Position numbers and translations under genes: made by a program. Shown here in pieces: positions 1-64,000 of a stretch of 64,000 nt of DNA. Each line of letters opens with the position of its first letter. Positions within the stretch are counted from its first letter, which is position 1. The DNA lies in IMG/VR virus record IMGVR_UViG_3300047356_000838, positions 21,780 to 85,779 of that record; one strand, 5' to 3'. The stretch comes from a virus. Below the pieces are notes generated by a model. That model was given only the letters and a program-made list of their open reading frames with translations. It was not told where the DNA came from and did no database searches.

Positions 1-474
1 GGCGCAGTTGTAAGTAATGACAGTGATATTATTGAACGTGTAAAACAGTTACGCAGGCATGGCCAAGTTGATATTCACACAGGCGGAAACAGCATAATGA
101 GCGAACGTGATTGTGCTGAACTACTAGTAAAACTAGAATTTTTTGATGACTGGACAAGTCGTCGCCGAGAACTTGCAGAATATTATACAGAAGAACTGGA
201 AGACTTGGTTGATTGTATTACTGATCCAACAGGAATGGTAAGCAAATTTGTAATTGCCACTGACAAAAAAAGTTGTTTAAAAACGCATCTAATACTAAAA
301 AATATACAATGCAAAGATGTATACGAAGAGCCGCTTGCAAACATGCCACAAGCAACACTTAATTGTGAAAGGTTTTTAAGCATTCCTTGCGATAGTTATA
401 CTACTTTGGATGAAGCATCAACTGTTGTAGAGCATATCAAAATGTTCTTTGAGCCAAGTCCACTCAAAACTTAG
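1..474 (+). CDS. DegT/DnrJ/EryC1-type aminotransferase, C-terminal part (partial)
   Basis: The open frame runs in from the left edge, so only the C-terminal 157 residues are present. The order of conserved stretches (GAVVSND, LRRHGQ, then GGNSIMSERDCAELLVKLE and SRRRELAEYY) matches the C-terminal half of PLP-dependent DegT/DnrJ/EryC1/StrS aminotransferases, which put an amino group on keto-sugar nucleotides for surface-glycan synthesis. The Schiff-base lysine would lie upstream, outside the window. Sugar aminotransferases of this type are known in marine T4-like phages and suit the glycosyltransferase and carbamoyltransferase genes nearby. Its 3' end overlaps the convergent minus-strand gene by 57 bases. 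The family call is firm; the substrate is unknown. Confidence 0.75.
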   Translation, partial: GAVVSNDSDIIERVKQLRRHGQVDIHTGGNSIMSERDCAELLVKLEFFDDWTSRRRELAEYYTEELEDLVDCITDPTGMVSKFVIATDKKSCLKTHLILKNIQCKDVYEEPLANMPQATLNCERFLSIPCDSYTTLDEASTVVEHIKMFFEPSPLKT

Positions 475-1626
475 TTGCAGGTCTCCGCCCATACCAATAA
501 ATTCTAGTGCATCTTCTGCGCCACGCTTGCTCCAATCACCAAATTCTCCATTACCAACAGTGTACCATTGTTTAAGTCTAAACTGACTTTCGATGTCTTT
601 TTGTTGATCTAATTTTATGCATTCACGAAACGCAGTGCGCCAAGTTTCGTATGGCGTTGTTGCATAATCTGCAGTGCTACCTACAACAGGTACACTGGTG
701 TGCGGCATGCTAAGTGTAAAGTCTAGCCCCCATTCAGTGCAGTCTAATACTAACTGTTTGTTGTAGGCAATAATGCCCATGTGTCCATAGGTTAATTCTG
801 TAACAGGGTTGTATGAATCAAAGATATAGTGTTTGTCATTTTGCATGTAATCAGGCTGCCAGTTAAAGTCAAAGTCATCATGTACCCAGCACTTTGCAAA
901 TACATTTATAAACCAATCTGTTTCTGATATTTCTGCACAGGCTTTGTATGCTTGAGCTCTGCCATTTACACCATCAATTCTCTTTGCTCGCGGACACAGT
1001 TTTTGCAGTCGATCCCAGTTTAAATCGGCGTTTTTTTCGCCATTGGAAACATACACTACATCTAGTGCCTTATCCTCTATTTTATAGTCATTATGACGCA
1101 ATATGTATGGGTAGTCATAGTACTGTGTCCGAAAATGCTGTTTACAGTCACGCGGCACTAGTAGTACGCTACCACTTGCAGTAAAGGCATGTAGATTGCG
1201 TTTTTCCCATAGATTAGGATCGTAGTGTAGGTCACACGGAGTACGCTTTACCCAATCATACATATCGCCTAATGTAGTACGAGGTACACCGTTGCTGTGC
1301 CAGTTAATGTGTTCATACCAGCCAAGAACTTTAAGGTTGTCTGCTTGACGCTTAAACGCTGCTACAGGTACAAGGAAAGTATCGCCGTACTCGCAATCTC
1401 CGCTTGCCCAACAGTGTATTTGCGTTGCTTCCCAGGGTACAGGTTGCCAAGTAAAATCAAAGTGTGAATAGTCGCACAAGTCGCTGACAACCCAAACATA
1501 TTCTGTACTTGCCCGTTCAACTATACGCTTAATAGTTGCCAGATGTGTATTGTTATAGCGTGTGTATTTTGTGTGCGCAGGCAGCGTAGTTTCACCGCCC
1601 ATTTGCATGCAGTAAATATCAAACAT
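418..1626 (-). CDS. Glycosyltransferase-like protein with internal duplication
   Basis: 402 residues. Residues about 188-335 resemble the 303-residue protein at 15569-16480: each has a (V/I)Y(V/L)S start, a P-x-AKR-(I/V)D-x-V-x-G segment, an A..KA(C/A)A..S(E/D)T(D/E) segment and a WR(T/A)(A/G)FRE motif. Inside this protein the first half repeats the second: STEYVWVVSD...FDFTWQP near 40-61 parallels ETDWFINVF...FDFNWQP near 235-258. The 303-residue paralogue has a DGD metal-binding-type motif, but neither repeat here keeps it, so one or both copies may be non-catalytic. It is the last gene of the long minus-strand block and overlaps the 3' end of the convergent aminotransferase gene. The glycosyltransferase role is inference from the paralogue and context. 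Confidence 0.55.
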   Translation of the reverse strand: MFDIYCMQMGGETTLPAHTKYTRYNNTHLATIKRIVERASTEYVWVVSDLCDYSHFDFTWQPVPWEATQIHCWASGDCEYGDTFLVPVAAFKRQADNLKVLGWYEHINWHSNGVPRTTLGDMYDWVKRTPCDLHYDPNLWEKRNLHAFTASGSVLLVPRDCKQHFRTQYYDYPYILRHNDYKIEDKALDVVYVSNGEKNADLNWDRLQKLCPRAKRIDGVNGRAQAYKACAEISETDWFINVFAKCWVHDDFDFNWQPDYMQNDKHYIFDSYNPVTELTYGHMGIIAYNKQLVLDCTEWGLDFTLSMPHTSVPVVGSTADYATTPYETWRTAFRECIKLDQQKDIESQFRLKQWYTVGNGEFGDWSKRGAEDALEFIGMGGDLQLSFEWTWLKEHFDMLYNS

Positions 1627-1629
1627 TGA

Positions 1630-2142
1630 TTACCATATAGGACTAGGAATTTGTGTTATTCTGTAACTCTGATATATGCTCATGCGCCTTTTTATAACAG
1701 GACTGCGCATGCCATGTTCATGTTGAGTAGGATTAAACATTAGATATCCACCATTTTTAATGTAAGGAACACTGCGCCACATGCCATCTATGTAACAGTG
1801 GGTACCCATGCTTTCGTCACCTTTGCAAAGATATATCTGTACATTAGCACTTAGATTAGGACTCAGATCAGTGTGTACTTCATTTATATAACCTTCATAG
1901 TCATACCATAACTGTGTGCTATTAGCAAAACACGGTGTAGCAAAATATTCACTGACAACAGATTCAATCTCAGGTAAGTGCAATCCTTTAGCATAGTGAC
2001 CTTCGTCTCTGTTTTCTGCCCCTTGTCCCAGTCGTTGCCAACAATCTCTGTGTTTGAAATGCTTGCGTAGTTTCTTTATTGTTGCTTTATCAAATGCATC
2101 TTCGATGCGATAAAAATCATCATGTAGTTTAATTAACTGCAT
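1630..2142 (-). CDS. 2-oxoglutarate/Fe(II)-dependent oxygenase
   Basis: 170 residues, a typical length for small phage 2OG-Fe(II) oxygenases. The iron-binding HxD is at H90-D92 (EVHTD), a distal histidine lies in QHEHGM (H141 or H143), and the 2OG-binding arginine is in the following KRRMSIYQSYR segment. The order HxD, then H, then R is the double-stranded beta-helix signature. Such enzymes hydroxylate small molecules, proteins or nucleic acids and are frequent in marine T4-like phages. The gene overlaps the carbamoyltransferase upstream by 10 bases and is 3 bases from the gene after it, so it is co-transcribed with the glycan-like set. The substrate is unknown. Confidence 0.75.
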   Translation of the reverse strand: MQLIKLHDDFYRIEDAFDKATIKKLRKHFKHRDCWQRLGQGAENRDEGHYAKGLHLPEIESVVSEYFATPCFANSTQLWYDYEGYINEVHTDLSPNLSANVQIYLCKGDESMGTHCYIDGMWRSVPYIKNGGYLMFNPTQHEHGMRSPVIKRRMSIYQSYRITQIPSPIW

Positions 2143-3620
2143 ACTGTTACTCCATAACGTTTTTCAAATCTATCTGCATCAGCACGGTTGTTTACCATGG
2201 GTTCGCCTTTGATGTTTAGACTTGTATTAAGTAGCAGTGGACAACCTGTCATAAAGTACCACTTCTCAAGCAATGCTCTTACACCTGGATGATCGTTCTT
2301 ACCAACTGTTTGTACACGAGCAGTTCCATCAGCATGACAAATAGCAGGATATAGTTCTGGGTTCTTTAAATAGTACACACCCTGCATATATGGATTAGTA
2401 TCACCATGCATATTAAATATTTCTTCTGCATGTTCTTCTAGTACCATTGGTGCAAACGGACGGAACTTTTGTCTACGCTTTATTTCATTTACACGATCTT
2501 TAATATCATCACCGCGTGGATCAGCAAGCAAACTTCTAGTGCCTAATGCTCTTGGTCCAAACTCTGCACGACCAGTAGCAACACCTACAATTTTATCAGT
2601 CATTAATTTTCCAATAACTGCATCAACAGGATACTCGCCTCCCATGTCGTGTCCTAGATAAGGACCTTCCCACTGTAACCGTTTCCCATACATCAGTGCT
2701 GCAGCACCCAAACTATTACCACAGTCACCTGGATTAGGCATGATCCATAGGTTACGACACAGTCCACTTAGCATACTATTTGCCACACAATTAAGTGCAA
2801 CACCGCCCATGAACACTACATTGTCTTGTCTGGTACAATGCTTTTCAAATAGGTTGCGTAGTAATTGTTCAGTAACTTTTTGTGCGCCTGCTGCAACATC
2901 ATACTCAGTAAGTCCTGTGCCTGCAAAATGATCCTCGTCAATGCCTGCATGCATGTTATCTTTAAATGTTATGGCTTTATCGTCGTCAACTAGTTTTAAA
3001 TTTTCTTGGTATGCACTCAAATAACTTTTGCCATATGCTGCCATGCCCATTAAAATGTATTCATCTTCCATGGGCTTTAATCCAACATACTTTGTTACTG
3101 CACTGTAGTAAAGTCCAATACTGTGAGGATACTGCTGGCTCCAGATCTTTTTATATCGTGCAATGCCTTTGCCCAATATTTGTGGTTGATACCAAGCATC
3201 CCAAACACTAATCGTATCCCATTCACCAATAGCATCCACTACTATAACTTTTGCACTATCAAAAGGACTGGTTTGAAATCCTGCTGCAGCGTGACACTTA
3301 TGATGACCATAACTTGTAATAGGTGCCCTAAGATGATGACGTCGTGCAATACTCTTGGGTGTTGTGCTAAAGTCCAGTGCTTTGCGCCATTCACCACTGT
3401 ATAACTGTCGTGTGCGCTTTGACCAGTGATTCTCGTACCATGCTATGTGATTGGGCTCGCCATAACTGCATGCATCTTTAATCAGTACATCATTTAAGTT
3501 AGCATCATTCTTTATGCCGCTATAACGTTCTGCATGTCCAGCAAAAAGGATATCGCCTCGTTTATTAATTAGTGTTGCGCCAGCATCGTGGAAGCCTGCA
3601 CTAAGTCCTAGAATTGTCAT
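2133..3620 (-). CDS. NodU/CmcH-family O-carbamoyltransferase
   Basis: 495 residues. The N-terminus (ILGLSAGFHDAGATL), the metal-binding HHKCHAA segment near residue 105, DAIGEWDT, GGVALNC and the C-terminal GRAEFGPRALGTRSLLADPR segment are hallmarks of NodU/CmcH/TobZ carbamoyltransferases, which transfer a carbamoyl group from carbamoyl phosphate through a carbamoyl-adenylate to a sugar or antibiotic hydroxyl. It is slightly shorter than many bacterial members but keeps both domains. Similar genes sit in the lipopolysaccharide-like clusters of other marine T4-like phages. It overlaps the downstream oxygenase by 10 bases and the upstream zinc-finger gene by 20, implying translational coupling. 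The acceptor is unknown. Confidence 0.85.
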   Translation of the reverse strand: MTILGLSAGFHDAGATLINKRGDILFAGHAERYSGIKNDANLNDVLIKDACSYGEPNHIAWYENHWSKRTRQLYSGEWRKALDFSTTPKSIARRHHLRAPITSYGHHKCHAAAGFQTSPFDSAKVIVVDAIGEWDTISVWDAWYQPQILGKGIARYKKIWSQQYPHSIGLYYSAVTKYVGLKPMEDEYILMGMAAYGKSYLSAYQENLKLVDDDKAITFKDNMHAGIDEDHFAGTGLTEYDVAAGAQKVTEQLLRNLFEKHCTRQDNVVFMGGVALNCVANSMLSGLCRNLWIMPNPGDCGNSLGAAALMYGKRLQWEGPYLGHDMGGEYPVDAVIGKLMTDKIVGVATGRAEFGPRALGTRSLLADPRGDDIKDRVNEIKRRQKFRPFAPMVLEEHAEEIFNMHGDTNPYMQGVYYLKNPELYPAICHADGTARVQTVGKNDHPGVRALLEKWYFMTGCPLLLNTSLNIKGEPMVNNRADADRFEKRYGVTVCS

Positions 3621-3768
3621 CGTTTAATACCCATGTCTTGCTACAATAATAACACACTGCCACTGGTTTGTCTAGTGTTATTTTTATAGTGAACAGTGGA
3701 TGAGATTTATCTGGACAACTTAGTGTGCAGGGTTCATCAACTGTGAATGTTTCTTTACTTTTCGACAA
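3601..3768 (-). CDS. Small CHCC zinc-finger protein
   Basis: About 55 residues if translation begins at the TTG at 3768; a longer TTG start at 3831 would overlap the reductase gene by 77 bases and is less likely. The core has Cys, a SHPLF segment with His, and a C-terminal CYYC pair. This spacing matches the zf-CHCC domain related to the NDUFS6 subunit of respiratory complex I, common as free-standing proteins in proteobacteria. It overlaps the end of the ferredoxin reductase gene, and a cytochrome c lies about 2 kb upstream. A redox or metal-binding role is plausible but not shown. The start codon is uncertain. Confidence 0.55.
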   Translation of the reverse strand: MSKSKETFTVDEPCTLSCPDKSHPLFTIKITLDKPVAVCYYCSKTWVLNDDNSRT

Positions 3769-4480
3769 ATGCTTTCTCTTGTAGTAAATTTCCTGCACTG
3801 CGCTTACTGCCTTCAGTGAATCCAGTGTCAATGAACAAATTTTTCATGTCTGTATTAAAATCCATGCTGCCACATATCATAACTTTATCGCTGTCAGGTC
3901 TAATAAATTTCCAATATTCATCATTTGCAATATGTTCTTGTATGCGCCCACCAAGCACACCCTGCGCAGGCGTCTCCTGAGTCACAGTTGGATAGTAATT
4001 ATGAATGCTATCACTGAGCATCTCTTGTAAAAAATCATGATAGGCTAGTAGTTCATCATTTGTTCTCACTGACCAGGCTACATTTACTGTCCAAAAATTA
4101 TTATATGTATCTGGATCTCTGAGTATACTAACAAAAGGAGCAATGCCTGTGCCAGTAGCAAATAACCATAAGTTGCCGCCTAGTTCAATGTTAGCAAGTG
4201 TAAGTGTGCCAGTTGTGCGTTCCGCAACTTCTAAACTGTCACCCTGCTTAACATGCTGCAACTTGCTGGTAAGAGGACCGTCCTCAACTTTAATACTGTA
4301 AAACTCTAGGTAGTCATCACCAGGGCCAGAGGTGAAACTATATGCCCTGGTGATGTTGGTGTCAGGCAATCCAATCATTGTGAATTCACCTGCTGTAAAA
4401 CGAAAACTGCGTGGCCGTTCTGTGCGTATGCGAAACAATCTATCTGTATAGTGTTCTACTTCAGTTACATTTACAAGCAT
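3755..4480 (-). CDS. Ferredoxin-NADP+ reductase (bacterial Fpr type)
   Basis: 241 residues, close to the usual length of bacterial Fpr enzymes. The FAD-binding motif RAYSFTS is at residues 45-51, the NADP(H)-binding loop ATGTGIAPF at 108-116, a second nucleotide-binding segment GSMDF lies near 205, and the C-terminus AFVEK resembles the tail that stacks on flavin in the bacterial subclass. The enzyme exchanges electrons between NADPH and ferredoxin or flavodoxin in the cytosol. It could supply reducing power to the eight radical SAM enzymes or the 2OG oxygenase encoded in this window, or tune host redox balance; both are inferences. It overlaps the genes on both sides, within the minus-strand block. 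Confidence 0.88.
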   Translation of the reverse strand: MLVNVTEVEHYTDRLFRIRTERPRSFRFTAGEFTMIGLPDTNITRAYSFTSGPGDDYLEFYSIKVEDGPLTSKLQHVKQGDSLEVAERTTGTLTLANIELGGNLWLFATGTGIAPFVSILRDPDTYNNFWTVNVAWSVRTNDELLAYHDFLQEMLSDSIHNYYPTVTQETPAQGVLGGRIQEHIANDEYWKFIRPDSDKVMICGSMDFNTDMKNLFIDTGFTEGSKRSAGNLLQEKAFVEK

Positions 4481-4662
4481 TTAGCCATCTTTTTGATACA
4501 CTCACTTGCATATGTTGTAAACCAACGTGGTATAAAAGCATGTACAACCACCGCCAGTGTTGCTCGTTGCAGTTTAAACGCAATGCCCATTGCATGACAG
4601 AAATGTTTCCATGCTGTCATATTTGCATCAGTTAAATGCTGTTTACATTTTTTACTTAACAT
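4471..4662 (-). CDS. DUF6356-like small protein
   Basis: 63 residues. The pattern of an N-terminal HLTDANMTAWKHF segment, a central hydrophobic stretch and VVVHAFIPRWFTTYASECI recalls DUF6356 proteins, short proteins of unknown function found in alphaproteobacteria and some marine phages. The central alanine/valine-rich stretch could be a short membrane-associated helix. An AGGA ribosome-binding site lies just before the ATG. The gene overlaps the reductase start by 10 bases. The function is unknown and the family name is given from memory of the pattern. Confidence 0.5.
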   Translation of the reverse strand: MLSKKCKQHLTDANMTAWKHFCHAMGIAFKLQRATLAVVVHAFIPRWFTTYASECIKKMAKCL

Positions 4663-4670
4663 TGTTATTC

Positions 4671-4781
4671 CTATTTGTAGATAAACGGATCGCGCTTGCG
4701 TAGTTCTTTAAGTCGCTTGCGGTATCTTATTTCCATTTTAATTTTATTAATAATACGTTTAATAAATTTAACCACTGACAT
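4671..4781 (-). CDS. Micro-protein ending in RDPFIYK
   Basis: A 36-residue frame starting with ATG at 4781 and ending with TAG at 4671-4673. It is preceded by AAGGA eight bases upstream and overlaps the stop of the preceding gene by 14 bases. The product is strongly basic (many Lys and Arg) and ends LKELRKRDPFIYK, a tail I associate with small proteins of marine T4-like phages. The start, ribosome-binding site and close packing support it as a real gene filling the gap between 4662 and 4768. No function can be assigned; a nucleic-acid-binding or host-factor-binding peptide is possible. Confidence 0.55.
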   Translation of the reverse strand: MSVVKFIKRIINKIKMEIRYRKRLKELRKRDPFIYK

Positions 4782-4989
4782 AAGTTTTTTCCTTAGGTCT
4801 GTACCATACTTTTTGTTCATGTAGTTTACCAAGTAACTCTTGTATTTCCATCATTTCTCTTCTTAGTTCTTCACTATAATTTCCACTAGCAATTGCAATA
4901 CCACGCCTGCCTGCCTTTGCACGAAGCGCATGTTCAATAACTTCTATGTCACGCACACTTAGATCAAATTTTAGATTTGGTTTAGGCAC
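4768..4989 (-). CDS. Conserved small phage protein, GTG start
   Basis: 73 residues when started at the GTG at 4989, which has a good GGGAGA ribosome-binding site just upstream within the end of the previous gene. A longer start at 5037 would overlap that gene by 47 bases. The protein has a DLSVRDIEVIEHALR helix and ends with LLGKLHEQKVWYRPK, a pattern I recall from small proteins of marine T4-like phages. It is probably cytosolic, with no signal peptide or membrane segment. The function is unknown. Confidence 0.55.
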   Translation of the reverse strand: MPKPNLKFDLSVRDIEVIEHALRAKAGRRGIAIASGNYSEELRREMMEIQELLGKLHEQKVWYRPKEKTYVSG

Positions 4990-4990
4990 T

Positions 4991-5365
4991 TTATAGTTCT
5001 CCCTTTGCTCGCATCTCTGCACGAATATTTGTAGCACTAATTGCTTTAAGTTCTGGTTCTAAATCATGTTCAGTAAATGTATAACCTACGCCTCTGCCGT
5101 AACTGATGTCCACAACATTAGGTACACGCATTACAATATATTGTATGCTGTATTCATAACCTGCTGCACTGAGTCCATCACGGATACCATGCCATACTTG
5201 TTCATAGTCAAATGGATTATCTTCCCAGCCTTGCACATCACGCACCATGATAACAACTTGTCCTGTTACACTAAGAGCACGTTTAAACAACGCTGTGTGG
5301 GCATCATGCCAGGGTTGCCATCTGCCCAGCATTTGTGCTGTGGGCTTGCGCCAATCAAAACTCAT
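4991..5365 (-). CDS. Nucleotidyltransferase (cytidylyltransferase-like fold)
   Basis: 124 residues. GRWQPWHDAH at residues 14-23 is a variant of the GRFQP(F/P)H..H nucleotide-binding motif of the HxGH nucleotidyltransferase superfamily, and ISATNIRAEM near the C-terminus matches the (I)S(G/A)T.IR motif of NMN/pantetheine/CTP adenylyl- and cytidylyltransferases. Such enzymes join a nucleotide to a phosphorylated substrate. The short length matches stand-alone phage members. It is four genes upstream of the APS-kinase-like gene in transcription order reversed, so the two could serve one activation pathway (inference). The substrate is not readable. Confidence 0.65.
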   Translation of the reverse strand: MSFDWRKPTAQMLGRWQPWHDAHTALFKRALSVTGQVVIMVRDVQGWEDNPFDYEQVWHGIRDGLSAAGYEYSIQYIVMRVPNVVDISYGRGVGYTFTEHDLEPELKAISATNIRAEMRAKGEL

Positions 5366-5589
5366 GATAAATTTTCAATCTTATTGACAATTGATGCATA
5401 TGATAATGTCTCAATATGTTTAATAACATCAATGCGTATAGCGACTTGCTTGTGCAAATCATCTACTACTTCATGAACATCTTTGTCTTTACCAGGTCCT
5501 GATTTAATTAGTGCAGACTTTTGCTCTGTAATCAGTGCTAGTATTTCTTTTCTAAGTGCTTCAATCGCAACTTCTTTCCAGTTTTCCAT
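5362..5589 (-). CDS. Small hypothetical protein
   Basis: 75 residues when started at the ATG at 5589 (MENWKEVAIEALRKE); a longer frame to 5646 would overlap the cytochrome gene by 56 bases and is unlikely. Predicted to be largely alpha-helical and charged, with a central KSGPGKDKDV loop between two helices. It overlaps the nucleotidyltransferase start by 4 bases and follows the cytochrome c stop directly. No motif identifies its role. Confidence 0.5.
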   Translation of the reverse strand: MENWKEVAIEALRKEILALITEQKSALIKSGPGKDKDVHEVVDDLHKQVAIRIDVIKHIETLSYASIVNKIENLS

Positions 5590-5590
5590 G

Positions 5591-6016
5591 TTACTTTTCG
5601 CCCATGCTCTTAAGATATTCAATAATAGCACCGCGTTTTTCAGCACTCTTTTGTCTGTAGCTCATGTTTGTGCCTTTTACTAACTTCTTACTGTTAGTTA
5701 GCCAGGCATCCAGTAGTTCTTCTGTCCACTGTGGATTCTCATGAGCCCAAGCACTAAACTCTTTACTGTACCTGTTGTAAGCACCTGAACCTCCTAAAAC
5801 AGACAAGGCGGGAAAAGCTGAATTATCGTCTGCTACGCTTGTACCAACGCCGCGATTCATGATGTTCCAAAGATTTGGACCAAGTTTTTTTATGCTAGAA
5901 TCTTGCTCAATACTGTGACAAATACCGCAATTTCTTTTAAATTCATCTTTTCCGTCCAGTGCTAGTGCTTGCCCTGGAACTAACAATACTGCTATTGTTA
6001 ATAATACTTTATACAT
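5591..6016 (-). CDS. Secreted class I cytochrome c
   Basis: 141 residues. The first 18-20 form a signal peptide (MYKVLLTIAVLLVPGQALA) for export to the periplasm. The haem attachment site CGICH is at residues 30-34, a conserved GPNLW loop follows at 46-50, and Met118 in KGTNMSY is the probable axial ligand: the class I cytochrome c layout. Such proteins carry electrons between respiratory complexes in the periplasm. A complete cytochrome c in a lytic phage is unusual; with the ferredoxin reductase it suggests that infection alters host electron flow (inference). It overlaps the APS-kinase-like gene by one base. Confidence 0.85.
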   Translation of the reverse strand: MYKVLLTIAVLLVPGQALALDGKDEFKRNCGICHSIEQDSSIKKLGPNLWNIMNRGVGTSVADDNSAFPALSVLGGSGAYNRYSKEFSAWAHENPQWTEELLDAWLTNSKKLVKGTNMSYRQKSAEKRGAIIEYLKSMGEK

Positions 6017-6489
6017 TATAGTCTCTCCGTGGGTTTTCCTTGCTGTGCAAGTATATAATTATTTACGACTTTTGTAAGTTCTGTATGTGTGTCATTAAAC
6101 CATGTTGCAACATTATAGTTAGCGTTTTGCACTGGTTCAAAAATTGAATCAGTGTGTGCAAATGTAGTGCCTGGTGCTGCAGGTTTAGTGCTTTTACTTG
6201 CTTCCAGTGTATTCATAAACACTGTGTAGTCTGCTGCAAATTCTGCACGGGCTGCACTAGTAGGACAAACAAAGTCTGCTACTGCAATTCTACCTGCCAT
6301 TACTACACCATCTGCTAGGTGACGCATGCGTTGTGCTTGACGTAAACGACCTTCTAAACTAAAGTCCCAGTCATCATACAGTGTTCTTACTTGATCTGCA
6401 TTTAGCCAAATGCCATTTATTAGTTCTGCAAAAGGTTCTGCCAGTGTGCTTTTGCCGCTGCCAGGTAATCCGCATATTAGTATTTTCAT
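6016..6489 (-). CDS. APS-kinase-like P-loop kinase
   Basis: 157 residues. A Walker A motif GLPGSGKST at residues 7-15, WLNADQVR near 28-35 (corresponding to the LDGDNVR region of adenylylsulfate kinase) and FVCPTSAAR (parallel to the FISP..AER segment) place it near CysC-type APS kinases, which phosphorylate adenylylsulfate to PAPS. An adjacent sulfotransferase-like P-loop gene (8831-9487) would fit a sulfation route. It could instead be a related small-molecule kinase, since the DGD aspartate pair is altered. It overlaps the gene upstream by 4 bases. Confidence 0.6.
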   Translation of the reverse strand: MKILICGLPGSGKSTLAEPFAELINGIWLNADQVRTLYDDWDFSLEGRLRQAQRMRHLADGVVMAGRIAVADFVCPTSAARAEFAADYTVFMNTLEASKSTKPAAPGTTFAHTDSIFEPVQNANYNVATWFNDTHTELTKVVNNYILAQQGKPTERL

Positions 6490-7574
6490 CGTAAACTCTC
6501 GAGTTGTCTTTGTTCGTGGTCTCTATCGCTCCAGTGATAATCATAGGTAGCACTGCTTGATCCGCACTCTATTTTATAAATGTCTAGATAGTTGCCCATT
6601 TGTCGCCATATGTCCTGAGCATCCGCTGTTCCAAAACTATTTAGCAGGTCAACTTCTCCCAGTTTTAAATAGCCTAAACTAAGTTTAGGATCATAGGGAT
6701 TGAACTTATTTGCTGCTAACCAATTTTGAAATCCATCTATTTCTTTACAGTGCCAGGGACTGTGAGTATCATACACAACATCATTGCCCCACTCAACATC
6801 AAACTCTCCGCTGTAGTATTGCAAATGTGTAATTGCTTCACATACAGTATCAGTAAGTTCTGGTGCACCCTCATCTCTGTACACTTCCATAAGTGTCTTA
6901 CCAATTTGACACCAGTGCATATATACGCCGCCTAGTTCCCTGTCATAACTATTGTCCAAAAAACCTTGTCTGTGTTCGTCTGTAAGCGTGTGTCTAGGCG
7001 CACGAAGAAATGTTGTGATTTGACTGGGACGAACCCAAAATGGTTCTACTTGTGCTTTGCGTTGACTTAGTACTAAACTTTCTATTTCATGACAAATATT
7101 GTTCAGTTGTCTTACTGCGTATGTTGTTTCCACAGTCATTTGTGATGCATATTCACTTGGATCTTCCACAGTTCCTTGTAGTAATTCAAAATGATTATGT
7201 AGCAAATTCATAACATCATGTTTTAATCTAAGGCCATGATTATTTTTGTTATCAGTGTACAAACCAACGGGATAATTTTCATCAAACCTTACTGTATCCT
7301 CACAGAAGTGTTCTTCAATAACATAATCTAAATTGCTTGTGTTTATAGTGCGTATATGTTTATTAAGATTATTGCAAAGATATTTTAGATCACGCTGTGT
7401 ATAGGGAAAGCCGTGGAAGCAATAGTTTTTTTCTAAGTGCAAACTTTTTTGCAGCACATCTTGTTCAAGTGCCACTATCCAGTCCTGTGCTAGTTGATTA
7501 TCTGCAGGAACAATATTATAATCCGCTAGTTCTCCAGTTTCATAATTTCTTAATACTACTTTAACAGATTTCAT
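6486..7574 (-). CDS. Unknown 362-residue protein next to the radical SAM run
   Basis: I do not recognise this family. The protein is soluble and mixed alpha/beta, with no signal peptide or transmembrane segment. It opens with a short beta-rich segment (KSVKVVLRNYETGELADYNIV) and is rich in His, Asn and Tyr. Candidate landmarks are HFCED, LRAPRHTLTDEH and YDTHSPWHCKEIDGF, which contain several His/Asp/Cys residues that could bind metal. It overlaps the first radical SAM gene by 14 bases, so it is probably made together with those enzymes. It could be a partner, a substrate-binding protein or an unrelated enzyme. Confidence 0.5.
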   Translation of the reverse strand: MKSVKVVLRNYETGELADYNIVPADNQLAQDWIVALEQDVLQKSLHLEKNYCFHGFPYTQRDLKYLCNNLNKHIRTINTSNLDYVIEEHFCEDTVRFDENYPVGLYTDNKNNHGLRLKHDVMNLLHNHFELLQGTVEDPSEYASQMTVETTYAVRQLNNICHEIESLVLSQRKAQVEPFWVRPSQITTFLRAPRHTLTDEHRQGFLDNSYDRELGGVYMHWCQIGKTLMEVYRDEGAPELTDTVCEAITHLQYYSGEFDVEWGNDVVYDTHSPWHCKEIDGFQNWLAANKFNPYDPKLSLGYLKLGEVDLLNSFGTADAQDIWRQMGNYLDIYKIECGSSSATYDYHWSDRDHEQRQLESLR

Positions 7575-8838
7575 CCCAAAACTCTCTTGCTTGTATCGTA
7601 CCCAGTGTATCTCTAAACTTCATACCGCCGCGCAAATTGTCCATGGCTTGCATACGCCACTTGCCTTTGATTCTGCCTTTAGCAAACTCGTCTGGAAACT
7701 CTTCCTCAAAAGTTGGACGAGTTAATAAACTTTTTAACATTTCTCTTATTGTACGATTATCCACGTAGTCAGTCAATAACAATTCATTTACAATATGATC
7801 TAATATTTCTCGTGGAAGAAACAGTGGCGACATTGCAATATCTGGTGTAAATGCAAACGTAACTTTTGCAAGTATGTCTACGTTTAATTCTCTTGCCAGA
7901 CGGCATATGTTTACTATTTCAAATAGTCCAGGCAGTGTAAGTGTAAAGTCAATGCGCATCTTACGTCTATCACCATGAGTATACTCTAACCCTTGTTTAA
8001 AGTTTGCTAACCATTCCTCATAGTTTAATCCTGTGCGTATATACTCACCTACAGCGCCTGTGCCATCTATGCTTGCACATATTTGCCAATCACGAATGTT
8101 GGCAAGTATATCCTTATACAAGTTTACGCCACGATAATCAACACGACTTAGGTTTGTATTATATCGTGCATACAATCCAGGCCCATCACCCAGTTCTATG
8201 ATGCGTTGCATATAACGCCAATGCTGTTCATACATGAGTGGCTCTCCACCTACCCAGTATACTTCTTCAATACGATGTTCTTCAACTGCAGTTGCAAACT
8301 CTGCTTCCACAGTATCCTTTTGGAATTTTTCAATAGCACGTTTAACAGGCTTTTCCATCCAAGGTTCTATTTTGCCTTGCTTGCGAGCTTCTGTTTCCCA
8401 ACTGCTACTAAGCATAGGTCCACACATACGACATTTAAAATTGCACAAGTTACTAAAACGATAGTCCCAACTTACAGGCTTCATGGTTGTATAACCATCT
8501 GCATCTGTGCTAGTAATGACTTGGTCCCATTTGTGCTTAAACAAATGTGTGAAGTAATCTCTGTATACGTCTTGGTTAAGAAGTTTTTTATCACATACTT
8601 GACACGCATCTGGAACTTCATTGTTTAACATTTGTCTACGGATACTGCGAATGCCTGCTCCGTTCCAGTATTCTTCCAGTGTTTCTGGAGTGTACTCGTT
8701 GTCGCCTTCTGCTGTGTCAATGTACTGCGTAAAGCTCTGTGCAGGTTCACGACTGGCACAGCACAGTCGTCTTTCAGTTTGTGGGCTGAGATAGGTGTGC
8801 GTCCATGGCGCCATGCATAGATTTTCAGGTTTAGACAT
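7561..8838 (-). CDS. Radical SAM protein 1 (N-terminal cysteine module)
   Basis: 425 residues from the ATG at 8838; a TTG one codon earlier is also possible. The radical SAM [4Fe-4S] motif CNFKCRMC is at residues 132-139, followed by WVGGEPLMYE, the SAM-binding GGEP segment. Before it lies a cysteine module: NLCMAPWTH near residue 7, RLCCAS near 27 and ACQVC near 79-82, resembling the SPASM/Twitch modules that hold auxiliary clusters but placed at the N-terminus. Enzymes of this group generate the 5'-deoxyadenosyl radical to modify peptides, sugars or other small molecules. It is one of six related genes in this block. The substrate is unknown. Confidence 0.85.
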   Translation of the reverse strand: MSKPENLCMAPWTHTYLSPQTERRLCCASREPAQSFTQYIDTAEGDNEYTPETLEEYWNGAGIRSIRRQMLNNEVPDACQVCDKKLLNQDVYRDYFTHLFKHKWDQVITSTDADGYTTMKPVSWDYRFSNLCNFKCRMCGPMLSSSWETEARKQGKIEPWMEKPVKRAIEKFQKDTVEAEFATAVEEHRIEEVYWVGGEPLMYEQHWRYMQRIIELGDGPGLYARYNTNLSRVDYRGVNLYKDILANIRDWQICASIDGTGAVGEYIRTGLNYEEWLANFKQGLEYTHGDRRKMRIDFTLTLPGLFEIVNICRLARELNVDILAKVTFAFTPDIAMSPLFLPREILDHIVNELLLTDYVDNRTIREMLKSLLTRPTFEEEFPDEFAKGRIKGKWRMQAMDNLRGGMKFRDTLGTIQAREFWDEIC

Positions 8839-9487
8839 CAAAGTATACCATATTATATTGTTGTGTTATATCTTTATATAAATCTTGTTTGTGCGATACA
8901 TGCTCCTGAGCAAGTGCTTTATTCTCAAAAATAGGACATTCATTTAAAAAAAGTCTATCAATTCCTAAACACCATCCTAACCATATGTTACTGTTAATAT
9001 TCCCGAAATATATACTTGGATCTATACAGGTAGTTTTAAAATTTTCAATACATCTGGCTGCAATCTCGTAATCTTTGGTATAGTCTATTTTTGCCTCGTC
9101 GAACATAGTAAAGCAATCTTTGATAAATTTTTCTGGGTCAATATAAAGATCATCATAGTTAATGTGCAAATTTTCTTTATAAAAGATTATTGACGAATTT
9201 GCTACTTGATTAAAAAGCTCAAGTTGCTTGGAGACCTGTTGTGTATGTTGTTTACGGTCAGTTATATTATACTTAATGACAGCGTTTAAATACATATTAA
9301 ATTTATAGTTGCCGCAAAAATACTTACAATTATCTTTTTCATCGTGGGTTAATATAATATCATTACTTCTAATAGATTGATGAAAGTTAGTACCTATATG
9401 CAATTGCTGTGTACTGTCTTGTAACATGCTTAACATATTACTAACAAAGTTTCCGCCTGCACCACCAAGAAAACACAATACCAGCAT
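8831..9487 (-). CDS. P-loop protein, possible sulfotransferase
   Basis: 218 residues. It begins LVLCFLGGAGGNFVSNML; the GGAGGNF loop at residues 8-14 resembles the 5'-phosphosulfate-binding loop of sulfotransferase-like proteins, which lacks the usual GKT. The remainder is helical and Asn/Tyr/Ile-rich with no further motif I can place. It sits between the first and second radical SAM genes with an 8-base overlap downstream. It is noticeably more AT-rich than its neighbours, which may mean separate acquisition. The sulfotransferase call is tentative. Confidence 0.45.
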   Translation of the reverse strand: MLVLCFLGGAGGNFVSNMLSMLQDSTQQLHIGTNFHQSIRSNDIILTHDEKDNCKYFCGNYKFNMYLNAVIKYNITDRKQHTQQVSKQLELFNQVANSSIIFYKENLHINYDDLYIDPEKFIKDCFTMFDEAKIDYTKDYEIAARCIENFKTTCIDPSIYFGNINSNIWLGWCLGIDRLFLNECPIFENKALAQEHVSHKQDLYKDITQQYNMVYFDV

Positions 9488-9489
9488 AA

Positions 9490-10662
9490 TTAAAGCTCAT
9501 AACCAATTACTTTTGCCATCTTAGCGTGACTTCCTGCAAAATTTTGATTACGATACAAGTCCGTTTGGCGCAGTTTAGTATGCAGTGATTCGCCGTTCTC
9601 TTTCCCACCTGAATTAACTATCATTTGTTTTAGTGCAACAATATCATCTTTATATTTGCTGTGTTTTATCTGTTGCTTTTGTAAGTATAACATAACAGGA
9701 CTGCGAGCACCTCTAGGTATACAACTTAGACTGAACTCCCAGGGATCATGCATTACGTTAAAATGTACGCTATTAAAATCCATAGTATCTGCCCAGGTTA
9801 ATATTTCATCCAAGTAATAAATGTTTTGAACGTTCCAGGTACAGCATAACTGCGTACTAATTGGATAGCCACTGTCTCTGAGTGCATGTACCTTTTTTAT
9901 GTTAGCATTACTAGTCTCCCAGTTTGCGCCATAGCGTTCATATTCAAAACGTTCTTCAGTATTGTCTACACTAAATGCTATTTGCACATGTTTAAAATGC
10001 TGCCATATCGTGGGATCTTTTGGATACTGTGTAGTGTTTGTATTGTAATGGATGTCAATATCTTTAGCAAGTCCTCGATCAACTGCACGTTGTAATAGAT
10101 CAAAATGCTCCTTGATCATCCATGGTTCGCCGCCAGTAAATTCAAAATATTTTATTTGTGGCAGTATCTCATCTAACTGTGTCCAAAAATGTTCACTTTC
10201 TCTGGGCCATTGTCCTGCCCGTAACCAAGTACGAGCAATATGATTTTTACTGTCATCTACATAGTCTAATTCTTCTTTTGCCCATTTGCTGCTACTCCAA
10301 CTACCACATATTCTACATTTTAAATTACAAATGTTTCCAAGTTTTAAATCTAAGAAAACAAGTTCTTCGCCATTGTTGTCTTTGTATTCAATGTTAAGAT
10401 GTTTAAACTTTTCCAACATGTATTCACGTTTTGATTTTTTGCCAGCATCTTCTTCACGCCAGCAGTTACGACAACCATCAGGTTTTTCGCCTCTGCGGAA
10501 ACTACGGCGCAGATCACGCATTGTCTTGCTGTTGAACGCATCCTCTAGTGTATGTGTTTTAAGATCAACGTTGGGTATTTCATCAGTATACAAACAACAA
10601 GGGCGTGTTGTTCCCAGCGGAGTTGTTTCAATGCTAATCCATGGAAGTATGCATCTACTCAT
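9490..10662 (-). CDS. Radical SAM protein 2 (N-terminal cysteine module)
   Basis: 390 residues. The radical SAM motif CNLKCRIC is at residues 112-119 and the SAM-binding TGGEPWMIKE follows near 170. The N-terminal cysteine module has CILPW at 4-8, RPCCL at 20-24 and CRNC at 64-67, the same order as in its paralogues. The later part contains AFSVDNTEERFEYERYG, a segment comparable to (A/C)SIDG/DA.G...E.IR in the others, part of the TIM-barrel core. It overlaps the next paralogue by 8 bases. The reaction and substrate are unknown. Confidence 0.87.
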   Translation of the reverse strand: MSRCILPWISIETTPLGTTRPCCLYTDEIPNVDLKTHTLEDAFNSKTMRDLRRSFRRGEKPDGCRNCWREEDAGKKSKREYMLEKFKHLNIEYKDNNGEELVFLDLKLGNICNLKCRICGSWSSSKWAKEELDYVDDSKNHIARTWLRAGQWPRESEHFWTQLDEILPQIKYFEFTGGEPWMIKEHFDLLQRAVDRGLAKDIDIHYNTNTTQYPKDPTIWQHFKHVQIAFSVDNTEERFEYERYGANWETSNANIKKVHALRDSGYPISTQLCCTWNVQNIYYLDEILTWADTMDFNSVHFNVMHDPWEFSLSCIPRGARSPVMLYLQKQQIKHSKYKDDIVALKQMIVNSGGKENGESLHTKLRQTDLYRNQNFAGSHAKMAKVIGYEL

Positions 10663-11962
10663 ATTGTGCTAAACCTTGTAGTTCAGGAAACACTGTATAA
10701 AAGTTTTCTGTACGCACTGCGTCCAACTGCTTGGTAACATGATTAAACTTGGGCAAATGCTGTGTATTGTCAGTATTATTCATAAAACTAATTGTACTGC
10801 GGAAACCATTTGTTGCACGTTGCAAATGATCCTGAGGTTCTAGCCATGCAATGTGCTCTTCTAGTTTTTGTGTTGCTTGTGCTTTTAGTTCTTTGGGTAA
10901 ACAATCTGCACGATACCAATCAGGTGATTGCAGTATGTTTACGTTTAAGTCCTGTGCTTTGAGCAATCCACTGTCTACCCACGCTCTATGAAAATCAGGC
11001 ACATGTAGTACATTCATTAAACTTACTGTTGGACTAATGTAAAAGTCTACGTCAGGACACACTTCTAGCATGCGTTGTCTGTTGTGTACAATTTTATTCC
11101 AGTCACACCCACTGCGCATTAGTTCTGCACGATCTCCACTGGCATCCAAACTTGCGCCAATACTAACACTATCAAACATACCCCAATAGTCCAGCACATC
11201 TAAATCTTTATACAGCGTTTCATTAAAGTTTGTATTATAAATTAATTTAACATCAAAACGTTTGCGACGAACAAGTTCTTTAAGTATGTTATAGTGTTCC
11301 TGCATAATCAGAGGTTCACCACCTGCAAAATATATTTGCTCTATGTGGTCAATGTGTGGGATCATTTGTTCCCATATATCAGTCTTATTCTTACCTGCCC
11401 ATTCTATACGCTTGTGATTAGGTGCTTGTCCATGCATTTTAACATGATCATCATACCACAAACTGCTAAACATAGGACCGCAACTGCGACACTTTAGATT
11501 ACACTGATTACTAAAACGAATATCCCAGTATACTAGTTCAAAGTCTGGATTAACACCCTGATCTACTTTGTCAATGTGATGCCCAAAGTGTTTGTTGTGG
11601 CTGTTTCTCATACTAAAGAAGCCTTGCGCTTCCTGTTCGTAGCAGCGTGTGCATTCTTTGCAAGGTTTGTCAGCAAGCATGCGTTCACGCATTTGGACAT
11701 AATTTGACCCGTTCCAAATTTCCTCTAATGAATTATCTCGCATGTTGCCGATAGGGTGTTCCATTTCAGCCAAACAACAAGGGTATGCTTCGCCTGTTGG
11801 AAATCCGTGTATGTGCGTCCATGGAATCATACAAAAGTACTTGCTTTCCATTAAACGCTTTTGCTGGTCTTCACGCAAACTTTCTAACTTAACAAACACA
11901 GGACGTCTGCTGTTGTAGTCATATGTTTCGTAATATTTGTCTGTTTTTTCAGAGCGACTCAT
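10655..11962 (-). CDS. Radical SAM protein 3 (N-terminal cysteine module)
   Basis: 435 residues, with a charged N-terminal extension of about 40 residues before the cysteine module: FCMIPWTH near 43, YPCCLAE near 60 and CKECTRC at 101-107. The radical SAM motif CNLKCRSC is at 154-161, and FAGGEPLIMQEHY near 211 binds SAM. IGASLDASGDRAELMRSG is the conserved barrel segment. Its DIRFSNQCNLKC context is very close to DYRFSNLCNFKC of radical SAM protein 1, so these two form a subgroup. It overlaps both neighbours. The substrate is unknown. Confidence 0.87.
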   Translation of the reverse strand: MSRSEKTDKYYETYDYNSRRPVFVKLESLREDQQKRLMESKYFCMIPWTHIHGFPTGEAYPCCLAEMEHPIGNMRDNSLEEIWNGSNYVQMRERMLADKPCKECTRCYEQEAQGFFSMRNSHNKHFGHHIDKVDQGVNPDFELVYWDIRFSNQCNLKCRSCGPMFSSLWYDDHVKMHGQAPNHKRIEWAGKNKTDIWEQMIPHIDHIEQIYFAGGEPLIMQEHYNILKELVRRKRFDVKLIYNTNFNETLYKDLDVLDYWGMFDSVSIGASLDASGDRAELMRSGCDWNKIVHNRQRMLEVCPDVDFYISPTVSLMNVLHVPDFHRAWVDSGLLKAQDLNVNILQSPDWYRADCLPKELKAQATQKLEEHIAWLEPQDHLQRATNGFRSTISFMNNTDNTQHLPKFNHVTKQLDAVRTENFYTVFPELQGLAQYE

Positions 11963-13268
11963 ACCATTCCTCTAGTTCTGGAAACGCCCGTGCAAATGTG
12001 TGATTGCGGCGTACATCATATTGTGTGTAAAACTTTTTAAAGTCGTTGTGCAAGCGTGGCATTTCAAATGCTTCGTTGTGTGGTTTCTCAACCACTTGCA
12101 AATACTCAATTAATCTGTCCAGTTGTCCACGCTCCCAGTCTTGCATGTTAGATAAGTCAAGTTGTTTTAGTCTACTAACACAAGCATCTTTAATAGGTTG
12201 CGGTAACACCAAACAACTCTGGAAACTTGGAAAGCGCAGTATATTATAACTCATTACTGCAAACCCATTGCCAAATAGAGTTCTTGCACGAAGTATTTTT
12301 TCAATCATATCAGGCAGTGTTGGTAGACACAGCGCATTAATTGTCATCATACAGTGTGTGTCAATATCTGCAAAGTGTAGTTTTAACAAGTTTTTCCACC
12401 ACTGGTCGAAGTCTAATCCGTCACGGATGTATTCAGCACTGTATCCTGTTGCTTCCATACTAGTGTAAATATTTAAACTAGGCAAGTGTGTTCTTGCTTC
12501 TACTAATCTATCTATTAGTTCAGGTTTGCCGCCGAGGTTACTATTAATAGCAAGACCGGTCTGACTTTTATCTGCGTTTAGTTTAAACCAATCAAACAAT
12601 CTCCAAAGTTCTGCACTCATAATAGGTTCACCGCCTGTGATGCGCAGTTCACGCAGTGTGCGATGTAGGTCAGTGTCCCACCATTTAAAAAATGCTTCTA
12701 CATATGGATTTGTTTCGCCGAACTTGTACAGTTGGTTCTTATCGTGCGGATGTGTGAAGTGGTTACGTCCATCACTTTGTAGATCATTGTAACTGCCTTT
12801 TTGTTTTATATCTTTTACCCATGTTGTGCTAAATGCGGGATTGCAATAACTGCAAGCAAAGTTGCATGTTCTATCAAAGGCAATCTCAAGGGTAATGAGA
12901 TCAACATCTTCATCATGTGGTGTAGCGTATGCATTTTTAAGTTCCTCACTAGTATATATCTTGGATTTGTAAACACGGTCACTTATAAATGACTTGCCCA
13001 TGTCCTCAATTTTCCAACAGTATTCACAACCACTGGGACGTTCACCGCACTGCATTTGTCTACGCTGTTCTTTTTTCTCAGGTGTGTTGTGCAACAGTTT
13101 TGGATTTTCTAGCACTAGTTCTGGATTGACTAGATGTGCTGGCGGATGATGACAACTGGTAGTCATACCGCTGCCAAGCCATATAGTAGCGTTGTACCAC
13201 TTGGCTGCGCAGAAACTTGCGCTCTTAGTGTCTAAATGGTTTGCTTTAAATATTAGATCTGTTTGCAT
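11949..13268 (-). CDS. Radical SAM protein 4 (N-terminal cysteine module)
   Basis: 439 residues from the ATG at 13268; a GTG at 13277 is an alternative. The radical SAM motif CNFACSYC is at about residues 135-142, with RITGGEPIMSAELW following. The N-terminal module differs from proteins 1-3: FCAAKWYN, SCHHPPAH and CEYCWKIED replace the PW and CC elements. The same variant occurs in radical SAM protein 5 (FCLAKW, SCYHPP, CNYCWNIE), so 4 and 5 are a recent pair by duplication. Both also share a FARAFPELEEWYE-type C-terminal end. It overlaps protein 5's gene by 23 bases. The substrate is unknown. Confidence 0.86.
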   Translation of the reverse strand: MQTDLIFKANHLDTKSASFCAAKWYNATIWLGSGMTTSCHHPPAHLVNPELVLENPKLLHNTPEKKEQRRQMQCGERPSGCEYCWKIEDMGKSFISDRVYKSKIYTSEELKNAYATPHDEDVDLITLEIAFDRTCNFACSYCNPAFSTTWVKDIKQKGSYNDLQSDGRNHFTHPHDKNQLYKFGETNPYVEAFFKWWDTDLHRTLRELRITGGEPIMSAELWRLFDWFKLNADKSQTGLAINSNLGGKPELIDRLVEARTHLPSLNIYTSMEATGYSAEYIRDGLDFDQWWKNLLKLHFADIDTHCMMTINALCLPTLPDMIEKILRARTLFGNGFAVMSYNILRFPSFQSCLVLPQPIKDACVSRLKQLDLSNMQDWERGQLDRLIEYLQVVEKPHNEAFEMPRLHNDFKKFYTQYDVRRNHTFARAFPELEEWYESL

Positions 13269-14613
13269 ACTGTTCACACTGTTGCCAAAATGTTTTCATC
13301 TCTGGAAAGGTTTCTAAAAAATTTGTTTCTCTGCGTCGGTCATGTTCACTAAAGAATTTGTAAAAATCTCCACGCTTGCGTTCTACATCTGTAGTACCTT
13401 GTAACATCCAATCCAAATCACGTTGCATTTTTAGCACTTCATAGTCTTTGAATCCATGCATTTCGTGCATGTTATCTTGCATATAGCGTATACATTCTTG
13501 CATTACTATTTGATATTCCATGGGCAATATTTGCATGCTTTGCCACTCAGGAGTATAGAGTAAAGGTGTATCAAACCATATACGCTGATAGGTATCAGTG
13601 TAAGTTTTACGCAAGTATACAATGTATTCTAACAATTTTTTAAGAGAAAGTATACTTAAATTATTCATTGTAATGATGAATGTCAGGCTACTACGACGTG
13701 GAACATCTCGAACAAATTCTTCACATCTATTTATAGCAAGATCAAAGTCCAATCCATGACGTATATATTCTGCTTGTTTACCCCAGGTGTCCAAACTAAC
13801 AAACTGCATAAAGTGTTCAATTTGCTCACCTTCGCACAGGCGTTGCACATAACCTTTGTACTTGTCCCATACCTTAGCGTCAACACTAAAATTACTTGTG
13901 GTGTTAAGATGTAGATCAGGCTTTGGATTATCTAACACATAGTCAAACACACGATATGTGTTTGGATCCATTGTGGGCTCACCGCCTGTCATTCTGAAGT
14001 GTTTAAGATCCTTGTATAGAGCTGGCCACCATCGCCAGAAGGCTTCGCGGTAGGGGTTGTCTTCTCTGTTGGGAATAGCCCGTCTTTTGCCCACAAAGTG
14101 TTGGGGGTCATTGTGCGGTACAGTTGTGGGCCATGCTCCGTGTTCCTTTGATTCTGCTGTCCAGGTGCTGCTAAACTGAGGACTGCAATAACTGCAACTA
14201 AGATTACAAACATTATTAAAATTTACCTCTACATAACTTGGGTTAACATCCGCAAGTGGGTTGTTAACTATTTCATCAAAACTCTGCATGGCCCAGGGCT
14301 CGCCGCTGCGGTAATGACGGTCACTTATATTGCCTTGTGATTCTATGTTCCAACAATAATTACAATCACTGCACTTAGTTCCCTCCATCATTTCTAGTCG
14401 ACTTTGTTTTTTGTGTGCAGTGTTGTGTAACGCACTGGGATTTTCTGCTAGTGGTTCCACAGGAATAGGATGCAATGGTGGATGGTAGCAACTGTTTGTA
14501 TGACCAGTTGTTAAATGCAAACTAACTTGTTTCCATTTTGCCAAACAAAAACTATCACTTACTGTTGCAAGTTTATCTTTTGCAGTTAGTGCATCGTTGT
14601 AATAATCACTCAT
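13246..14613 (-). CDS. Radical SAM protein 5 (N-terminal cysteine module)
   Basis: 455 residues. FCLAKW near residue 22, SCYHPP at 41-46 and CSDCNYCWNIE at 81-91 form the N-terminal cysteine module; the radical SAM motif CNLSCSYC is at 136-143 and MTGGEPTMDPNTY binds SAM near 210. FVSLDTWGKQAEYIRHGLDF matches the barrel segment of its paralogues. The C-terminal segment EHDRRRETNFLETFPEM parallels QYDVRRNHTFARAFPEL in protein 4, confirming the close pair. It overlaps protein 6's gene by 4 bases. The substrate is unknown. Confidence 0.87.
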   Translation of the reverse strand: MSDYYNDALTAKDKLATVSDSFCLAKWKQVSLHLTTGHTNSCYHPPLHPIPVEPLAENPSALHNTAHKKQSRLEMMEGTKCSDCNYCWNIESQGNISDRHYRSGEPWAMQSFDEIVNNPLADVNPSYVEVNFNNVCNLSCSYCSPQFSSTWTAESKEHGAWPTTVPHNDPQHFVGKRRAIPNREDNPYREAFWRWWPALYKDLKHFRMTGGEPTMDPNTYRVFDYVLDNPKPDLHLNTTSNFSVDAKVWDKYKGYVQRLCEGEQIEHFMQFVSLDTWGKQAEYIRHGLDFDLAINRCEEFVRDVPRRSSLTFIITMNNLSILSLKKLLEYIVYLRKTYTDTYQRIWFDTPLLYTPEWQSMQILPMEYQIVMQECIRYMQDNMHEMHGFKDYEVLKMQRDLDWMLQGTTDVERKRGDFYKFFSEHDRRRETNFLETFPEMKTFWQQCEQYANRSNI

Positions 14614-15569
14614 ATACCATCTCGCATATATTCTTGAATAGCATATTTTTCAAACGGCAAACTACTCCATATATCTGTGTTTTTAAGTTTGTCTTGTAAC
14701 AATATAAAACTCATTGTGTGCGGAAATAGCCAACTTTCATCATTATTCAATAAACTTCTAAGGTGAGCATTATCTGGAATATATTCTATAGATTCTTTTA
14801 GGTCTTTTGGTAATACATTTACACACAAATAATCAGGCTCTGCTAGTATGTTATAAACAACAGGATATTTGCTCCATTGTTCAATTTCTTTTAAGTTAAA
14901 AATATTCAATACACTTATAGTTGGATTTACTGTGACTTTTGCATACATTGCTGCAGTGTGTAAATTATTTGTCCACTTGTCCCATTTAGTGCCGTAACGC
15001 AATTGTTCTCCTAAGGGACCAATTGCATCCATACTAGCATTGACCGACACATGTTTAAATCTAGGCCAGTATATATCAATATTTTTTATTGATAACAGAT
15101 TACTATTATAATGTAATGTAACACTACTAGGATCAATGATACTATCTAATACTTGCCAGTGTTTGGGATTGATAAGTGGTTCTCCTCCAGCAAAGTAGAT
15201 ATGTTCTACATTTGTTAAATCTACATCAAAGTCTGTGCTTACAAATTTTGTTTCACCTAATCTATCAGCCCATTTACTACTGTAATAACTATTACAAATT
15301 GTACATTCTAGGTTACAAAGATTATTGTTTCTTACATCTAAATATCGTATAGCATAAGTCTCATTTTTTAAACTATCAAAATTATCTTTGTACTTTGGTC
15401 CAGGATGCCTACAAGCGTCACATCCTGCTCCATCTCTTAAACTATGCCATGGATCTTTCCAGTCAAGGTCATTAATATCCAAAAATAAATTGTGATCAAA
15501 TAAACAGCAAGGACTTACTTTTCCATCTGGATGAATACAGAATCCGCTATCAAAAGCACCACAATCCAT
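14610..15569 (-). CDS. Radical SAM protein 6 (short form)
   Basis: 319 residues, the shortest of the six. It starts directly with the cysteine module: MDCGAFDSGFCIHPDGKVSP then CC at 21-22 and CDAC at 50-53. The radical SAM motif CNLECTIC is at 85-92, and YFAGGEPLINPKHW near 135 binds SAM. The FCIHPDGKVSPCC layout is the closest in the set to a classical SPASM motif. The coding sequence is more AT-rich than proteins 3-5. The start overlaps the stop of the upstream glycosyltransferase gene by one base. The substrate is unknown. Confidence 0.85.
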   Translation of the reverse strand: MDCGAFDSGFCIHPDGKVSPCCLFDHNLFLDINDLDWKDPWHSLRDGAGCDACRHPGPKYKDNFDSLKNETYAIRYLDVRNNNLCNLECTICNSYYSSKWADRLGETKFVSTDFDVDLTNVEHIYFAGGEPLINPKHWQVLDSIIDPSSVTLHYNSNLLSIKNIDIYWPRFKHVSVNASMDAIGPLGEQLRYGTKWDKWTNNLHTAAMYAKVTVNPTISVLNIFNLKEIEQWSKYPVVYNILAEPDYLCVNVLPKDLKESIEYIPDNAHLRSLLNNDESWLFPHTMSFILLQDKLKNTDIWSSLPFEKYAIQEYMRDGI

Positions 15570-16480
15570 TACCAGCCTTCGTGCTTTCTAATTGCATCTA
15601 TTTCCAGTGTCATAGGTCCTGCTGCACAGTATGTTTGTTCATAATACTTCTTAAAAAAAGCACTTTCTTTAATTCCTATATCTAACATAGGCAATCCAAG
15701 TCTGCTCAGAAGCGCACCGTTAATCTCAGGCATGTTCATAATATCATATTCGGAATATATCTTATCTAAATTTTCAAACCACTGTACTTGTGTATGATCC
15801 CAGTCAGTAAGCATGGTCATGTATGTACCCATTCGTGCACCATTAATTGCATCTGAACCGTGTTCTGCATCTCTGCCAACGTTATGCCACACGCTTAATC
15901 TATCAAAGTTTGACTTATGTACCATATCTTCAAATTCAATTAGTGTAGGTTTTGTGCCATTGCGTAAACACATCTTTACACCTTCACGGAATCCTGCACG
16001 CCAAGCATGTTTAGCACTGCCATTGGGATAGGTTGTGCTATACACATTGTTCATTGCTAGATACTTTGGATCATAACAAAACTCTACATCATTTTCATCA
16101 GTGCCATCACTTGCTTCATGTGTGCGCATGTTGTTTACGAATGTGCGTGTCCAGCAACTCATACCACCATTGCCATACATAAGTCCGTTGATGTTGTTTA
16201 CTGCTTTCCAACGAAATACACAATCCTCATGTTCTGGTTTAATATCCAGTGTAATATCAAAAAACTCTGGATAAGGCATGTTGTCACCATCAATGAGGAT
16301 GAAACGTTCTGTATCACTTGCGTCTGCGGCTGCTTTGTGTGCAGCATCACTGCCCTGTACATTATCAACACGCTTTGCCCAGGGCACCATGTTTTGTATC
16401 TTAATCCAGAATTCTTCTTTCTTAGGTTCGTCGTAACTAAGATAAATGCAGTCTAGGTCTGCTACATCAACTTTTGACAT
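15569..16480 (-). CDS. Glycosyltransferase-like protein with DGD motif
   Basis: 303 residues. It starts with an alpha/beta nucleotide-binding pattern (LDCIYLSYDEPKKEEF) followed by PWAKRVDNVQGSDAAHKAAA and FILIDGDNMPYPEFF; the D64-G-D66 motif fits the metal-binding DXD of GT-A glycosyltransferases. A WRAGFREGVKM motif near 185 is shared with the duplicated protein at 418-1626, which lacks the DGD. It overlaps the small gene upstream by 14 bases and is the first gene before the radical SAM run. Donor and acceptor are unknown. Confidence 0.65.
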   Translation of the reverse strand: MSKVDVADLDCIYLSYDEPKKEEFWIKIQNMVPWAKRVDNVQGSDAAHKAAADASDTERFILIDGDNMPYPEFFDITLDIKPEHEDCVFRWKAVNNINGLMYGNGGMSCWTRTFVNNMRTHEASDGTDENDVEFCYDPKYLAMNNVYSTTYPNGSAKHAWRAGFREGVKMCLRNGTKPTLIEFEDMVHKSNFDRLSVWHNVGRDAEHGSDAINGARMGTYMTMLTDWDHTQVQWFENLDKIYSEYDIMNMPEINGALLSRLGLPMLDIGIKESAFFKKYYEQTYCAAGPMTLEIDAIRKHEGW

Positions 16481-16748
16481 ATGGATTTCTCGCTAGTTCT
16501 TGTTGTGTTAATCCCCAAGTTCGATGTTTAGGAGGACTAAATGTTAGTTTATTTTCTACTACTGTGTAGTCGTCACGTTTACTATTACACGCATCAAATT
16601 CATCTTGTGTAATAACGATATAATCATGTTCTAATACGTCATATGATATATCTATTATACAGCCTTGATCATCATAATACAACTTATGTATTTTTTTAGT
16701 ACTAGGTGGTTTTAGTTGATCTGCTACTTCAAAGAATGCGCTGCTCAT
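16467..16748 (-). CDS. Hypothetical 93-residue protein
   Basis: Not recognised. The product has a KLYYDDQGCIIDISYDVLEHDYIVITQDEFDAC-type middle (beta-strand rich) and ends in a proline- and tryptophan-containing tail (SPPKHRTWGLTQQEL). It overlaps the glycosyltransferase genes on both sides by 14 and 20 bases, which argues for a real, co-translated gene. It has no signal peptide, membrane segment or catalytic motif that I can see. Confidence 0.5.
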   Translation of the reverse strand: MSSAFFEVADQLKPPSTKKIHKLYYDDQGCIIDISYDVLEHDYIVITQDEFDACNSKRDDYTVVENKLTFSPPKHRTWGLTQQELARNPYVKS

Positions 16749-17556
16749 ATCTCGTTATTAACTCCTGTGTACAAAAATCTTTGTGAAAATAATGAAATGG
16801 TCTAGTTTGTGCATATCCGTTTACACAAAATATCATATCATCTGTTAGTGCCCAACTACAAGCATCCCGCCAATCATCGTTACTAAAATCATTGATATGC
16901 TGCTTCATGTGTGTAAATGTAGGATAATCTAATGTAGGCATATAGTAATCTTCGCTGCCTAATTCAGTTGCAGCAATACTCATAAACACATCTGTATCTG
17001 CAGTGTTGTGTCTACAGTTACTTAGCACACTTAATTTGTATATATCAAAGTTATCAAACACACGTTGACTTGTTTCAAAAAATTGTTTTGTTTCAGCACA
17101 GTGTCTAAAATACATAAAACCATTATAAGCATTGCATAAATTGTTTTCATGCCACATCCGTCTGTGATGTTTATCTTCTACTATTTCACCTCGATAGTTG
17201 CGCACCTGTGTAGTAAAACAAACATTCTTAAGTCTAGCACCTGCCCACCAGTGATCAATATTGCTTGTAATGAGCATGTCACTTTCTACTTTAAATGTTT
17301 CTTTGTAAGGAGTTAAGTCCCATGCACGATTTTCATTTTCAAAAGGATGCATAGTATCAATTTGGATTATCTCGTCAAATACTTTGCGGTGATTGTCTGT
17401 AAGCAAGTCCGCTGTACTAGGATCTACAACAACACAAAAATCATTTATTTTACAATAAGTTTTGACACTCAAAGCAAGCAGATATGCACAATGAAGATAT
17501 TGTTCTCCTTGTGCAAAAGTTAGATATCCTTGCGCTTTATTTTTTTCTATGCGCAT
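16729..17556 (-). CDS. Glycosyltransferase, GT8-like
   Basis: 275 residues. The N-terminal part GYLTFAQGEQYLHCAYLLALSVK, then FCVVVDPSTADLL and VFDEIIQID, has the order seen in GT-A glycosyltransferases such as the GT8/glycogenin-like group: a short strand, a helix with LA.S.(K/R), then a VVVD strand. KVESDMLITSN near residue 93 may supply the acidic metal-binding pair, and NAYNGFMYFRH plus NTADTDVFM are later family-like blocks. It is packed between two other genes with 10- and 20-base overlaps. It probably builds or decorates a glycan in the cytosol; donor and acceptor are unknown. Confidence 0.65.
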   Translation of the reverse strand: MRIEKNKAQGYLTFAQGEQYLHCAYLLALSVKTYCKINDFCVVVDPSTADLLTDNHRKVFDEIIQIDTMHPFENENRAWDLTPYKETFKVESDMLITSNIDHWWAGARLKNVCFTTQVRNYRGEIVEDKHHRRMWHENNLCNAYNGFMYFRHCAETKQFFETSQRVFDNFDIYKLSVLSNCRHNTADTDVFMSIAATELGSEDYYMPTLDYPTFTHMKQHINDFSNDDWRDACSWALTDDMIFCVNGYAQTRPFHYFHKDFCTQELITRYEQRIL

Positions 17557-18308
17557 AGTTTATCCGCTACTTCCAGCAAACTGCGTTTGTTCATTACATG
17601 TAAATCGCCTGTGTAGCGTACAACGTTATGTGATTCTTTGTGTTCATACTTGAGTAGCCAACGCCCATTTGCATAATCCAATACACTGTCACTACTGCTA
17701 AGTGCAGGCAATGCATAGTCAAATGTTGCTGTGTTTGCATATCCGTTGCATATTTGATGTGCAATGCTCATTGCAAAATCATTGCGAAACGGTGCTTTAC
17801 TAAACCCAAACAATTCTGCATAGTAAGCGTAGTTTTCATATACCATACGCCAAGCATCAAATATACGCTTTGCACGTTCCGTTTTTTTAAAATACACAAC
17901 TGTTGCCCAACGCATTTCAAACCAATTCTGCGTCATAAAACGGTCATGTCTAAACACATCATTGCCAGAGACATCCCAACTTGAATTATGGCAAACAAAG
18001 TCGTGATCACACCCAAAATATTTTGCTAGTGCGTCACACTGTACAATATAATCACTGTCAATCAGCAATGTTTCGTTGTATGGACTAAGTTCATAGGCAC
18101 TGTATCTGCCTATGTTGTTCCACTCTGTACCTTCTAGTTCGCCGTTAGGGTAACGAAATGTGCGAAAGTTTTTTTGTGCAGGATCTAGTTTAACTACGGT
18201 ACTAGGTACACCTAAATGCTTTTCTGCTAGTCGTGCGCATGTTTCACTTAGACGTAGATAGTCTAACTGTGCGCTTTCACTGTACAGTATTAGTATGCCT
18301 TTAGACAG
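17547..18308 (-). CDS. Glycosyltransferase, probable CTG start
   Basis: The frame encodes an N-terminal glycosyltransferase pattern (GILILYSESAQLDYLRLSE, ARLAEKHLGVP, YNETLLIDSDYIV with a DSD metal-type motif) well upstream of the first ATG/GTG/TTG candidate at 18068, which would cut the domain in half. Upstream the frame stays open only to a TAA at about 18336, and the only usual-type initiator between is a CTG at 18306-18308, with an AGGGG ribosome-binding site six bases before it. This gives MSKGILILYSE and 253 residues. The gene overlaps the preceding one by 8 bases. Either CTG is used or the true start codon is mutated. Confidence 0.6.
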   Translation of the reverse strand: MSKGILILYSESAQLDYLRLSETCARLAEKHLGVPSTVVKLDPAQKNFRTFRYPNGELEGTEWNNIGRYSAYELSPYNETLLIDSDYIVQCDALAKYFGCDHDFVCHNSSWDVSGNDVFRHDRFMTQNWFEMRWATVVYFKKTERAKRIFDAWRMVYENYAYYAELFGFSKAPFRNDFAMSIAHQICNGYANTATFDYALPALSSSDSVLDYANGRWLLKYEHKESHNVVRYTGDLHVMNKRSLLEVADKLCA

Positions 18309-18645
18309 AGACGTCCCCTGCTTTGCGTTTTGTTTTTAGTTCAGTGTATTCATTGTGCCAATCATTGTGTACTTCATTCCAACGAGCATCACATAGTTTT
18401 ACAAGTTCTACACAGTCAATTTCAATTGGTGTATCATAACTATCTGGTATAATGCATTTAGTGCTTTGTTGAAACAGGCCTGCATTTGCATTTTTCATAT
18501 ACAAATAGTTAAGCAAGGTCATATCTACACGGAATAGCCCACCATTATATGTAACAGTGAGCCGTTGCTGTTGTTGCTCTTTAAGAGTCTGTTTTTGTCG
18601 GTTGAGCTCGAATCTTTCGCGAGCATATGTTTCTAGATTTTCCAT
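18301..18645 (-). CDS. Hypothetical protein at the head of the accessory operon
   Basis: 114 residues from the ATG at 18645 (MENLETYARERFELN). A longer TTG start at 18681 would lie on the -35 box of the promoter at 18653-18681 and is unlikely. The ATG has no ribosome-binding site and lies seven bases past the -10 box, so its mRNA would be essentially leaderless. The protein has a charged, glutamine-rich N-terminal helix (KEQQQQR), then a TVTYNGGLFRVDMTLLNYLY segment. I do not recognise a function. It ends inside the start of the glycosyltransferase gene. Confidence 0.55.
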   Translation of the reverse strand: MENLETYARERFELNRQKQTLKEQQQQRLTVTYNGGLFRVDMTLLNYLYMKNANAGLFQQSTKCIIPDSYDTPIEIDCVELVKLCDARWNEVHNDWHNEYTELKTKRKAGDVSV

Positions 18646-18652
18646 TCTTGAT

Positions 18653-18681
18653 ATTATAACAGGCGCCCAAGCGCCTGTCAA
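18653..18681 (-). promoter_or_regulatory. Perfect sigma70-type promoter for the accessory operon
   Basis: Read on the minus strand: TTGACA (18681-18676), a 17-base spacer, then TATAAT (18658-18653). Both hexamers and the spacing are exact consensus. The spacer is itself almost entirely a palindrome (see the hairpin entry). Transcription should begin about 18646, one base before the ATG of the 114-residue gene. It is the only clear promoter upstream of the long block of overlapping minus-strand genes down to 418. Confidence 0.8.
18659..18678 (-). terminator. Hairpin within promoter spacer, possible terminator or operator
   Basis: A perfect inverted repeat, ACAGGCGC, four-base loop, GCGCCTGT, lies 27 bases beyond the stop of the tail-fibre gene at 18705. 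In late transcripts it would form an 8-bp GC-rich hairpin, followed by UAUAAUAU rather than a clean U-run, so termination is plausible but not certain. In DNA the palindrome occupies the spacer of the promoter at 18653-18681 and could be an operator. Confidence 0.5.
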
Positions 18682-18704
18682 TAGTTAAAATGTTTTTTTA
18701 TATT

Positions 18705-19829
18705 TTAGTGTTTTACACAATCAACTGGTAGTTTGTTGTAGTCTACCATGTAGTAGCCTGCATCGTCTACTAGTAGCGCATCTTCGTACTGTGTGCCTAG
18801 CAAGTCTTGTGCCATAACACCTGACCATGTACCTTGGATACCGTTTGTGTAGTTCCACATGTATGTTTGTAGACCTTCCACAACATCCAACTTTTGAATA
18901 TTTGTCTTAAGTCTAATATCACTACTGTGTGAAACACTACCTGTTACAGTGATTGTACCACCATTGTCCGCAACATAAGTTACATCATGCTTTTCATAAC
19001 CGTATGTCATTCTGTGTGTACCTTCAACCTGATCCTGTACATTGTAGATTGACTTGTTATAACTTGTCTGATCAGCCGCCGCGTCAACCCAGTAACACCT
19101 TGCTTGAACACTAGCACCACTGTCTGCAGTTTGTAATTGCCACTGTACATAGTTTGCAGTATATGGACCTGTGTCCTCATACTGTAGGAACACTGTGAGA
19201 TATGAACTTGTTAAGTCATGATAGCCTGCTGTAGTAGTAAGGTTTGTACTTGCTGATCCTGAACCACCACTCTTGCCTGCTGTTTGTGCATACACATAGT
19301 AAGTACCTGCTTGTACAAGCAAGTTTGCCCATTGGTTACCTTTACTATCACTGCCATGTCCACTTTGTAGACCACTCATACTCAAACGTCCACCTGCGTT
19401 AAAGAAGTAACGTGCTTGGTTTGTACTGCCCCATGCCCACTTGTGAGTAAACGTTAGTGTACCTGTGAATGTTGTTGCACTATCTCTGTTTGTGTTTGCT
19501 ACACTTTGACGAGCTGCAGGTGTAAGTCTGTTTGTATCAATAGTGCCGATGTTTGTTGCTAGTGCTGTGTATGCAGCAATTGTATCACCTGCACTTGGAT
19601 TACTAATTGCAGTAATACTTGAGCCCTGATGAGATGCCATACTGTTCATTCTTGCTAGTAGTGTTGTCCACTGTGCCGCTGTAATTGTTGTGCCGGCACT
19701 GACAGCGGCTACTGTAGTACTTTCTCCGTAACCTCTGTCACCTGAGCCTGTACCCCAAAGTGCGTTTACACTAGTAGCAAAATCATTATAGTGATCATCG
19801 AGTATAGTATCGCCTGAAGTATAAGCCAT
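18705..19829 (-). CDS. Tail fibre with C-terminal S74-type chaperone domain
   Basis: 374 residues. The N-terminus MAYTSGDTILDDHYNDFA is typical of a marine T4-like tail-fibre family. The middle is Thr/Ser/Gly-rich and beta-structured. The C-terminus SDIRLKTNIQKLD...WSGVMAQDLL...DYNKLPVDC is the intramolecular chaperone (peptidase S74) domain, which trimerises fibres and usually cleaves itself off at the Ser of SD.RLK. The protein is part of the virion adhesion apparatus and helps set host range. It is the last gene of the late minus-strand block, 16 bases after the next fibre gene. Confidence 0.82.
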   Translation of the reverse strand: MAYTSGDTILDDHYNDFATSVNALWGTGSGDRGYGESTTVAAVSAGTTITAAQWTTLLARMNSMASHQGSSITAISNPSAGDTIAAYTALATNIGTIDTNRLTPAARQSVANTNRDSATTFTGTLTFTHKWAWGSTNQARYFFNAGGRLSMSGLQSGHGSDSKGNQWANLLVQAGTYYVYAQTAGKSGGSGSASTNLTTTAGYHDLTSSYLTVFLQYEDTGPYTANYVQWQLQTADSGASVQARCYWVDAAADQTSYNKSIYNVQDQVEGTHRMTYGYEKHDVTYVADNGGTITVTGSVSHSSDIRLKTNIQKLDVVEGLQTYMWNYTNGIQGTWSGVMAQDLLGTQYEDALLVDDAGYYMVDYNKLPVDCVKH

Positions 19830-19844
19830 TTAGTTTTTCTCCGA

Positions 19845-21299
19845 TTAGTTAATTGTTACAAAGGCTTCTACAGTGCCTTCTTCCATAGTTGTTTTTGTTT
19901 GGATTGCTCTGCCGATAACATTGAAAGCATTAATTGATTCGTCATCTGATGCAGCTCTTGCCATGCCGTTTCCTGCACTAACAAGTCTATCACCTTTATT
20001 TACCAAGCCTAAAACACGCACTGGAACACGACCTGCTACTGCCACTGGCGCACCGCCATCTTGTGCAGAATTCATTAAGTATGCAGGGCGTGTGCTTACC
20101 ACACCAAACACACTGTCTGAAAGTTCTTCATTTACTGCAGTAATTTCTTCCACACCACCTAGTGCTACTACTGTACCTGGAGCGTAACTGTTATCAGGAC
20201 GGAAGTTTTCCGCCAAGTCAGCATATTCTGCTGCAGTTGCAGTTCCGTTAAATGTTGTTGCAAACACTGTTGCAACTCTGTTGCCACTACTACCAAAGTT
20301 TACTGTGCCACTAACAAGAATGTCTCCTGTCATTGTGCCGCCACTAAGTAATAGTCCGCCACTGCCTGAGACTGCACTGTCAACATATGCTTTAGTTGCA
20401 ACACCTAGGTTATCACTAGGAGCACCTGCTACAAGAACACGGTTTGTTGCACCATCAATGGTCATTGCTGTTGAAACAACACCACCATCGTTAACTTTAA
20501 TAAGAATGTCACCATCACTTGTGGCATTACTAATACTTACATCACTTCCACTTACACCAACTGTTAGGTCACTGTCAACACCAACAACTAGTCCTGTGTC
20601 GTTTAGTACACTAAGTACACCACTTGTTGAATCACTAGCATCACTGCGCAAGTAACTTGCTGCTGCTACGCCACCAAGTGCGTCTGAATCTGTTGCTGTA
20701 CCTACAAACTTGTTGCCTGTAACTGCAGTACTAAGTTGAATACCTGGCTTTACTGTTGCAAATCCTGAGATAGCACTCTGCGGAGTGAATGTTGTATCTT
20801 TGGATACTGTAGCAACTAAAACGTTGTTTGTATAAAGTTTAACAACAACATGATCTGTACTACCACTGTCTGTAACTGTTTCAACAATAGCACCTGATGT
20901 TCCTGTGCCACTTGTAAATGATGGACCAATAGTTGTAAAGTTAGTTCCGTTATATACTTTTAACTGTCCGTTAGTGGTATCCCACCACAAATCACCGGTA
21001 ACACTACCAGTTGGTGTACTTCCACTTGCTGTACTACTACTAACAGTTTTAAATGTTGTTCCTGTATAAACCTTAAGTAGGTTGTTTGTTTTGTCCCACC
21101 ACATTTGACCTGCAACTGGGCTTGCTGGTGCACTAGTGTTACTAAAGTTTTCCAATAGTTTTACTAGGTTCTCGTTAAAGAATTCACCGTAACCAGCATA
21201 GTTCTTACCAATAAGCGTAAGATCTGTGGTTGTATCAATGGTTCCATCTGCTACTGTTGCAAGAATAGTACCGTCGGTTTTGTTAACTGTATAAGCCAT
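19845..21299 (-). CDS. Tail fibre-like virion protein A
   Basis: 484 residues. It contains two copies of a short module (AGQMWWDKTNNLLKVYTG and TGDLWWDTTNGQLKVYNG near residues 63 and 100) found in marine phage structural proteins, then a Ser/Gly/Thr/Val-rich fibre-like middle. The C-terminal 130 residues (AEYADLAENFRPDNSYAPG, then PAYLMNS and GRVPVRVLG) are shared with the fibre at 22029-23993. A candidate late promoter box lies 32 bases upstream of the ATG. It is probably a distal tail component. No enzymatic motif is seen. Confidence 0.7.
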   Translation of the reverse strand: MAYTVNKTDGTILATVADGTIDTTTDLTLIGKNYAGYGEFFNENLVKLLENFSNTSAPASPVAGQMWWDKTNNLLKVYTGTTFKTVSSSTASGSTPTGSVTGDLWWDTTNGQLKVYNGTNFTTIGPSFTSGTGTSGAIVETVTDSGSTDHVVVKLYTNNVLVATVSKDTTFTPQSAISGFATVKPGIQLSTAVTGNKFVGTATDSDALGGVAAASYLRSDASDSTSGVLSVLNDTGLVVGVDSDLTVGVSGSDVSISNATSDGDILIKVNDGGVVSTAMTIDGATNRVLVAGAPSDNLGVATKAYVDSAVSGSGGLLLSGGTMTGDILVSGTVNFGSSGNRVATVFATTFNGTATAAEYADLAENFRPDNSYAPGTVVALGGVEEITAVNEELSDSVFGVVSTRPAYLMNSAQDGGAPVAVAGRVPVRVLGLVNKGDRLVSAGNGMARAASDDESINAFNVIGRAIQTKTTMEEGTVEAFVTIN

Positions 21300-21330
21300 T
21301 TTTATTTGCTCCGCATGTATTCGTTAGTAT

Positions 21331-21338
21331 TATTTATC
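21331..21338 (-). promoter_or_regulatory. Candidate T4-type late promoter box (GATAAATA)
   Basis: On the minus strand GATAAATA, one base off the T4 late consensus TATAAATA, lies 32 bases before the ATG at 21299. It matches the boxes before other late genes in this window, which differ only in the first base. Confidence 0.45.
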
Positions 21339-21358
21339 CACTTTATAAACTTAGTATA

Positions 21359-22024
21359 TTATATGCTACTAAGATTAGTCAGTGTTTGAATTCTAACTGT
21401 GTAATCAATCTGTATAAGTCTGTTTAGACTTTTTTGTACCGGGTGAAAAACAACGTGTGTTAATAGTTTACCCGTGTTAACTGTGCCTGTCCAGCTACGC
21501 AGTCCAAGCTCATCAAATGTGTATGTGTCATTAAAGTTACTGGTGTTGTCAAATGCTGCTTGACTGTTTGGCTCGCCGTAGTCTAACAAACAACTTACAA
21601 CAATATCTGTGTAAATTTGTCCTGCTGTGTGGTTTACACTAAGTTTATTTCTTGCTGTATCTGTGTTCAAACTACTGTTGTCATCTACAACTTTATAGTA
21701 GGTTTGATTATAAAGGTTAGCATTAGCGCCGCTGCTGTTTGCTGGCAAGTATGTAATTACACCTGTTGGATCAACACTGGTGCCACCATTACCAAATGCC
21801 ATTTCATGAACAAACCCTGTGGTCTTGTTTGCAACGCTAAGTGCAAGTGCTTCACTCATGTTCTCATAATGAATAGCGTTGCGCTTGTTCACATAATCTT
21901 CACCTGTCTCGGGATCAAAGATACGAATATGACCTTCCATCATCACACCACTTACGTCTTTAATAGCACTTTCGGGCTGTTGTGGTTGTTCAATATCGTC
22001 TTTGTTCATGTCTTGTTCTTTCAT
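21359..22024 (-). CDS. Virion structural protein, tail fibre-associated
   Basis: 221 residues. After a charged N-terminus comes a block GHIRIFDPETGEDYVNKRN followed by AIHYENMSEALALSVA, FVHEMAFGNGGTSVDPTG and a C-terminal strand-rich segment ending RLIQIDYTVRIQT. I associate this pattern with a conserved structural protein next to tail fibres in marine T4-like phages. It overlaps nothing but starts 4 bases after the stop of the upstream fibre gene, so it belongs to the same late operon. A connector or fibre-attachment role is inference. Confidence 0.55.
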   Translation of the reverse strand: MKEQDMNKDDIEQPQQPESAIKDVSGVMMEGHIRIFDPETGEDYVNKRNAIHYENMSEALALSVANKTTGFVHEMAFGNGGTSVDPTGVITYLPANSSGANANLYNQTYYKVVDDNSSLNTDTARNKLSVNHTAGQIYTDIVVSCLLDYGEPNSQAAFDNTSNFNDTYTFDELGLRSWTGTVNTGKLLTHVVFHPVQKSLNRLIQIDYTVRIQTLTNLSSI

Positions 22025-22028
22025 AGTT

Positions 22029-23993
22029 TTATACCTTAAGTAAACATTCTACATTCTTTTGGGATAAATCGCTATTTGTTTCTAATGCGATTCCAACAAT
22101 TGCGCCTGCACCGTTTGAACTTGCACAGCCATTGTGCGTTGCAAATACAGCCTCACCCTTATTTATGGACCCTACAACACGCACTGGTACACGACCTACT
22201 AGTGCAACTGCCTGTCCATCTGCAGCACTGTTCATCAAGTAAGCAGGAGCAGTTGAAATAACACCTGCTAGATATACTGTGTCAGGTCCTGCTTTTGTAA
22301 TTTCTGCATCGCCACCCACTGTTACTACTGTGCCAGGTGGATATTGTACATCACTTGCATAAATCTCAGCCAAGTCAGCATACTGTGCGCTTGTTGCTAC
22401 ACCTTGGAATTCGGTTGCTGCTATATTACCAATTACTTGTACCTTGCCAGTGCCATTGGGATCTAAATTAATATCATCGTTTGATCTGCTTGTTGAAATA
22501 TTGTTGTCAACAATAGTTAACCCATCTGTAGTAAATGTATCAGCGTCTATAGTGCCACTGCTAGTTAGACTCGTAAGCGTACCTACGCTGGTAATATTTG
22601 TTTGTGCCGCTGTGCTTAGTGTACCTGCTACACTTGTTGCTTCTAGTGTATGCAACTGTAGTGTACTTGCACTGGCGCCACTGATGTCCATTGTAATGTT
22701 GCCAGTGTCTGCGGCTGTGTTTGTTGTTGTGCCTACTACAAACTTATCAGCACTTTCATCAAATATAAATGCAGCATTAGAACCTGTTGTTCCACGCTCC
22801 ATAATAAAGCCCAAATCGTTTGTGTTTGCGCTTGCGCCTAATCCATTTTGTAGTCCAATAAGCGCATCGTCAACTGTTAATGTACTTGTGTTAAGTGTAG
22901 TAGTTGTACCATTAATTGTTAAGTTTCCTGTTACAACTAGATCGCCTCCTGCGCTAAGATCTCCAGTCACTGTTACATCATTGGGTAATCCAATGGTTAC
23001 TGTGTTATCTGTTACTGCAGTGGTTACTTCTGTTGCGGTGCCTGCAAATACTAGTGTGTCTGTGCCAACTGTTACGTTATCTGTTGCGCTGCCGTCACCA
23101 ATTGTTAGTGTTGTACTAAGACTGCTTACACTACCATCTACATATGCTTTGGTTGCTGCATCACCATTGTTAGTTGGAGTTGCTAGGCCAGTAATCTTAC
23201 TACTGCCCATTGCAATAGCGCCACTCATCGTGCCACCAGTAAGTGATAGTTTCAGTGCATCTGCTGTATCAACATATGTTTTAGTTGCAGCATCTTGTGC
23301 GCTTGTTGGATCTCCTAGTCCTGTAATTTTGGCTGTGCCCATTGCAATAGCACCACTCATTGTGCCGCCAGCAAGCGGAAGCATTGTATCAGCATATGCT
23401 TTAGTCGCTGCATGTTGTGCGCTTGTTGGATCTACAACATTAATGATCTTTTGTGTGTTTGCATCAACGTCACCTGCAGGCACCCAAGTAAGTGTGATAT
23501 CGTTTGTGTTTTGCGTTGCTACAATAGGAGCAGTACCGATAATCTTTCTAAACTGTAGATCACTACCGACTTTGCTACTGAATACACTGCTACCACTTGC
23601 ACCTAAGTTGTTACCATTGTTTGCTTCACCGCCGCCTAGACCAGGAGGTGCTGCACTAATCCAACTGTCTCCGTCCCAGGTTAAAACGTGGTTTGTAGTT
23701 GGTGTGCCAGTGTAATCAACATCGAGAACATCTCTTATACTAGCCGCTGCAATACGAGCATCTGCTCTTGCATTTGTGAAGTATAAGTTTGTGTTTTCAG
23801 TAATATTTGCAGTTGTAATAGTAACCCCGTTACTGACTGGACTTACACCGTTAACAGTTTTTACAGCAATCCCATCAAGAGTTGTATGGTTAGATGCATT
23901 GGTATTTACTCGACCATCTAGGTCTGTAAAGTTACCGTCCAACTGATCATGTGTGAGAGCAGTACTTCTACTATTTCTTAATATAATTGCCAT
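22029..23993 (-). CDS. Tail fibre with tandem MSGAIAMG repeats
   Basis: 654 residues. Near residues 195-290 it has three repeats of the type LAGGTMSGAIAMG-x-x-KITGL-x-x-P-T, each followed by AATK(A/T)YVD, a fibre repeat common in T4-like marine phages. A long Thr/Asn-rich beta region (VTVGTDTLVFAGTATEV, SAGGDLVVTGNLTINGT) follows. The C-terminal domain (AQYADLAEIYASDVQYPPG, PAYLMNS, GRVPVRVVG) is paralogous to that of the fibre at 19845-21299. It is probably a trimeric receptor-binding or shaft component. A candidate late promoter lies 20 bases upstream. Confidence 0.75.
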   Translation of the reverse strand: MAIILRNSRSTALTHDQLDGNFTDLDGRVNTNASNHTTLDGIAVKTVNGVSPVSNGVTITTANITENTNLYFTNARADARIAAASIRDVLDVDYTGTPTTNHVLTWDGDSWISAAPPGLGGGEANNGNNLGASGSSVFSSKVGSDLQFRKIIGTAPIVATQNTNDITLTWVPAGDVDANTQKIINVVDPTSAQHAATKAYADTMLPLAGGTMSGAIAMGTAKITGLGDPTSAQDAATKTYVDTADALKLSLTGGTMSGAIAMGSSKITGLATPTNNGDAATKAYVDGSVSSLSTTLTIGDGSATDNVTVGTDTLVFAGTATEVTTAVTDNTVTIGLPNDVTVTGDLSAGGDLVVTGNLTINGTTTTLNTSTLTVDDALIGLQNGLGASANTNDLGFIMERGTTGSNAAFIFDESADKFVVGTTTNTAADTGNITMDISGASASTLQLHTLEATSVAGTLSTAAQTNITSVGTLTSLTSSGTIDADTFTTDGLTIVDNNISTSRSNDDINLDPNGTGKVQVIGNIAATEFQGVATSAQYADLAEIYASDVQYPPGTVVTVGGDAEITKAGPDTVYLAGVISTAPAYLMNSAADGQAVALVGRVPVRVVGSINKGEAVFATHNGCASSNGAGAIVGIALETNSDLSQKNVECLLKV

Positions 23994-24012
23994 TCTTTAA
24001 ACTCCGCTAACA

Positions 24013-24020
24013 TATTTATC
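24013..24020 (-). promoter_or_regulatory. Candidate T4-type late promoter box (GATAAATA)
   Basis: On the minus strand GATAAATA lies 20 bases before the ATG at 23993, between the stop of the giant gene and the fibre gene. It is one base off the T4 late consensus and identical to the box at 21331-21338. Confidence 0.4.
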
Positions 24021-24025
24021 TACCA

Positions 24026-27000
24026 TCAAAACAGTCTCTCAACGTAGTCATCTTCAACATAGCCATCCACCATGTATTCTGCTGCATTAAGTTCTGCTCT
24101 GTAGTTAGGCACCTGTGCCTCACACGCTTTTAAGAAGTTAGCATTTGTTGTGCTGCTTTGCTGCAATCCAAGTCCGTCTGCAGCAACGCCTGTTCCTAAA
24201 TCATACCATGTTTTTGTATGTGTATCTGTTGCAGGCAAATATTGATCTTTGCTGCCATCTACTACTAAGAAGCCCGGGACAATACGATTCAGTATTGCTG
24301 TACCTTTTGTACCTCTGCGCAAATTAGTAATATAATTGTCTGTGTTATCTATTTCCCAATAAGTTACACGCTCCCCACCAATAAACACAACGCCTGGATA
24401 TTCGCTGTCTGCGCTAACTTGTGGAAGAACGCTTGCATCATTAACATAAATCTTTGTGTCTGTTAACAGAACATCTGCTGCAATTTCTGTAGTAGCATCC
24501 TTGCACATTCTTAAATATTCAACATTTCCATTCATGTCCTGGAAGATTCTAAATCCAGTGCTTGGTTTAATAGCATTTTCACTGATATGCGTTATTACAA
24601 CGATGCTTGCTCCGCCAATAGTTGCTTGAATATTATTGCTCATTACAATACTTGCGCCGTTTGTAATATAATCACCTGGATGTAGCCTTATGCCATCTAC
24701 TGTTACCCAGAAGTTGTTGACGTTGGTTACGGTTCTATCTAGGTCATATGTTCCAACTGTGCCTGAAACTACACTACGATCAAATCCTGCACTATCAAAT
24801 GCAACATCATCAAACTCATCAATTACTGTGGTTGATCCTGTGCCTTGCCCTTTAAACACTTTTGTTTGGATGCGCAGTGGATCATGATTAGCAAATGTGT
24901 TAACACGCATTGTACTTGAACTTGTGAAACTTACACTGCCGTCAATAGTAATTTCTGTGCCATCTGCACTAATTGTGTATTCTGCTTCACTGCGATTGTA
25001 TACAATAACTTTGTCGCCATCTGCTGGTGCAGTAAGCATAGTAATAAATGCATCGCCTGCTGTGACTGTGTAATCAATATTACGAACAGCATTTAGTGTT
25101 GTCTCTGTGCTCTGTTGTATTACTGCAACACCAATATCTCCTGGATTTACAATTGTTGTTTCGCCAGCAGTTGTTGAAATATTAAACTGAGTAGTTGAAC
25201 CATCACCTGTGTGATACTTGCTGTTTACTGGACGTAATCTTACTCCATCAATTTCAACAATTGTATTTGCACTCAGTGGCTGTGCATAGTTTACTGTATT
25301 ATCCAAACTGTAGGTTTGAGTGCCTGCTGTAAGTGTTGTTGTTTGCAGTTTGTACTTTGTTGGAGCATCTCTGCTTGTTGCTTGATTAAATGTAAACACA
25401 TGAATTTGTGCATTTGCTGCTGGTGCTGTAGCAAATGTCATAGTAGTATTGCCCTCTGCGGCTTCAAATACTGGACTAGTTTCTACACCATCAACAAAAA
25501 CAATACTTTGTTTTACATTATCAGGATCATTTGCAAGAATGAATAATTTTTGTGTACCATCACCTTCAAAAGTGAACTCACCAATCATCTTTTCACCAGT
25601 TTGTCCATATGCATAAACATGTAATATGTCTGATGCGCCCAGTGGAGAGCTTATAGTAATAGTTTTTGTAGCAAAGTTTGTAGTGAAGTTATACTGACGT
25701 ACACTGTTTTTGTATACAATTAGTGTATTATAATCATCTGCACTTTTGTCTGTTCTACCCCATTGAAATTCTGTTACTGCGCCAGTTGTATCAGTGAAGC
25801 TCACATAGCGAACTTCCATGGCATTGCCATCTTTTTCAAAGTCGTTACTTGCATGTGTGTACACTTCCATGTCAAGTGTGTCATACACTCTGCCTGGTAC
25901 TAGTTCTTCAGGTGCATGGCTGCTATAAGTGTCAACAAATCCTGCGCCATCAATGTTAATATCCTCAGGGCGTGTGCCCAGTTCTAGATCTGTAAACAAA
26001 CTAGTTACAGTAGTGTCAAGTCCTGCTAGAACTGCTAGACCATCACTGTCAATTTCAAAGTTATCAAACGCAACTACATCAAAGTTGCCACTGTCAAATC
26101 CTGGATCTTGGTCAAATCCTGCACCTGTTACGTTATTGCCCAAGTAACCTGTGCCTTTTTGCAATAGTTCTAGATCATCGCCAATCATACCTGCAGTTGG
26201 ATAATAGTAAGCAGCAATTCTGTCCGCAGTGTTTGTAAAGTCTGCATCTAGTTTTACTGTTAGTACTGTGTTACCACTGGTGTTTTCCACACTAAAGGTT
26301 GATCCACTAGTAAAGCTCAGTGCTACATCATACACTTCCTGTGTTAGAGTGGCAGTATTTTGGTAAGCAACTACATCGCCTGCAGTGTAAGCAGTATTTG
26401 CTGTCCAGTCCTTAACGATACTTGTGTATGTAGTACGATCAAACTTAATAGTAGTGTCAAAACTTCTTATTGTTGTGTTTACCAGTCTTGGACTTACTAG
26501 TATGCCTGTGCCGCTGCCTGTCACAGTAATAGTTGGTTCTTGTGTATACCCGCTGCCCTTGTTTGTCATTGTAATACTAATAATTGTATCACCGTTTGTT
26601 TTTGCAGTTGCCACTGCTTGCACACCGCCTGCGAGTTGCGGTGCACTAATTGTAATTGTAGGATCTGTAATATACCCAGTACCAGCATTTACAATCTGTA
26701 TGCTATCCAGTTTATAACCATAGTTTTCACTCCAGGGCTTGTTAAGTCCTTGAGTTTGTAGTATCTCATCACCGCTAAATTCACCGCTTGGTTTACGGAA
26801 GTACCCCTGTGTTTCATCATAGTATGCATGCAGATCAAAATCAGTAGTATCACTGCCATAGAGATCCAACTTGTCATACTTGCTGACGTATTCGCGAATT
26901 TTTGTTTTGTAAGGCTTTACTTCGTTTATAAAGTCCTCAATAAAGTCTGTGTTGTCAAACTTAAATGTGTTGTACTGATCCAAACTACGAATCTTATGTG

Positions 27001-30000
27001 CAACTGTAATGAAACTTGTTTTGAACATCCAGTCTGGACTAAAGTTACTTTCATTTAGTGCGTATTCCATTAAACGGAAGAACAGTTCATTCATATTAAT
27101 TTCATAGTCACCAATAAAGACATCGTTCTTTAATGCTTCAATGATTTGTCTAATTTCTTGTGCAGGCACTTTATCAAATGCAGCAAAGTCAAATCCATCA
27201 TTGTCAAATCCTGTTGCTTCAAAGTTGCTATTGGTTGTTGCAAAACTATACAAACTTGCGTTAAACTGCAGTGTGCCACGCTCAATAATAACCTCATCCC
27301 AGCCTGTGTCAGTCTTAGCGAACATACTAAAGTTGCCTTCGTCATTGCTGGTTACTTTAGCAATGTCTCCTGTAACCGCACTGGTAAGTGTAAGTAGGTC
27401 TGCTTCCAGAGTAACTTGATAAGCAGGCACTGTAGTTGCATCATAACCTGTTGCATAATAGGTTGCGTAATCCCAATAGTCTGATGTGTTGTAACCCTGA
27501 ATATTTGATAACAGCCAACTCTTGTCCGCCTGCAATGTATAAATTGTCCAGTAATTACTTTGATTTTCATCTTCTAGAACTAGTACTTTATATCCTGTGC
27601 TAAGGATAGCAGTGTTAAGGAAATCTCTTTCCTGACTTGAATCAACACTGGTGTTATATTCGCCACTGTTGACTGTAGGAATATTTTCACTGCTTAATAG
27701 TTTTGTTAGATTACTGTTTCTAGCAAACGGTGCTTTTACAAGTACACTGTTTGTATACTGTGTTAGAACTTTAAGTGCTGCAGCACGGTTAACAAACATG
27801 CCCTGACGTGGCTGTGTAAGCACACCGTACTTTTCAACTTCACTTAGGAATGGATCTGGTACACTGTTACCAACACTATCGCTGCCTGCTAGACTGTCAA
27901 CAAGTTTTGTATACATTCTTGCTGGGATAGCCTGGTCAGTGTTGCCTCTGCCATATAGTTCATACTCACTGTGCAACACGCCTTCGTTTTTAACTACATC
28001 ATAGTTAATGCTTAGTACTGTGTCTTTGTCTGCAAAATACTGCTTACAGTTAAACAGTGCAACTGCATTTGTGTCCAGGAATGCAATGTGTGGCAAACCT
28101 GCGCCTTTAGGATCTTGAATAAGACTACGCACACTGTCTGCACTAATATTTCTAAATGCTGCTTCTACAGGTACACTTAGTATATCTTTTACCCAGAAGT
28201 AATAACGAGGTTGTGTGCTATCTGTTGTGCTATCATATACATTTGCTATGTTGAATTTTGTAGGGTCTTTTACAACGCCTTCTCCTGTGTATTGACTTGG
28301 TGGTGTTGAACTTTCAATCCACTCATATACATCAATGCTTGATCCAGGAAATGCTTGCGCCCAGTAGTTTTGGCGGAAATCTAAATTGCCTTGTTCAGCA
28401 TTTAAATAATGCACAGTGCTTGTATCCCACCATAGCCTGTTTTTGTATTTGTAGTTCCATAAATTGTTATACATTGCTGGATCTGCATGACTAACATAAC
28501 TAAGCTCTGCTGCAGCAACACCTGCTATCTTGCCTTTTGCTGGATCAATATAATCAAGGAACACACTAACTTCGCCTGCTTTTTTATTGTAAAGTGCAAC
28601 ACGGTTAATTTGACTTACGTCAACTCTTGTACCTTCACTGCGCAATGTGTTCCAACTACCTGCTCTTGTGTTGTTGTTAAATTCATATACGCTGCCGCTG
28701 TTAGCAAAGTTTGTTGTATCATTAGGTGCACCAACAAATACTCTGTTGTCATTGTATGCAATTGCGCTACCAAATTTATCTAGTTCAAGAATATTTGTGC
28801 TCTTGAGTTGCTGTCCAAACACCATCTTACTTGGATCTGCCAGATCTGGTGTATTAGGATTTAGTAGTTCAAAGACATACACTGCGCCACTTTGTGTGCG
28901 TCTATCTGTAAATGTTGTACCACTTGCATCAAATACTGTTGTTGCACTTAGGTAGTCTTCACTGTTTGTGTTAGTTTCAATATCAAATCCTGTAGGAAGC
29001 AGCGTACTTGCTTTATCACTTGCAATTACAAGATTGCGTGTATCCGAATATGCACTTGCACTATTATGAACATGTTTGTCAAATGCTACTTTTTCACCAA
29101 AGTTTTCATTTTCAAATGCCTGTGGATGATTGATCTTTTGTGTAAGTTTAAACGGATCAACAATTGCACCAGACTGGAAACTAGTGCCTGTGCCTGGCAT
29201 TACACTAAGTTTATTGTAAAGCTCTGTGTTAGTTGATGTAATAACAAGTTGATCATCACTGTTCTTACTTGCACTTACTCCTGGGATGTTTGCTGCAACA
29301 ATATCTGCGGCTAGGTCTGCAGGATCAGTGCTACTAGAACTTACTGTAACTTCACGGTCATCAATGAACAGTGTGTGTCCTGAAGTGACACTGTAACTGC
29401 TACCTTCTTTACTGGTAACACTAGCGTAGTTTTTGCCTGCGTCCTGCAGAATGAATACGCTGCCTGTGTTAGGATTTGTTTCATCTTCGCCAGGACTGCC
29501 AATAGCAATAATACTACCTTTAGTATCAATACCAACACTTATACCAAACTGCTCGTTACCGTTTGTCTCATCATCCAGGTCAACCTGGTCAATCTGTTGC
29601 ATTTGTGTAAACGTGCCAGTGTATACCTCAATTACATCACCCGCTGCGGGTGCAAATTTAAAAGTAATAGTTTTACTTGAACGAGTATAAAATCCTTCAG
29701 TGGATCCGTCATTGTCCACTGGAACATCAGCATTATTTGTTTCAATTTGCAACTCACCGTTTACTTCAACGTAGATTTTTGTTTGCAATGTGTTAGTTGT
29801 TGTAAATGATTTTACCGTGCCATCTGCAATGAACTTCTCAACATACTGTGCATAAAGATATGCTTCACCACTGTTTGCTTTTGCACTAATAGTTGCTGCT
29901 GGTGCACCAACAATAACTCTCTTACCTAGGTAATCACAGTCTATGCTATGTCCAAAGTCGCCGCTGCCTGCTGTGTAATTACCTATTTCTTTAAAGTAAT

Positions 30001-33000
30001 CCATCTGTCTAACAACAATTTGTAAACTACTTGCAGGTGTGCTTGTAAATGTAATATCTGCACCACTGAGTGTAAAGTCTTTTGTAGGCAAATACACTTT
30101 GCCATTGCCATCCACAACGTTAAGTGCATTAAGATCAGTAGGGGTAAAGTCCAGTGTATATGTTGCAGCACCAGTTGTTGTAACAGTAAATGTTCTTTCA
30201 CTTGAAGAAACAAGATCAATCAGTGTGTACACATATATTTTATTATCGCCAGGCGCACCAATAAACAAATGTCTGCCATTGCCGCTCATTGCCATACTAA
30301 AACCAAATTTGTCACTAGTGCTTAGTCCACTTGGACGTATTGCTGGTCTGCGGTTAAATGTACCTGTGCTGTCTATGTAATAAGGGAAAGCAGCGCCTTT
30401 GCTACTTTCAGTATCAGGTGCACCAATAATAGCATAGTCTGTAGCAATTGCTAGACTTGCGCCAAAACTATCCAAACTGTCGCCAATGGTTGATGCAGAT
30501 ACATTTGTGCTTTCAATAAGTATGCCGCCTTCACTGCGAACATAAGGCACAACTGTACCACTTCCGTTATTAGGAGCACCAACAAGTGCTAGTGTACTTG
30601 CACTGTTAATAGCAATGCTATTACCATATAAATCATCTGCATTAATTGGACTTGCTGTTTTAACACCAGTGGTTGTCCATGGACGGGCATTTTGTAATAC
30701 TTGCCAATCGCCATCATTGTCTTTGTCAACCCAAACTAGTTCTTTACTGTCCCATCCACTTACAGGTGTATATGTGCTAAGATCACTTGGTTGTGCAAAA
30801 CGTACACTACTAAGTTTATACATTGGAATACGCACATCCTGTATGTCTGCTTCTGTAAGTGTGTCTACAACTGTAAACGTATTTGGACTACTAACTTCGT
30901 AAATTTTAGCAACTTTACCTATTGGCTGTGCTGCACGAACAATAACATAGTCATCTTTTACTAGTCCATGATTAACATCTGTGGTATAGATTAAGTATCC
31001 GTTGCCTGTGCTTTCAACACTAGTTACTGTGCTCAGTGTTTCATCAATGCGGCGCATGCCCCAGGTGTTTGTAGTATCAGTTGCAATCCAAATCTTTTTA
31101 CCTTTGCCTAGTTCGCCAATACGACTGCTTAGTGCCTCTAGTTCATCACCGTTGAACACTGTAAAGTCAACATCGTCTAGTCTTGCATAACCCGCACTGT
31201 CTAAATCATTCTTGGTAACGCTGTTAGCATCTCTTGTACCAAATACTTTGCCTGTGTAATCGTTAGGTGTTTTATAAAGATCTTTTTGTTTTACTTCATA
31301 ATGTCCCAAGGACGCATCACTTATTAGATCGCCATCAGCACGGAAGTGTATTATAGTTGGATTATTACTTGCTTGATCTTCTGGTATTATTGTTTCAATA
31401 ATTTGATTACTGTCAATACTGCCAAATTCACCAACACGGAACGCCCACTCTTCAAAGTAGTCAATGCTTTGATCTAGGTTAGTGAGCTCTGCATCAATAA
31501 GTTTGTTAATTGCAGCACCAGTGCCTTTTTGCTTTAGCATGCCCTGGTAGAACTTTACCTGACTGACATCATCCAGTCCTAGTCCTGCAAGGTAACTTTT
31601 TTCATTAAATCCAATAACACCTTTACCTAATTTGTCTGTACCATCTTCCAGATTTAGGTTATCCATTTCAAAGAAGTTTTTAAACTGCCCTGCTTTGTTT
31701 GCTAGGTTTTTAATAAGTCCAGTTGTCATATTATCAGCAATAGTCCAACTGTCGTAATCAAATGTGCTACTACCATCTACACTTGCTTTTGCTACATAAG
31801 TATTACTCTGATAACTTACAATATCACCCTTTTTGTAATCCTGATAGGTTTGCCAAACGTTAATCTTATCTTCATTGATAAAGAAACCAGGTGCATGCAG
31901 TGTGCCATTCCAATCGCCACTTTTTGCACCAATTAGTTTGAGTCTACTGTGTCTGTTGCCAAGCTCTGGCTGATATATAATATCATTAAAGATTGTTGTA
32001 TTGTTGAATACAAGAACATGTTCATGCTGTATAGGATCTAATTTAGCACTATACAGATTTGTATTTTCTGTATCAATTTTAATTTCAACAATGTTATCAT
32101 CTCTGCTTACATCATAGTACTTGGGATTAAGTATAGCATTGTTAGCATCTTTAAGTGCACCACCTTTTGTAATATCATCCACTGTGGCAAATGTTCTATT
32201 AAGCAACAATGTTTCATAAAAAGGACTTAGAACAATAACACTGCCCTCAGTCCATTGTTGTTGTGTCCAGAATGCAAACTCTCGTCCTGCAGTAACAAAA
32301 TCATTCTTATCGCCAGCACCTGTTGTACCATCGAACACAAAGCCACGACTTAGCAAATATCTCTGATATGCTACTAGGAAGTCAAAAACTTGTTGTCTGC
32401 TAGTAATAATTGTGCCATAGGGAATGTTAATTATTTTATTTTCAAAATCTTTGTATTCAAATAGTACTGTTTCGCCTACGCGAACTTCTCTGGGCTGATT
32501 TGCACTAACACTGGGTACAATTTTAAAGTAAGGATTTTCAATATCATAGCCCTGTATCTCATAGCCGCCGTTGCGCTGAATAATTTGCACACCACTGTAT
32601 ACCACACGCTCAAGTGGCAAACTCTTTTTAGTATACACACTTAGATCTTCGTCAGGTATAAAGATGTTTTCACTTTGGGCACTGGGAGTCACGCTCTCTG
32701 CAACAACTTTGAGGAACTTTTTATCTGAAAATCCTCCCATAGCATAGCACAGGTTAAGCTCTAGGTTGTTAATCTTTGTAATTTCATCATCAACACTGTA
32801 ACCGTTGAACCTAACATATTCATTAATAAATTGGTTATAACCTTCCACACGCTGTATACCACTTGCACCGTTGCTCTGACTGTGCATCTTAAAGTCTGCA
32901 ATACCTGGTCTGTAACTCTTGAACTTTTGTAATACTTGATCATACTGTGCATCTTTAGTAAACAAGTTAGTATCAAACATGAGTGTCCCATACTTTGCAG

Positions 33001-36000
33001 GTTTAATAGTTGCAGCAAGAATTTGTAGTACATAAGGATATTCACTGCTACGTTTCCATGCTGTTTCTGCTGGACTGCCATCACTGTATACCCAGCCGTC
33101 ATCTGCGTTTGCACTGGTTGCGTCTTGTACTAGGAAGTCTCTAGGAGCTCTTAAACCACCTTGTTCGTCAACAGGAATTATACTCAATAAATCAGGACGT
33201 TTACGTCTTGCAAGTTCAGTAAAGTTAATACCAGTTGCATCTGTGTACAATTTACCGTCACGCAGATCTTCCCAGAGTACAGTATTGCCTTGTGTGTATG
33301 GTGCTGCACCATAACGTGCATCCCACCAGTTTGGCTTATCACTAAGTCCTAGCATTTCCCATGGTGTAGTATGAGGTGTATCTGTATCATAGAACCAGCG
33401 ATACATACCACGCCATCCACCTGGAACTCTTGTTTTAGTAATTTTTTCAACACTGTTGCGGTAGTTCCAAGTAAAACCATTGTTAGTATCCACTGTCGTG
33501 TTTGGTGCTGTTTTAACTTTGTTGCGCAGTGCCCACTCACCGTAATAACTGCGAGTTATATTATTTGCTTCGCTAAAGTCACTTAGTGTACTACGGAAGA
33601 AGCCCGGTACAACTTCTGCATAATCAAACAGGTCTTTGTTATACTGTGTCTTGATGTTGTTGTAGATACGTTTTTCTAGTTCTAGTAGTACGTTGTCTCT
33701 GATATCGCCCCAGCCAATCCAGATACTGCCATCATGTCCTTCAACAACTGTTTTAGGAGTAGCATATGTTGAATCTGTAAAGATAGCAGGTGTAAACTTG
33801 TACCACAATCCCATTTTACTTGGTGTAGGTGGAACAAAACTACCGTTGGTTTCTGTGTATTCTACAATAGTAATTTTGTCATCTACACTTAATCCAATTG
33901 TTGCAATGCCTAGGTTATTACTAACAAGTATTACCTTTGCTTCCACTGTATCAAATGTATAATCCTGTCCTTCAACAAGAAGGTTAGCAGTGTTGGTGCT
34001 AGTTGGTGTATGATATACTAGTACTCCTTGATTACCAACACTAGTAAGATCAAATTGTGTGTTAAATTCAAATTCTGTTTCTGCAGCATCATCAATTGTG
34101 TATACTAGTTGTGACTTTTGATCTCCCCACGGAAGCATATCACTGTAGTAGAATGGGAACGCACTAGTTTTCTTTCCTGACATGTATAGTAGAATATCAT
34201 CAACACACTTGCTAGGATTTGTTAAATCTAAATCCAGTTTATTAATGTTATCAATAAATTTGTTTTTAAACTTTGTATATTCATTTTTTACATATTTTAT
34301 ACTTTCAATTGTATTTGCAGTTTCATTTGTCAACAAATACATAGGAAGTATCATACCAGCACTGTGCTGCAGTATGTTACCAGGATAGGCTCTGTAGTTT
34401 ACGTCACGGATATTACTTTTGCCAGGAGCAACACCAGTTAATGTTTTAACTTGTTGACTAATTTTAACAGTGTGGTTACGCAGTTGGCCAAGTGTAAGTG
34501 TGTCAAATGTTGCGTTACCTGCATTGTTCTGTAGATTGTCTGGCACTTCATAAAAACTGTTTGCTGCTTTTGTATTACTGAAAAACTTGATAGTTACTGT
34601 ATCATTCACAGCAAGTGCAGTTGTGAATACAACATATTCTCTGTCACCTTGGATAAGGTGCGTATACTCACTTGGATACTTAAATTTACCGTTTACAAAT
34701 ACCTGTAGTGGCTGTTTAATTTTAGTTGTGTCAACACTTGCACCAATTTCAAAACTATACAATTCACCGTTTACATCATAACTTACAATCTGATACTGAC
34801 TACTAGATTCAACTACTTTAGTCCAGCCATTGTACAATACTCTATTGCCTGCTATATCAAACTGATGCGCATGTCCACTGCGTACAATTACGTCTGTGTT
34901 ACCAGTGCTTTTTGTATACTGAAATTTGTCTCCATCAAAGTTATTATCAAAAACAATATCACCAATTGTACTAAAGTTTTTATAGGTTAAACCAAAGTTT
35001 AGAATTGTGTCTGGATTGTTGTTGTTATTACGTTTGTAACTAAACAACTTGCTACCAACAAAGTTGCTACTTGGATACTTTGTTTGATCACTAAAACTTG
35101 TATGGTCTGGATCAAAGATGTCAAACAACGGATCCTGATTTAATCCAGTCTTTTGTTGTGCTGTTTTCCATGTTGTTCCATCTAACCAGAACTGTTTTCC
35201 TTGGTTAATTGCACCCAATGAACTAAGCACTGCATTTCCATCAACTACTGTGCCAACTTCTACCAAGTTTATAATTTCACTAGTAGTTGCATCACTGTCC
35301 TGGTTAATTAAGTCTACACGATAAATCTTTGTTTTAACATTTTCATCAGTGTCTGCACTAAAGATTATTGTGTTATCCTGCTGCAAATCAATACCATCTG
35401 CAAAGTAACCTGCTGTGCCGTTAACGTTGCTAAGTGCATCTGTCTGTGATGTATCAACAACACTAACTGGAGCAACATTGCTTTTACCCATGTTAAACAA
35501 TTCAAGTCCACTATGAAATTCTATAATAGGACGCTTTGCTCTAGCAGTATCATCTACGTCTGCAGTGTAGTTGTTGTAAGTTGCTGTTGCTTCAATGACT
35601 TCTCTATGGAACCAACGATTGCCTCTACTCCATGCATTTCTATCTGGGCTACTACGGTTTATGACAATATAGTCTTGGTCCAGGGGTGCATTAATTGTTC
35701 CGTCCCAACCACCTGCATCATATCCTACTGTATCAAAGCCATCACTTGAACTATTAGTATAGGTTTCTGGCGTAAGCATCTCATCCACTGGTGTAAGTGT
35801 TATGCCACCAGGTTGTCCTACGCCTTCAACAAAATATTCTCTGTCTGCATAAGTGCTTGGTGTAATGTCGCTGTTAAATTGAACTTTAAGTCCGTTGGTA
35901 AATTTAACGCCATTGGCACTAGTATATGTTAGTTTTCCCTGTATATCATTTGCAACATCAATTGCTGGCACTGCATTTATATCAACTAGTTGTATTTTAC

Positions 36001-37234
36001 CAAACTGGTTTGCATTGACGCCATCCTGGTAATAGAGTATGTCTAGTCCAGCAGTATATGGCTCAATAATTTCAGGCAAGCCGCTGGCATCTTTAAAGAA
36101 CTCTCTGTTACCATATTTGTTGCCCTGTTTAATTTTAACTTTTTGACCAGTGGGCCAGTTTGCACTTCTAGTCAGTTGAATTGTATCTATACCGCCAATG
36201 TTATTAACTGCAATGTTGTATACGTCATAGCGTGTTTCAATAGGAAGTGTTGTTGTTTCATCAAATGGATTATCTGGATCATCAAATCCATACACATCAA
36301 ACAGTGCGCCTTGATCCCATGCTGTTTCATCAGTGGTAAGGTTAACAAATACTAGACTTTTACCGTCAATTTCTGTTTGTACATCAATGCCACCATGTTC
36401 GTCAATCAGTGTTTGTAGTGGCACATTATGAATTTGGTTGTATGCAAGTTCAGTAGCAAAGTCTGGATTTGCTGCTTGTGTAGCATTAATTTTATCGTTT
36501 TGCGCATCTGTTCTTGGAACATTAAATGTAATTGTCCCATTGTCATCGCCGTTATTCGTAATACCAAGTATCTCTCTTGTGCTTACGTTACTACCATAAC
36601 TGCTAATACCACTGGTACCGATTTCAGTTTGAATCCAGAATGGTGTGCCAGTTTGCTGAACTTGGAAAGTATAACTGCCCCCTCTTGCAAGAGTAATAGT
36701 TGGATTAGCATTATCACTTCCGTCAATACTATATTCTTCAACGCTTGCTACTGTGCGACGTGTTACTGTAAAGTCCTTTTCTGCATCAACAAGACTGTTA
36801 AACACTTGCACACTGTCAGGTCCTGCAGGGAACCAGAAGTATTCACCATAGTTAACAAGTTTATCTAGGTCAACAAATCCACTGTAGTTGTAGTATTCCT
36901 GATCAAACAAATCACTGTGTGTATTAACATTAACATTGTTATATTTTAGACTATTAACAAAATCAACGTAACCGGTCAGACTTTCAATCTGCTTATTAGG
37001 ACTGCGATATACCACTGCAGGCTCTAACTGATAATTTTGTCTGTCATCATTGATTTCATTGATGTAGCCATCACCAACTGAGAAGTTAGGACTAAACTTA
37101 CGTCCAATAAAACTATTGACACGCTGTAAATTAGGTTCACTAATTAACTGGTCAACTGTTGCATTAAGAAACTTGTTGTTCTTTGTTGTCTGAAAAATAT
37201 CAGGTAATAGTACTGAACTTTTACGAAGTGCCAT
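24026..37234 (-). CDS. Giant baseplate/tail structural protein with beta-propeller
   Basis: 4402 residues in one uninterrupted frame, over 20% of the window. It directly follows gp6, the position of gp7-gp10 in T4. The N-terminus (SSVLLPDIFQTTKNNKFLNATVDQLI) matches a large structural protein of marine T4-like phages. Residues about 2190-2850 contain seven FG-GAP-like blades with (V/I)GAP or (I)GSP cores (LALVGAPNNG, AIIGAPDT, LFIGAPGD, VIVGAPAA, AIGSPGED, VFVGAPND), suggesting a seven-bladed beta-propeller. Elsewhere there are repeated beta-sandwich modules with VFVNG/VFVDG strands and clusters of FD..GFD motifs. It probably forms the baseplate periphery or fibre attachment. The exact T4 equivalent is unclear. 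Confidence 0.75.
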   Translation of the reverse strand: MALRKSSVLLPDIFQTTKNNKFLNATVDQLISEPNLQRVNSFIGRKFSPNFSVGDGYINEINDDRQNYQLEPAVVYRSPNKQIESLTGYVDFVNSLKYNNVNVNTHSDLFDQEYYNYSGFVDLDKLVNYGEYFWFPAGPDSVQVFNSLVDAEKDFTVTRRTVASVEEYSIDGSDNANPTITLARGGSYTFQVQQTGTPFWIQTEIGTSGISSYGSNVSTREILGITNNGDDNGTITFNVPRTDAQNDKINATQAANPDFATELAYNQIHNVPLQTLIDEHGGIDVQTEIDGKSLVFVNLTTDETAWDQGALFDVYGFDDPDNPFDETTTLPIETRYDVYNIAVNNIGGIDTIQLTRSANWPTGQKVKIKQGNKYGNREFFKDASGLPEIIEPYTAGLDILYYQDGVNANQFGKIQLVDINAVPAIDVANDIQGKLTYTSANGVKFTNGLKVQFNSDITPSTYADREYFVEGVGQPGGITLTPVDEMLTPETYTNSSSDGFDTVGYDAGGWDGTINAPLDQDYIVINRSSPDRNAWSRGNRWFHREVIEATATYNNYTADVDDTARAKRPIIEFHSGLELFNMGKSNVAPVSVVDTSQTDALSNVNGTAGYFADGIDLQQDNTIIFSADTDENVKTKIYRVDLINQDSDATTSEIINLVEVGTVVDGNAVLSSLGAINQGKQFWLDGTTWKTAQQKTGLNQDPLFDIFDPDHTSFSDQTKYPSSNFVGSKLFSYKRNNNNNPDTILNFGLTYKNFSTIGDIVFDNNFDGDKFQYTKSTGNTDVIVRSGHAHQFDIAGNRVLYNGWTKVVESSSQYQIVSYDVNGELYSFEIGASVDTTKIKQPLQVFVNGKFKYPSEYTHLIQGDREYVVFTTALAVNDTVTIKFFSNTKAANSFYEVPDNLQNNAGNATFDTLTLGQLRNHTVKISQQVKTLTGVAPGKSNIRDVNYRAYPGNILQHSAGMILPMYLLTNETANTIESIKYVKNEYTKFKNKFIDNINKLDLDLTNPSKCVDDILLYMSGKKTSAFPFYYSDMLPWGDQKSQLVYTIDDAAETEFEFNTQFDLTSVGNQGVLVYHTPTSTNTANLLVEGQDYTFDTVEAKVILVSNNLGIATIGLSVDDKITIVEYTETNGSFVPPTPSKMGLWYKFTPAIFTDSTYATPKTVVEGHDGSIWIGWGDIRDNVLLELEKRIYNNIKTQYNKDLFDYAEVVPGFFRSTLSDFSEANNITRSYYGEWALRNKVKTAPNTTVDTNNGFTWNYRNSVEKITKTRVPGGWRGMYRWFYDTDTPHTTPWEMLGLSDKPNWWDARYGAAPYTQGNTVLWEDLRDGKLYTDATGINFTELARRKRPDLLSIIPVDEQGGLRAPRDFLVQDATSANADDGWVYSDGSPAETAWKRSSEYPYVLQILAATIKPAKYGTLMFDTNLFTKDAQYDQVLQKFKSYRPGIADFKMHSQSNGASGIQRVEGYNQFINEYVRFNGYSVDDEITKINNLELNLCYAMGGFSDKKFLKVVAESVTPSAQSENIFIPDEDLSVYTKKSLPLERVVYSGVQIIQRNGGYEIQGYDIENPYFKIVPSVSANQPREVRVGETVLFEYKDFENKIINIPYGTIITSRQQVFDFLVAYQRYLLSRGFVFDGTTGAGDKNDFVTAGREFAFWTQQQWTEGSVIVLSPFYETLLLNRTFATVDDITKGGALKDANNAILNPKYYDVSRDDNIVEIKIDTENTNLYSAKLDPIQHEHVLVFNNTTIFNDIIYQPELGNRHSRLKLIGAKSGDWNGTLHAPGFFINEDKINVWQTYQDYKKGDIVSYQSNTYVAKASVDGSSTFDYDSWTIADNMTTGLIKNLANKAGQFKNFFEMDNLNLEDGTDKLGKGVIGFNEKSYLAGLGLDDVSQVKFYQGMLKQKGTGAAINKLIDAELTNLDQSIDYFEEWAFRVGEFGSIDSNQIIETIIPEDQASNNPTIIHFRADGDLISDASLGHYEVKQKDLYKTPNDYTGKVFGTRDANSVTKNDLDSAGYARLDDVDFTVFNGDELEALSSRIGELGKGKKIWIATDTTNTWGMRRIDETLSTVTSVESTGNGYLIYTTDVNHGLVKDDYVIVRAAQPIGKVAKIYEVSSPNTFTVVDTLTEADIQDVRIPMYKLSSVRFAQPSDLSTYTPVSGWDSKELVWVDKDNDGDWQVLQNARPWTTTGVKTASPINADDLYGNSIAINSASTLALVGAPNNGSGTVVPYVRSEGGILIESTNVSASTIGDSLDSFGASLAIATDYAIIGAPDTESSKGAAFPYYIDSTGTFNRRPAIRPSGLSTSDKFGFSMAMSGNGRHLFIGAPGDNKIYVYTLIDLVSSSERTFTVTTTGAATYTLDFTPTDLNALNVVDGNGKVYLPTKDFTLSGADITFTSTPASSLQIVVRQMDYFKEIGNYTAGSGDFGHSIDCDYLGKRVIVGAPAATISAKANSGEAYLYAQYVEKFIADGTVKSFTTTNTLQTKIYVEVNGELQIETNNADVPVDNDGSTEGFYTRSSKTITFKFAPAAGDVIEVYTGTFTQMQQIDQVDLDDETNGNEQFGISVGIDTKGSIIAIGSPGEDETNPNTGSVFILQDAGKNYASVTSKEGSSYSVTSGHTLFIDDREVTVSSSSTDPADLAADIVAANIPGVSASKNSDDQLVITSTNTELYNKLSVMPGTGTSFQSGAIVDPFKLTQKINHPQAFENENFGEKVAFDKHVHNSASAYSDTRNLVIASDKASTLLPTGFDIETNTNSEDYLSATTVFDASGTTFTDRRTQSGAVYVFELLNPNTPDLADPSKMVFGQQLKSTNILELDKFGSAIAYNDNRVFVGAPNDTTNFANSGSVYEFNNNTRAGSWNTLRSEGTRVDVSQINRVALYNKKAGEVSVFLDYIDPAKGKIAGVAAAELSYVSHADPAMYNNLWNYKYKNRLWWDTSTVHYLNAEQGNLDFRQNYWAQAFPGSSIDVYEWIESSTPPSQYTGEGVVKDPTKFNIANVYDSTTDSTQPRYYFWVKDILSVPVEAAFRNISADSVRSLIQDPKGAGLPHIAFLDTNAVALFNCKQYFADKDTVLSINYDVVKNEGVLHSEYELYGRGNTDQAIPARMYTKLVDSLAGSDSVGNSVPDPFLSEVEKYGVLTQPRQGMFVNRAAALKVLTQYTNSVLVKAPFARNSNLTKLLSSENIPTVNSGEYNTSVDSSQERDFLNTAILSTGYKVLVLEDENQSNYWTIYTLQADKSWLLSNIQGYNTSDYWDYATYYATGYDATTVPAYQVTLEADLLTLTSAVTGDIAKVTSNDEGNFSMFAKTDTGWDEVIIERGTLQFNASLYSFATTNSNFEATGFDNDGFDFAAFDKVPAQEIRQIIEALKNDVFIGDYEINMNELFFRLMEYALNESNFSPDWMFKTSFITVAHKIRSLDQYNTFKFDNTDFIEDFINEVKPYKTKIREYVSKYDKLDLYGSDTTDFDLHAYYDETQGYFRKPSGEFSGDEILQTQGLNKPWSENYGYKLDSIQIVNAGTGYITDPTITISAPQLAGGVQAVATAKTNGDTIISITMTNKGSGYTQEPTITVTGSGTGILVSPRLVNTTIRSFDTTIKFDRTTYTSIVKDWTANTAYTAGDVVAYQNTATLTQEVYDVALSFTSGSTFSVENTSGNTVLTVKLDADFTNTADRIAAYYYPTAGMIGDDLELLQKGTGYLGNNVTGAGFDQDPGFDSGNFDVVAFDNFEIDSDGLAVLAGLDTTVTSLFTDLELGTRPEDINIDGAGFVDTYSSHAPEELVPGRVYDTLDMEVYTHASNDFEKDGNAMEVRYVSFTDTTGAVTEFQWGRTDKSADDYNTLIVYKNSVRQYNFTTNFATKTITISSPLGASDILHVYAYGQTGEKMIGEFTFEGDGTQKLFILANDPDNVKQSIVFVDGVETSPVFEAAEGNTTMTFATAPAANAQIHVFTFNQATSRDAPTKYKLQTTTLTAGTQTYSLDNTVNYAQPLSANTIVEIDGVRLRPVNSKYHTGDGSTTQFNISTTAGETTIVNPGDIGVAVIQQSTETTLNAVRNIDYTVTAGDAFITMLTAPADGDKVIVYNRSEAEYTISADGTEITIDGSVSFTSSSTMRVNTFANHDPLRIQTKVFKGQGTGSTTVIDEFDDVAFDSAGFDRSVVSGTVGTYDLDRTVTNVNNFWVTVDGIRLHPGDYITNGASIVMSNNIQATIGGASIVVITHISENAIKPSTGFRIFQDMNGNVEYLRMCKDATTEIAADVLLTDTKIYVNDASVLPQVSADSEYPGVVFIGGERVTYWEIDNTDNYITNLRRGTKGTAILNRIVPGFLVVDGSKDQYLPATDTHTKTWYDLGTGVAADGLGLQQSSTTNANFLKACEAQVPNYRAELNAAEYMVDGYVEDDYVERLF

Positions 37235-40200
37235 TAGTAACCATATCCTCCGCCGCCGCCGCCGGATCCACCGCTACCGCCTGATCCGCTACTGCCGCTT
37301 GAACTGCTACTACTACTTGAACTTGTGGTGGTAGTTGTAACTGTGTTTGTTGCTGTATTTACTGCAGTGCTGGAACTGTTTGCACTGGCACTTTCTGCTG
37401 CAAGATTTGTTGTAGTTGTATTGACAACATTACCGCTTGCTTGTAAACTGTTTGCAGTGATGACGTCAATAACTTCAATGTCATTTACTGTTGCACTACT
37501 AATTAAAATTTCGTCTCTCTGACTCTGTATTTGGAATAAACTACCAAAGTTGCTGGTTGCTAGTTTAGGTACAATTACAACACTAAGCACATCTGGACTT
37601 AGCACACTGTACAAGTATGCTGCTAGTTCACTAAAGAAGAAACTATCACCAAAGTCCCAGTTTTGTATTGCAAAATATTCGTTGATTCCAGCAACAACAC
37701 GTTCTTTAATTTCACTGTCGCTTACAAGTGTGCTATTGTTCTTAACTACTTTAAATGTTGCTTGCAATTCTTCATCTGCCTTGTCACCAAATAGTGGTCT
37801 GTAACTAACACTGTTAAAAATAATAGTATCACTTACACTTTTGTACTGCTCTAAACTACCAAATTGCTCACGCAGTTCATTTGTAGTTGGTTTTACAGGC
37901 TTGACTATGCTTCCTGTGATATCCGTAACATAGTTTCTATAATCTGCGTCATACTGACTTGTAAGCAAAAACAAATCTACAATGTTGCTTGGGCTTGGAT
38001 CAATACGTCTGTTGTTTGGACTGTTATGTGTATACTGGAACAGCAAGTCACTGCGTCCTGTGCGTTTGATATAGTCAGTGGTTAGTGCTATGCTTTTAAC
38101 ATTGGCGCCATCAATACTTAGAATATAAAATTTATCATCTGTGCCTGCATAGAATATTTGTCCGCTAGTAAACTGTCCAATTACTTCATTTATTGAACTA
38201 CGGGTAGCATAACGTTGCTCTACACTGGTACTTGCAACAGGTGTGTAAGTTAAGTATCCGCCACTGCTTATACTTGTCTGATAAAACACAACCTTTGTTG
38301 ATGCATTTGTAAGTGGAGCAACAACAATGTCAAAAACTTCTGGATTGTCAACAACACCGTCGCTGTCAATATCAGGGAATGTAACTTTAATTCTGTTTGT
38401 TAGTGTATAGCCATCTGTTTCTGTGATAACATCATCAATTTGCATTGCATAGTCAACTGCCAAACTGCTTACACTATCAGGCAATGCGTTAACTTTAAGA
38501 ATGTTTATCTTATCCTTAATAGTTTTGCCTGTGCGTGGATCAAAGATTTTTAAATCATTGTCAAAGTAAAAGCGTGTTTCTAATTTACTTTCAAACACAT
38601 AACTTGTGCTGCGGAAGTTAACTGTATAAGTTGAGCCATCATTGGTAAATTTAAAGAACCAACTAGCATCCAAGTTTGTATTGCTTGTATTTCCTGTGTA
38701 GTCTAAACTAAATGTGTTTGTAGTATTAAGATCCAGTGCATTAATAATTGCCCATGCTTGTGTATCTCTGTCATAGCGCAATCCAAAAGTTTTAAAATCT
38801 CCGATTGCTTGAATAATATCGTTTCTTACTGATGCTGTGATTGCAGTGTTCCATGGAGCAATAACTTGATCCAATACTGCATCCTGTGGAATAACTTCAC
38901 TAAGTGAGACTGGTCCAATGCCTGTTTCCAAATTACCCACACCCTGATTAGTTCCATCTGTTACAACTTCGCTAATACTAGCCCAGATATAATCACGAGT
39001 ATTAATTGTTCCACTAGTGCCTGTAATAAGGTTGTTGTTTACATCAAATACTTTACCACTTGGTGCAGTAAACTTTAACAATGCGCCAACTTTTGCAAAT
39101 TTTAAATTACTGGTTGCAAAACTGCCAATTTTAAGAGGACTGTCAACACTGTTTTTAAAATAGCCTGTGACTGTACCACTGCTGGTTGTTGCCAGATTCC
39201 AACTAGCACTAAGTCCTGTTACATCAATACCTCCATAGTTTTTGAGATAATAATGCAAACTTTCATTCTTAAGGATGTTTTTTTCAACTTGCTGGCTTAT
39301 AGTATTACTAATGTCACTGTCAGTTATAAACGTAAACTGGAACTGTTGCAGATCCTCTGTGCGATAAAAAATTCCATCCTCGGCAACAATGTTTGTGCTG
39401 CTATACTTGCCTGTTGTGTCACGCACATCCAAATAACGACTGATGCCACTTGCAGTTCTGTTAATTGCTTTTGACTTTAATACATTACTAAATTTAGTGT
39501 AAGGAAGGATCTGATAATCCTCACCTGTAATCATACGATCCTGTGTGTAATACTGTTGCTGTGCTTTTAGTTTTACATCACGCAAGTTTTCTCTTGCACT
39601 AGCATTTGCTATTGTGCTTTGTAAACTCAGAGTGACTGTAAGGTTTTCAATTTGATTGCTGTGACTTACATAAGGTATAGCAATTTGCAAGTTTTGCATT
39701 TCATCAGGACTAATTTTATATGTAGTGCCTGCTCCAGTGCGGAAGTAAACACGGAAGTTGCCTGTTGGAATGTTTGAGAAAACATCATCACCAAATACTA
39801 GACTAATTTGATCATTTGCGCGACTGCGCACTGTGAATAAGTTTTTGTTGTTAGCACTTAAACTGTTATAGATAACATTGTTGCCACTAATTGCTGGCAC
39901 TTTTTCCCAGCGTGTGGTTTCTCTGCCAGAATCATCTAATTGATATAACCAAACATCATTGTTGTCAACATTGTTAACGTCAAGTTCCACTGTGCGGTTA
40001 GGAAGTTTTTCACCAATAGTAAAGTCTGCACTCTGCAAGTTGCCCTGTTTAAAGTAAAAGAAAAATCCGCTGTTAGCACTGCTAAACCCTCTGTTATCAT
40101 TACGATAAAGTATGTTTGTTGTGCTACTGGGCTGTGGTGCTACTTCATACAAATAGTCTGTGCCACTGTAAGTGCCTTTGACTAATTCAAAGTCTAGGTT

Positions 40201-40824
40201 TTGTGTACCCACTGCAGTTTTAAAGTCATAGATTGGTACAGTGCCAGGATTAAGTTTAAGTTGGTATTCTTCAATATTAATGCCGCCCACTGTTGTTTTT
40301 AAACTTGGGTTGCCAAACTGTTGTGTGTTTACCATACTTGCATTAAGCACTGTGGTAAACTGCTCTAAAAAGTCACTGTTAGTTGGATCGCCCCAGACAA
40401 TTTCTGTGTCACGAAGGCTGTTGCCATTTGCATCACTGATGTCCTCTGTGGTTTCCACACTTGAAATTTTTAGCAATCCGCGGGCAATCTGCTGACGCTT
40501 TGGATAATAGTTAAGCATGCGAGCTAGACGTAGTATGCTGTCTCTGCGTTCTGCTGTTTCTAGGAAGTTTTCTCTAGCATTTAAGTCTGCGCGGAAACTA
40601 AGGCTTTGCCCTAGAAATGCAATTAGATCAATCAGTGCAATATATTCACTTGATTCAATAAAGTCGTTGAAATCTTCTGGATAATAGTTACGCAAATAGT
40701 CAACCATGCTCTTACGAATGGTTTCATAATCGTAACTTTGAAAATCTGCTTCACGGAAGGTCTCGTAGACTTTCTTCCAATCTTCTGCAGCAAATAAGTT
40801 TGATTGTCTTGTACTAGCAGCCAT
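37234..40824 (-). CDS. gp6: Baseplate wedge protein gp6
   Basis: 1196 residues. The N-terminal block YETIRKSMVDYLRNYYPEDF, then FIESSEYIALIDLIAFLGQS and LSFRADLNARENFLETAERR, is the signature of T4 gp6-like wedge proteins. gp6 forms the continuous ring that links wedges around the hub and triggers baseplate rearrangement. It is longer than T4 gp6 (about 660 residues), as in marine relatives. The extreme C-terminus is unusual: a Ser run followed by Gly-rich GSGGSGGSGGGGGGYGY. Its stop shares the last base with the start of the giant gene. A candidate late promoter (AATAAATA) lies upstream. Confidence 0.92.
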   Translation of the reverse strand: MAASTRQSNLFAAEDWKKVYETFREADFQSYDYETIRKSMVDYLRNYYPEDFNDFIESSEYIALIDLIAFLGQSLSFRADLNARENFLETAERRDSILRLARMLNYYPKRQQIARGLLKISSVETTEDISDANGNSLRDTEIVWGDPTNSDFLEQFTTVLNASMVNTQQFGNPSLKTTVGGINIEEYQLKLNPGTVPIYDFKTAVGTQNLDFELVKGTYSGTDYLYEVAPQPSSTTNILYRNDNRGFSSANSGFFFYFKQGNLQSADFTIGEKLPNRTVELDVNNVDNNDVWLYQLDDSGRETTRWEKVPAISGNNVIYNSLSANNKNLFTVRSRANDQISLVFGDDVFSNIPTGNFRVYFRTGAGTTYKISPDEMQNLQIAIPYVSHSNQIENLTVTLSLQSTIANASARENLRDVKLKAQQQYYTQDRMITGEDYQILPYTKFSNVLKSKAINRTASGISRYLDVRDTTGKYSSTNIVAEDGIFYRTEDLQQFQFTFITDSDISNTISQQVEKNILKNESLHYYLKNYGGIDVTGLSASWNLATTSSGTVTGYFKNSVDSPLKIGSFATSNLKFAKVGALLKFTAPSGKVFDVNNNLITGTSGTINTRDYIWASISEVVTDGTNQGVGNLETGIGPVSLSEVIPQDAVLDQVIAPWNTAITASVRNDIIQAIGDFKTFGLRYDRDTQAWAIINALDLNTTNTFSLDYTGNTSNTNLDASWFFKFTNDGSTYTVNFRSTSYVFESKLETRFYFDNDLKIFDPRTGKTIKDKINILKVNALPDSVSSLAVDYAMQIDDVITETDGYTLTNRIKVTFPDIDSDGVVDNPEVFDIVVAPLTNASTKVVFYQTSISSGGYLTYTPVASTSVEQRYATRSSINEVIGQFTSGQIFYAGTDDKFYILSIDGANVKSIALTTDYIKRTGRSDLLFQYTHNSPNNRRIDPSPSNIVDLFLLTSQYDADYRNYVTDITGSIVKPVKPTTNELREQFGSLEQYKSVSDTIIFNSVSYRPLFGDKADEELQATFKVVKNNSTLVSDSEIKERVVAGINEYFAIQNWDFGDSFFFSELAAYLYSVLSPDVLSVVIVPKLATSNFGSLFQIQSQRDEILISSATVNDIEVIDVITANSLQASGNVVNTTTTNLAAESASANSSSTAVNTATNTVTTTTTSSSSSSSSSGSSGSGGSGGSGGGGGGYGY

Positions 40825-40850
40825 GTTTTAACATTCCTATTCTATTGCAG

Positions 40851-40858
40851 TATTTATT
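40851..40858 (-). promoter_or_regulatory. Candidate T4-type late promoter box (AATAAATA)
   Basis: On the minus strand AATAAATA lies 27 bases before the gp6 ATG at 40824, in the 54-base gap after gp25. It differs from the T4 consensus TATAAATA only at the first base. Confidence 0.45.
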
Positions 40859-40878
40859 TGCAGAATAAAGTATGTATA

Positions 40879-41256
40879 TTATATTGCTGCGTTATCCGGT
40901 CTGTCAAAACGTACACTTAGTTTTTCAACTTGATTATCCACTACATAGCGCAATACTATCTGTACCTGAAGTCCATTTTCGTACTCATCCAGTGTAACTT
41001 CTTCTGGGCGCACCCTAGGATCAGTTTGAATTACAGTGTTTACTTCTTCAACAATGAGTTGTTTTGTTTCTTCTGTAAGTGGATCCATGATTAAATCAAG
41101 CAAACTAGTGCCAAAGTTGCCGCGCATTAGTTTTTCACCTTTGCGAATAGCAAAATGATTAAGTAAATCTCTTTTTATAAGGTCAGTGTCAGTTAACTTT
41201 GGACTACCAAAGTCGTTGTTTATTGTACTAAATCCTTTGTATGTTGCTATTGCCAT
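40879..41256 (-). CDS. gp25: Baseplate wedge protein gp25
   Basis: 125 residues, the usual length. The segment DLLNHFAIRKGEKLMRGNFGTSLLDLIMDPL is the core of the T4 gp25-like/lysozyme-like baseplate fold (shared with type VI secretion TssE), with the conserved R-GE/KGE..M..NFG motif. gp25 sits with gp6 and gp53 in the wedge core and contacts the sheath. It starts one base after the stop of gp5 on the same strand, in conserved T4-like order gp53 ... gp5, gp25, gp6. Confidence 0.93.
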   Translation of the reverse strand: MAIATYKGFSTINNDFGSPKLTDTDLIKRDLLNHFAIRKGEKLMRGNFGTSLLDLIMDPLTEETKQLIVEEVNTVIQTDPRVRPEEVTLDEYENGLQVQIVLRYVVDNQVEKLSVRFDRPDNAAI

Positions 41257-41257
41257 T

Positions 41258-44200
41258 TTATTTTCCTTTTAGTGCTGCGTCTGCTTGCGCCAGCAATGCT
41301 TTAATCTGTGCTTCCAGTGCTGCTTTTTGTGCTTTACTTAGTGTGCGTCTACCTGCCCACCACTGTGTGCGTAACTGTCTGGCTTGATCACGCAAGGCTT
41401 TGTAGGCTGCGTATCCACCCTGCTTTTTCTTACGCTCTAACTCTGCCTCTTTCTTTAATATAGATTTTTCTAGCTCACCCTTTTCTCGTTCTTTTGCTTG
41501 AGTTTCCTGAGCCTCCAATCCATATGGATCACTATTGTCAGTGTTGTCTACCAGTGGTTCAGCATTGAACGCATCAATATTTGCTTGTTCTTGTGCATCT
41601 GCTTCTGCAGTACTGTCTAGCAAATCATCAGTTGGTGTATAAACATTACCTGTTATAACTTCGCCGCCTGTGACAGGTTCTTCTTTAATTTTTCCAACAC
41701 GATCACTTGCTGCCGCACCAGTTTGCATACTTTGTTTAACTTTGCTTGCAACATCTTCGCCACTGGCAATGTTTGTGGTGTTAGGTAGTACGTTTTCAAT
41801 GCTTTGTGTGCCTTGTCTTACTTTTGCTGCTATCTCTGGTGTACTAACATTACTTGCAGTTAGCATACTTGTGATTTCTTTTTTGCCATCAGTTGCAGTA
41901 ATGCCGCCAATGTTCACTAGTTTCTGATAATCTGCAGCAACAACACCTTGTTGTATTTGTTCTTGTAATCCTGGGTTTCCTAGTAGTTTATTAAGACTAC
42001 TTGCTCCACCTTTGCCTGTCCATACGCTACTGTCTGCAAGTTGATCGTTAAACACTGCTTCTGGGCGAACAAACCCCTGTGATTGAAGTTGATCTACGTT
42101 AAAGCCAAACTTACCAACACTTTTTGTTGCACTATCAATAAACGCAGGATTGTTAGCACTACCAACTTGCTTAACAACTGCAGCATTTAGTCCTTGTACA
42201 TCAAAACTGTTCAGTGCGCCAACACTAAATCCTGTGTTTACTTGTTTGACCATATCTGTAATTGGGAATTTGTTTATGTTAGGCGCACTCAACACACTGC
42301 CCAAGTTATCTGGAATGCTTGGCACTACTTTGCTTAATCCGCCAGTAACACTGCTCAAATCAGGGAGTCCTGCGCCCAGTCCTCCTGCTAATCCTGTAAT
42401 TTTGCCGCTTGCGTCTGTTACAAGTTTACCAAAGTCTGCACCCTGCAGGGCTCCAGTTGCACCCGAAAGTTGACTTGTAAGATCGCCAACTGGTAAGTTA
42501 CTAGTAATACCGCTTAAACTTCCAGTAACACTGCTTATATCCAACCCGCCTGTGACTTGTCCTAGCACGCCGTCTGTTAATCCTCCTGGTAATGCCCCAC
42601 CTAGTCCACCTGGTATTGCACTTGTAAGTCCACCTGGTATTGCACTTGTAAGTCCACCTGGTATTGCACTTGTAAGTCCACCTAGTCCACCTGCTAATCC
42701 TCCCGATGCGCCTAATGCACTTGTGATTCCACCTGCTCCGCCTAATGCACTTGTGATTCCACCTGCTCCGCCTAATGCACTTGTGATTCCACCTGCTCCG
42801 CCTAATGCGCCCCCAAGTGCGCCAGGACTCAATCCCAAGCCACCTGCTCCGCCTGCAAGACCTGCTACAGGACCTAAGCCGCCTACAATACTAAATGCGC
42901 CACCTAAGCCACCACCGCCGCCAACAAGACCACCTGTGTAGGGACTTGTTGTATTCATTACACCGTGATAAGGAAAAGGTTCATGTGTTACAATTCTGTC
43001 CACAGTTGTTGTTACCATTTCCTCTTCATCAAGTATAAACTGATCCAAGTCAGGGAAATAGGTTGTATCTTCTTTTTGTAAATCACTTACTGGTTGGGCA
43101 ATCTTTGCTTTTGTACTAGGGCCTTGCAACAAAATTAGTGCTCCATTGATACTCATGTTTGCACTACTATTGATATAAGCACTGCTTGCTGCAGTTGCAA
43201 ACAGTTCGCTGCCACTATTAAGGTGTAGTCCTTTAGTTCCAGTAATGCCTGCTTCACCATCACTGGTTGCTACTAGTTGTTGCTTGCCCTGCAAATGCAT
43301 TTGTTTATCTGCAACAATTTGTGCAAATCCTTTAGCATGCATCTTAATATTTTCATCTGCATGAAAGTTAATGTTTGCACTGCGGAAGTTAATACTGTCC
43401 TGTGCATACACATCCATTGTGCCTTCATTGCTAAGTTCAATCCAGCAACTGCCATCACTGTTACCAACATAGACAACACCTTCAGTATCATTTAACAGTA
43501 TTTGATGACCTGTACTGGTACGCAAACGTATCTGATTACTGTTACCATCAATATCACCATCATCAAGTGCAATACTATGACCTTTGCGTCTTGCAGTAGG
43601 TCCTAGCAGTCCTTGTAATACTGTTTTATCAGCGGTGTCTGGATTTTTAAGTTGTGCGTTATAAGTTACAGTAAAGTCCTGGCCCAGTGATGTAATTCTA
43701 CGACCTTTACTTGCAATACCAATTATTTCTGTAGGTGACTCACGCATGTAACTACTGTTGTTAAGACCTCTTACACGGTCATCACTAAGTCCCTGCTTTA
43801 CCTGTATGTCCTGTGCAAAGAAATCTTCTGGGCGTGTTTGTGTGCGCCAGTTTGTAATCTTGCCTGTGTGATGTGTACCGGCAGGACTGTCATTAAATTC
43901 TCCTGCGGCTGCTCCATCGCTTATAGTTGCTTCAGGAAGTGTTTGCATCATATACAGGTCAGGCACACATGCAAAGTAATAGCCTTCACTTGCACGGCCT
44001 TCAGGAAAAAATGCCAGTACTTTTGTACCAATATCAGGCGGAGGTGTAGTAATACCTGCAGTCACTTTTGTACCAAAGTAGGTGTCACCTACACCACTGT
44101 TATCAACACGACTATAAAAAGGAGTACAATAGCGCACACTACGCCACTGTGTTTTATCAGTTTCATCAGTACTAAAAGTAGGGATCCAAACTTTAATTAC

Positions 44201-44338
44201 ACCCATGTGTGTTGGATGCACGTTTGCTTTAACAACGCCAGTAACAATACCGCGTTCTTCTCTGACACCTCTTAGTTGACTGGTATCATACCCACTATCA
44301 CCACCTTTGGCGCCTTGTTTTGAAATATCTACTGCCAT
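41258..44338 (-). CDS. gp5: Baseplate hub spike protein gp5-like, no lysozyme domain
   Basis: 1026 residues. Residues about 28-130 form the gp5/VgrG OB-fold domain (GIVTGVVKANVHPTHMGVIKVWIP, ending ACVPDLYMM). From about 270 to 410 there is a beta-helix-type spike (HQILLNDTEGVVYVGNSDG, then MDVYAQDSINFRSANINF). No lysozyme domain is visible between them, unlike T4 gp5. The rest is a long Gly/Ala/Leu-rich region with tandem repeats (ALGGAGGITS and GGLTSAIP units), followed by a charged, helical C-terminus (KEREKGELEKSILKKEAELE). The extension has no T4 counterpart. The protein should be the cell-puncturing spike. Confidence 0.85.
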   Translation of the reverse strand: MAVDISKQGAKGGDSGYDTSQLRGVREERGIVTGVVKANVHPTHMGVIKVWIPTFSTDETDKTQWRSVRYCTPFYSRVDNSGVGDTYFGTKVTAGITTPPPDIGTKVLAFFPEGRASEGYYFACVPDLYMMQTLPEATISDGAAAGEFNDSPAGTHHTGKITNWRTQTRPEDFFAQDIQVKQGLSDDRVRGLNNSSYMRESPTEIIGIASKGRRITSLGQDFTVTYNAQLKNPDTADKTVLQGLLGPTARRKGHSIALDDGDIDGNSNQIRLRTSTGHQILLNDTEGVVYVGNSDGSCWIELSNEGTMDVYAQDSINFRSANINFHADENIKMHAKGFAQIVADKQMHLQGKQQLVATSDGEAGITGTKGLHLNSGSELFATAASSAYINSSANMSINGALILLQGPSTKAKIAQPVSDLQKEDTTYFPDLDQFILDEEEMVTTTVDRIVTHEPFPYHGVMNTTSPYTGGLVGGGGGLGGAFSIVGGLGPVAGLAGGAGGLGLSPGALGGALGGAGGITSALGGAGGITSALGGAGGITSALGASGGLAGGLGGLTSAIPGGLTSAIPGGLTSAIPGGLGGALPGGLTDGVLGQVTGGLDISSVTGSLSGITSNLPVGDLTSQLSGATGALQGADFGKLVTDASGKITGLAGGLGAGLPDLSSVTGGLSKVVPSIPDNLGSVLSAPNINKFPITDMVKQVNTGFSVGALNSFDVQGLNAAVVKQVGSANNPAFIDSATKSVGKFGFNVDQLQSQGFVRPEAVFNDQLADSSVWTGKGGASSLNKLLGNPGLQEQIQQGVVAADYQKLVNIGGITATDGKKEITSMLTASNVSTPEIAAKVRQGTQSIENVLPNTTNIASGEDVASKVKQSMQTGAAASDRVGKIKEEPVTGGEVITGNVYTPTDDLLDSTAEADAQEQANIDAFNAEPLVDNTDNSDPYGLEAQETQAKEREKGELEKSILKKEAELERKKKQGGYAAYKALRDQARQLRTQWWAGRRTLSKAQKAALEAQIKALLAQADAALKGK
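42603..42680 (-). repeat. 24-base tandem repeat in gp5
   Basis: Three near-identical 24-base units in direct tandem from 42603 encode repeats of the eight-residue unit GGLTSAIP in the Gly-rich extension of the spike protein. The DNA-level identity suggests recent expansion by slippage. Confidence 0.8.
42711..42810 (-). repeat. 30-base tandem repeat in gp5
   Basis: Three identical 30-base units plus the start of a fourth, from 42711, encode the ten-residue unit GGAGGITSAL. They lie just upstream (in coding direction) of the 24-base array and form a second, independent repeat family in the same region. Confidence 0.85.
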
Positions 44339-44339
44339 G

Positions 44340-47336
44340 TTATATTGTCTCTACATCTTGATTAACTAATGAGTTTCCTGTTGTAACTCTAACTGGTGTT
44401 GGTGTTGGTGTAAACGTTGGTGGCTCTGATTTAAAGAAACTTGCAGGTGGAGTCCAGTCGCTGCTTATATCTGCATTTACATCCGGAATAGTTTGTACTG
44501 ACTCATCAGGACCTCTAGCAATTGCTGCAGTTCTTTCATTGTTTACTGTTGCACTAGAATATGCAGGCGGGCTTGTGTCAAATTCGCCTGCTAGATCACC
44601 GCCTGAATAATCGTTTGCTACACTTTGCGCAAAGTCCTCTTTTACTGTTGCTTGCTGTTTAGTTATGCCTGTTGATTCGCCCTCTACTTCAACTGCTTCT
44701 TCCTTAACAAGTTCTTTACGTTCTTTACCTTCAACATCTGTTTTATCTCTTGCAACACCGTCTTTGGTAGGCTGCAATGGAGCTCGTACACCTGTGAGTT
44801 TCTGCTGGAATTGTCCACCTGCAAACGTACTTGAGATTTGTGTTATTTTATAAATGCCGCTAAAACTACTGTTTGTTGTTGCAGTAACATCTGCTAGTCC
44901 TGTTGTATCATCATAATCCACAGGAGTTCTCAAATTAACTTGACAGAATGGCATGCTTAGTTCGTAGTTAATTGTTCCATCAGGCATATAAGCACTTGTG
45001 TATTGTTGTCCTTTTCTTATCTTATCTTGCCAGTAAGCATCACTAGTAGGAATAAAACTTGGATCACCAACAATTCTCATGTCCAGAGCTATCATGTCAA
45101 CACCGTCACTCATTACACTACTAAACAAATCTTTTGCTCGGGCTCTGGTTACGCCGTCCTGTCCATTTGTACTGTTTCCTTCTGCACTTAGTGGCTGTTC
45201 TTTTACTAGTGGACTGAAGTCATTTTTTGCACTCTTATCACGAAACGGTGAACCAGTGCCTGCTGTCATAACCTGCATGAACGCTGTTTTAAAATCTAAT
45301 TTAAAGTCCAGCACTTCTGTGTTTCTACCGCTAAAGATGTAGTCATATATTTTGTGATAGCCTAGACCTTTTGGCTTGCTCTTGGGCGCCCAGGGAAAAT
45401 CATGATAATAAATTACACTGGGTTCTACAACATATTCAACGTGATATTTATATCTTCCGTCTTTGCCGTCAAATCCTTTACCGTCACCTTCAGCACTAAT
45501 AATAACAGGTTTAATTTTAAACCACTTGATACCTTTGCCTTCACTAACTCCTTTTGATGAGACTTCGTCAATGTTTTTATCCATGTAATCACTGTGCATG
45601 ATTACAAGGTTTAACAGTTTAGTTACATCAGTACCAGCATTTATTTTAAACGTTTTCTTATCTTTGTCAAGACTTATTCCACCGCCGAAACTTGCAGCAT
45701 ATGCCTGGAACTGACTTTTGTTTGCTTTGCCGTCATCTTTTTTCTGTCCAGTGGGTGCAGGTGTATCCAGTGCATCAAATATGGCTTCTACATTTAGTTT
45801 TGCATTTGCTATTTGACTAGCAATTTTAAAACTGTAAGTATCATAACCTTCTGCTGCCGCTGGTATTTCTGTTTGTTCGTAGCCGCCACTGTTACCTGGA
45901 GGCCCAGTTACTTCTTTGGCCTTCCTAAACGTAGGCTTTGTGCGCTTTTTTTGATTTTCTGTTAGTACTTCTGCTAGTGTTTTAAAACTATCACCGTATT
46001 TTTCTACAGTTTTCTTTTGTACTGATTCTTCTTGCCCGCCTGGTCCTGAAGTGACTCTAACATCTTCTGTAGTTTTTACAATTTCGTTGCCGCCACTGTT
46101 AAAAATATCACCAATTGTAGTTGCACTAAGTTCCATGTTCATTGGTATTGTACTGTTAATTTGTCCAAACAAACTGTGTGCATAGGGGATTGCTTTAACT
46201 TTATACTCTGTACCCATGCTAGTAACTTCAAATTTAATGTCGGTAATTTTAATAGGAATATACTTGGGCTTGCTGGGTGCCATCATTGGTTGCCCAAGAT
46301 CATCATAGCCTCTAAATTTTATTTCAAGCAAATAAGGAGCATGTATGTATTTTTCTTTGGTACTCACTAGTGTAGTTGCTGCAGCATCGCGTAGTTTTTC
46401 TATCAAGCTCACGCCACGCGGTTCATGAATTGTAAATGAAACATCAGTTACGTTTGTGTTCTGTTTTCTCTTACTAGGGCCAATTGCAACATTGGTTAAT
46501 TCTAGATTATCAATATAAAAATCGTTGAAAAATCCTAGTTCTCTTTCCAGTGCATTTTCTGGTTGCGTACCACTTCCACCATCACGCATCAATAACAAAC
46601 TGTCATCCAGTACTTCACGTGGACTGTTAGGTTTAGTCAACAGGTTTACATAACTTTTACTGTTTAGCATATATAGTGCAATTTGATAGGTGTAACTACT
46701 AAAAACATTAAGTTCATTAGGCTTGGGTTCGATTTTAATTTCATTAAGGTCTGCATCAAACACGCCAGTACTAGCATTTATGCTTTTTGCATCCTTGGGA
46801 TTGCTTACTTCAGTAACACTTTTTGGATCTGCGTTTAACCCCTCAGGTGCACCTGTCTCGCTGTCATCATCGCTTGTAAATCCTGCTGATGTTGTGCCGC
46901 CAAAGTCGTCATCGCCTTCCATGCCAGGAATTTCTTCTGGTGGGTCTGTTGTAACTTTTTTATAAGGATAACTTGTTTGTCCTGCAGGCTCTACATCTGC
47001 ATAGTTTTCAGCGTAATCATTTAGACCGTCATCAACAGCAACATCGCTCCAGTCAATCTTTGCAGCATCTGTAACTGGTGTTGCTTGAGGAATAGTAATA
47101 GGATTTGGATCAGGTTGTTCTACTAAACTGCGATCTTCAGGAGCAGGATTGTTTGGAACATACCTTCCACTGCCTACTTTACTGGTAAGTGTACCATCAT
47201 CAGCGACGTTGTATTGACTAACAATGTTAAAGTAACTATTAGTATCAAGGCTTTGGAGTTCGTCTCCATCAATATTCTTACCTTGAAAACTGTCTACATA
47301 TTGTTTTTGATTAGGATTTACTCTGTTAACAGCCAT
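44340..47336 (-). CDS. Large baseplate hub-like structural protein
   Basis: 998 residues. The N-terminal 200 residues are acidic and low-complexity; a core begins near 210 with NVFSSYTYQIALYMLN and includes LERELGFFNDFYIDNLELTN. Near residue 850 the segment SGIYKITQISSTFAGGQFQQKLTGVR resembles the end of the hub beta-domain of gp27/gpD-like proteins. It lies directly upstream of the spike gp5, which fits a gp27-type partner that carries the spike. The C-terminus is again disordered and Thr/Pro-rich. The gp27 equivalence is inference; a structural role is well supported by position. Confidence 0.65.
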   Translation of the reverse strand: MAVNRVNPNQKQYVDSFQGKNIDGDELQSLDTNSYFNIVSQYNVADDGTLTSKVGSGRYVPNNPAPEDRSLVEQPDPNPITIPQATPVTDAAKIDWSDVAVDDGLNDYAENYADVEPAGQTSYPYKKVTTDPPEEIPGMEGDDDFGGTTSAGFTSDDDSETGAPEGLNADPKSVTEVSNPKDAKSINASTGVFDADLNEIKIEPKPNELNVFSSYTYQIALYMLNSKSYVNLLTKPNSPREVLDDSLLLMRDGGSGTQPENALERELGFFNDFYIDNLELTNVAIGPSKRKQNTNVTDVSFTIHEPRGVSLIEKLRDAAATTLVSTKEKYIHAPYLLEIKFRGYDDLGQPMMAPSKPKYIPIKITDIKFEVTSMGTEYKVKAIPYAHSLFGQINSTIPMNMELSATTIGDIFNSGGNEIVKTTEDVRVTSGPGGQEESVQKKTVEKYGDSFKTLAEVLTENQKKRTKPTFRKAKEVTGPPGNSGGYEQTEIPAAAEGYDTYSFKIASQIANAKLNVEAIFDALDTPAPTGQKKDDGKANKSQFQAYAASFGGGISLDKDKKTFKINAGTDVTKLLNLVIMHSDYMDKNIDEVSSKGVSEGKGIKWFKIKPVIISAEGDGKGFDGKDGRYKYHVEYVVEPSVIYYHDFPWAPKSKPKGLGYHKIYDYIFSGRNTEVLDFKLDFKTAFMQVMTAGTGSPFRDKSAKNDFSPLVKEQPLSAEGNSTNGQDGVTRARAKDLFSSVMSDGVDMIALDMRIVGDPSFIPTSDAYWQDKIRKGQQYTSAYMPDGTINYELSMPFCQVNLRTPVDYDDTTGLADVTATTNSSFSGIYKITQISSTFAGGQFQQKLTGVRAPLQPTKDGVARDKTDVEGKERKELVKEEAVEVEGESTGITKQQATVKEDFAQSVANDYSGGDLAGEFDTSPPAYSSATVNNERTAAIARGPDESVQTIPDVNADISSDWTPPASFFKSEPPTFTPTPTPVRVTTGNSLVNQDVETI

Positions 47337-47337
47337 G

Positions 47338-47640
47338 TTAGATTCCCAATGTCTGTTCTATTCTATCCTTTTTAGGAATGTAAAATCTTATACCAGCACG
47401 GAAGTCCCAGATAGGATCTTCAAATGCATTAGGATTTCTACTCTGAAAAACCCACCATAGATTTGAATTTTTATACAAGTCAAACGCTAATAGGTCAGGT
47501 CTATACTGATGCACCCGTGTAAGTGTATGTAGTACATCGTCTTTTGCTGGACGAATAAAGCGCGGTGTTAGTATATCAGTGTAGTAACTATATTGCTGTG
47601 TATCAGCATATGGGCTATCACTGCGATATTCTACTGCCAT
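47338..47640 (-). CDS. gp53: Baseplate wedge protein gp53
   Basis: 100 residues. The pattern YRPDLLAFDLYKNSNLWWVF then NPNAFEDPIWDFRAGIRFYIP is that of gp53-like wedge proteins, where a LysM-like segment anchors the wedge to the hub and tail tube. T4 gp53 is about twice as long; marine phage versions are commonly short. It overlaps the upstream gene by one base and is one base from the large hub-like gene, so it is in the same late operon. Confidence 0.88.
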   Translation of the reverse strand: MAVEYRSDSPYADTQQYSYYTDILTPRFIRPAKDDVLHTLTRVHQYRPDLLAFDLYKNSNLWWVFQSRNPNAFEDPIWDFRAGIRFYIPKKDRIEQTLGI

Positions 47641-48458
47641 TATAGAAATCCTCCTGTGCCATTGCTACTACCAATTAAGTTGCCTCTTGCAAAATTATCC
47701 AAACTAAAGTTGCCAATTTGATTCTTGCTATAGATTGGAAGTAGATTAAGAGTCATTGCCAGGTAACTTGGAACAAGTGTTCCTCTGCCAGGTACTTCAA
47801 TATAATCTCTGTCAGCAGGCATAATTTCTGCAAAGTTTTGCAGCACACATGGAACACTGTTGTAGTTTAGTGAACCGTGTCCACTTAATCTCAACACAGG
47901 CGGTGGTGTACCTGCTAGTCTATCATTGCCAAAAAACATTTTATAAGCACTGCGTAGGAAGTGTAACACTGCCAGTACATAAGTTGCCTCATCTGGATCA
48001 TTTGCTGTAAAATAACCATCAACTGTGATGCTATCTACACTACTTGCATTATAACTATGCTGCATATGATTGCTGTGTGTTGGATGAACTGCAGCATATT
48101 GCGCACTGTGACTTACACTGATTGTTGGCGTATAAGGAAATAATATTCCACCTGTGCCAACCAGTGGAGCAAGAATACTATTACTTGGATCTTTGTACAG
48201 CATTGGTCCACTAGCAGGTGCTAGTGCTAGTCTAACTCTGTTGTCAGTTTGTGCAAATTGTGCTGTAAAATCACCACCAAAACTAGGTATATTTGCTCCA
48301 GCAAAGTTTAATCCAGCCTGAAACAGTCTATTAGCACTTGGATCTAGATTAGCAGTTATTGCTTTACCCGCAACGCTTTGTATCTGAGAACCTACTTCTT
48401 TTGTAAAGTTCTCTGGATTCTTAGCGAATTTAGATCCTATATCAAAAAGTGATGCCAT
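47640..48458 (-). CDS. Tail tube cap/baseplate protein (gp48/gp54-like)
   Basis: 272 residues. After an amphipathic N-terminus (SLFDIGSKFAKNPENFTKEV) comes a beta-rich core with LFPYTPTISVSHSAQY, SVDSITVDGYFTANDPDEATY and VLHFLRSAYKMFFGNDR. This arrangement resembles tail-tube-related baseplate proteins (gp48/gp54 class), which cap the hub and start tube polymerisation. It is first in the minus-strand baseplate operon, 32 bases after a perfect late promoter. I am sure it is a structural tail gene; the specific T4 number is tentative. Confidence 0.6.
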   Translation of the reverse strand: MASLFDIGSKFAKNPENFTKEVGSQIQSVAGKAITANLDPSANRLFQAGLNFAGANIPSFGGDFTAQFAQTDNRVRLALAPASGPMLYKDPSNSILAPLVGTGGILFPYTPTISVSHSAQYAAVHPTHSNHMQHSYNASSVDSITVDGYFTANDPDEATYVLAVLHFLRSAYKMFFGNDRLAGTPPPVLRLSGHGSLNYNSVPCVLQNFAEIMPADRDYIEVPGRGTLVPSYLAMTLNLLPIYSKNQIGNFSLDNFARGNLIGSSNGTGGFL

Positions 48459-48479
48459 TTAAAAAATCCTTTTTTTATC

Positions 48480-48509
48480 TTGCATAAGTATATTTATAGG
48501 CTGTATAAT
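48480..48509 (+). promoter_or_regulatory. Sigma70-type promoter for gp55
   Basis: TTGCAT at 48480-48485, an 18-base spacer and TATAAT at 48504-48509. Transcription would start about 48516, with a 20-base leader carrying AAGGA before the gp55 ATG at 48537. The promoter overlaps the opposing late promoter at 48491-48498. Confidence 0.65.
48491..48498 (-). promoter_or_regulatory. T4 late promoter TATAAATA, perfect match
   Basis: TATAAATA on the minus strand, the exact T4 late consensus, lies 33 bases before the ATG at 48458. It should drive the baseplate operon down to gp25. It sits inside the spacer of the opposing gp55 promoter, so late and early transcription from this 78-base gap are mutually exclusive in space. 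Confidence 0.8.
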
Positions 48510-48536
48510 ATACGCATATAAAAGGAATCACATTAC

Positions 48537-49349
48537 ATGATCAAAAGGAAAAATTATCTCAACAATCGCGATTTGTTGAAAGAAATTCATTTATCTAAGA
48601 ACACTTACAGTAGTTTTGTTACAGAAGGCGATGATGTTTATGACATTATCCTGCCAAATGTAGAAAAAATTAACATTCGCACAATTGCACAAGCCAAGCG
48701 TAATCAGGCTGATCGCATGCAAAAGCAAGCATATGAGGCTGCTCGTGCTGAAGGACAAAAAGTTAAACAAGCAGACTTTGTTGTGGATTGGAAAAAAATT
48801 GACAAGCAAGATGTTATATTCCGTGTTATGACACATGATCACATCCCACTGCATCCTGGACGTAAAAAGAATCCTAAGACTGTTGCAGACCATCATGTTC
48901 AGTGCAACTTTCCTCCTTTTCAACACTTTAAACTAGACGACGACGATGTTGCAGTTTGTGTTGGTAAGAGTCACTGGGAAGGTGGACTAGAGAATGGTAA
49001 CTTCAGCAAAGCACATGGACGCACTACCAACAAACTTGCTAGAATGTATATGAAACTGTGCGAACGTTACGGTACACGTTCAAACTGGCGTGGATATACA
49101 TACAATGATGAAATGCGTAGCCAAGCACTGTTACAGCTCACACAGATTGGTCTACAGTTTGATGAAAGCAAAAGTGAGAATCCATTTGCTTACTACACTG
49201 CAGCAATTACAAACAGTTTCACAAGAGTGCTAAACTTGGAAAAGAAAAATCAGAGCATCCGTGATGATATCCTCGAAAGTGCTGGACTGAACCCAAGTTA
49301 CACTAGACAAACTGAAAACGAACTAGCAAAGAGTTCAGATCCTATCTAA
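48537..49349 (+). CDS. gp55: Late transcription sigma factor gp55
   Basis: 270 residues. NNRDLLKEIHLSKNTYSSFV at the N-terminus and TNKLARMYMKLCERYGTRSN, then RGYTYNDEMRSQALLQL and NPFAYYTAAITNSFTRVLN, match the gp55 family of T4-like phages. gp55 is a minimal sigma factor that recognises the -10-like TATAAATA box with gp33 and the gp45 clamp; those partners are not in this window. It is preceded by a sigma70 promoter and AAGGA. The stop overlaps the amidinotransferase start (TAATG). Its presence agrees with the late boxes listed here. Confidence 0.92.
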   Translation: MIKRKNYLNNRDLLKEIHLSKNTYSSFVTEGDDVYDIILPNVEKINIRTIAQAKRNQADRMQKQAYEAARAEGQKVKQADFVVDWKKIDKQDVIFRVMTHDHIPLHPGRKKNPKTVADHHVQCNFPPFQHFKLDDDDVAVCVGKSHWEGGLENGNFSKAHGRTTNKLARMYMKLCERYGTRSNWRGYTYNDEMRSQALLQLTQIGLQFDESKSENPFAYYTAAITNSFTRVLNLEKKNQSIRDDILESAGLNPSYTRQTENELAKSSDPI

Positions 49350-50467
49350 TGAAATATAATATATGGAACAAGTGGGATCCACTTAAAGTGTGCATGCTGG
49401 GCAATCATTATGCACCTGAATTCTTTAACGGCTGCGATACAAAAGCAAGCGATCCTCTAAAACGTATATGCGAAGAAACACTGGAAGATCTTGACGGATT
49501 TAAAACTATACTACAACAATTTGGTGTACAAGTTATACAACCTGAACTAGATCCTAATGAACGTTTTTTGGATAACCCACATAGGTACCCTAGAGGACCT
49601 TTGCAGCCGCGTGATGCACAACTTGTTTTAGGAAATGATTGTTACATAACAGGCAATGATCATCCATCAATTGCTAAGAAGTTAGACGAGTATAGTACTA
49701 CAAAAAACTTAAAAGAACAAATGTTCTATACTAGAGAAAACTATGAAGTTTTTGCTGGTGAAGATTATCCGCCCTATGAAGAGTACAGGGCTAATTTTCA
49801 GAATAAGGATTTTTTCCCTGACTTTGTTTGGGAAGAGTTGCAGACTGATACACCAGCATTAATATCTAGTGCAACTGCTTTTATGATAGGAACTAAACTT
49901 TATCTTGGTGATGATAACATGGAACAACTTATGGATGTTGTTTCAGAATTTATGCCTGCAATTAACCACTTTGATACCACAATAGTAAAAATGATCGGAC
50001 ACAGTGACGGCAATTTTCATCCAATTAAACCTGGCGCTATACTTAGTTTACACAATGTACAAACATACAGCGAAACATTTCCTGGTTGGGATGTGTGTTA
50101 TTTGCCTGATGAGAGTTGGGAAAAAATTGAAGGTTTTTGGAAACTTAAACAGAAAAATCAAGGCAAGTGGTGGCTTGCAGGTGAAGAAGATAATACTGAG
50201 TTTACACACTTTGTTGAAACTTGGTTAAGTGACTGGGTTGGATATGTAGAGGAGACAGTATTTGACGTTAACGTTCTTATGCTCGATGCTAATCATTGTT
50301 GTGTTAGTAATCCTAACAACGAACAGGTAAATGCATTTTTTAAGAAACACAAAGTAGAAGCAGTGTATGTGCCATGGAGACATAGGTATTTTTGGGATGG
50401 GGGATTGCATTGTATAACACTGGACCTTTACCGAGAAGGCACACAAAAAGACTATTTTAATCCTTGA
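49349..50467 (+). CDS. Amidinotransferase A
   Basis: 372 residues. The arrangement PRDAQLVLGN, KMIGHSDGNFHPIKPG (histidine of the catalytic set), NTEFTHFVETWLSDWVGY, FDVNVLMLD and the final GGLHCITLDLYREG with Cys355 matches the glycine amidinotransferase (AGAT)-like fold, in which a cysteine takes the amidino group from arginine and passes it to an amine. The length fits the family. It follows gp55 with a one-base overlap and precedes gp47. A paralogue lies on the other side of gp47. Donor and acceptor are not readable; arginine deimination is also possible. Confidence 0.8.
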   Translation: MKYNIWNKWDPLKVCMLGNHYAPEFFNGCDTKASDPLKRICEETLEDLDGFKTILQQFGVQVIQPELDPNERFLDNPHRYPRGPLQPRDAQLVLGNDCYITGNDHPSIAKKLDEYSTTKNLKEQMFYTRENYEVFAGEDYPPYEEYRANFQNKDFFPDFVWEELQTDTPALISSATAFMIGTKLYLGDDNMEQLMDVVSEFMPAINHFDTTIVKMIGHSDGNFHPIKPGAILSLHNVQTYSETFPGWDVCYLPDESWEKIEGFWKLKQKNQGKWWLAGEEDNTEFTHFVETWLSDWVGYVEETVFDVNVLMLDANHCCVSNPNNEQVNAFFKKHKVEAVYVPWRHRYFWDGGLHCITLDLYREGTQKDYFNP

Positions 50468-50491
50468 CAATAACACATAAGGTGCTATAAT
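50464..50491 (+). promoter_or_regulatory. Sigma70 promoter placing +1 at the gp47 ATG
   Basis: TTGACA at 50464-50469, a 16-base spacer and TATAAT at 50486-50491. Only six bases separate the -10 box from the gp47 ATG at 50498, so the expected start base is the A of the ATG. The TTGACA overlaps the stop codon of the upstream gene. Confidence 0.7.
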
Positions 50492-50497
50492 ACTAGT

Positions 50498-51508
50498 ATG
50501 AGTTTGTTCAAACGGGCCGCCGTATTCACGGATATTCACTTTGGCAACAAGAGTAATAGCCAAACGTTTAACCGCGACTGTCTCGATTTCGTAACTTGGT
50601 TTTGTAGTGAAGCCAAAGCGCAGGGTGCTGACACTTGTATCTTTATGGGCGACTGGCATCATCAACGTGCCAGTATCAATGTTGCTACACTAAACTATAG
50701 TTTGCAAGCATTGGAACTGTTAAACACAGCGTTTGATGTTATACACTTTATACCTGGCAATCACGATGAATACTACAGAGATAAACGCGACTTCAACAGT
50801 ATTGCATTTATAAACAAATTTGAGAACATACAATTACACAATGAAATTACTACTATAGATGGTGTAGCATTTATCCCGTGGTTAGTAGGTGATGAACACA
50901 AACAAATGCAGAAAATAACTGCTGACTATGTAATTGGACATTTTGAACTTCCTCACTTTTATATGAACGCTATGGTACAAATGCCAGATCACGGTGAACT
51001 AAGCAGCAATGACTTTGGTCGTTGTGGTACTGTGTTTACAGGACATTTTCACAAGCGACAGGAACGAGGCAATGTTGTATACACAGGCAATGCATTTCCT
51101 CACAACTACAGCGATGCTGGCGATGATGATCGTGGACTGATGATACTAGACTGGGACGGCACAAGACAGTTTATTGCCTGGCCCGATCAACCCCGATATC
51201 GCACACTGAAAATAAGTCAACTACTGGAAGGCCCTGAAAAATACTTGGGTCCAAAGACCTATGCTCGTGTTAACTTGGATGTGGACATCAGTTATGAAGA
51301 AGCAAACTTTATCAAAGAAACTTTTATGGAGGAGTATCAACTGCGTGAAATGAGTTTGATCCCTGTAAAAGTTGAGGACATGGACATGCAAATTTCAGGT
51401 GAGATCAACTTTGAAAGTGTAGATACTATTGTTACTAGTCAACTACAACAGATTGATAGTCAACAGTACGATACTAACCTAATGTTGGATATCTACAGGA
51501 ATCTTTAA
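50498..51508 (+). CDS. gp47: Recombination nuclease subunit gp47 (SbcD/Mre11-like)
   Basis: 336 residues, the length of T4 gp47. The metallophosphoesterase motifs are in order: D12-x-H14 (TDIHFG), GDWHH near 51-55, GNHDE near 87-91, GHFELPH and GHFHKR. With gp46 it forms the Mre11/Rad50-type complex that resects DNA ends for recombination-dependent replication and host DNA degradation. The start is firm because the first motif begins by residue 12, yet there is no good ribosome-binding site and the promoter places the RNA 5' end on the ATG. It overlaps the second amidinotransferase start (TAATG). Confidence 0.94.
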   Translation: MSLFKRAAVFTDIHFGNKSNSQTFNRDCLDFVTWFCSEAKAQGADTCIFMGDWHHQRASINVATLNYSLQALELLNTAFDVIHFIPGNHDEYYRDKRDFNSIAFINKFENIQLHNEITTIDGVAFIPWLVGDEHKQMQKITADYVIGHFELPHFYMNAMVQMPDHGELSSNDFGRCGTVFTGHFHKRQERGNVVYTGNAFPHNYSDAGDDDRGLMILDWDGTRQFIAWPDQPRYRTLKISQLLEGPEKYLGPKTYARVNLDVDISYEEANFIKETFMEEYQLREMSLIPVKVEDMDMQISGEINFESVDTIVTSQLQQIDSQQYDTNLMLDIYRNL

Positions 51509-52644
51509 TGAAAGTATTTCAAAATAGTGATGTAGACACATTGCAAAGTGTGCTAATTGGACGTTGGTTCATGCCTGAGTATTTTGATTCAATAAGCAAT
51601 GATAACATTAGAGAGCCTCTAAAACGCATTGCACACGAAACACAAGAAGATATAGAAAGCATTATGAAAATTTTTAATGATCATGGTGTTCGTGTTTTAC
51701 AAGTTGATCATCCATACAAAAGATTTGAACAATCACAACTAGATTATGCTCCACTGGCAGTGCGCAACAGCATGCATGTTTTTGGTGATACACTGTATCG
51801 TTTCAACGAATATGAATATGACGAGTATATTCTTGACACTGTACAACCAGAAAAGTACTTTGATCTATATCCTCTGATTGTTGATGATGCTACAGTTGCA
51901 AAGAAAAACAATCCACCTTACAGTAGACAAAAATGGAATGAGCTCAGTGGTCCAGACTGGCCTACATTCCAAGATTATTGCACAAACAATTACACTCCAA
52001 AAACTGACTACATTGCTGAAGAATTAAAAGAATTTGCTGAAAGTATTGAATATGATGTTGGTTTGCAAATTCCAGATGGCTGTAACATAATACTTACTGA
52101 CTCACATGTTTATGTTGACAGTCACGAATATTTTAATTTCACTGATGTTTATAAACAACATATTGTTTTAGACAGAACTTGGGTAGATATTAATTTAAAA
52201 GCAGGACACACTGATGGATGCTTTAAATTCTTAAACAAAAACACTGTAATAGGCATTCGAGAACTTGTTGATTGTGATCTACTAGGTGTTACAAATTTAA
52301 TCGAACTTCCTAAAGTAAATTACCAAAATACACTTGTAGAATGGAAAAGTTTTAAAAGTCAGGTAAATGGCAAATGGTGGCTGCCCGGCGAGACCAATAA
52401 CACAGAGTTTACACACTTTGTTGAAAAATATCTCACACATCTAGTAGGCTATGCAGATGAAACATTTTTTGATGTAAATGTTTTACCACTTGATACACAA
52501 AATGTTTTTGTTGCATCTGATAACGATGAACTACATGCCATGTATAATCAACATGGTATAAATCCAATACCAGTTCCGTGGAGACACAGTTTGTTTCACG
52601 ATAATGGGCTACACTGCATATCTTTGTGCTTGCATCGACAGTAA
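51508..52644 (+). CDS. Amidinotransferase B
   Basis: 378 residues, paralogous to the gene at 49349-50467. Shared blocks are AGHTDGCFKFL (catalytic histidine region), GKWWLPGETNNTEFTHFVEK, GYADETFFDVNVLPLD, VPWRHS and NGLHCISLCL with Cys370. The early PRD motif of copy A is changed here (LAVRNSMHVFG), so substrate or activity may differ. It is translationally coupled to gp47 through a TAATG overlap, and the gp46 promoter lies at its end. Two diverged amidinotransferases around a recombination gene is a surprising arrangement. The substrate is unknown. Confidence 0.78.
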   Translation: MKVFQNSDVDTLQSVLIGRWFMPEYFDSISNDNIREPLKRIAHETQEDIESIMKIFNDHGVRVLQVDHPYKRFEQSQLDYAPLAVRNSMHVFGDTLYRFNEYEYDEYILDTVQPEKYFDLYPLIVDDATVAKKNNPPYSRQKWNELSGPDWPTFQDYCTNNYTPKTDYIAEELKEFAESIEYDVGLQIPDGCNIILTDSHVYVDSHEYFNFTDVYKQHIVLDRTWVDINLKAGHTDGCFKFLNKNTVIGIRELVDCDLLGVTNLIELPKVNYQNTLVEWKSFKSQVNGKWWLPGETNNTEFTHFVEKYLTHLVGYADETFFDVNVLPLDTQNVFVASDNDELHAMYNQHGINPIPVPWRHSLFHDNGLHCISLCLHRQ

Positions 52645-52658
52645 CTTTATAGTATAAT
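52630..52658 (+). promoter_or_regulatory. Sigma70-type promoter placing +1 at the gp46 ATG
   Basis: TTGCAT at 52630-52635, a 17-base spacer and TATAAT at 52653-52658. Six bases separate the -10 box from the gp46 ATG at 52665, putting the expected start on its A. No ribosome-binding site precedes the ATG. Confidence 0.68.
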
Positions 52659-52664
52659 AAACAC

Positions 52665-64000: not shown

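What the first reader, a model, noticed from the sequence alone, without database searches (positions are those of the whole stretch)
7561..15569. Six paralogous radical SAM enzymes in near-tandem in one phage operon
Genes at 7561, 9490, 10655, 11949, 13246 and 14610 each carry CxxxCxxC plus a GGEP motif, and all have an unusual N-terminal cysteine module (C-x-x-x-W, then CC or SC-x-HPP, then CxxC) before the core. They split into subtypes: 1 and 3; 4 and 5 (a close pair); 2; 6. They overlap or are coupled, with one P-loop gene inserted. Such expansion implies selection for several related radical steps, perhaps serial modification of one glycan or peptide. Radical SAM genes do occur singly in marine phages; a run of six plus two more elsewhere looks exceptional. 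The pathway is not identifiable from the sequence.
Basis: partly seen in the sequence, partly recalled or inferred. Interest (0 to 1): 0.88.

Follow-up and report, generated by a model that had tools for sequence, protein, structure and literature searches.

The report
Conserved five-enzyme radical SAM phage cassette
Large uncultured aquatic phages carry, right after their tail-fibre genes, the same fixed row of five different radical SAM enzymes together with sugar-transferring enzymes, probably an assembly line for an unusual sugar coat that no cultured phage is known to make.

Summary
The six radical SAM genes are real. All six pass the cut-off of one known but uncharacterised family, NF033640 (N-terminal-twitch radical SAM), so the "unusual cysteine module" is that family's permuted twitch domain. 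They are not a local expansion. R5-R4-R3-R2-R1 are five ancient orthologue groups kept in fixed order: in order in 45 of 52 distinct loci found with R3, and the full test set present in 41/42 (R5 seed) and 67/68 (R1 seed) sufficiently long contigs. R6 is optional. Around them lies a constant set: fibre genes, F11, two GT8-like proteins, F9, a GT-A-fold protein (F4), the rSAMs, an unknown protein (F8) and a carbamoyltransferase (F5). The set is absent from 50,697 phage records except distant relatives. Its five groups, and linked F4, also occur in Bdellovibrionota chromosomes. A perfect sigma70-type promoter with an embedded hairpin precedes F11, whereas late T4-type motifs precede structural genes, suggesting early expression. 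Best reading: a serial radical assembly line that builds or remodels a carbamoylated glycan, more likely on the host surface than on the virion. Chemistry, substrate and host are not shown.

The parts
7561..8841 (-). R1, N-terminal-twitch radical SAM enzyme (start codon uncertain)
   Evidence: NF033640 299.9 bits; orthologue clade of 44 phage sequences, support 1.0; Bdellovibrionota members inside
8831..9487 (-). unassigned 218-aa protein inserted between R2 and R1; homologues at 10 loci (several of them copies of this genome), slot otherwise empty or filled by F19-type genes
   Evidence: no family hit
9490..10662 (-). R2, N-terminal-twitch radical SAM enzyme
   Evidence: NF033640 321.3 bits; SPASM PF13186 5.3e-7 at residues 4-68; clade support 0.998
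10655..11962 (-). R3, N-terminal-twitch radical SAM enzyme; the group with most bacterial relatives
   Evidence: NF033640 406.6 bits; N-terminal PF13186 1.7e-13; N-terminus aligns to BtrN twitch domain E 0.0014; AF2 pLDDT 83
11949..13277 (-). R4, N-terminal-twitch radical SAM enzyme
   Evidence: NF033640 296.1 bits; clade support 0.98 / 100
13246..14613 (-). R5, N-terminal-twitch radical SAM enzyme
   Evidence: NF033640 312.9 bits; clade support 0.95 / 100
14610..15569 (-). R6, short optional N-terminal-twitch radical SAM enzyme
   Evidence: NF033640 177.8 bits, just over the cut-off of 170; only 3 orthologues among the first loci
15569..16480 (-). F4, GT-A-fold glycosyltransferase-like protein with invariant DxD (D64, D66)
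   Evidence: AF2 pLDDT 84.6; the leading PDB matches are GT-A glycosyltransferases; in 63/68 long R5 loci; linked to N_Twi_rSAM in Bdellovibrionota
16467..16748 (-). F9, small variable protein between F6 and F4
   Evidence: in 53/68 long R5 loci
16729..17556 (-). F6, GT8-like glycosyltransferase
   Evidence: joint F6/F7 profile hits glycogenin-2, E 0.0068; 68/68 long R5 loci
17547..18317 (-). F7, paralogue of F6, GT8-like; start codon uncertain (open frame reaches 18317)
18301..18645 (-). F11, first gene of the cassette, about 114 aa, unknown (the listed TTG start at 18681 is the -35 box)
   Evidence: 68/68 long R5 loci; promoter overlap
18653..18681 (-). consensus sigma70-type promoter TTGACA-N17-TATAAT whose spacer is a GC-rich inverted repeat
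   Evidence: fold z-score -5.2
6486..7574 (-). F8, unknown conserved protein next to R1
   Evidence: 51/66 long R1 loci; no family or PDB hit
2133..3620 (-). F5, NodU/NolO-type O-carbamoyltransferase
   Evidence: PF16861 9.2e-51, PF02543 6.3e-35, phrog_1601 1.9e-91; 66/66 long R1 loci
418..1626 (-). F18, protein whose second half is an F4 homologue
   Evidence: F18 and F4 profiles match each other; 52/66 long R1 loci
18705..23993 (-). fibre-like proteins (F10 with S74 chaperone domain, F14, F21 and a 654-aa protein) directly upstream of the cassette
   Evidence: PF13884 3.1e-6 for 18705-19829; conserved neighbours

Best explanation
The locus is one conserved biosynthetic operon of T4-like aquatic phages. 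Five non-redundant N-terminal-twitch radical SAM enzymes (R5, R4, R3, R2, R1) act in series on one product, with GT-A and GT8-type glycosyltransferases (F4, F6, F7) and an O-carbamoyltransferase (F5). Each radical SAM enzyme would use its core [4Fe-4S] cluster to cleave SAM and abstract a hydrogen, with the N-terminal twitch cluster taking up or returning an electron, as in BtrN-type oxidation of an alcohol on a sugar-like ring. The product is a radically remodelled, carbamoylated glycan. Because the operon starts at a host-type sigma70 promoter rather than a late promoter, I think the glycan more likely alters the infected cell's envelope (blocking superinfection or changing receptors) than the virion. 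Shown: gene content, order, orthology, families, predicted folds, promoter sequence. Inferred: serial action, glycan substrate, auxiliary cluster, timing, target.
For: All six in NF033640. N-terminal twitch homologous to PF13186 and to the BtrN twitch. Five orthologue groups in fixed order: 45/52 R3-seeded loci contain 5-4-3-2-1 in order, 62/80 R1-seeded and 48/80 R5-seeded loci despite truncated contigs. With enough sequence, 41/42 R5-seeded loci hold all five, and 67/68 R1-seeded loci hold R4-R1. Flanks constant: F11, F7, F6 in 68/68; F4 63/68; F5 66/66. F4 fold matches GT-A glycosyltransferases; F6/F7 match glycogenin; F5 is NodU-type; GDP-fucose-synthase-like F22 in 8 loci. Strong F4 matches in Bdellovibrionota occur only in N_Twi_rSAM-positive genomes, 15/15 against 81/241 (P 3e-8), usually next to such a gene. 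Twelve-of-twelve sigma70 promoter upstream of F11; score of 10 or more in 52/93 F11 upstream regions against 4/93 shuffled; T4-type late motifs at four structural genes and none at the cassette start.
Against: No enzyme of NF033640 has a known substrate that I found. The closest structural matches of R3 are peptide maturases (CteB, anSME, SuiB) and viperin as well as sugar-nucleoside enzymes, so fold does not decide glycan against peptide. The L081 and L158 bacterial clusters of the same groups have no obvious glycosyltransferase partner close by in most cases. The cassette lies directly after fibre genes, which fits a virion target. Glycosyltransferase signal next to bacterial N_Twi_rSAM genes is modest (5 of 130 neighbours, no control run). 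The GT8 hit is weak (E 0.0068). Timing rests on sequence motifs only.
Confidence: 0.5

Rival explanations
1. The same glycan-making assembly line decorates the phage's own tail fibres or another virion protein. Fibre genes and modification genes travel together because the fibres are the acceptor.
For: Fibre-like genes F21, F14, F10 and F11 precede the cassette in most loci. In one Bdellovibrionota chromosome a fibre-like gene, F11, F7, F6, an F9-like gene, F4 and N_Twi genes form the same block a few genes from pheT (L184).
Against: A consensus sigma70 promoter and a hairpin separate the cassette from the fibre genes, whereas structural genes carry late-type motifs. Bacterial chromosomes hold the rSAM groups and F4 without fibre genes.
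Confidence: 0.25
2. The radical SAM enzymes install carbon-carbon, thioether or epimerised residues in a peptide or protein, for example F9, F11 or a fibre (a RiPP-like system); the glycosyltransferases are a neighbouring, separate function.
For: R3's best fold matches are sactipeptide and sulfatase-maturing enzymes. F9 is a small, variable protein inside the cassette. SPASM/twitch enzymes often act on peptides (general knowledge).
Against: No conserved precursor-like core peptide was found; the small GWxCWAG proteins of bacterial clusters turned out to be stand-alone SPASM-like domains. F9 was recognised in only 53/68 long loci while F4, F6, F7 and F5 are near constant.
Confidence: 0.15
3. 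The cassette makes a modified nucleotide, either a viperin-like chain terminator or DNA hypermodification, to disable host or rival polymerases or evade restriction.
For: Weak core similarity to viperins, a kinase-like P-loop gene 6016-6489 with homologues at 39 loci, carbamoyltransferase.
Against: Viperin scores are far below the curated cut-off (at most 28.5 against 180 bits). No 5-hmdU-kinase-type domain in 25 large records, though the control search also found none. Thymidylate-synthase-type genes in only 5 of 25. Viperins lack a twitch domain (general knowledge).
Confidence: 0.07

Closest known systems
NCBIfam NF033640, twitch domain-containing (N_Twi) radical SAM protein
   Same: All six genes score above the curated cut-off; R1-R5 over nearly the full model; R6 lacks the N-terminal part of the match.
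   Different: The family name gives no function; here five subgroups form a fixed operon, which the family does not describe.
BtrN, radical SAM 2-deoxy-scyllo-inosamine dehydrogenase
   Same: Twitch domain with sequence similarity to R3 residues 30-98 (E 0.0014); one core and, presumably, one auxiliary cluster.
   Different: In BtrN the twitch domain is C-terminal; here it precedes the core (circular permutation). Substrate untested.
SPASM peptide maturases (CteB, SuiB, anSME)
   Same: Radical SAM core fold is the best structural match of R3.
   Different: They carry a C-terminal SPASM domain and act on a peptide or protein; no precursor peptide was found here.
Radical SAM cassettes and GT8 genes in the host recognition cluster of pelagimyophages (PMC7029224)
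   Same: T4-like phages, region after fibre genes, glycosyltransferases and radical SAM genes; those authors suggest host O-chain modification.
   Different: That paper reports only variable radical SAM cassettes; no five-gene fixed order, F4 partner, promoter or bacterial counterpart. R1 and R5 orthologues are absent from the isolate collection.
T4-like marine genome TARA_ERS488813_N000010 with 12 radical SAM genes and Fe-S assembly genes (PMC5332604)
   Same: T4-like phage with many radical SAM genes; some of the present phages also carry IscU or A-type carrier genes.
   Different: No analysis of orthology, order or function there; most records here show no Fe-S assembly gene.

Membership tests
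NF033640 N_Twi_rSAM | score above curated cut-off (170 bits) | tested here: met
   299.9, 321.3, 406.6, 296.1, 312.9, 177.8 bits for R1-R6
NF033640 N_Twi_rSAM | CxxxCxxC SAM-cluster motif and GGEP | tested here: met
   invariant in the six-way alignment and in 43-49 orthologues each (cysteines)
NF033640 N_Twi_rSAM | twitch/SPASM-like domain before the core | tested here: met
   PF13186 at the N-terminus of R2 and R3 above cut-off, weaker in R1 and R6; BtrN twitch match. In R4 and R5 only the cysteine pattern and the family match show it
NF033640 N_Twi_rSAM | second [4Fe-4S] cluster bound by the twitch cysteines | not testable with these tools
   needs spectroscopy or a structure
SPASM RiPP maturases | C-terminal SPASM domain | tested here: not met
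   SPASM-like domain is N-terminal
SPASM RiPP maturases | precursor peptide gene alongside | tested here: inconclusive
   no conserved precursor-like gene; F9 is small and variable but not recognisably a precursor
Viperin (pVip) | score above curated cut-off for NF038283 (180 bits) | tested here: not met
   at most 28.5 bits; weak core-only PADLOC hits
Phage or bacterial glycan-modification cluster | glycosyltransferases present | tested here: met
   F4 GT-A fold, F6/F7 glycogenin-like
Phage or bacterial glycan-modification cluster | sugar-tailoring enzymes present | tested here: met
   NodU-type carbamoyltransferase; GDP-fucose-synthase-like gene in some loci, assigned by sequence inspection
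Phage or bacterial glycan-modification cluster | changed glycan in infected or expressing cells | not testable with these tools
   needs experiment
DNA hypermodification pathway | dNMP hydroxymethylase / hmU DNA kinase in the phage | tested here: inconclusive
   HMUDK_hel 0/25 but the control did not ring either; thymidylate-synthase-type 5/25

The most novel reading that the evidence does not exclude
A previously unrecognised, ordered five-step radical SAM assembly line, shared by a large group of uncultured T4-like phages and by Bdellovibrionota, that makes a new class of radically rearranged carbamoylated glycan with which an intruder remodels the envelope of the bacterial cell it occupies.
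Probability: 0.3. Interest if true: 0.93.

Novelty: new variant of a known kind. Interest (0 to 1): 0.8.

Why it matters
Five different radical SAM enzymes held together in one order over wide divergence is a strong sign of one multi-step pathway, and I found nothing on the chemistry of this family. The cassette is apparently standard in a large group of aquatic phages absent from culture, and its parts are shared with Bdellovibrionota. It gives a defined gene set whose product can be sought directly, and so makes testable what phage-encoded radical SAM genes are for.

Tried and rejected
Local paralogue expansion: rejected; orthologue groups are older than the phages. Small GWxCWAG proteins as RiPP precursors: rejected; they match SPASM-like domains of other radical SAM proteins. 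Viperin or defence membership: rejected on scores. DNA hypermodification: weakened. Fe-S assembly genes as constant partners: rejected; PF01521 in 4 and PF01592 in 2 of 40 records, which are fragments. F8: no match in Pfam, PHROGs or PDB sequences. F12/F13/F16/F17/F19/F20 are one superfamily that I suspected to be GT-B glycosyltransferases; no family or PDB match, so left unassigned. Ferredoxin reductase-like 3755-4480 and cytochrome c 5591-6016 as redox partners: homologues at 12 and 4 loci only, some of them copies of this genome. L073-L075, L077 and L122 look like phage contigs binned into MAGs and were not counted as bacterial. Pfam survey of bacterial neighbours: modest signal, control survey not run.
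Full report
WHAT IS THERE. The window is bases 21780-85779 of an 85,779-base IMG/VR virus record. It is a T4-like phage: its baseplate wedge protein (37234-40824) aligns over up to 94% of its length with jumbo-phage homologues at about 35% identity. The six ORFs named in the finding exist at those coordinates, all on the minus strand, overlapping or abutting. I call them R1 (7561) to R6 (14610); since the strand is minus, the order of transcription is R6-R5-R4-R3-R2-R1.

FAMILY. All six exceed the curated cut-off of NCBIfam NF033640, "twitch domain-containing radical SAM protein". The unusual N-terminal cysteine module is the domain that gives this family its name: PF13186 (SPASM) hits the N-terminus of R2 and R3 above cut-off, and an R3 profile aligns residues 30-98 with the C-terminal twitch domain of BtrN (PDB 4M7T, E 0.0014). 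So it is a permuted twitch domain. The cysteines C..CC..CxxC in R1-R3 and C..C..CxxC in R4/R5 are invariant in 43-49 phage orthologues each, enough to hold a second [4Fe-4S] cluster; that is inference.

NOT AN EXPANSION BUT A CONSERVED CASSETTE. A scan of viral contigs with R3 gave 69 loci, 52 distinct ones including the window and without the Vibrio phage. In 45 of these the genes R5, R4, R3, R2, R1 occur in that order. Because that set was chosen by R3, I repeated the scan from R1 and from R5. Of the 80 best loci each, those long enough to judge carry the set almost without exception: all five in 41 of 42 (R5 seed), R4-R1 in 67 of 68 (R1 seed). A minority have R1 and R2 swapped (54312). In a tree of 274 proteins R1, R2, R4 and R5 are each one clade (support 1.0, 0.998, 0.982, 0.948), R3 weakly. 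In a 115-protein IQ-TREE with bacterial sequences the five groups have SH-aLRT 100, 99, 97, 100, 100. R6 has only three orthologues there and is optional.

CONSTANT NEIGHBOURS. In transcription order the unit is: fibre-like genes (F21, F14, F10), F11, F7, F6, F9, F4, R5, R4, R3, R2, R1, F8, F5. In loci with enough flank F11, F7 and F6 are found in 68/68, F4 in 63/68, F9 in 53/68, F5 in 66/66, F8 in 51/66. Optional genes of one superfamily (F12, F13, F19, F20 and others) enter at preferred slots, between R5 and R4 or between R2 and R1. Most of these proteins have no Pfam or PHROG match. F5 is a NodU-type carbamoyltransferase. An AlphaFold2 model of F4 (pLDDT 84.6) has as leading PDB matches GT-A glycosyltransferases, first the rhamnosyltransferase RmlT (E 3e-4), and its DxD pair D64/D66 is invariant. 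A joint profile of F6 and F7 matches glycogenin, a GT8 enzyme (E 0.0068).

WHO ELSE HAS IT. Among 50,697 annotated phage records R5, F4, F6 and F11 have no match; R1 and R3 match only at about 22-24% in Vibrio phages K566/K567 and, for R3, a single-cell contig, AG-345-D19. In bacterial genomes most hits are single R3-like genes. Bdellovibrionota are different: 81 of 241 genomes of that phylum have over-cut-off members, often many, and chromosomal clusters hold the same orthologue groups, e.g. L081 (R4, R1, R2-like, R3, R2-like, R5, R4) beside genes that look like obgE and a ribosomal protein and L158/L192 (R1, R2-like, R4, R4, R5). F4 matches strongly in 15 of the 241, all of them N_Twi-positive (P 3e-8), and usually next to an N_Twi gene. 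One genome (L184) even has a fibre-like gene, F11, F7, F6, F9-like, F4 and N_Twi genes as a block a few genes from pheT, near a contig end. F4 and N_Twi radical SAM enzymes are therefore linked in cells as well as in phages.

EXPRESSION. The listed TTG start of F11 is really a -35 box. TTGACA-N17-TATAAT (12 of 12) lies at 18681-18653, the only exact match with this 17-base spacing in the window (a looser scan finds three more 12-of-12 sites with 16 or 18 bases), and its spacer is an inverted repeat that folds (z -5.2). Relatives keep the promoter with different stem sequences, e.g. GGGCTTTCGAGCCC or GGGGCGAAAGCCCC. Over 93 F11 upstream regions 52 score 10 or more, against 4 for shuffled ones; upstream of R1-R5 such scores are rarer. 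In contrast, T4-type late motifs ([TA]ATAAAT[AG]) lie 34-61 bases before four structural genes (the motif as such is no more frequent in the window than by chance), while a recombination-type nuclease gene (50498) has a sigma70 site. The hairpin may end fibre transcription. I infer early or middle expression by host RNA polymerase.

HOW IT MOST LIKELY WORKS. Five diverged enzymes that are kept together imply five non-interchangeable steps, so a serial pathway. The constant partners are glycosyltransferase-like proteins and a sugar-type carbamoyltransferase, and in some bacterial clusters R3-like genes sit near a carbamoyltransferase, a sugar epimerase and glycosyltransferase-like genes (L096, L097, L082, by sequence inspection). 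I therefore favour radical remodelling of a glycan (about 0.75 in all), on the host surface (0.5) rather than on fibres (0.25). A peptide substrate (0.15) or a nucleotide (0.07) is less likely. R3's fold matches (CteB, anSME, viperin, SuiB, BlsE) do not decide.

AGAINST THE LITERATURE. Pelagimyophages were said to differ by radical SAM gene cassettes in a host recognition cluster that also holds glycosyltransferases, with host O-chain modification suggested (PMC7029224). A T4-like ocean genome with 12 radical SAM genes and Fe-S assembly genes was reported (PMC5332604). Searches for the family name, and for radical SAM with phage fibres, carbamoyltransferase or Bdellovibrio, found no description of this cassette. 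The library holds open-licence papers only.

LIMITS. Virus records are fragments; no host is known; ORFs were called mechanically; family assignment of the flanking genes outside F4, F5 and F6/F7 is open; nothing biochemical is shown.

Noticed in passing
window 18653-18681 (-): Perfect sigma70 promoter whose 17-base spacer is a GC-rich hairpin (terminator-like), kept in relatives with changed stem sequence.
   Followed up: yes
window upstream of 40824, 48458, 60249 (-) and 60324 (+): T4-type late promoter motifs 34-61 bases before structural genes.
   Followed up: partly
window 49349-50467 and 51508-52644 (+); F15 in many loci: Amidinotransferase-like proteins (49349: HsvA E 8.7e-6, AGAT 3.7e-4), homologues at 57 loci.
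   Followed up: partly
window 6016-6489 (-): APS-kinase/AAA_33-like P-loop protein with homologues at 39 phage loci.
   Followed up: no
window 5591-6016 and 3755-4480 (-): A cytochrome c with signal-like N-terminus and an FAD/NAD reductase in a phage; homologues at few loci.
   Followed up: partly
window 24026-37234 (-): A 4402-residue ORF between baseplate and fibre genes, in the place of VrlC of pelagimyophages.
   Followed up: no
L184 11389-19513: Phage-type block (fibre-like gene, F11, F7, F6, F9-like, F4, N_Twi genes) in a Bdellovibrionota contig with pheT and trmD.
   Followed up: partly
L156 3776-4120, L165 10044-10400, L184 19142-19513: Stand-alone SPASM-like proteins of 114-123 aa (GWxCWAG) beside radical SAM genes, i.e. 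split radical SAM enzymes.
   Followed up: partly
L073, L074, L075, L077, L122: Phage contigs with this cassette binned into bacterial MAGs of five different taxa.
   Followed up: yes
Bdellovibrionota genomes G013-G250: N_Twi radical SAM genes over cut-off in 81 of 241 genomes, often many copies.
   Followed up: partly
L001 (Vibrio phages K566/K567): Five divergent N_Twi-like genes in a jumbo Vibrio phage isolate, a possible culturable model.
   Followed up: partly
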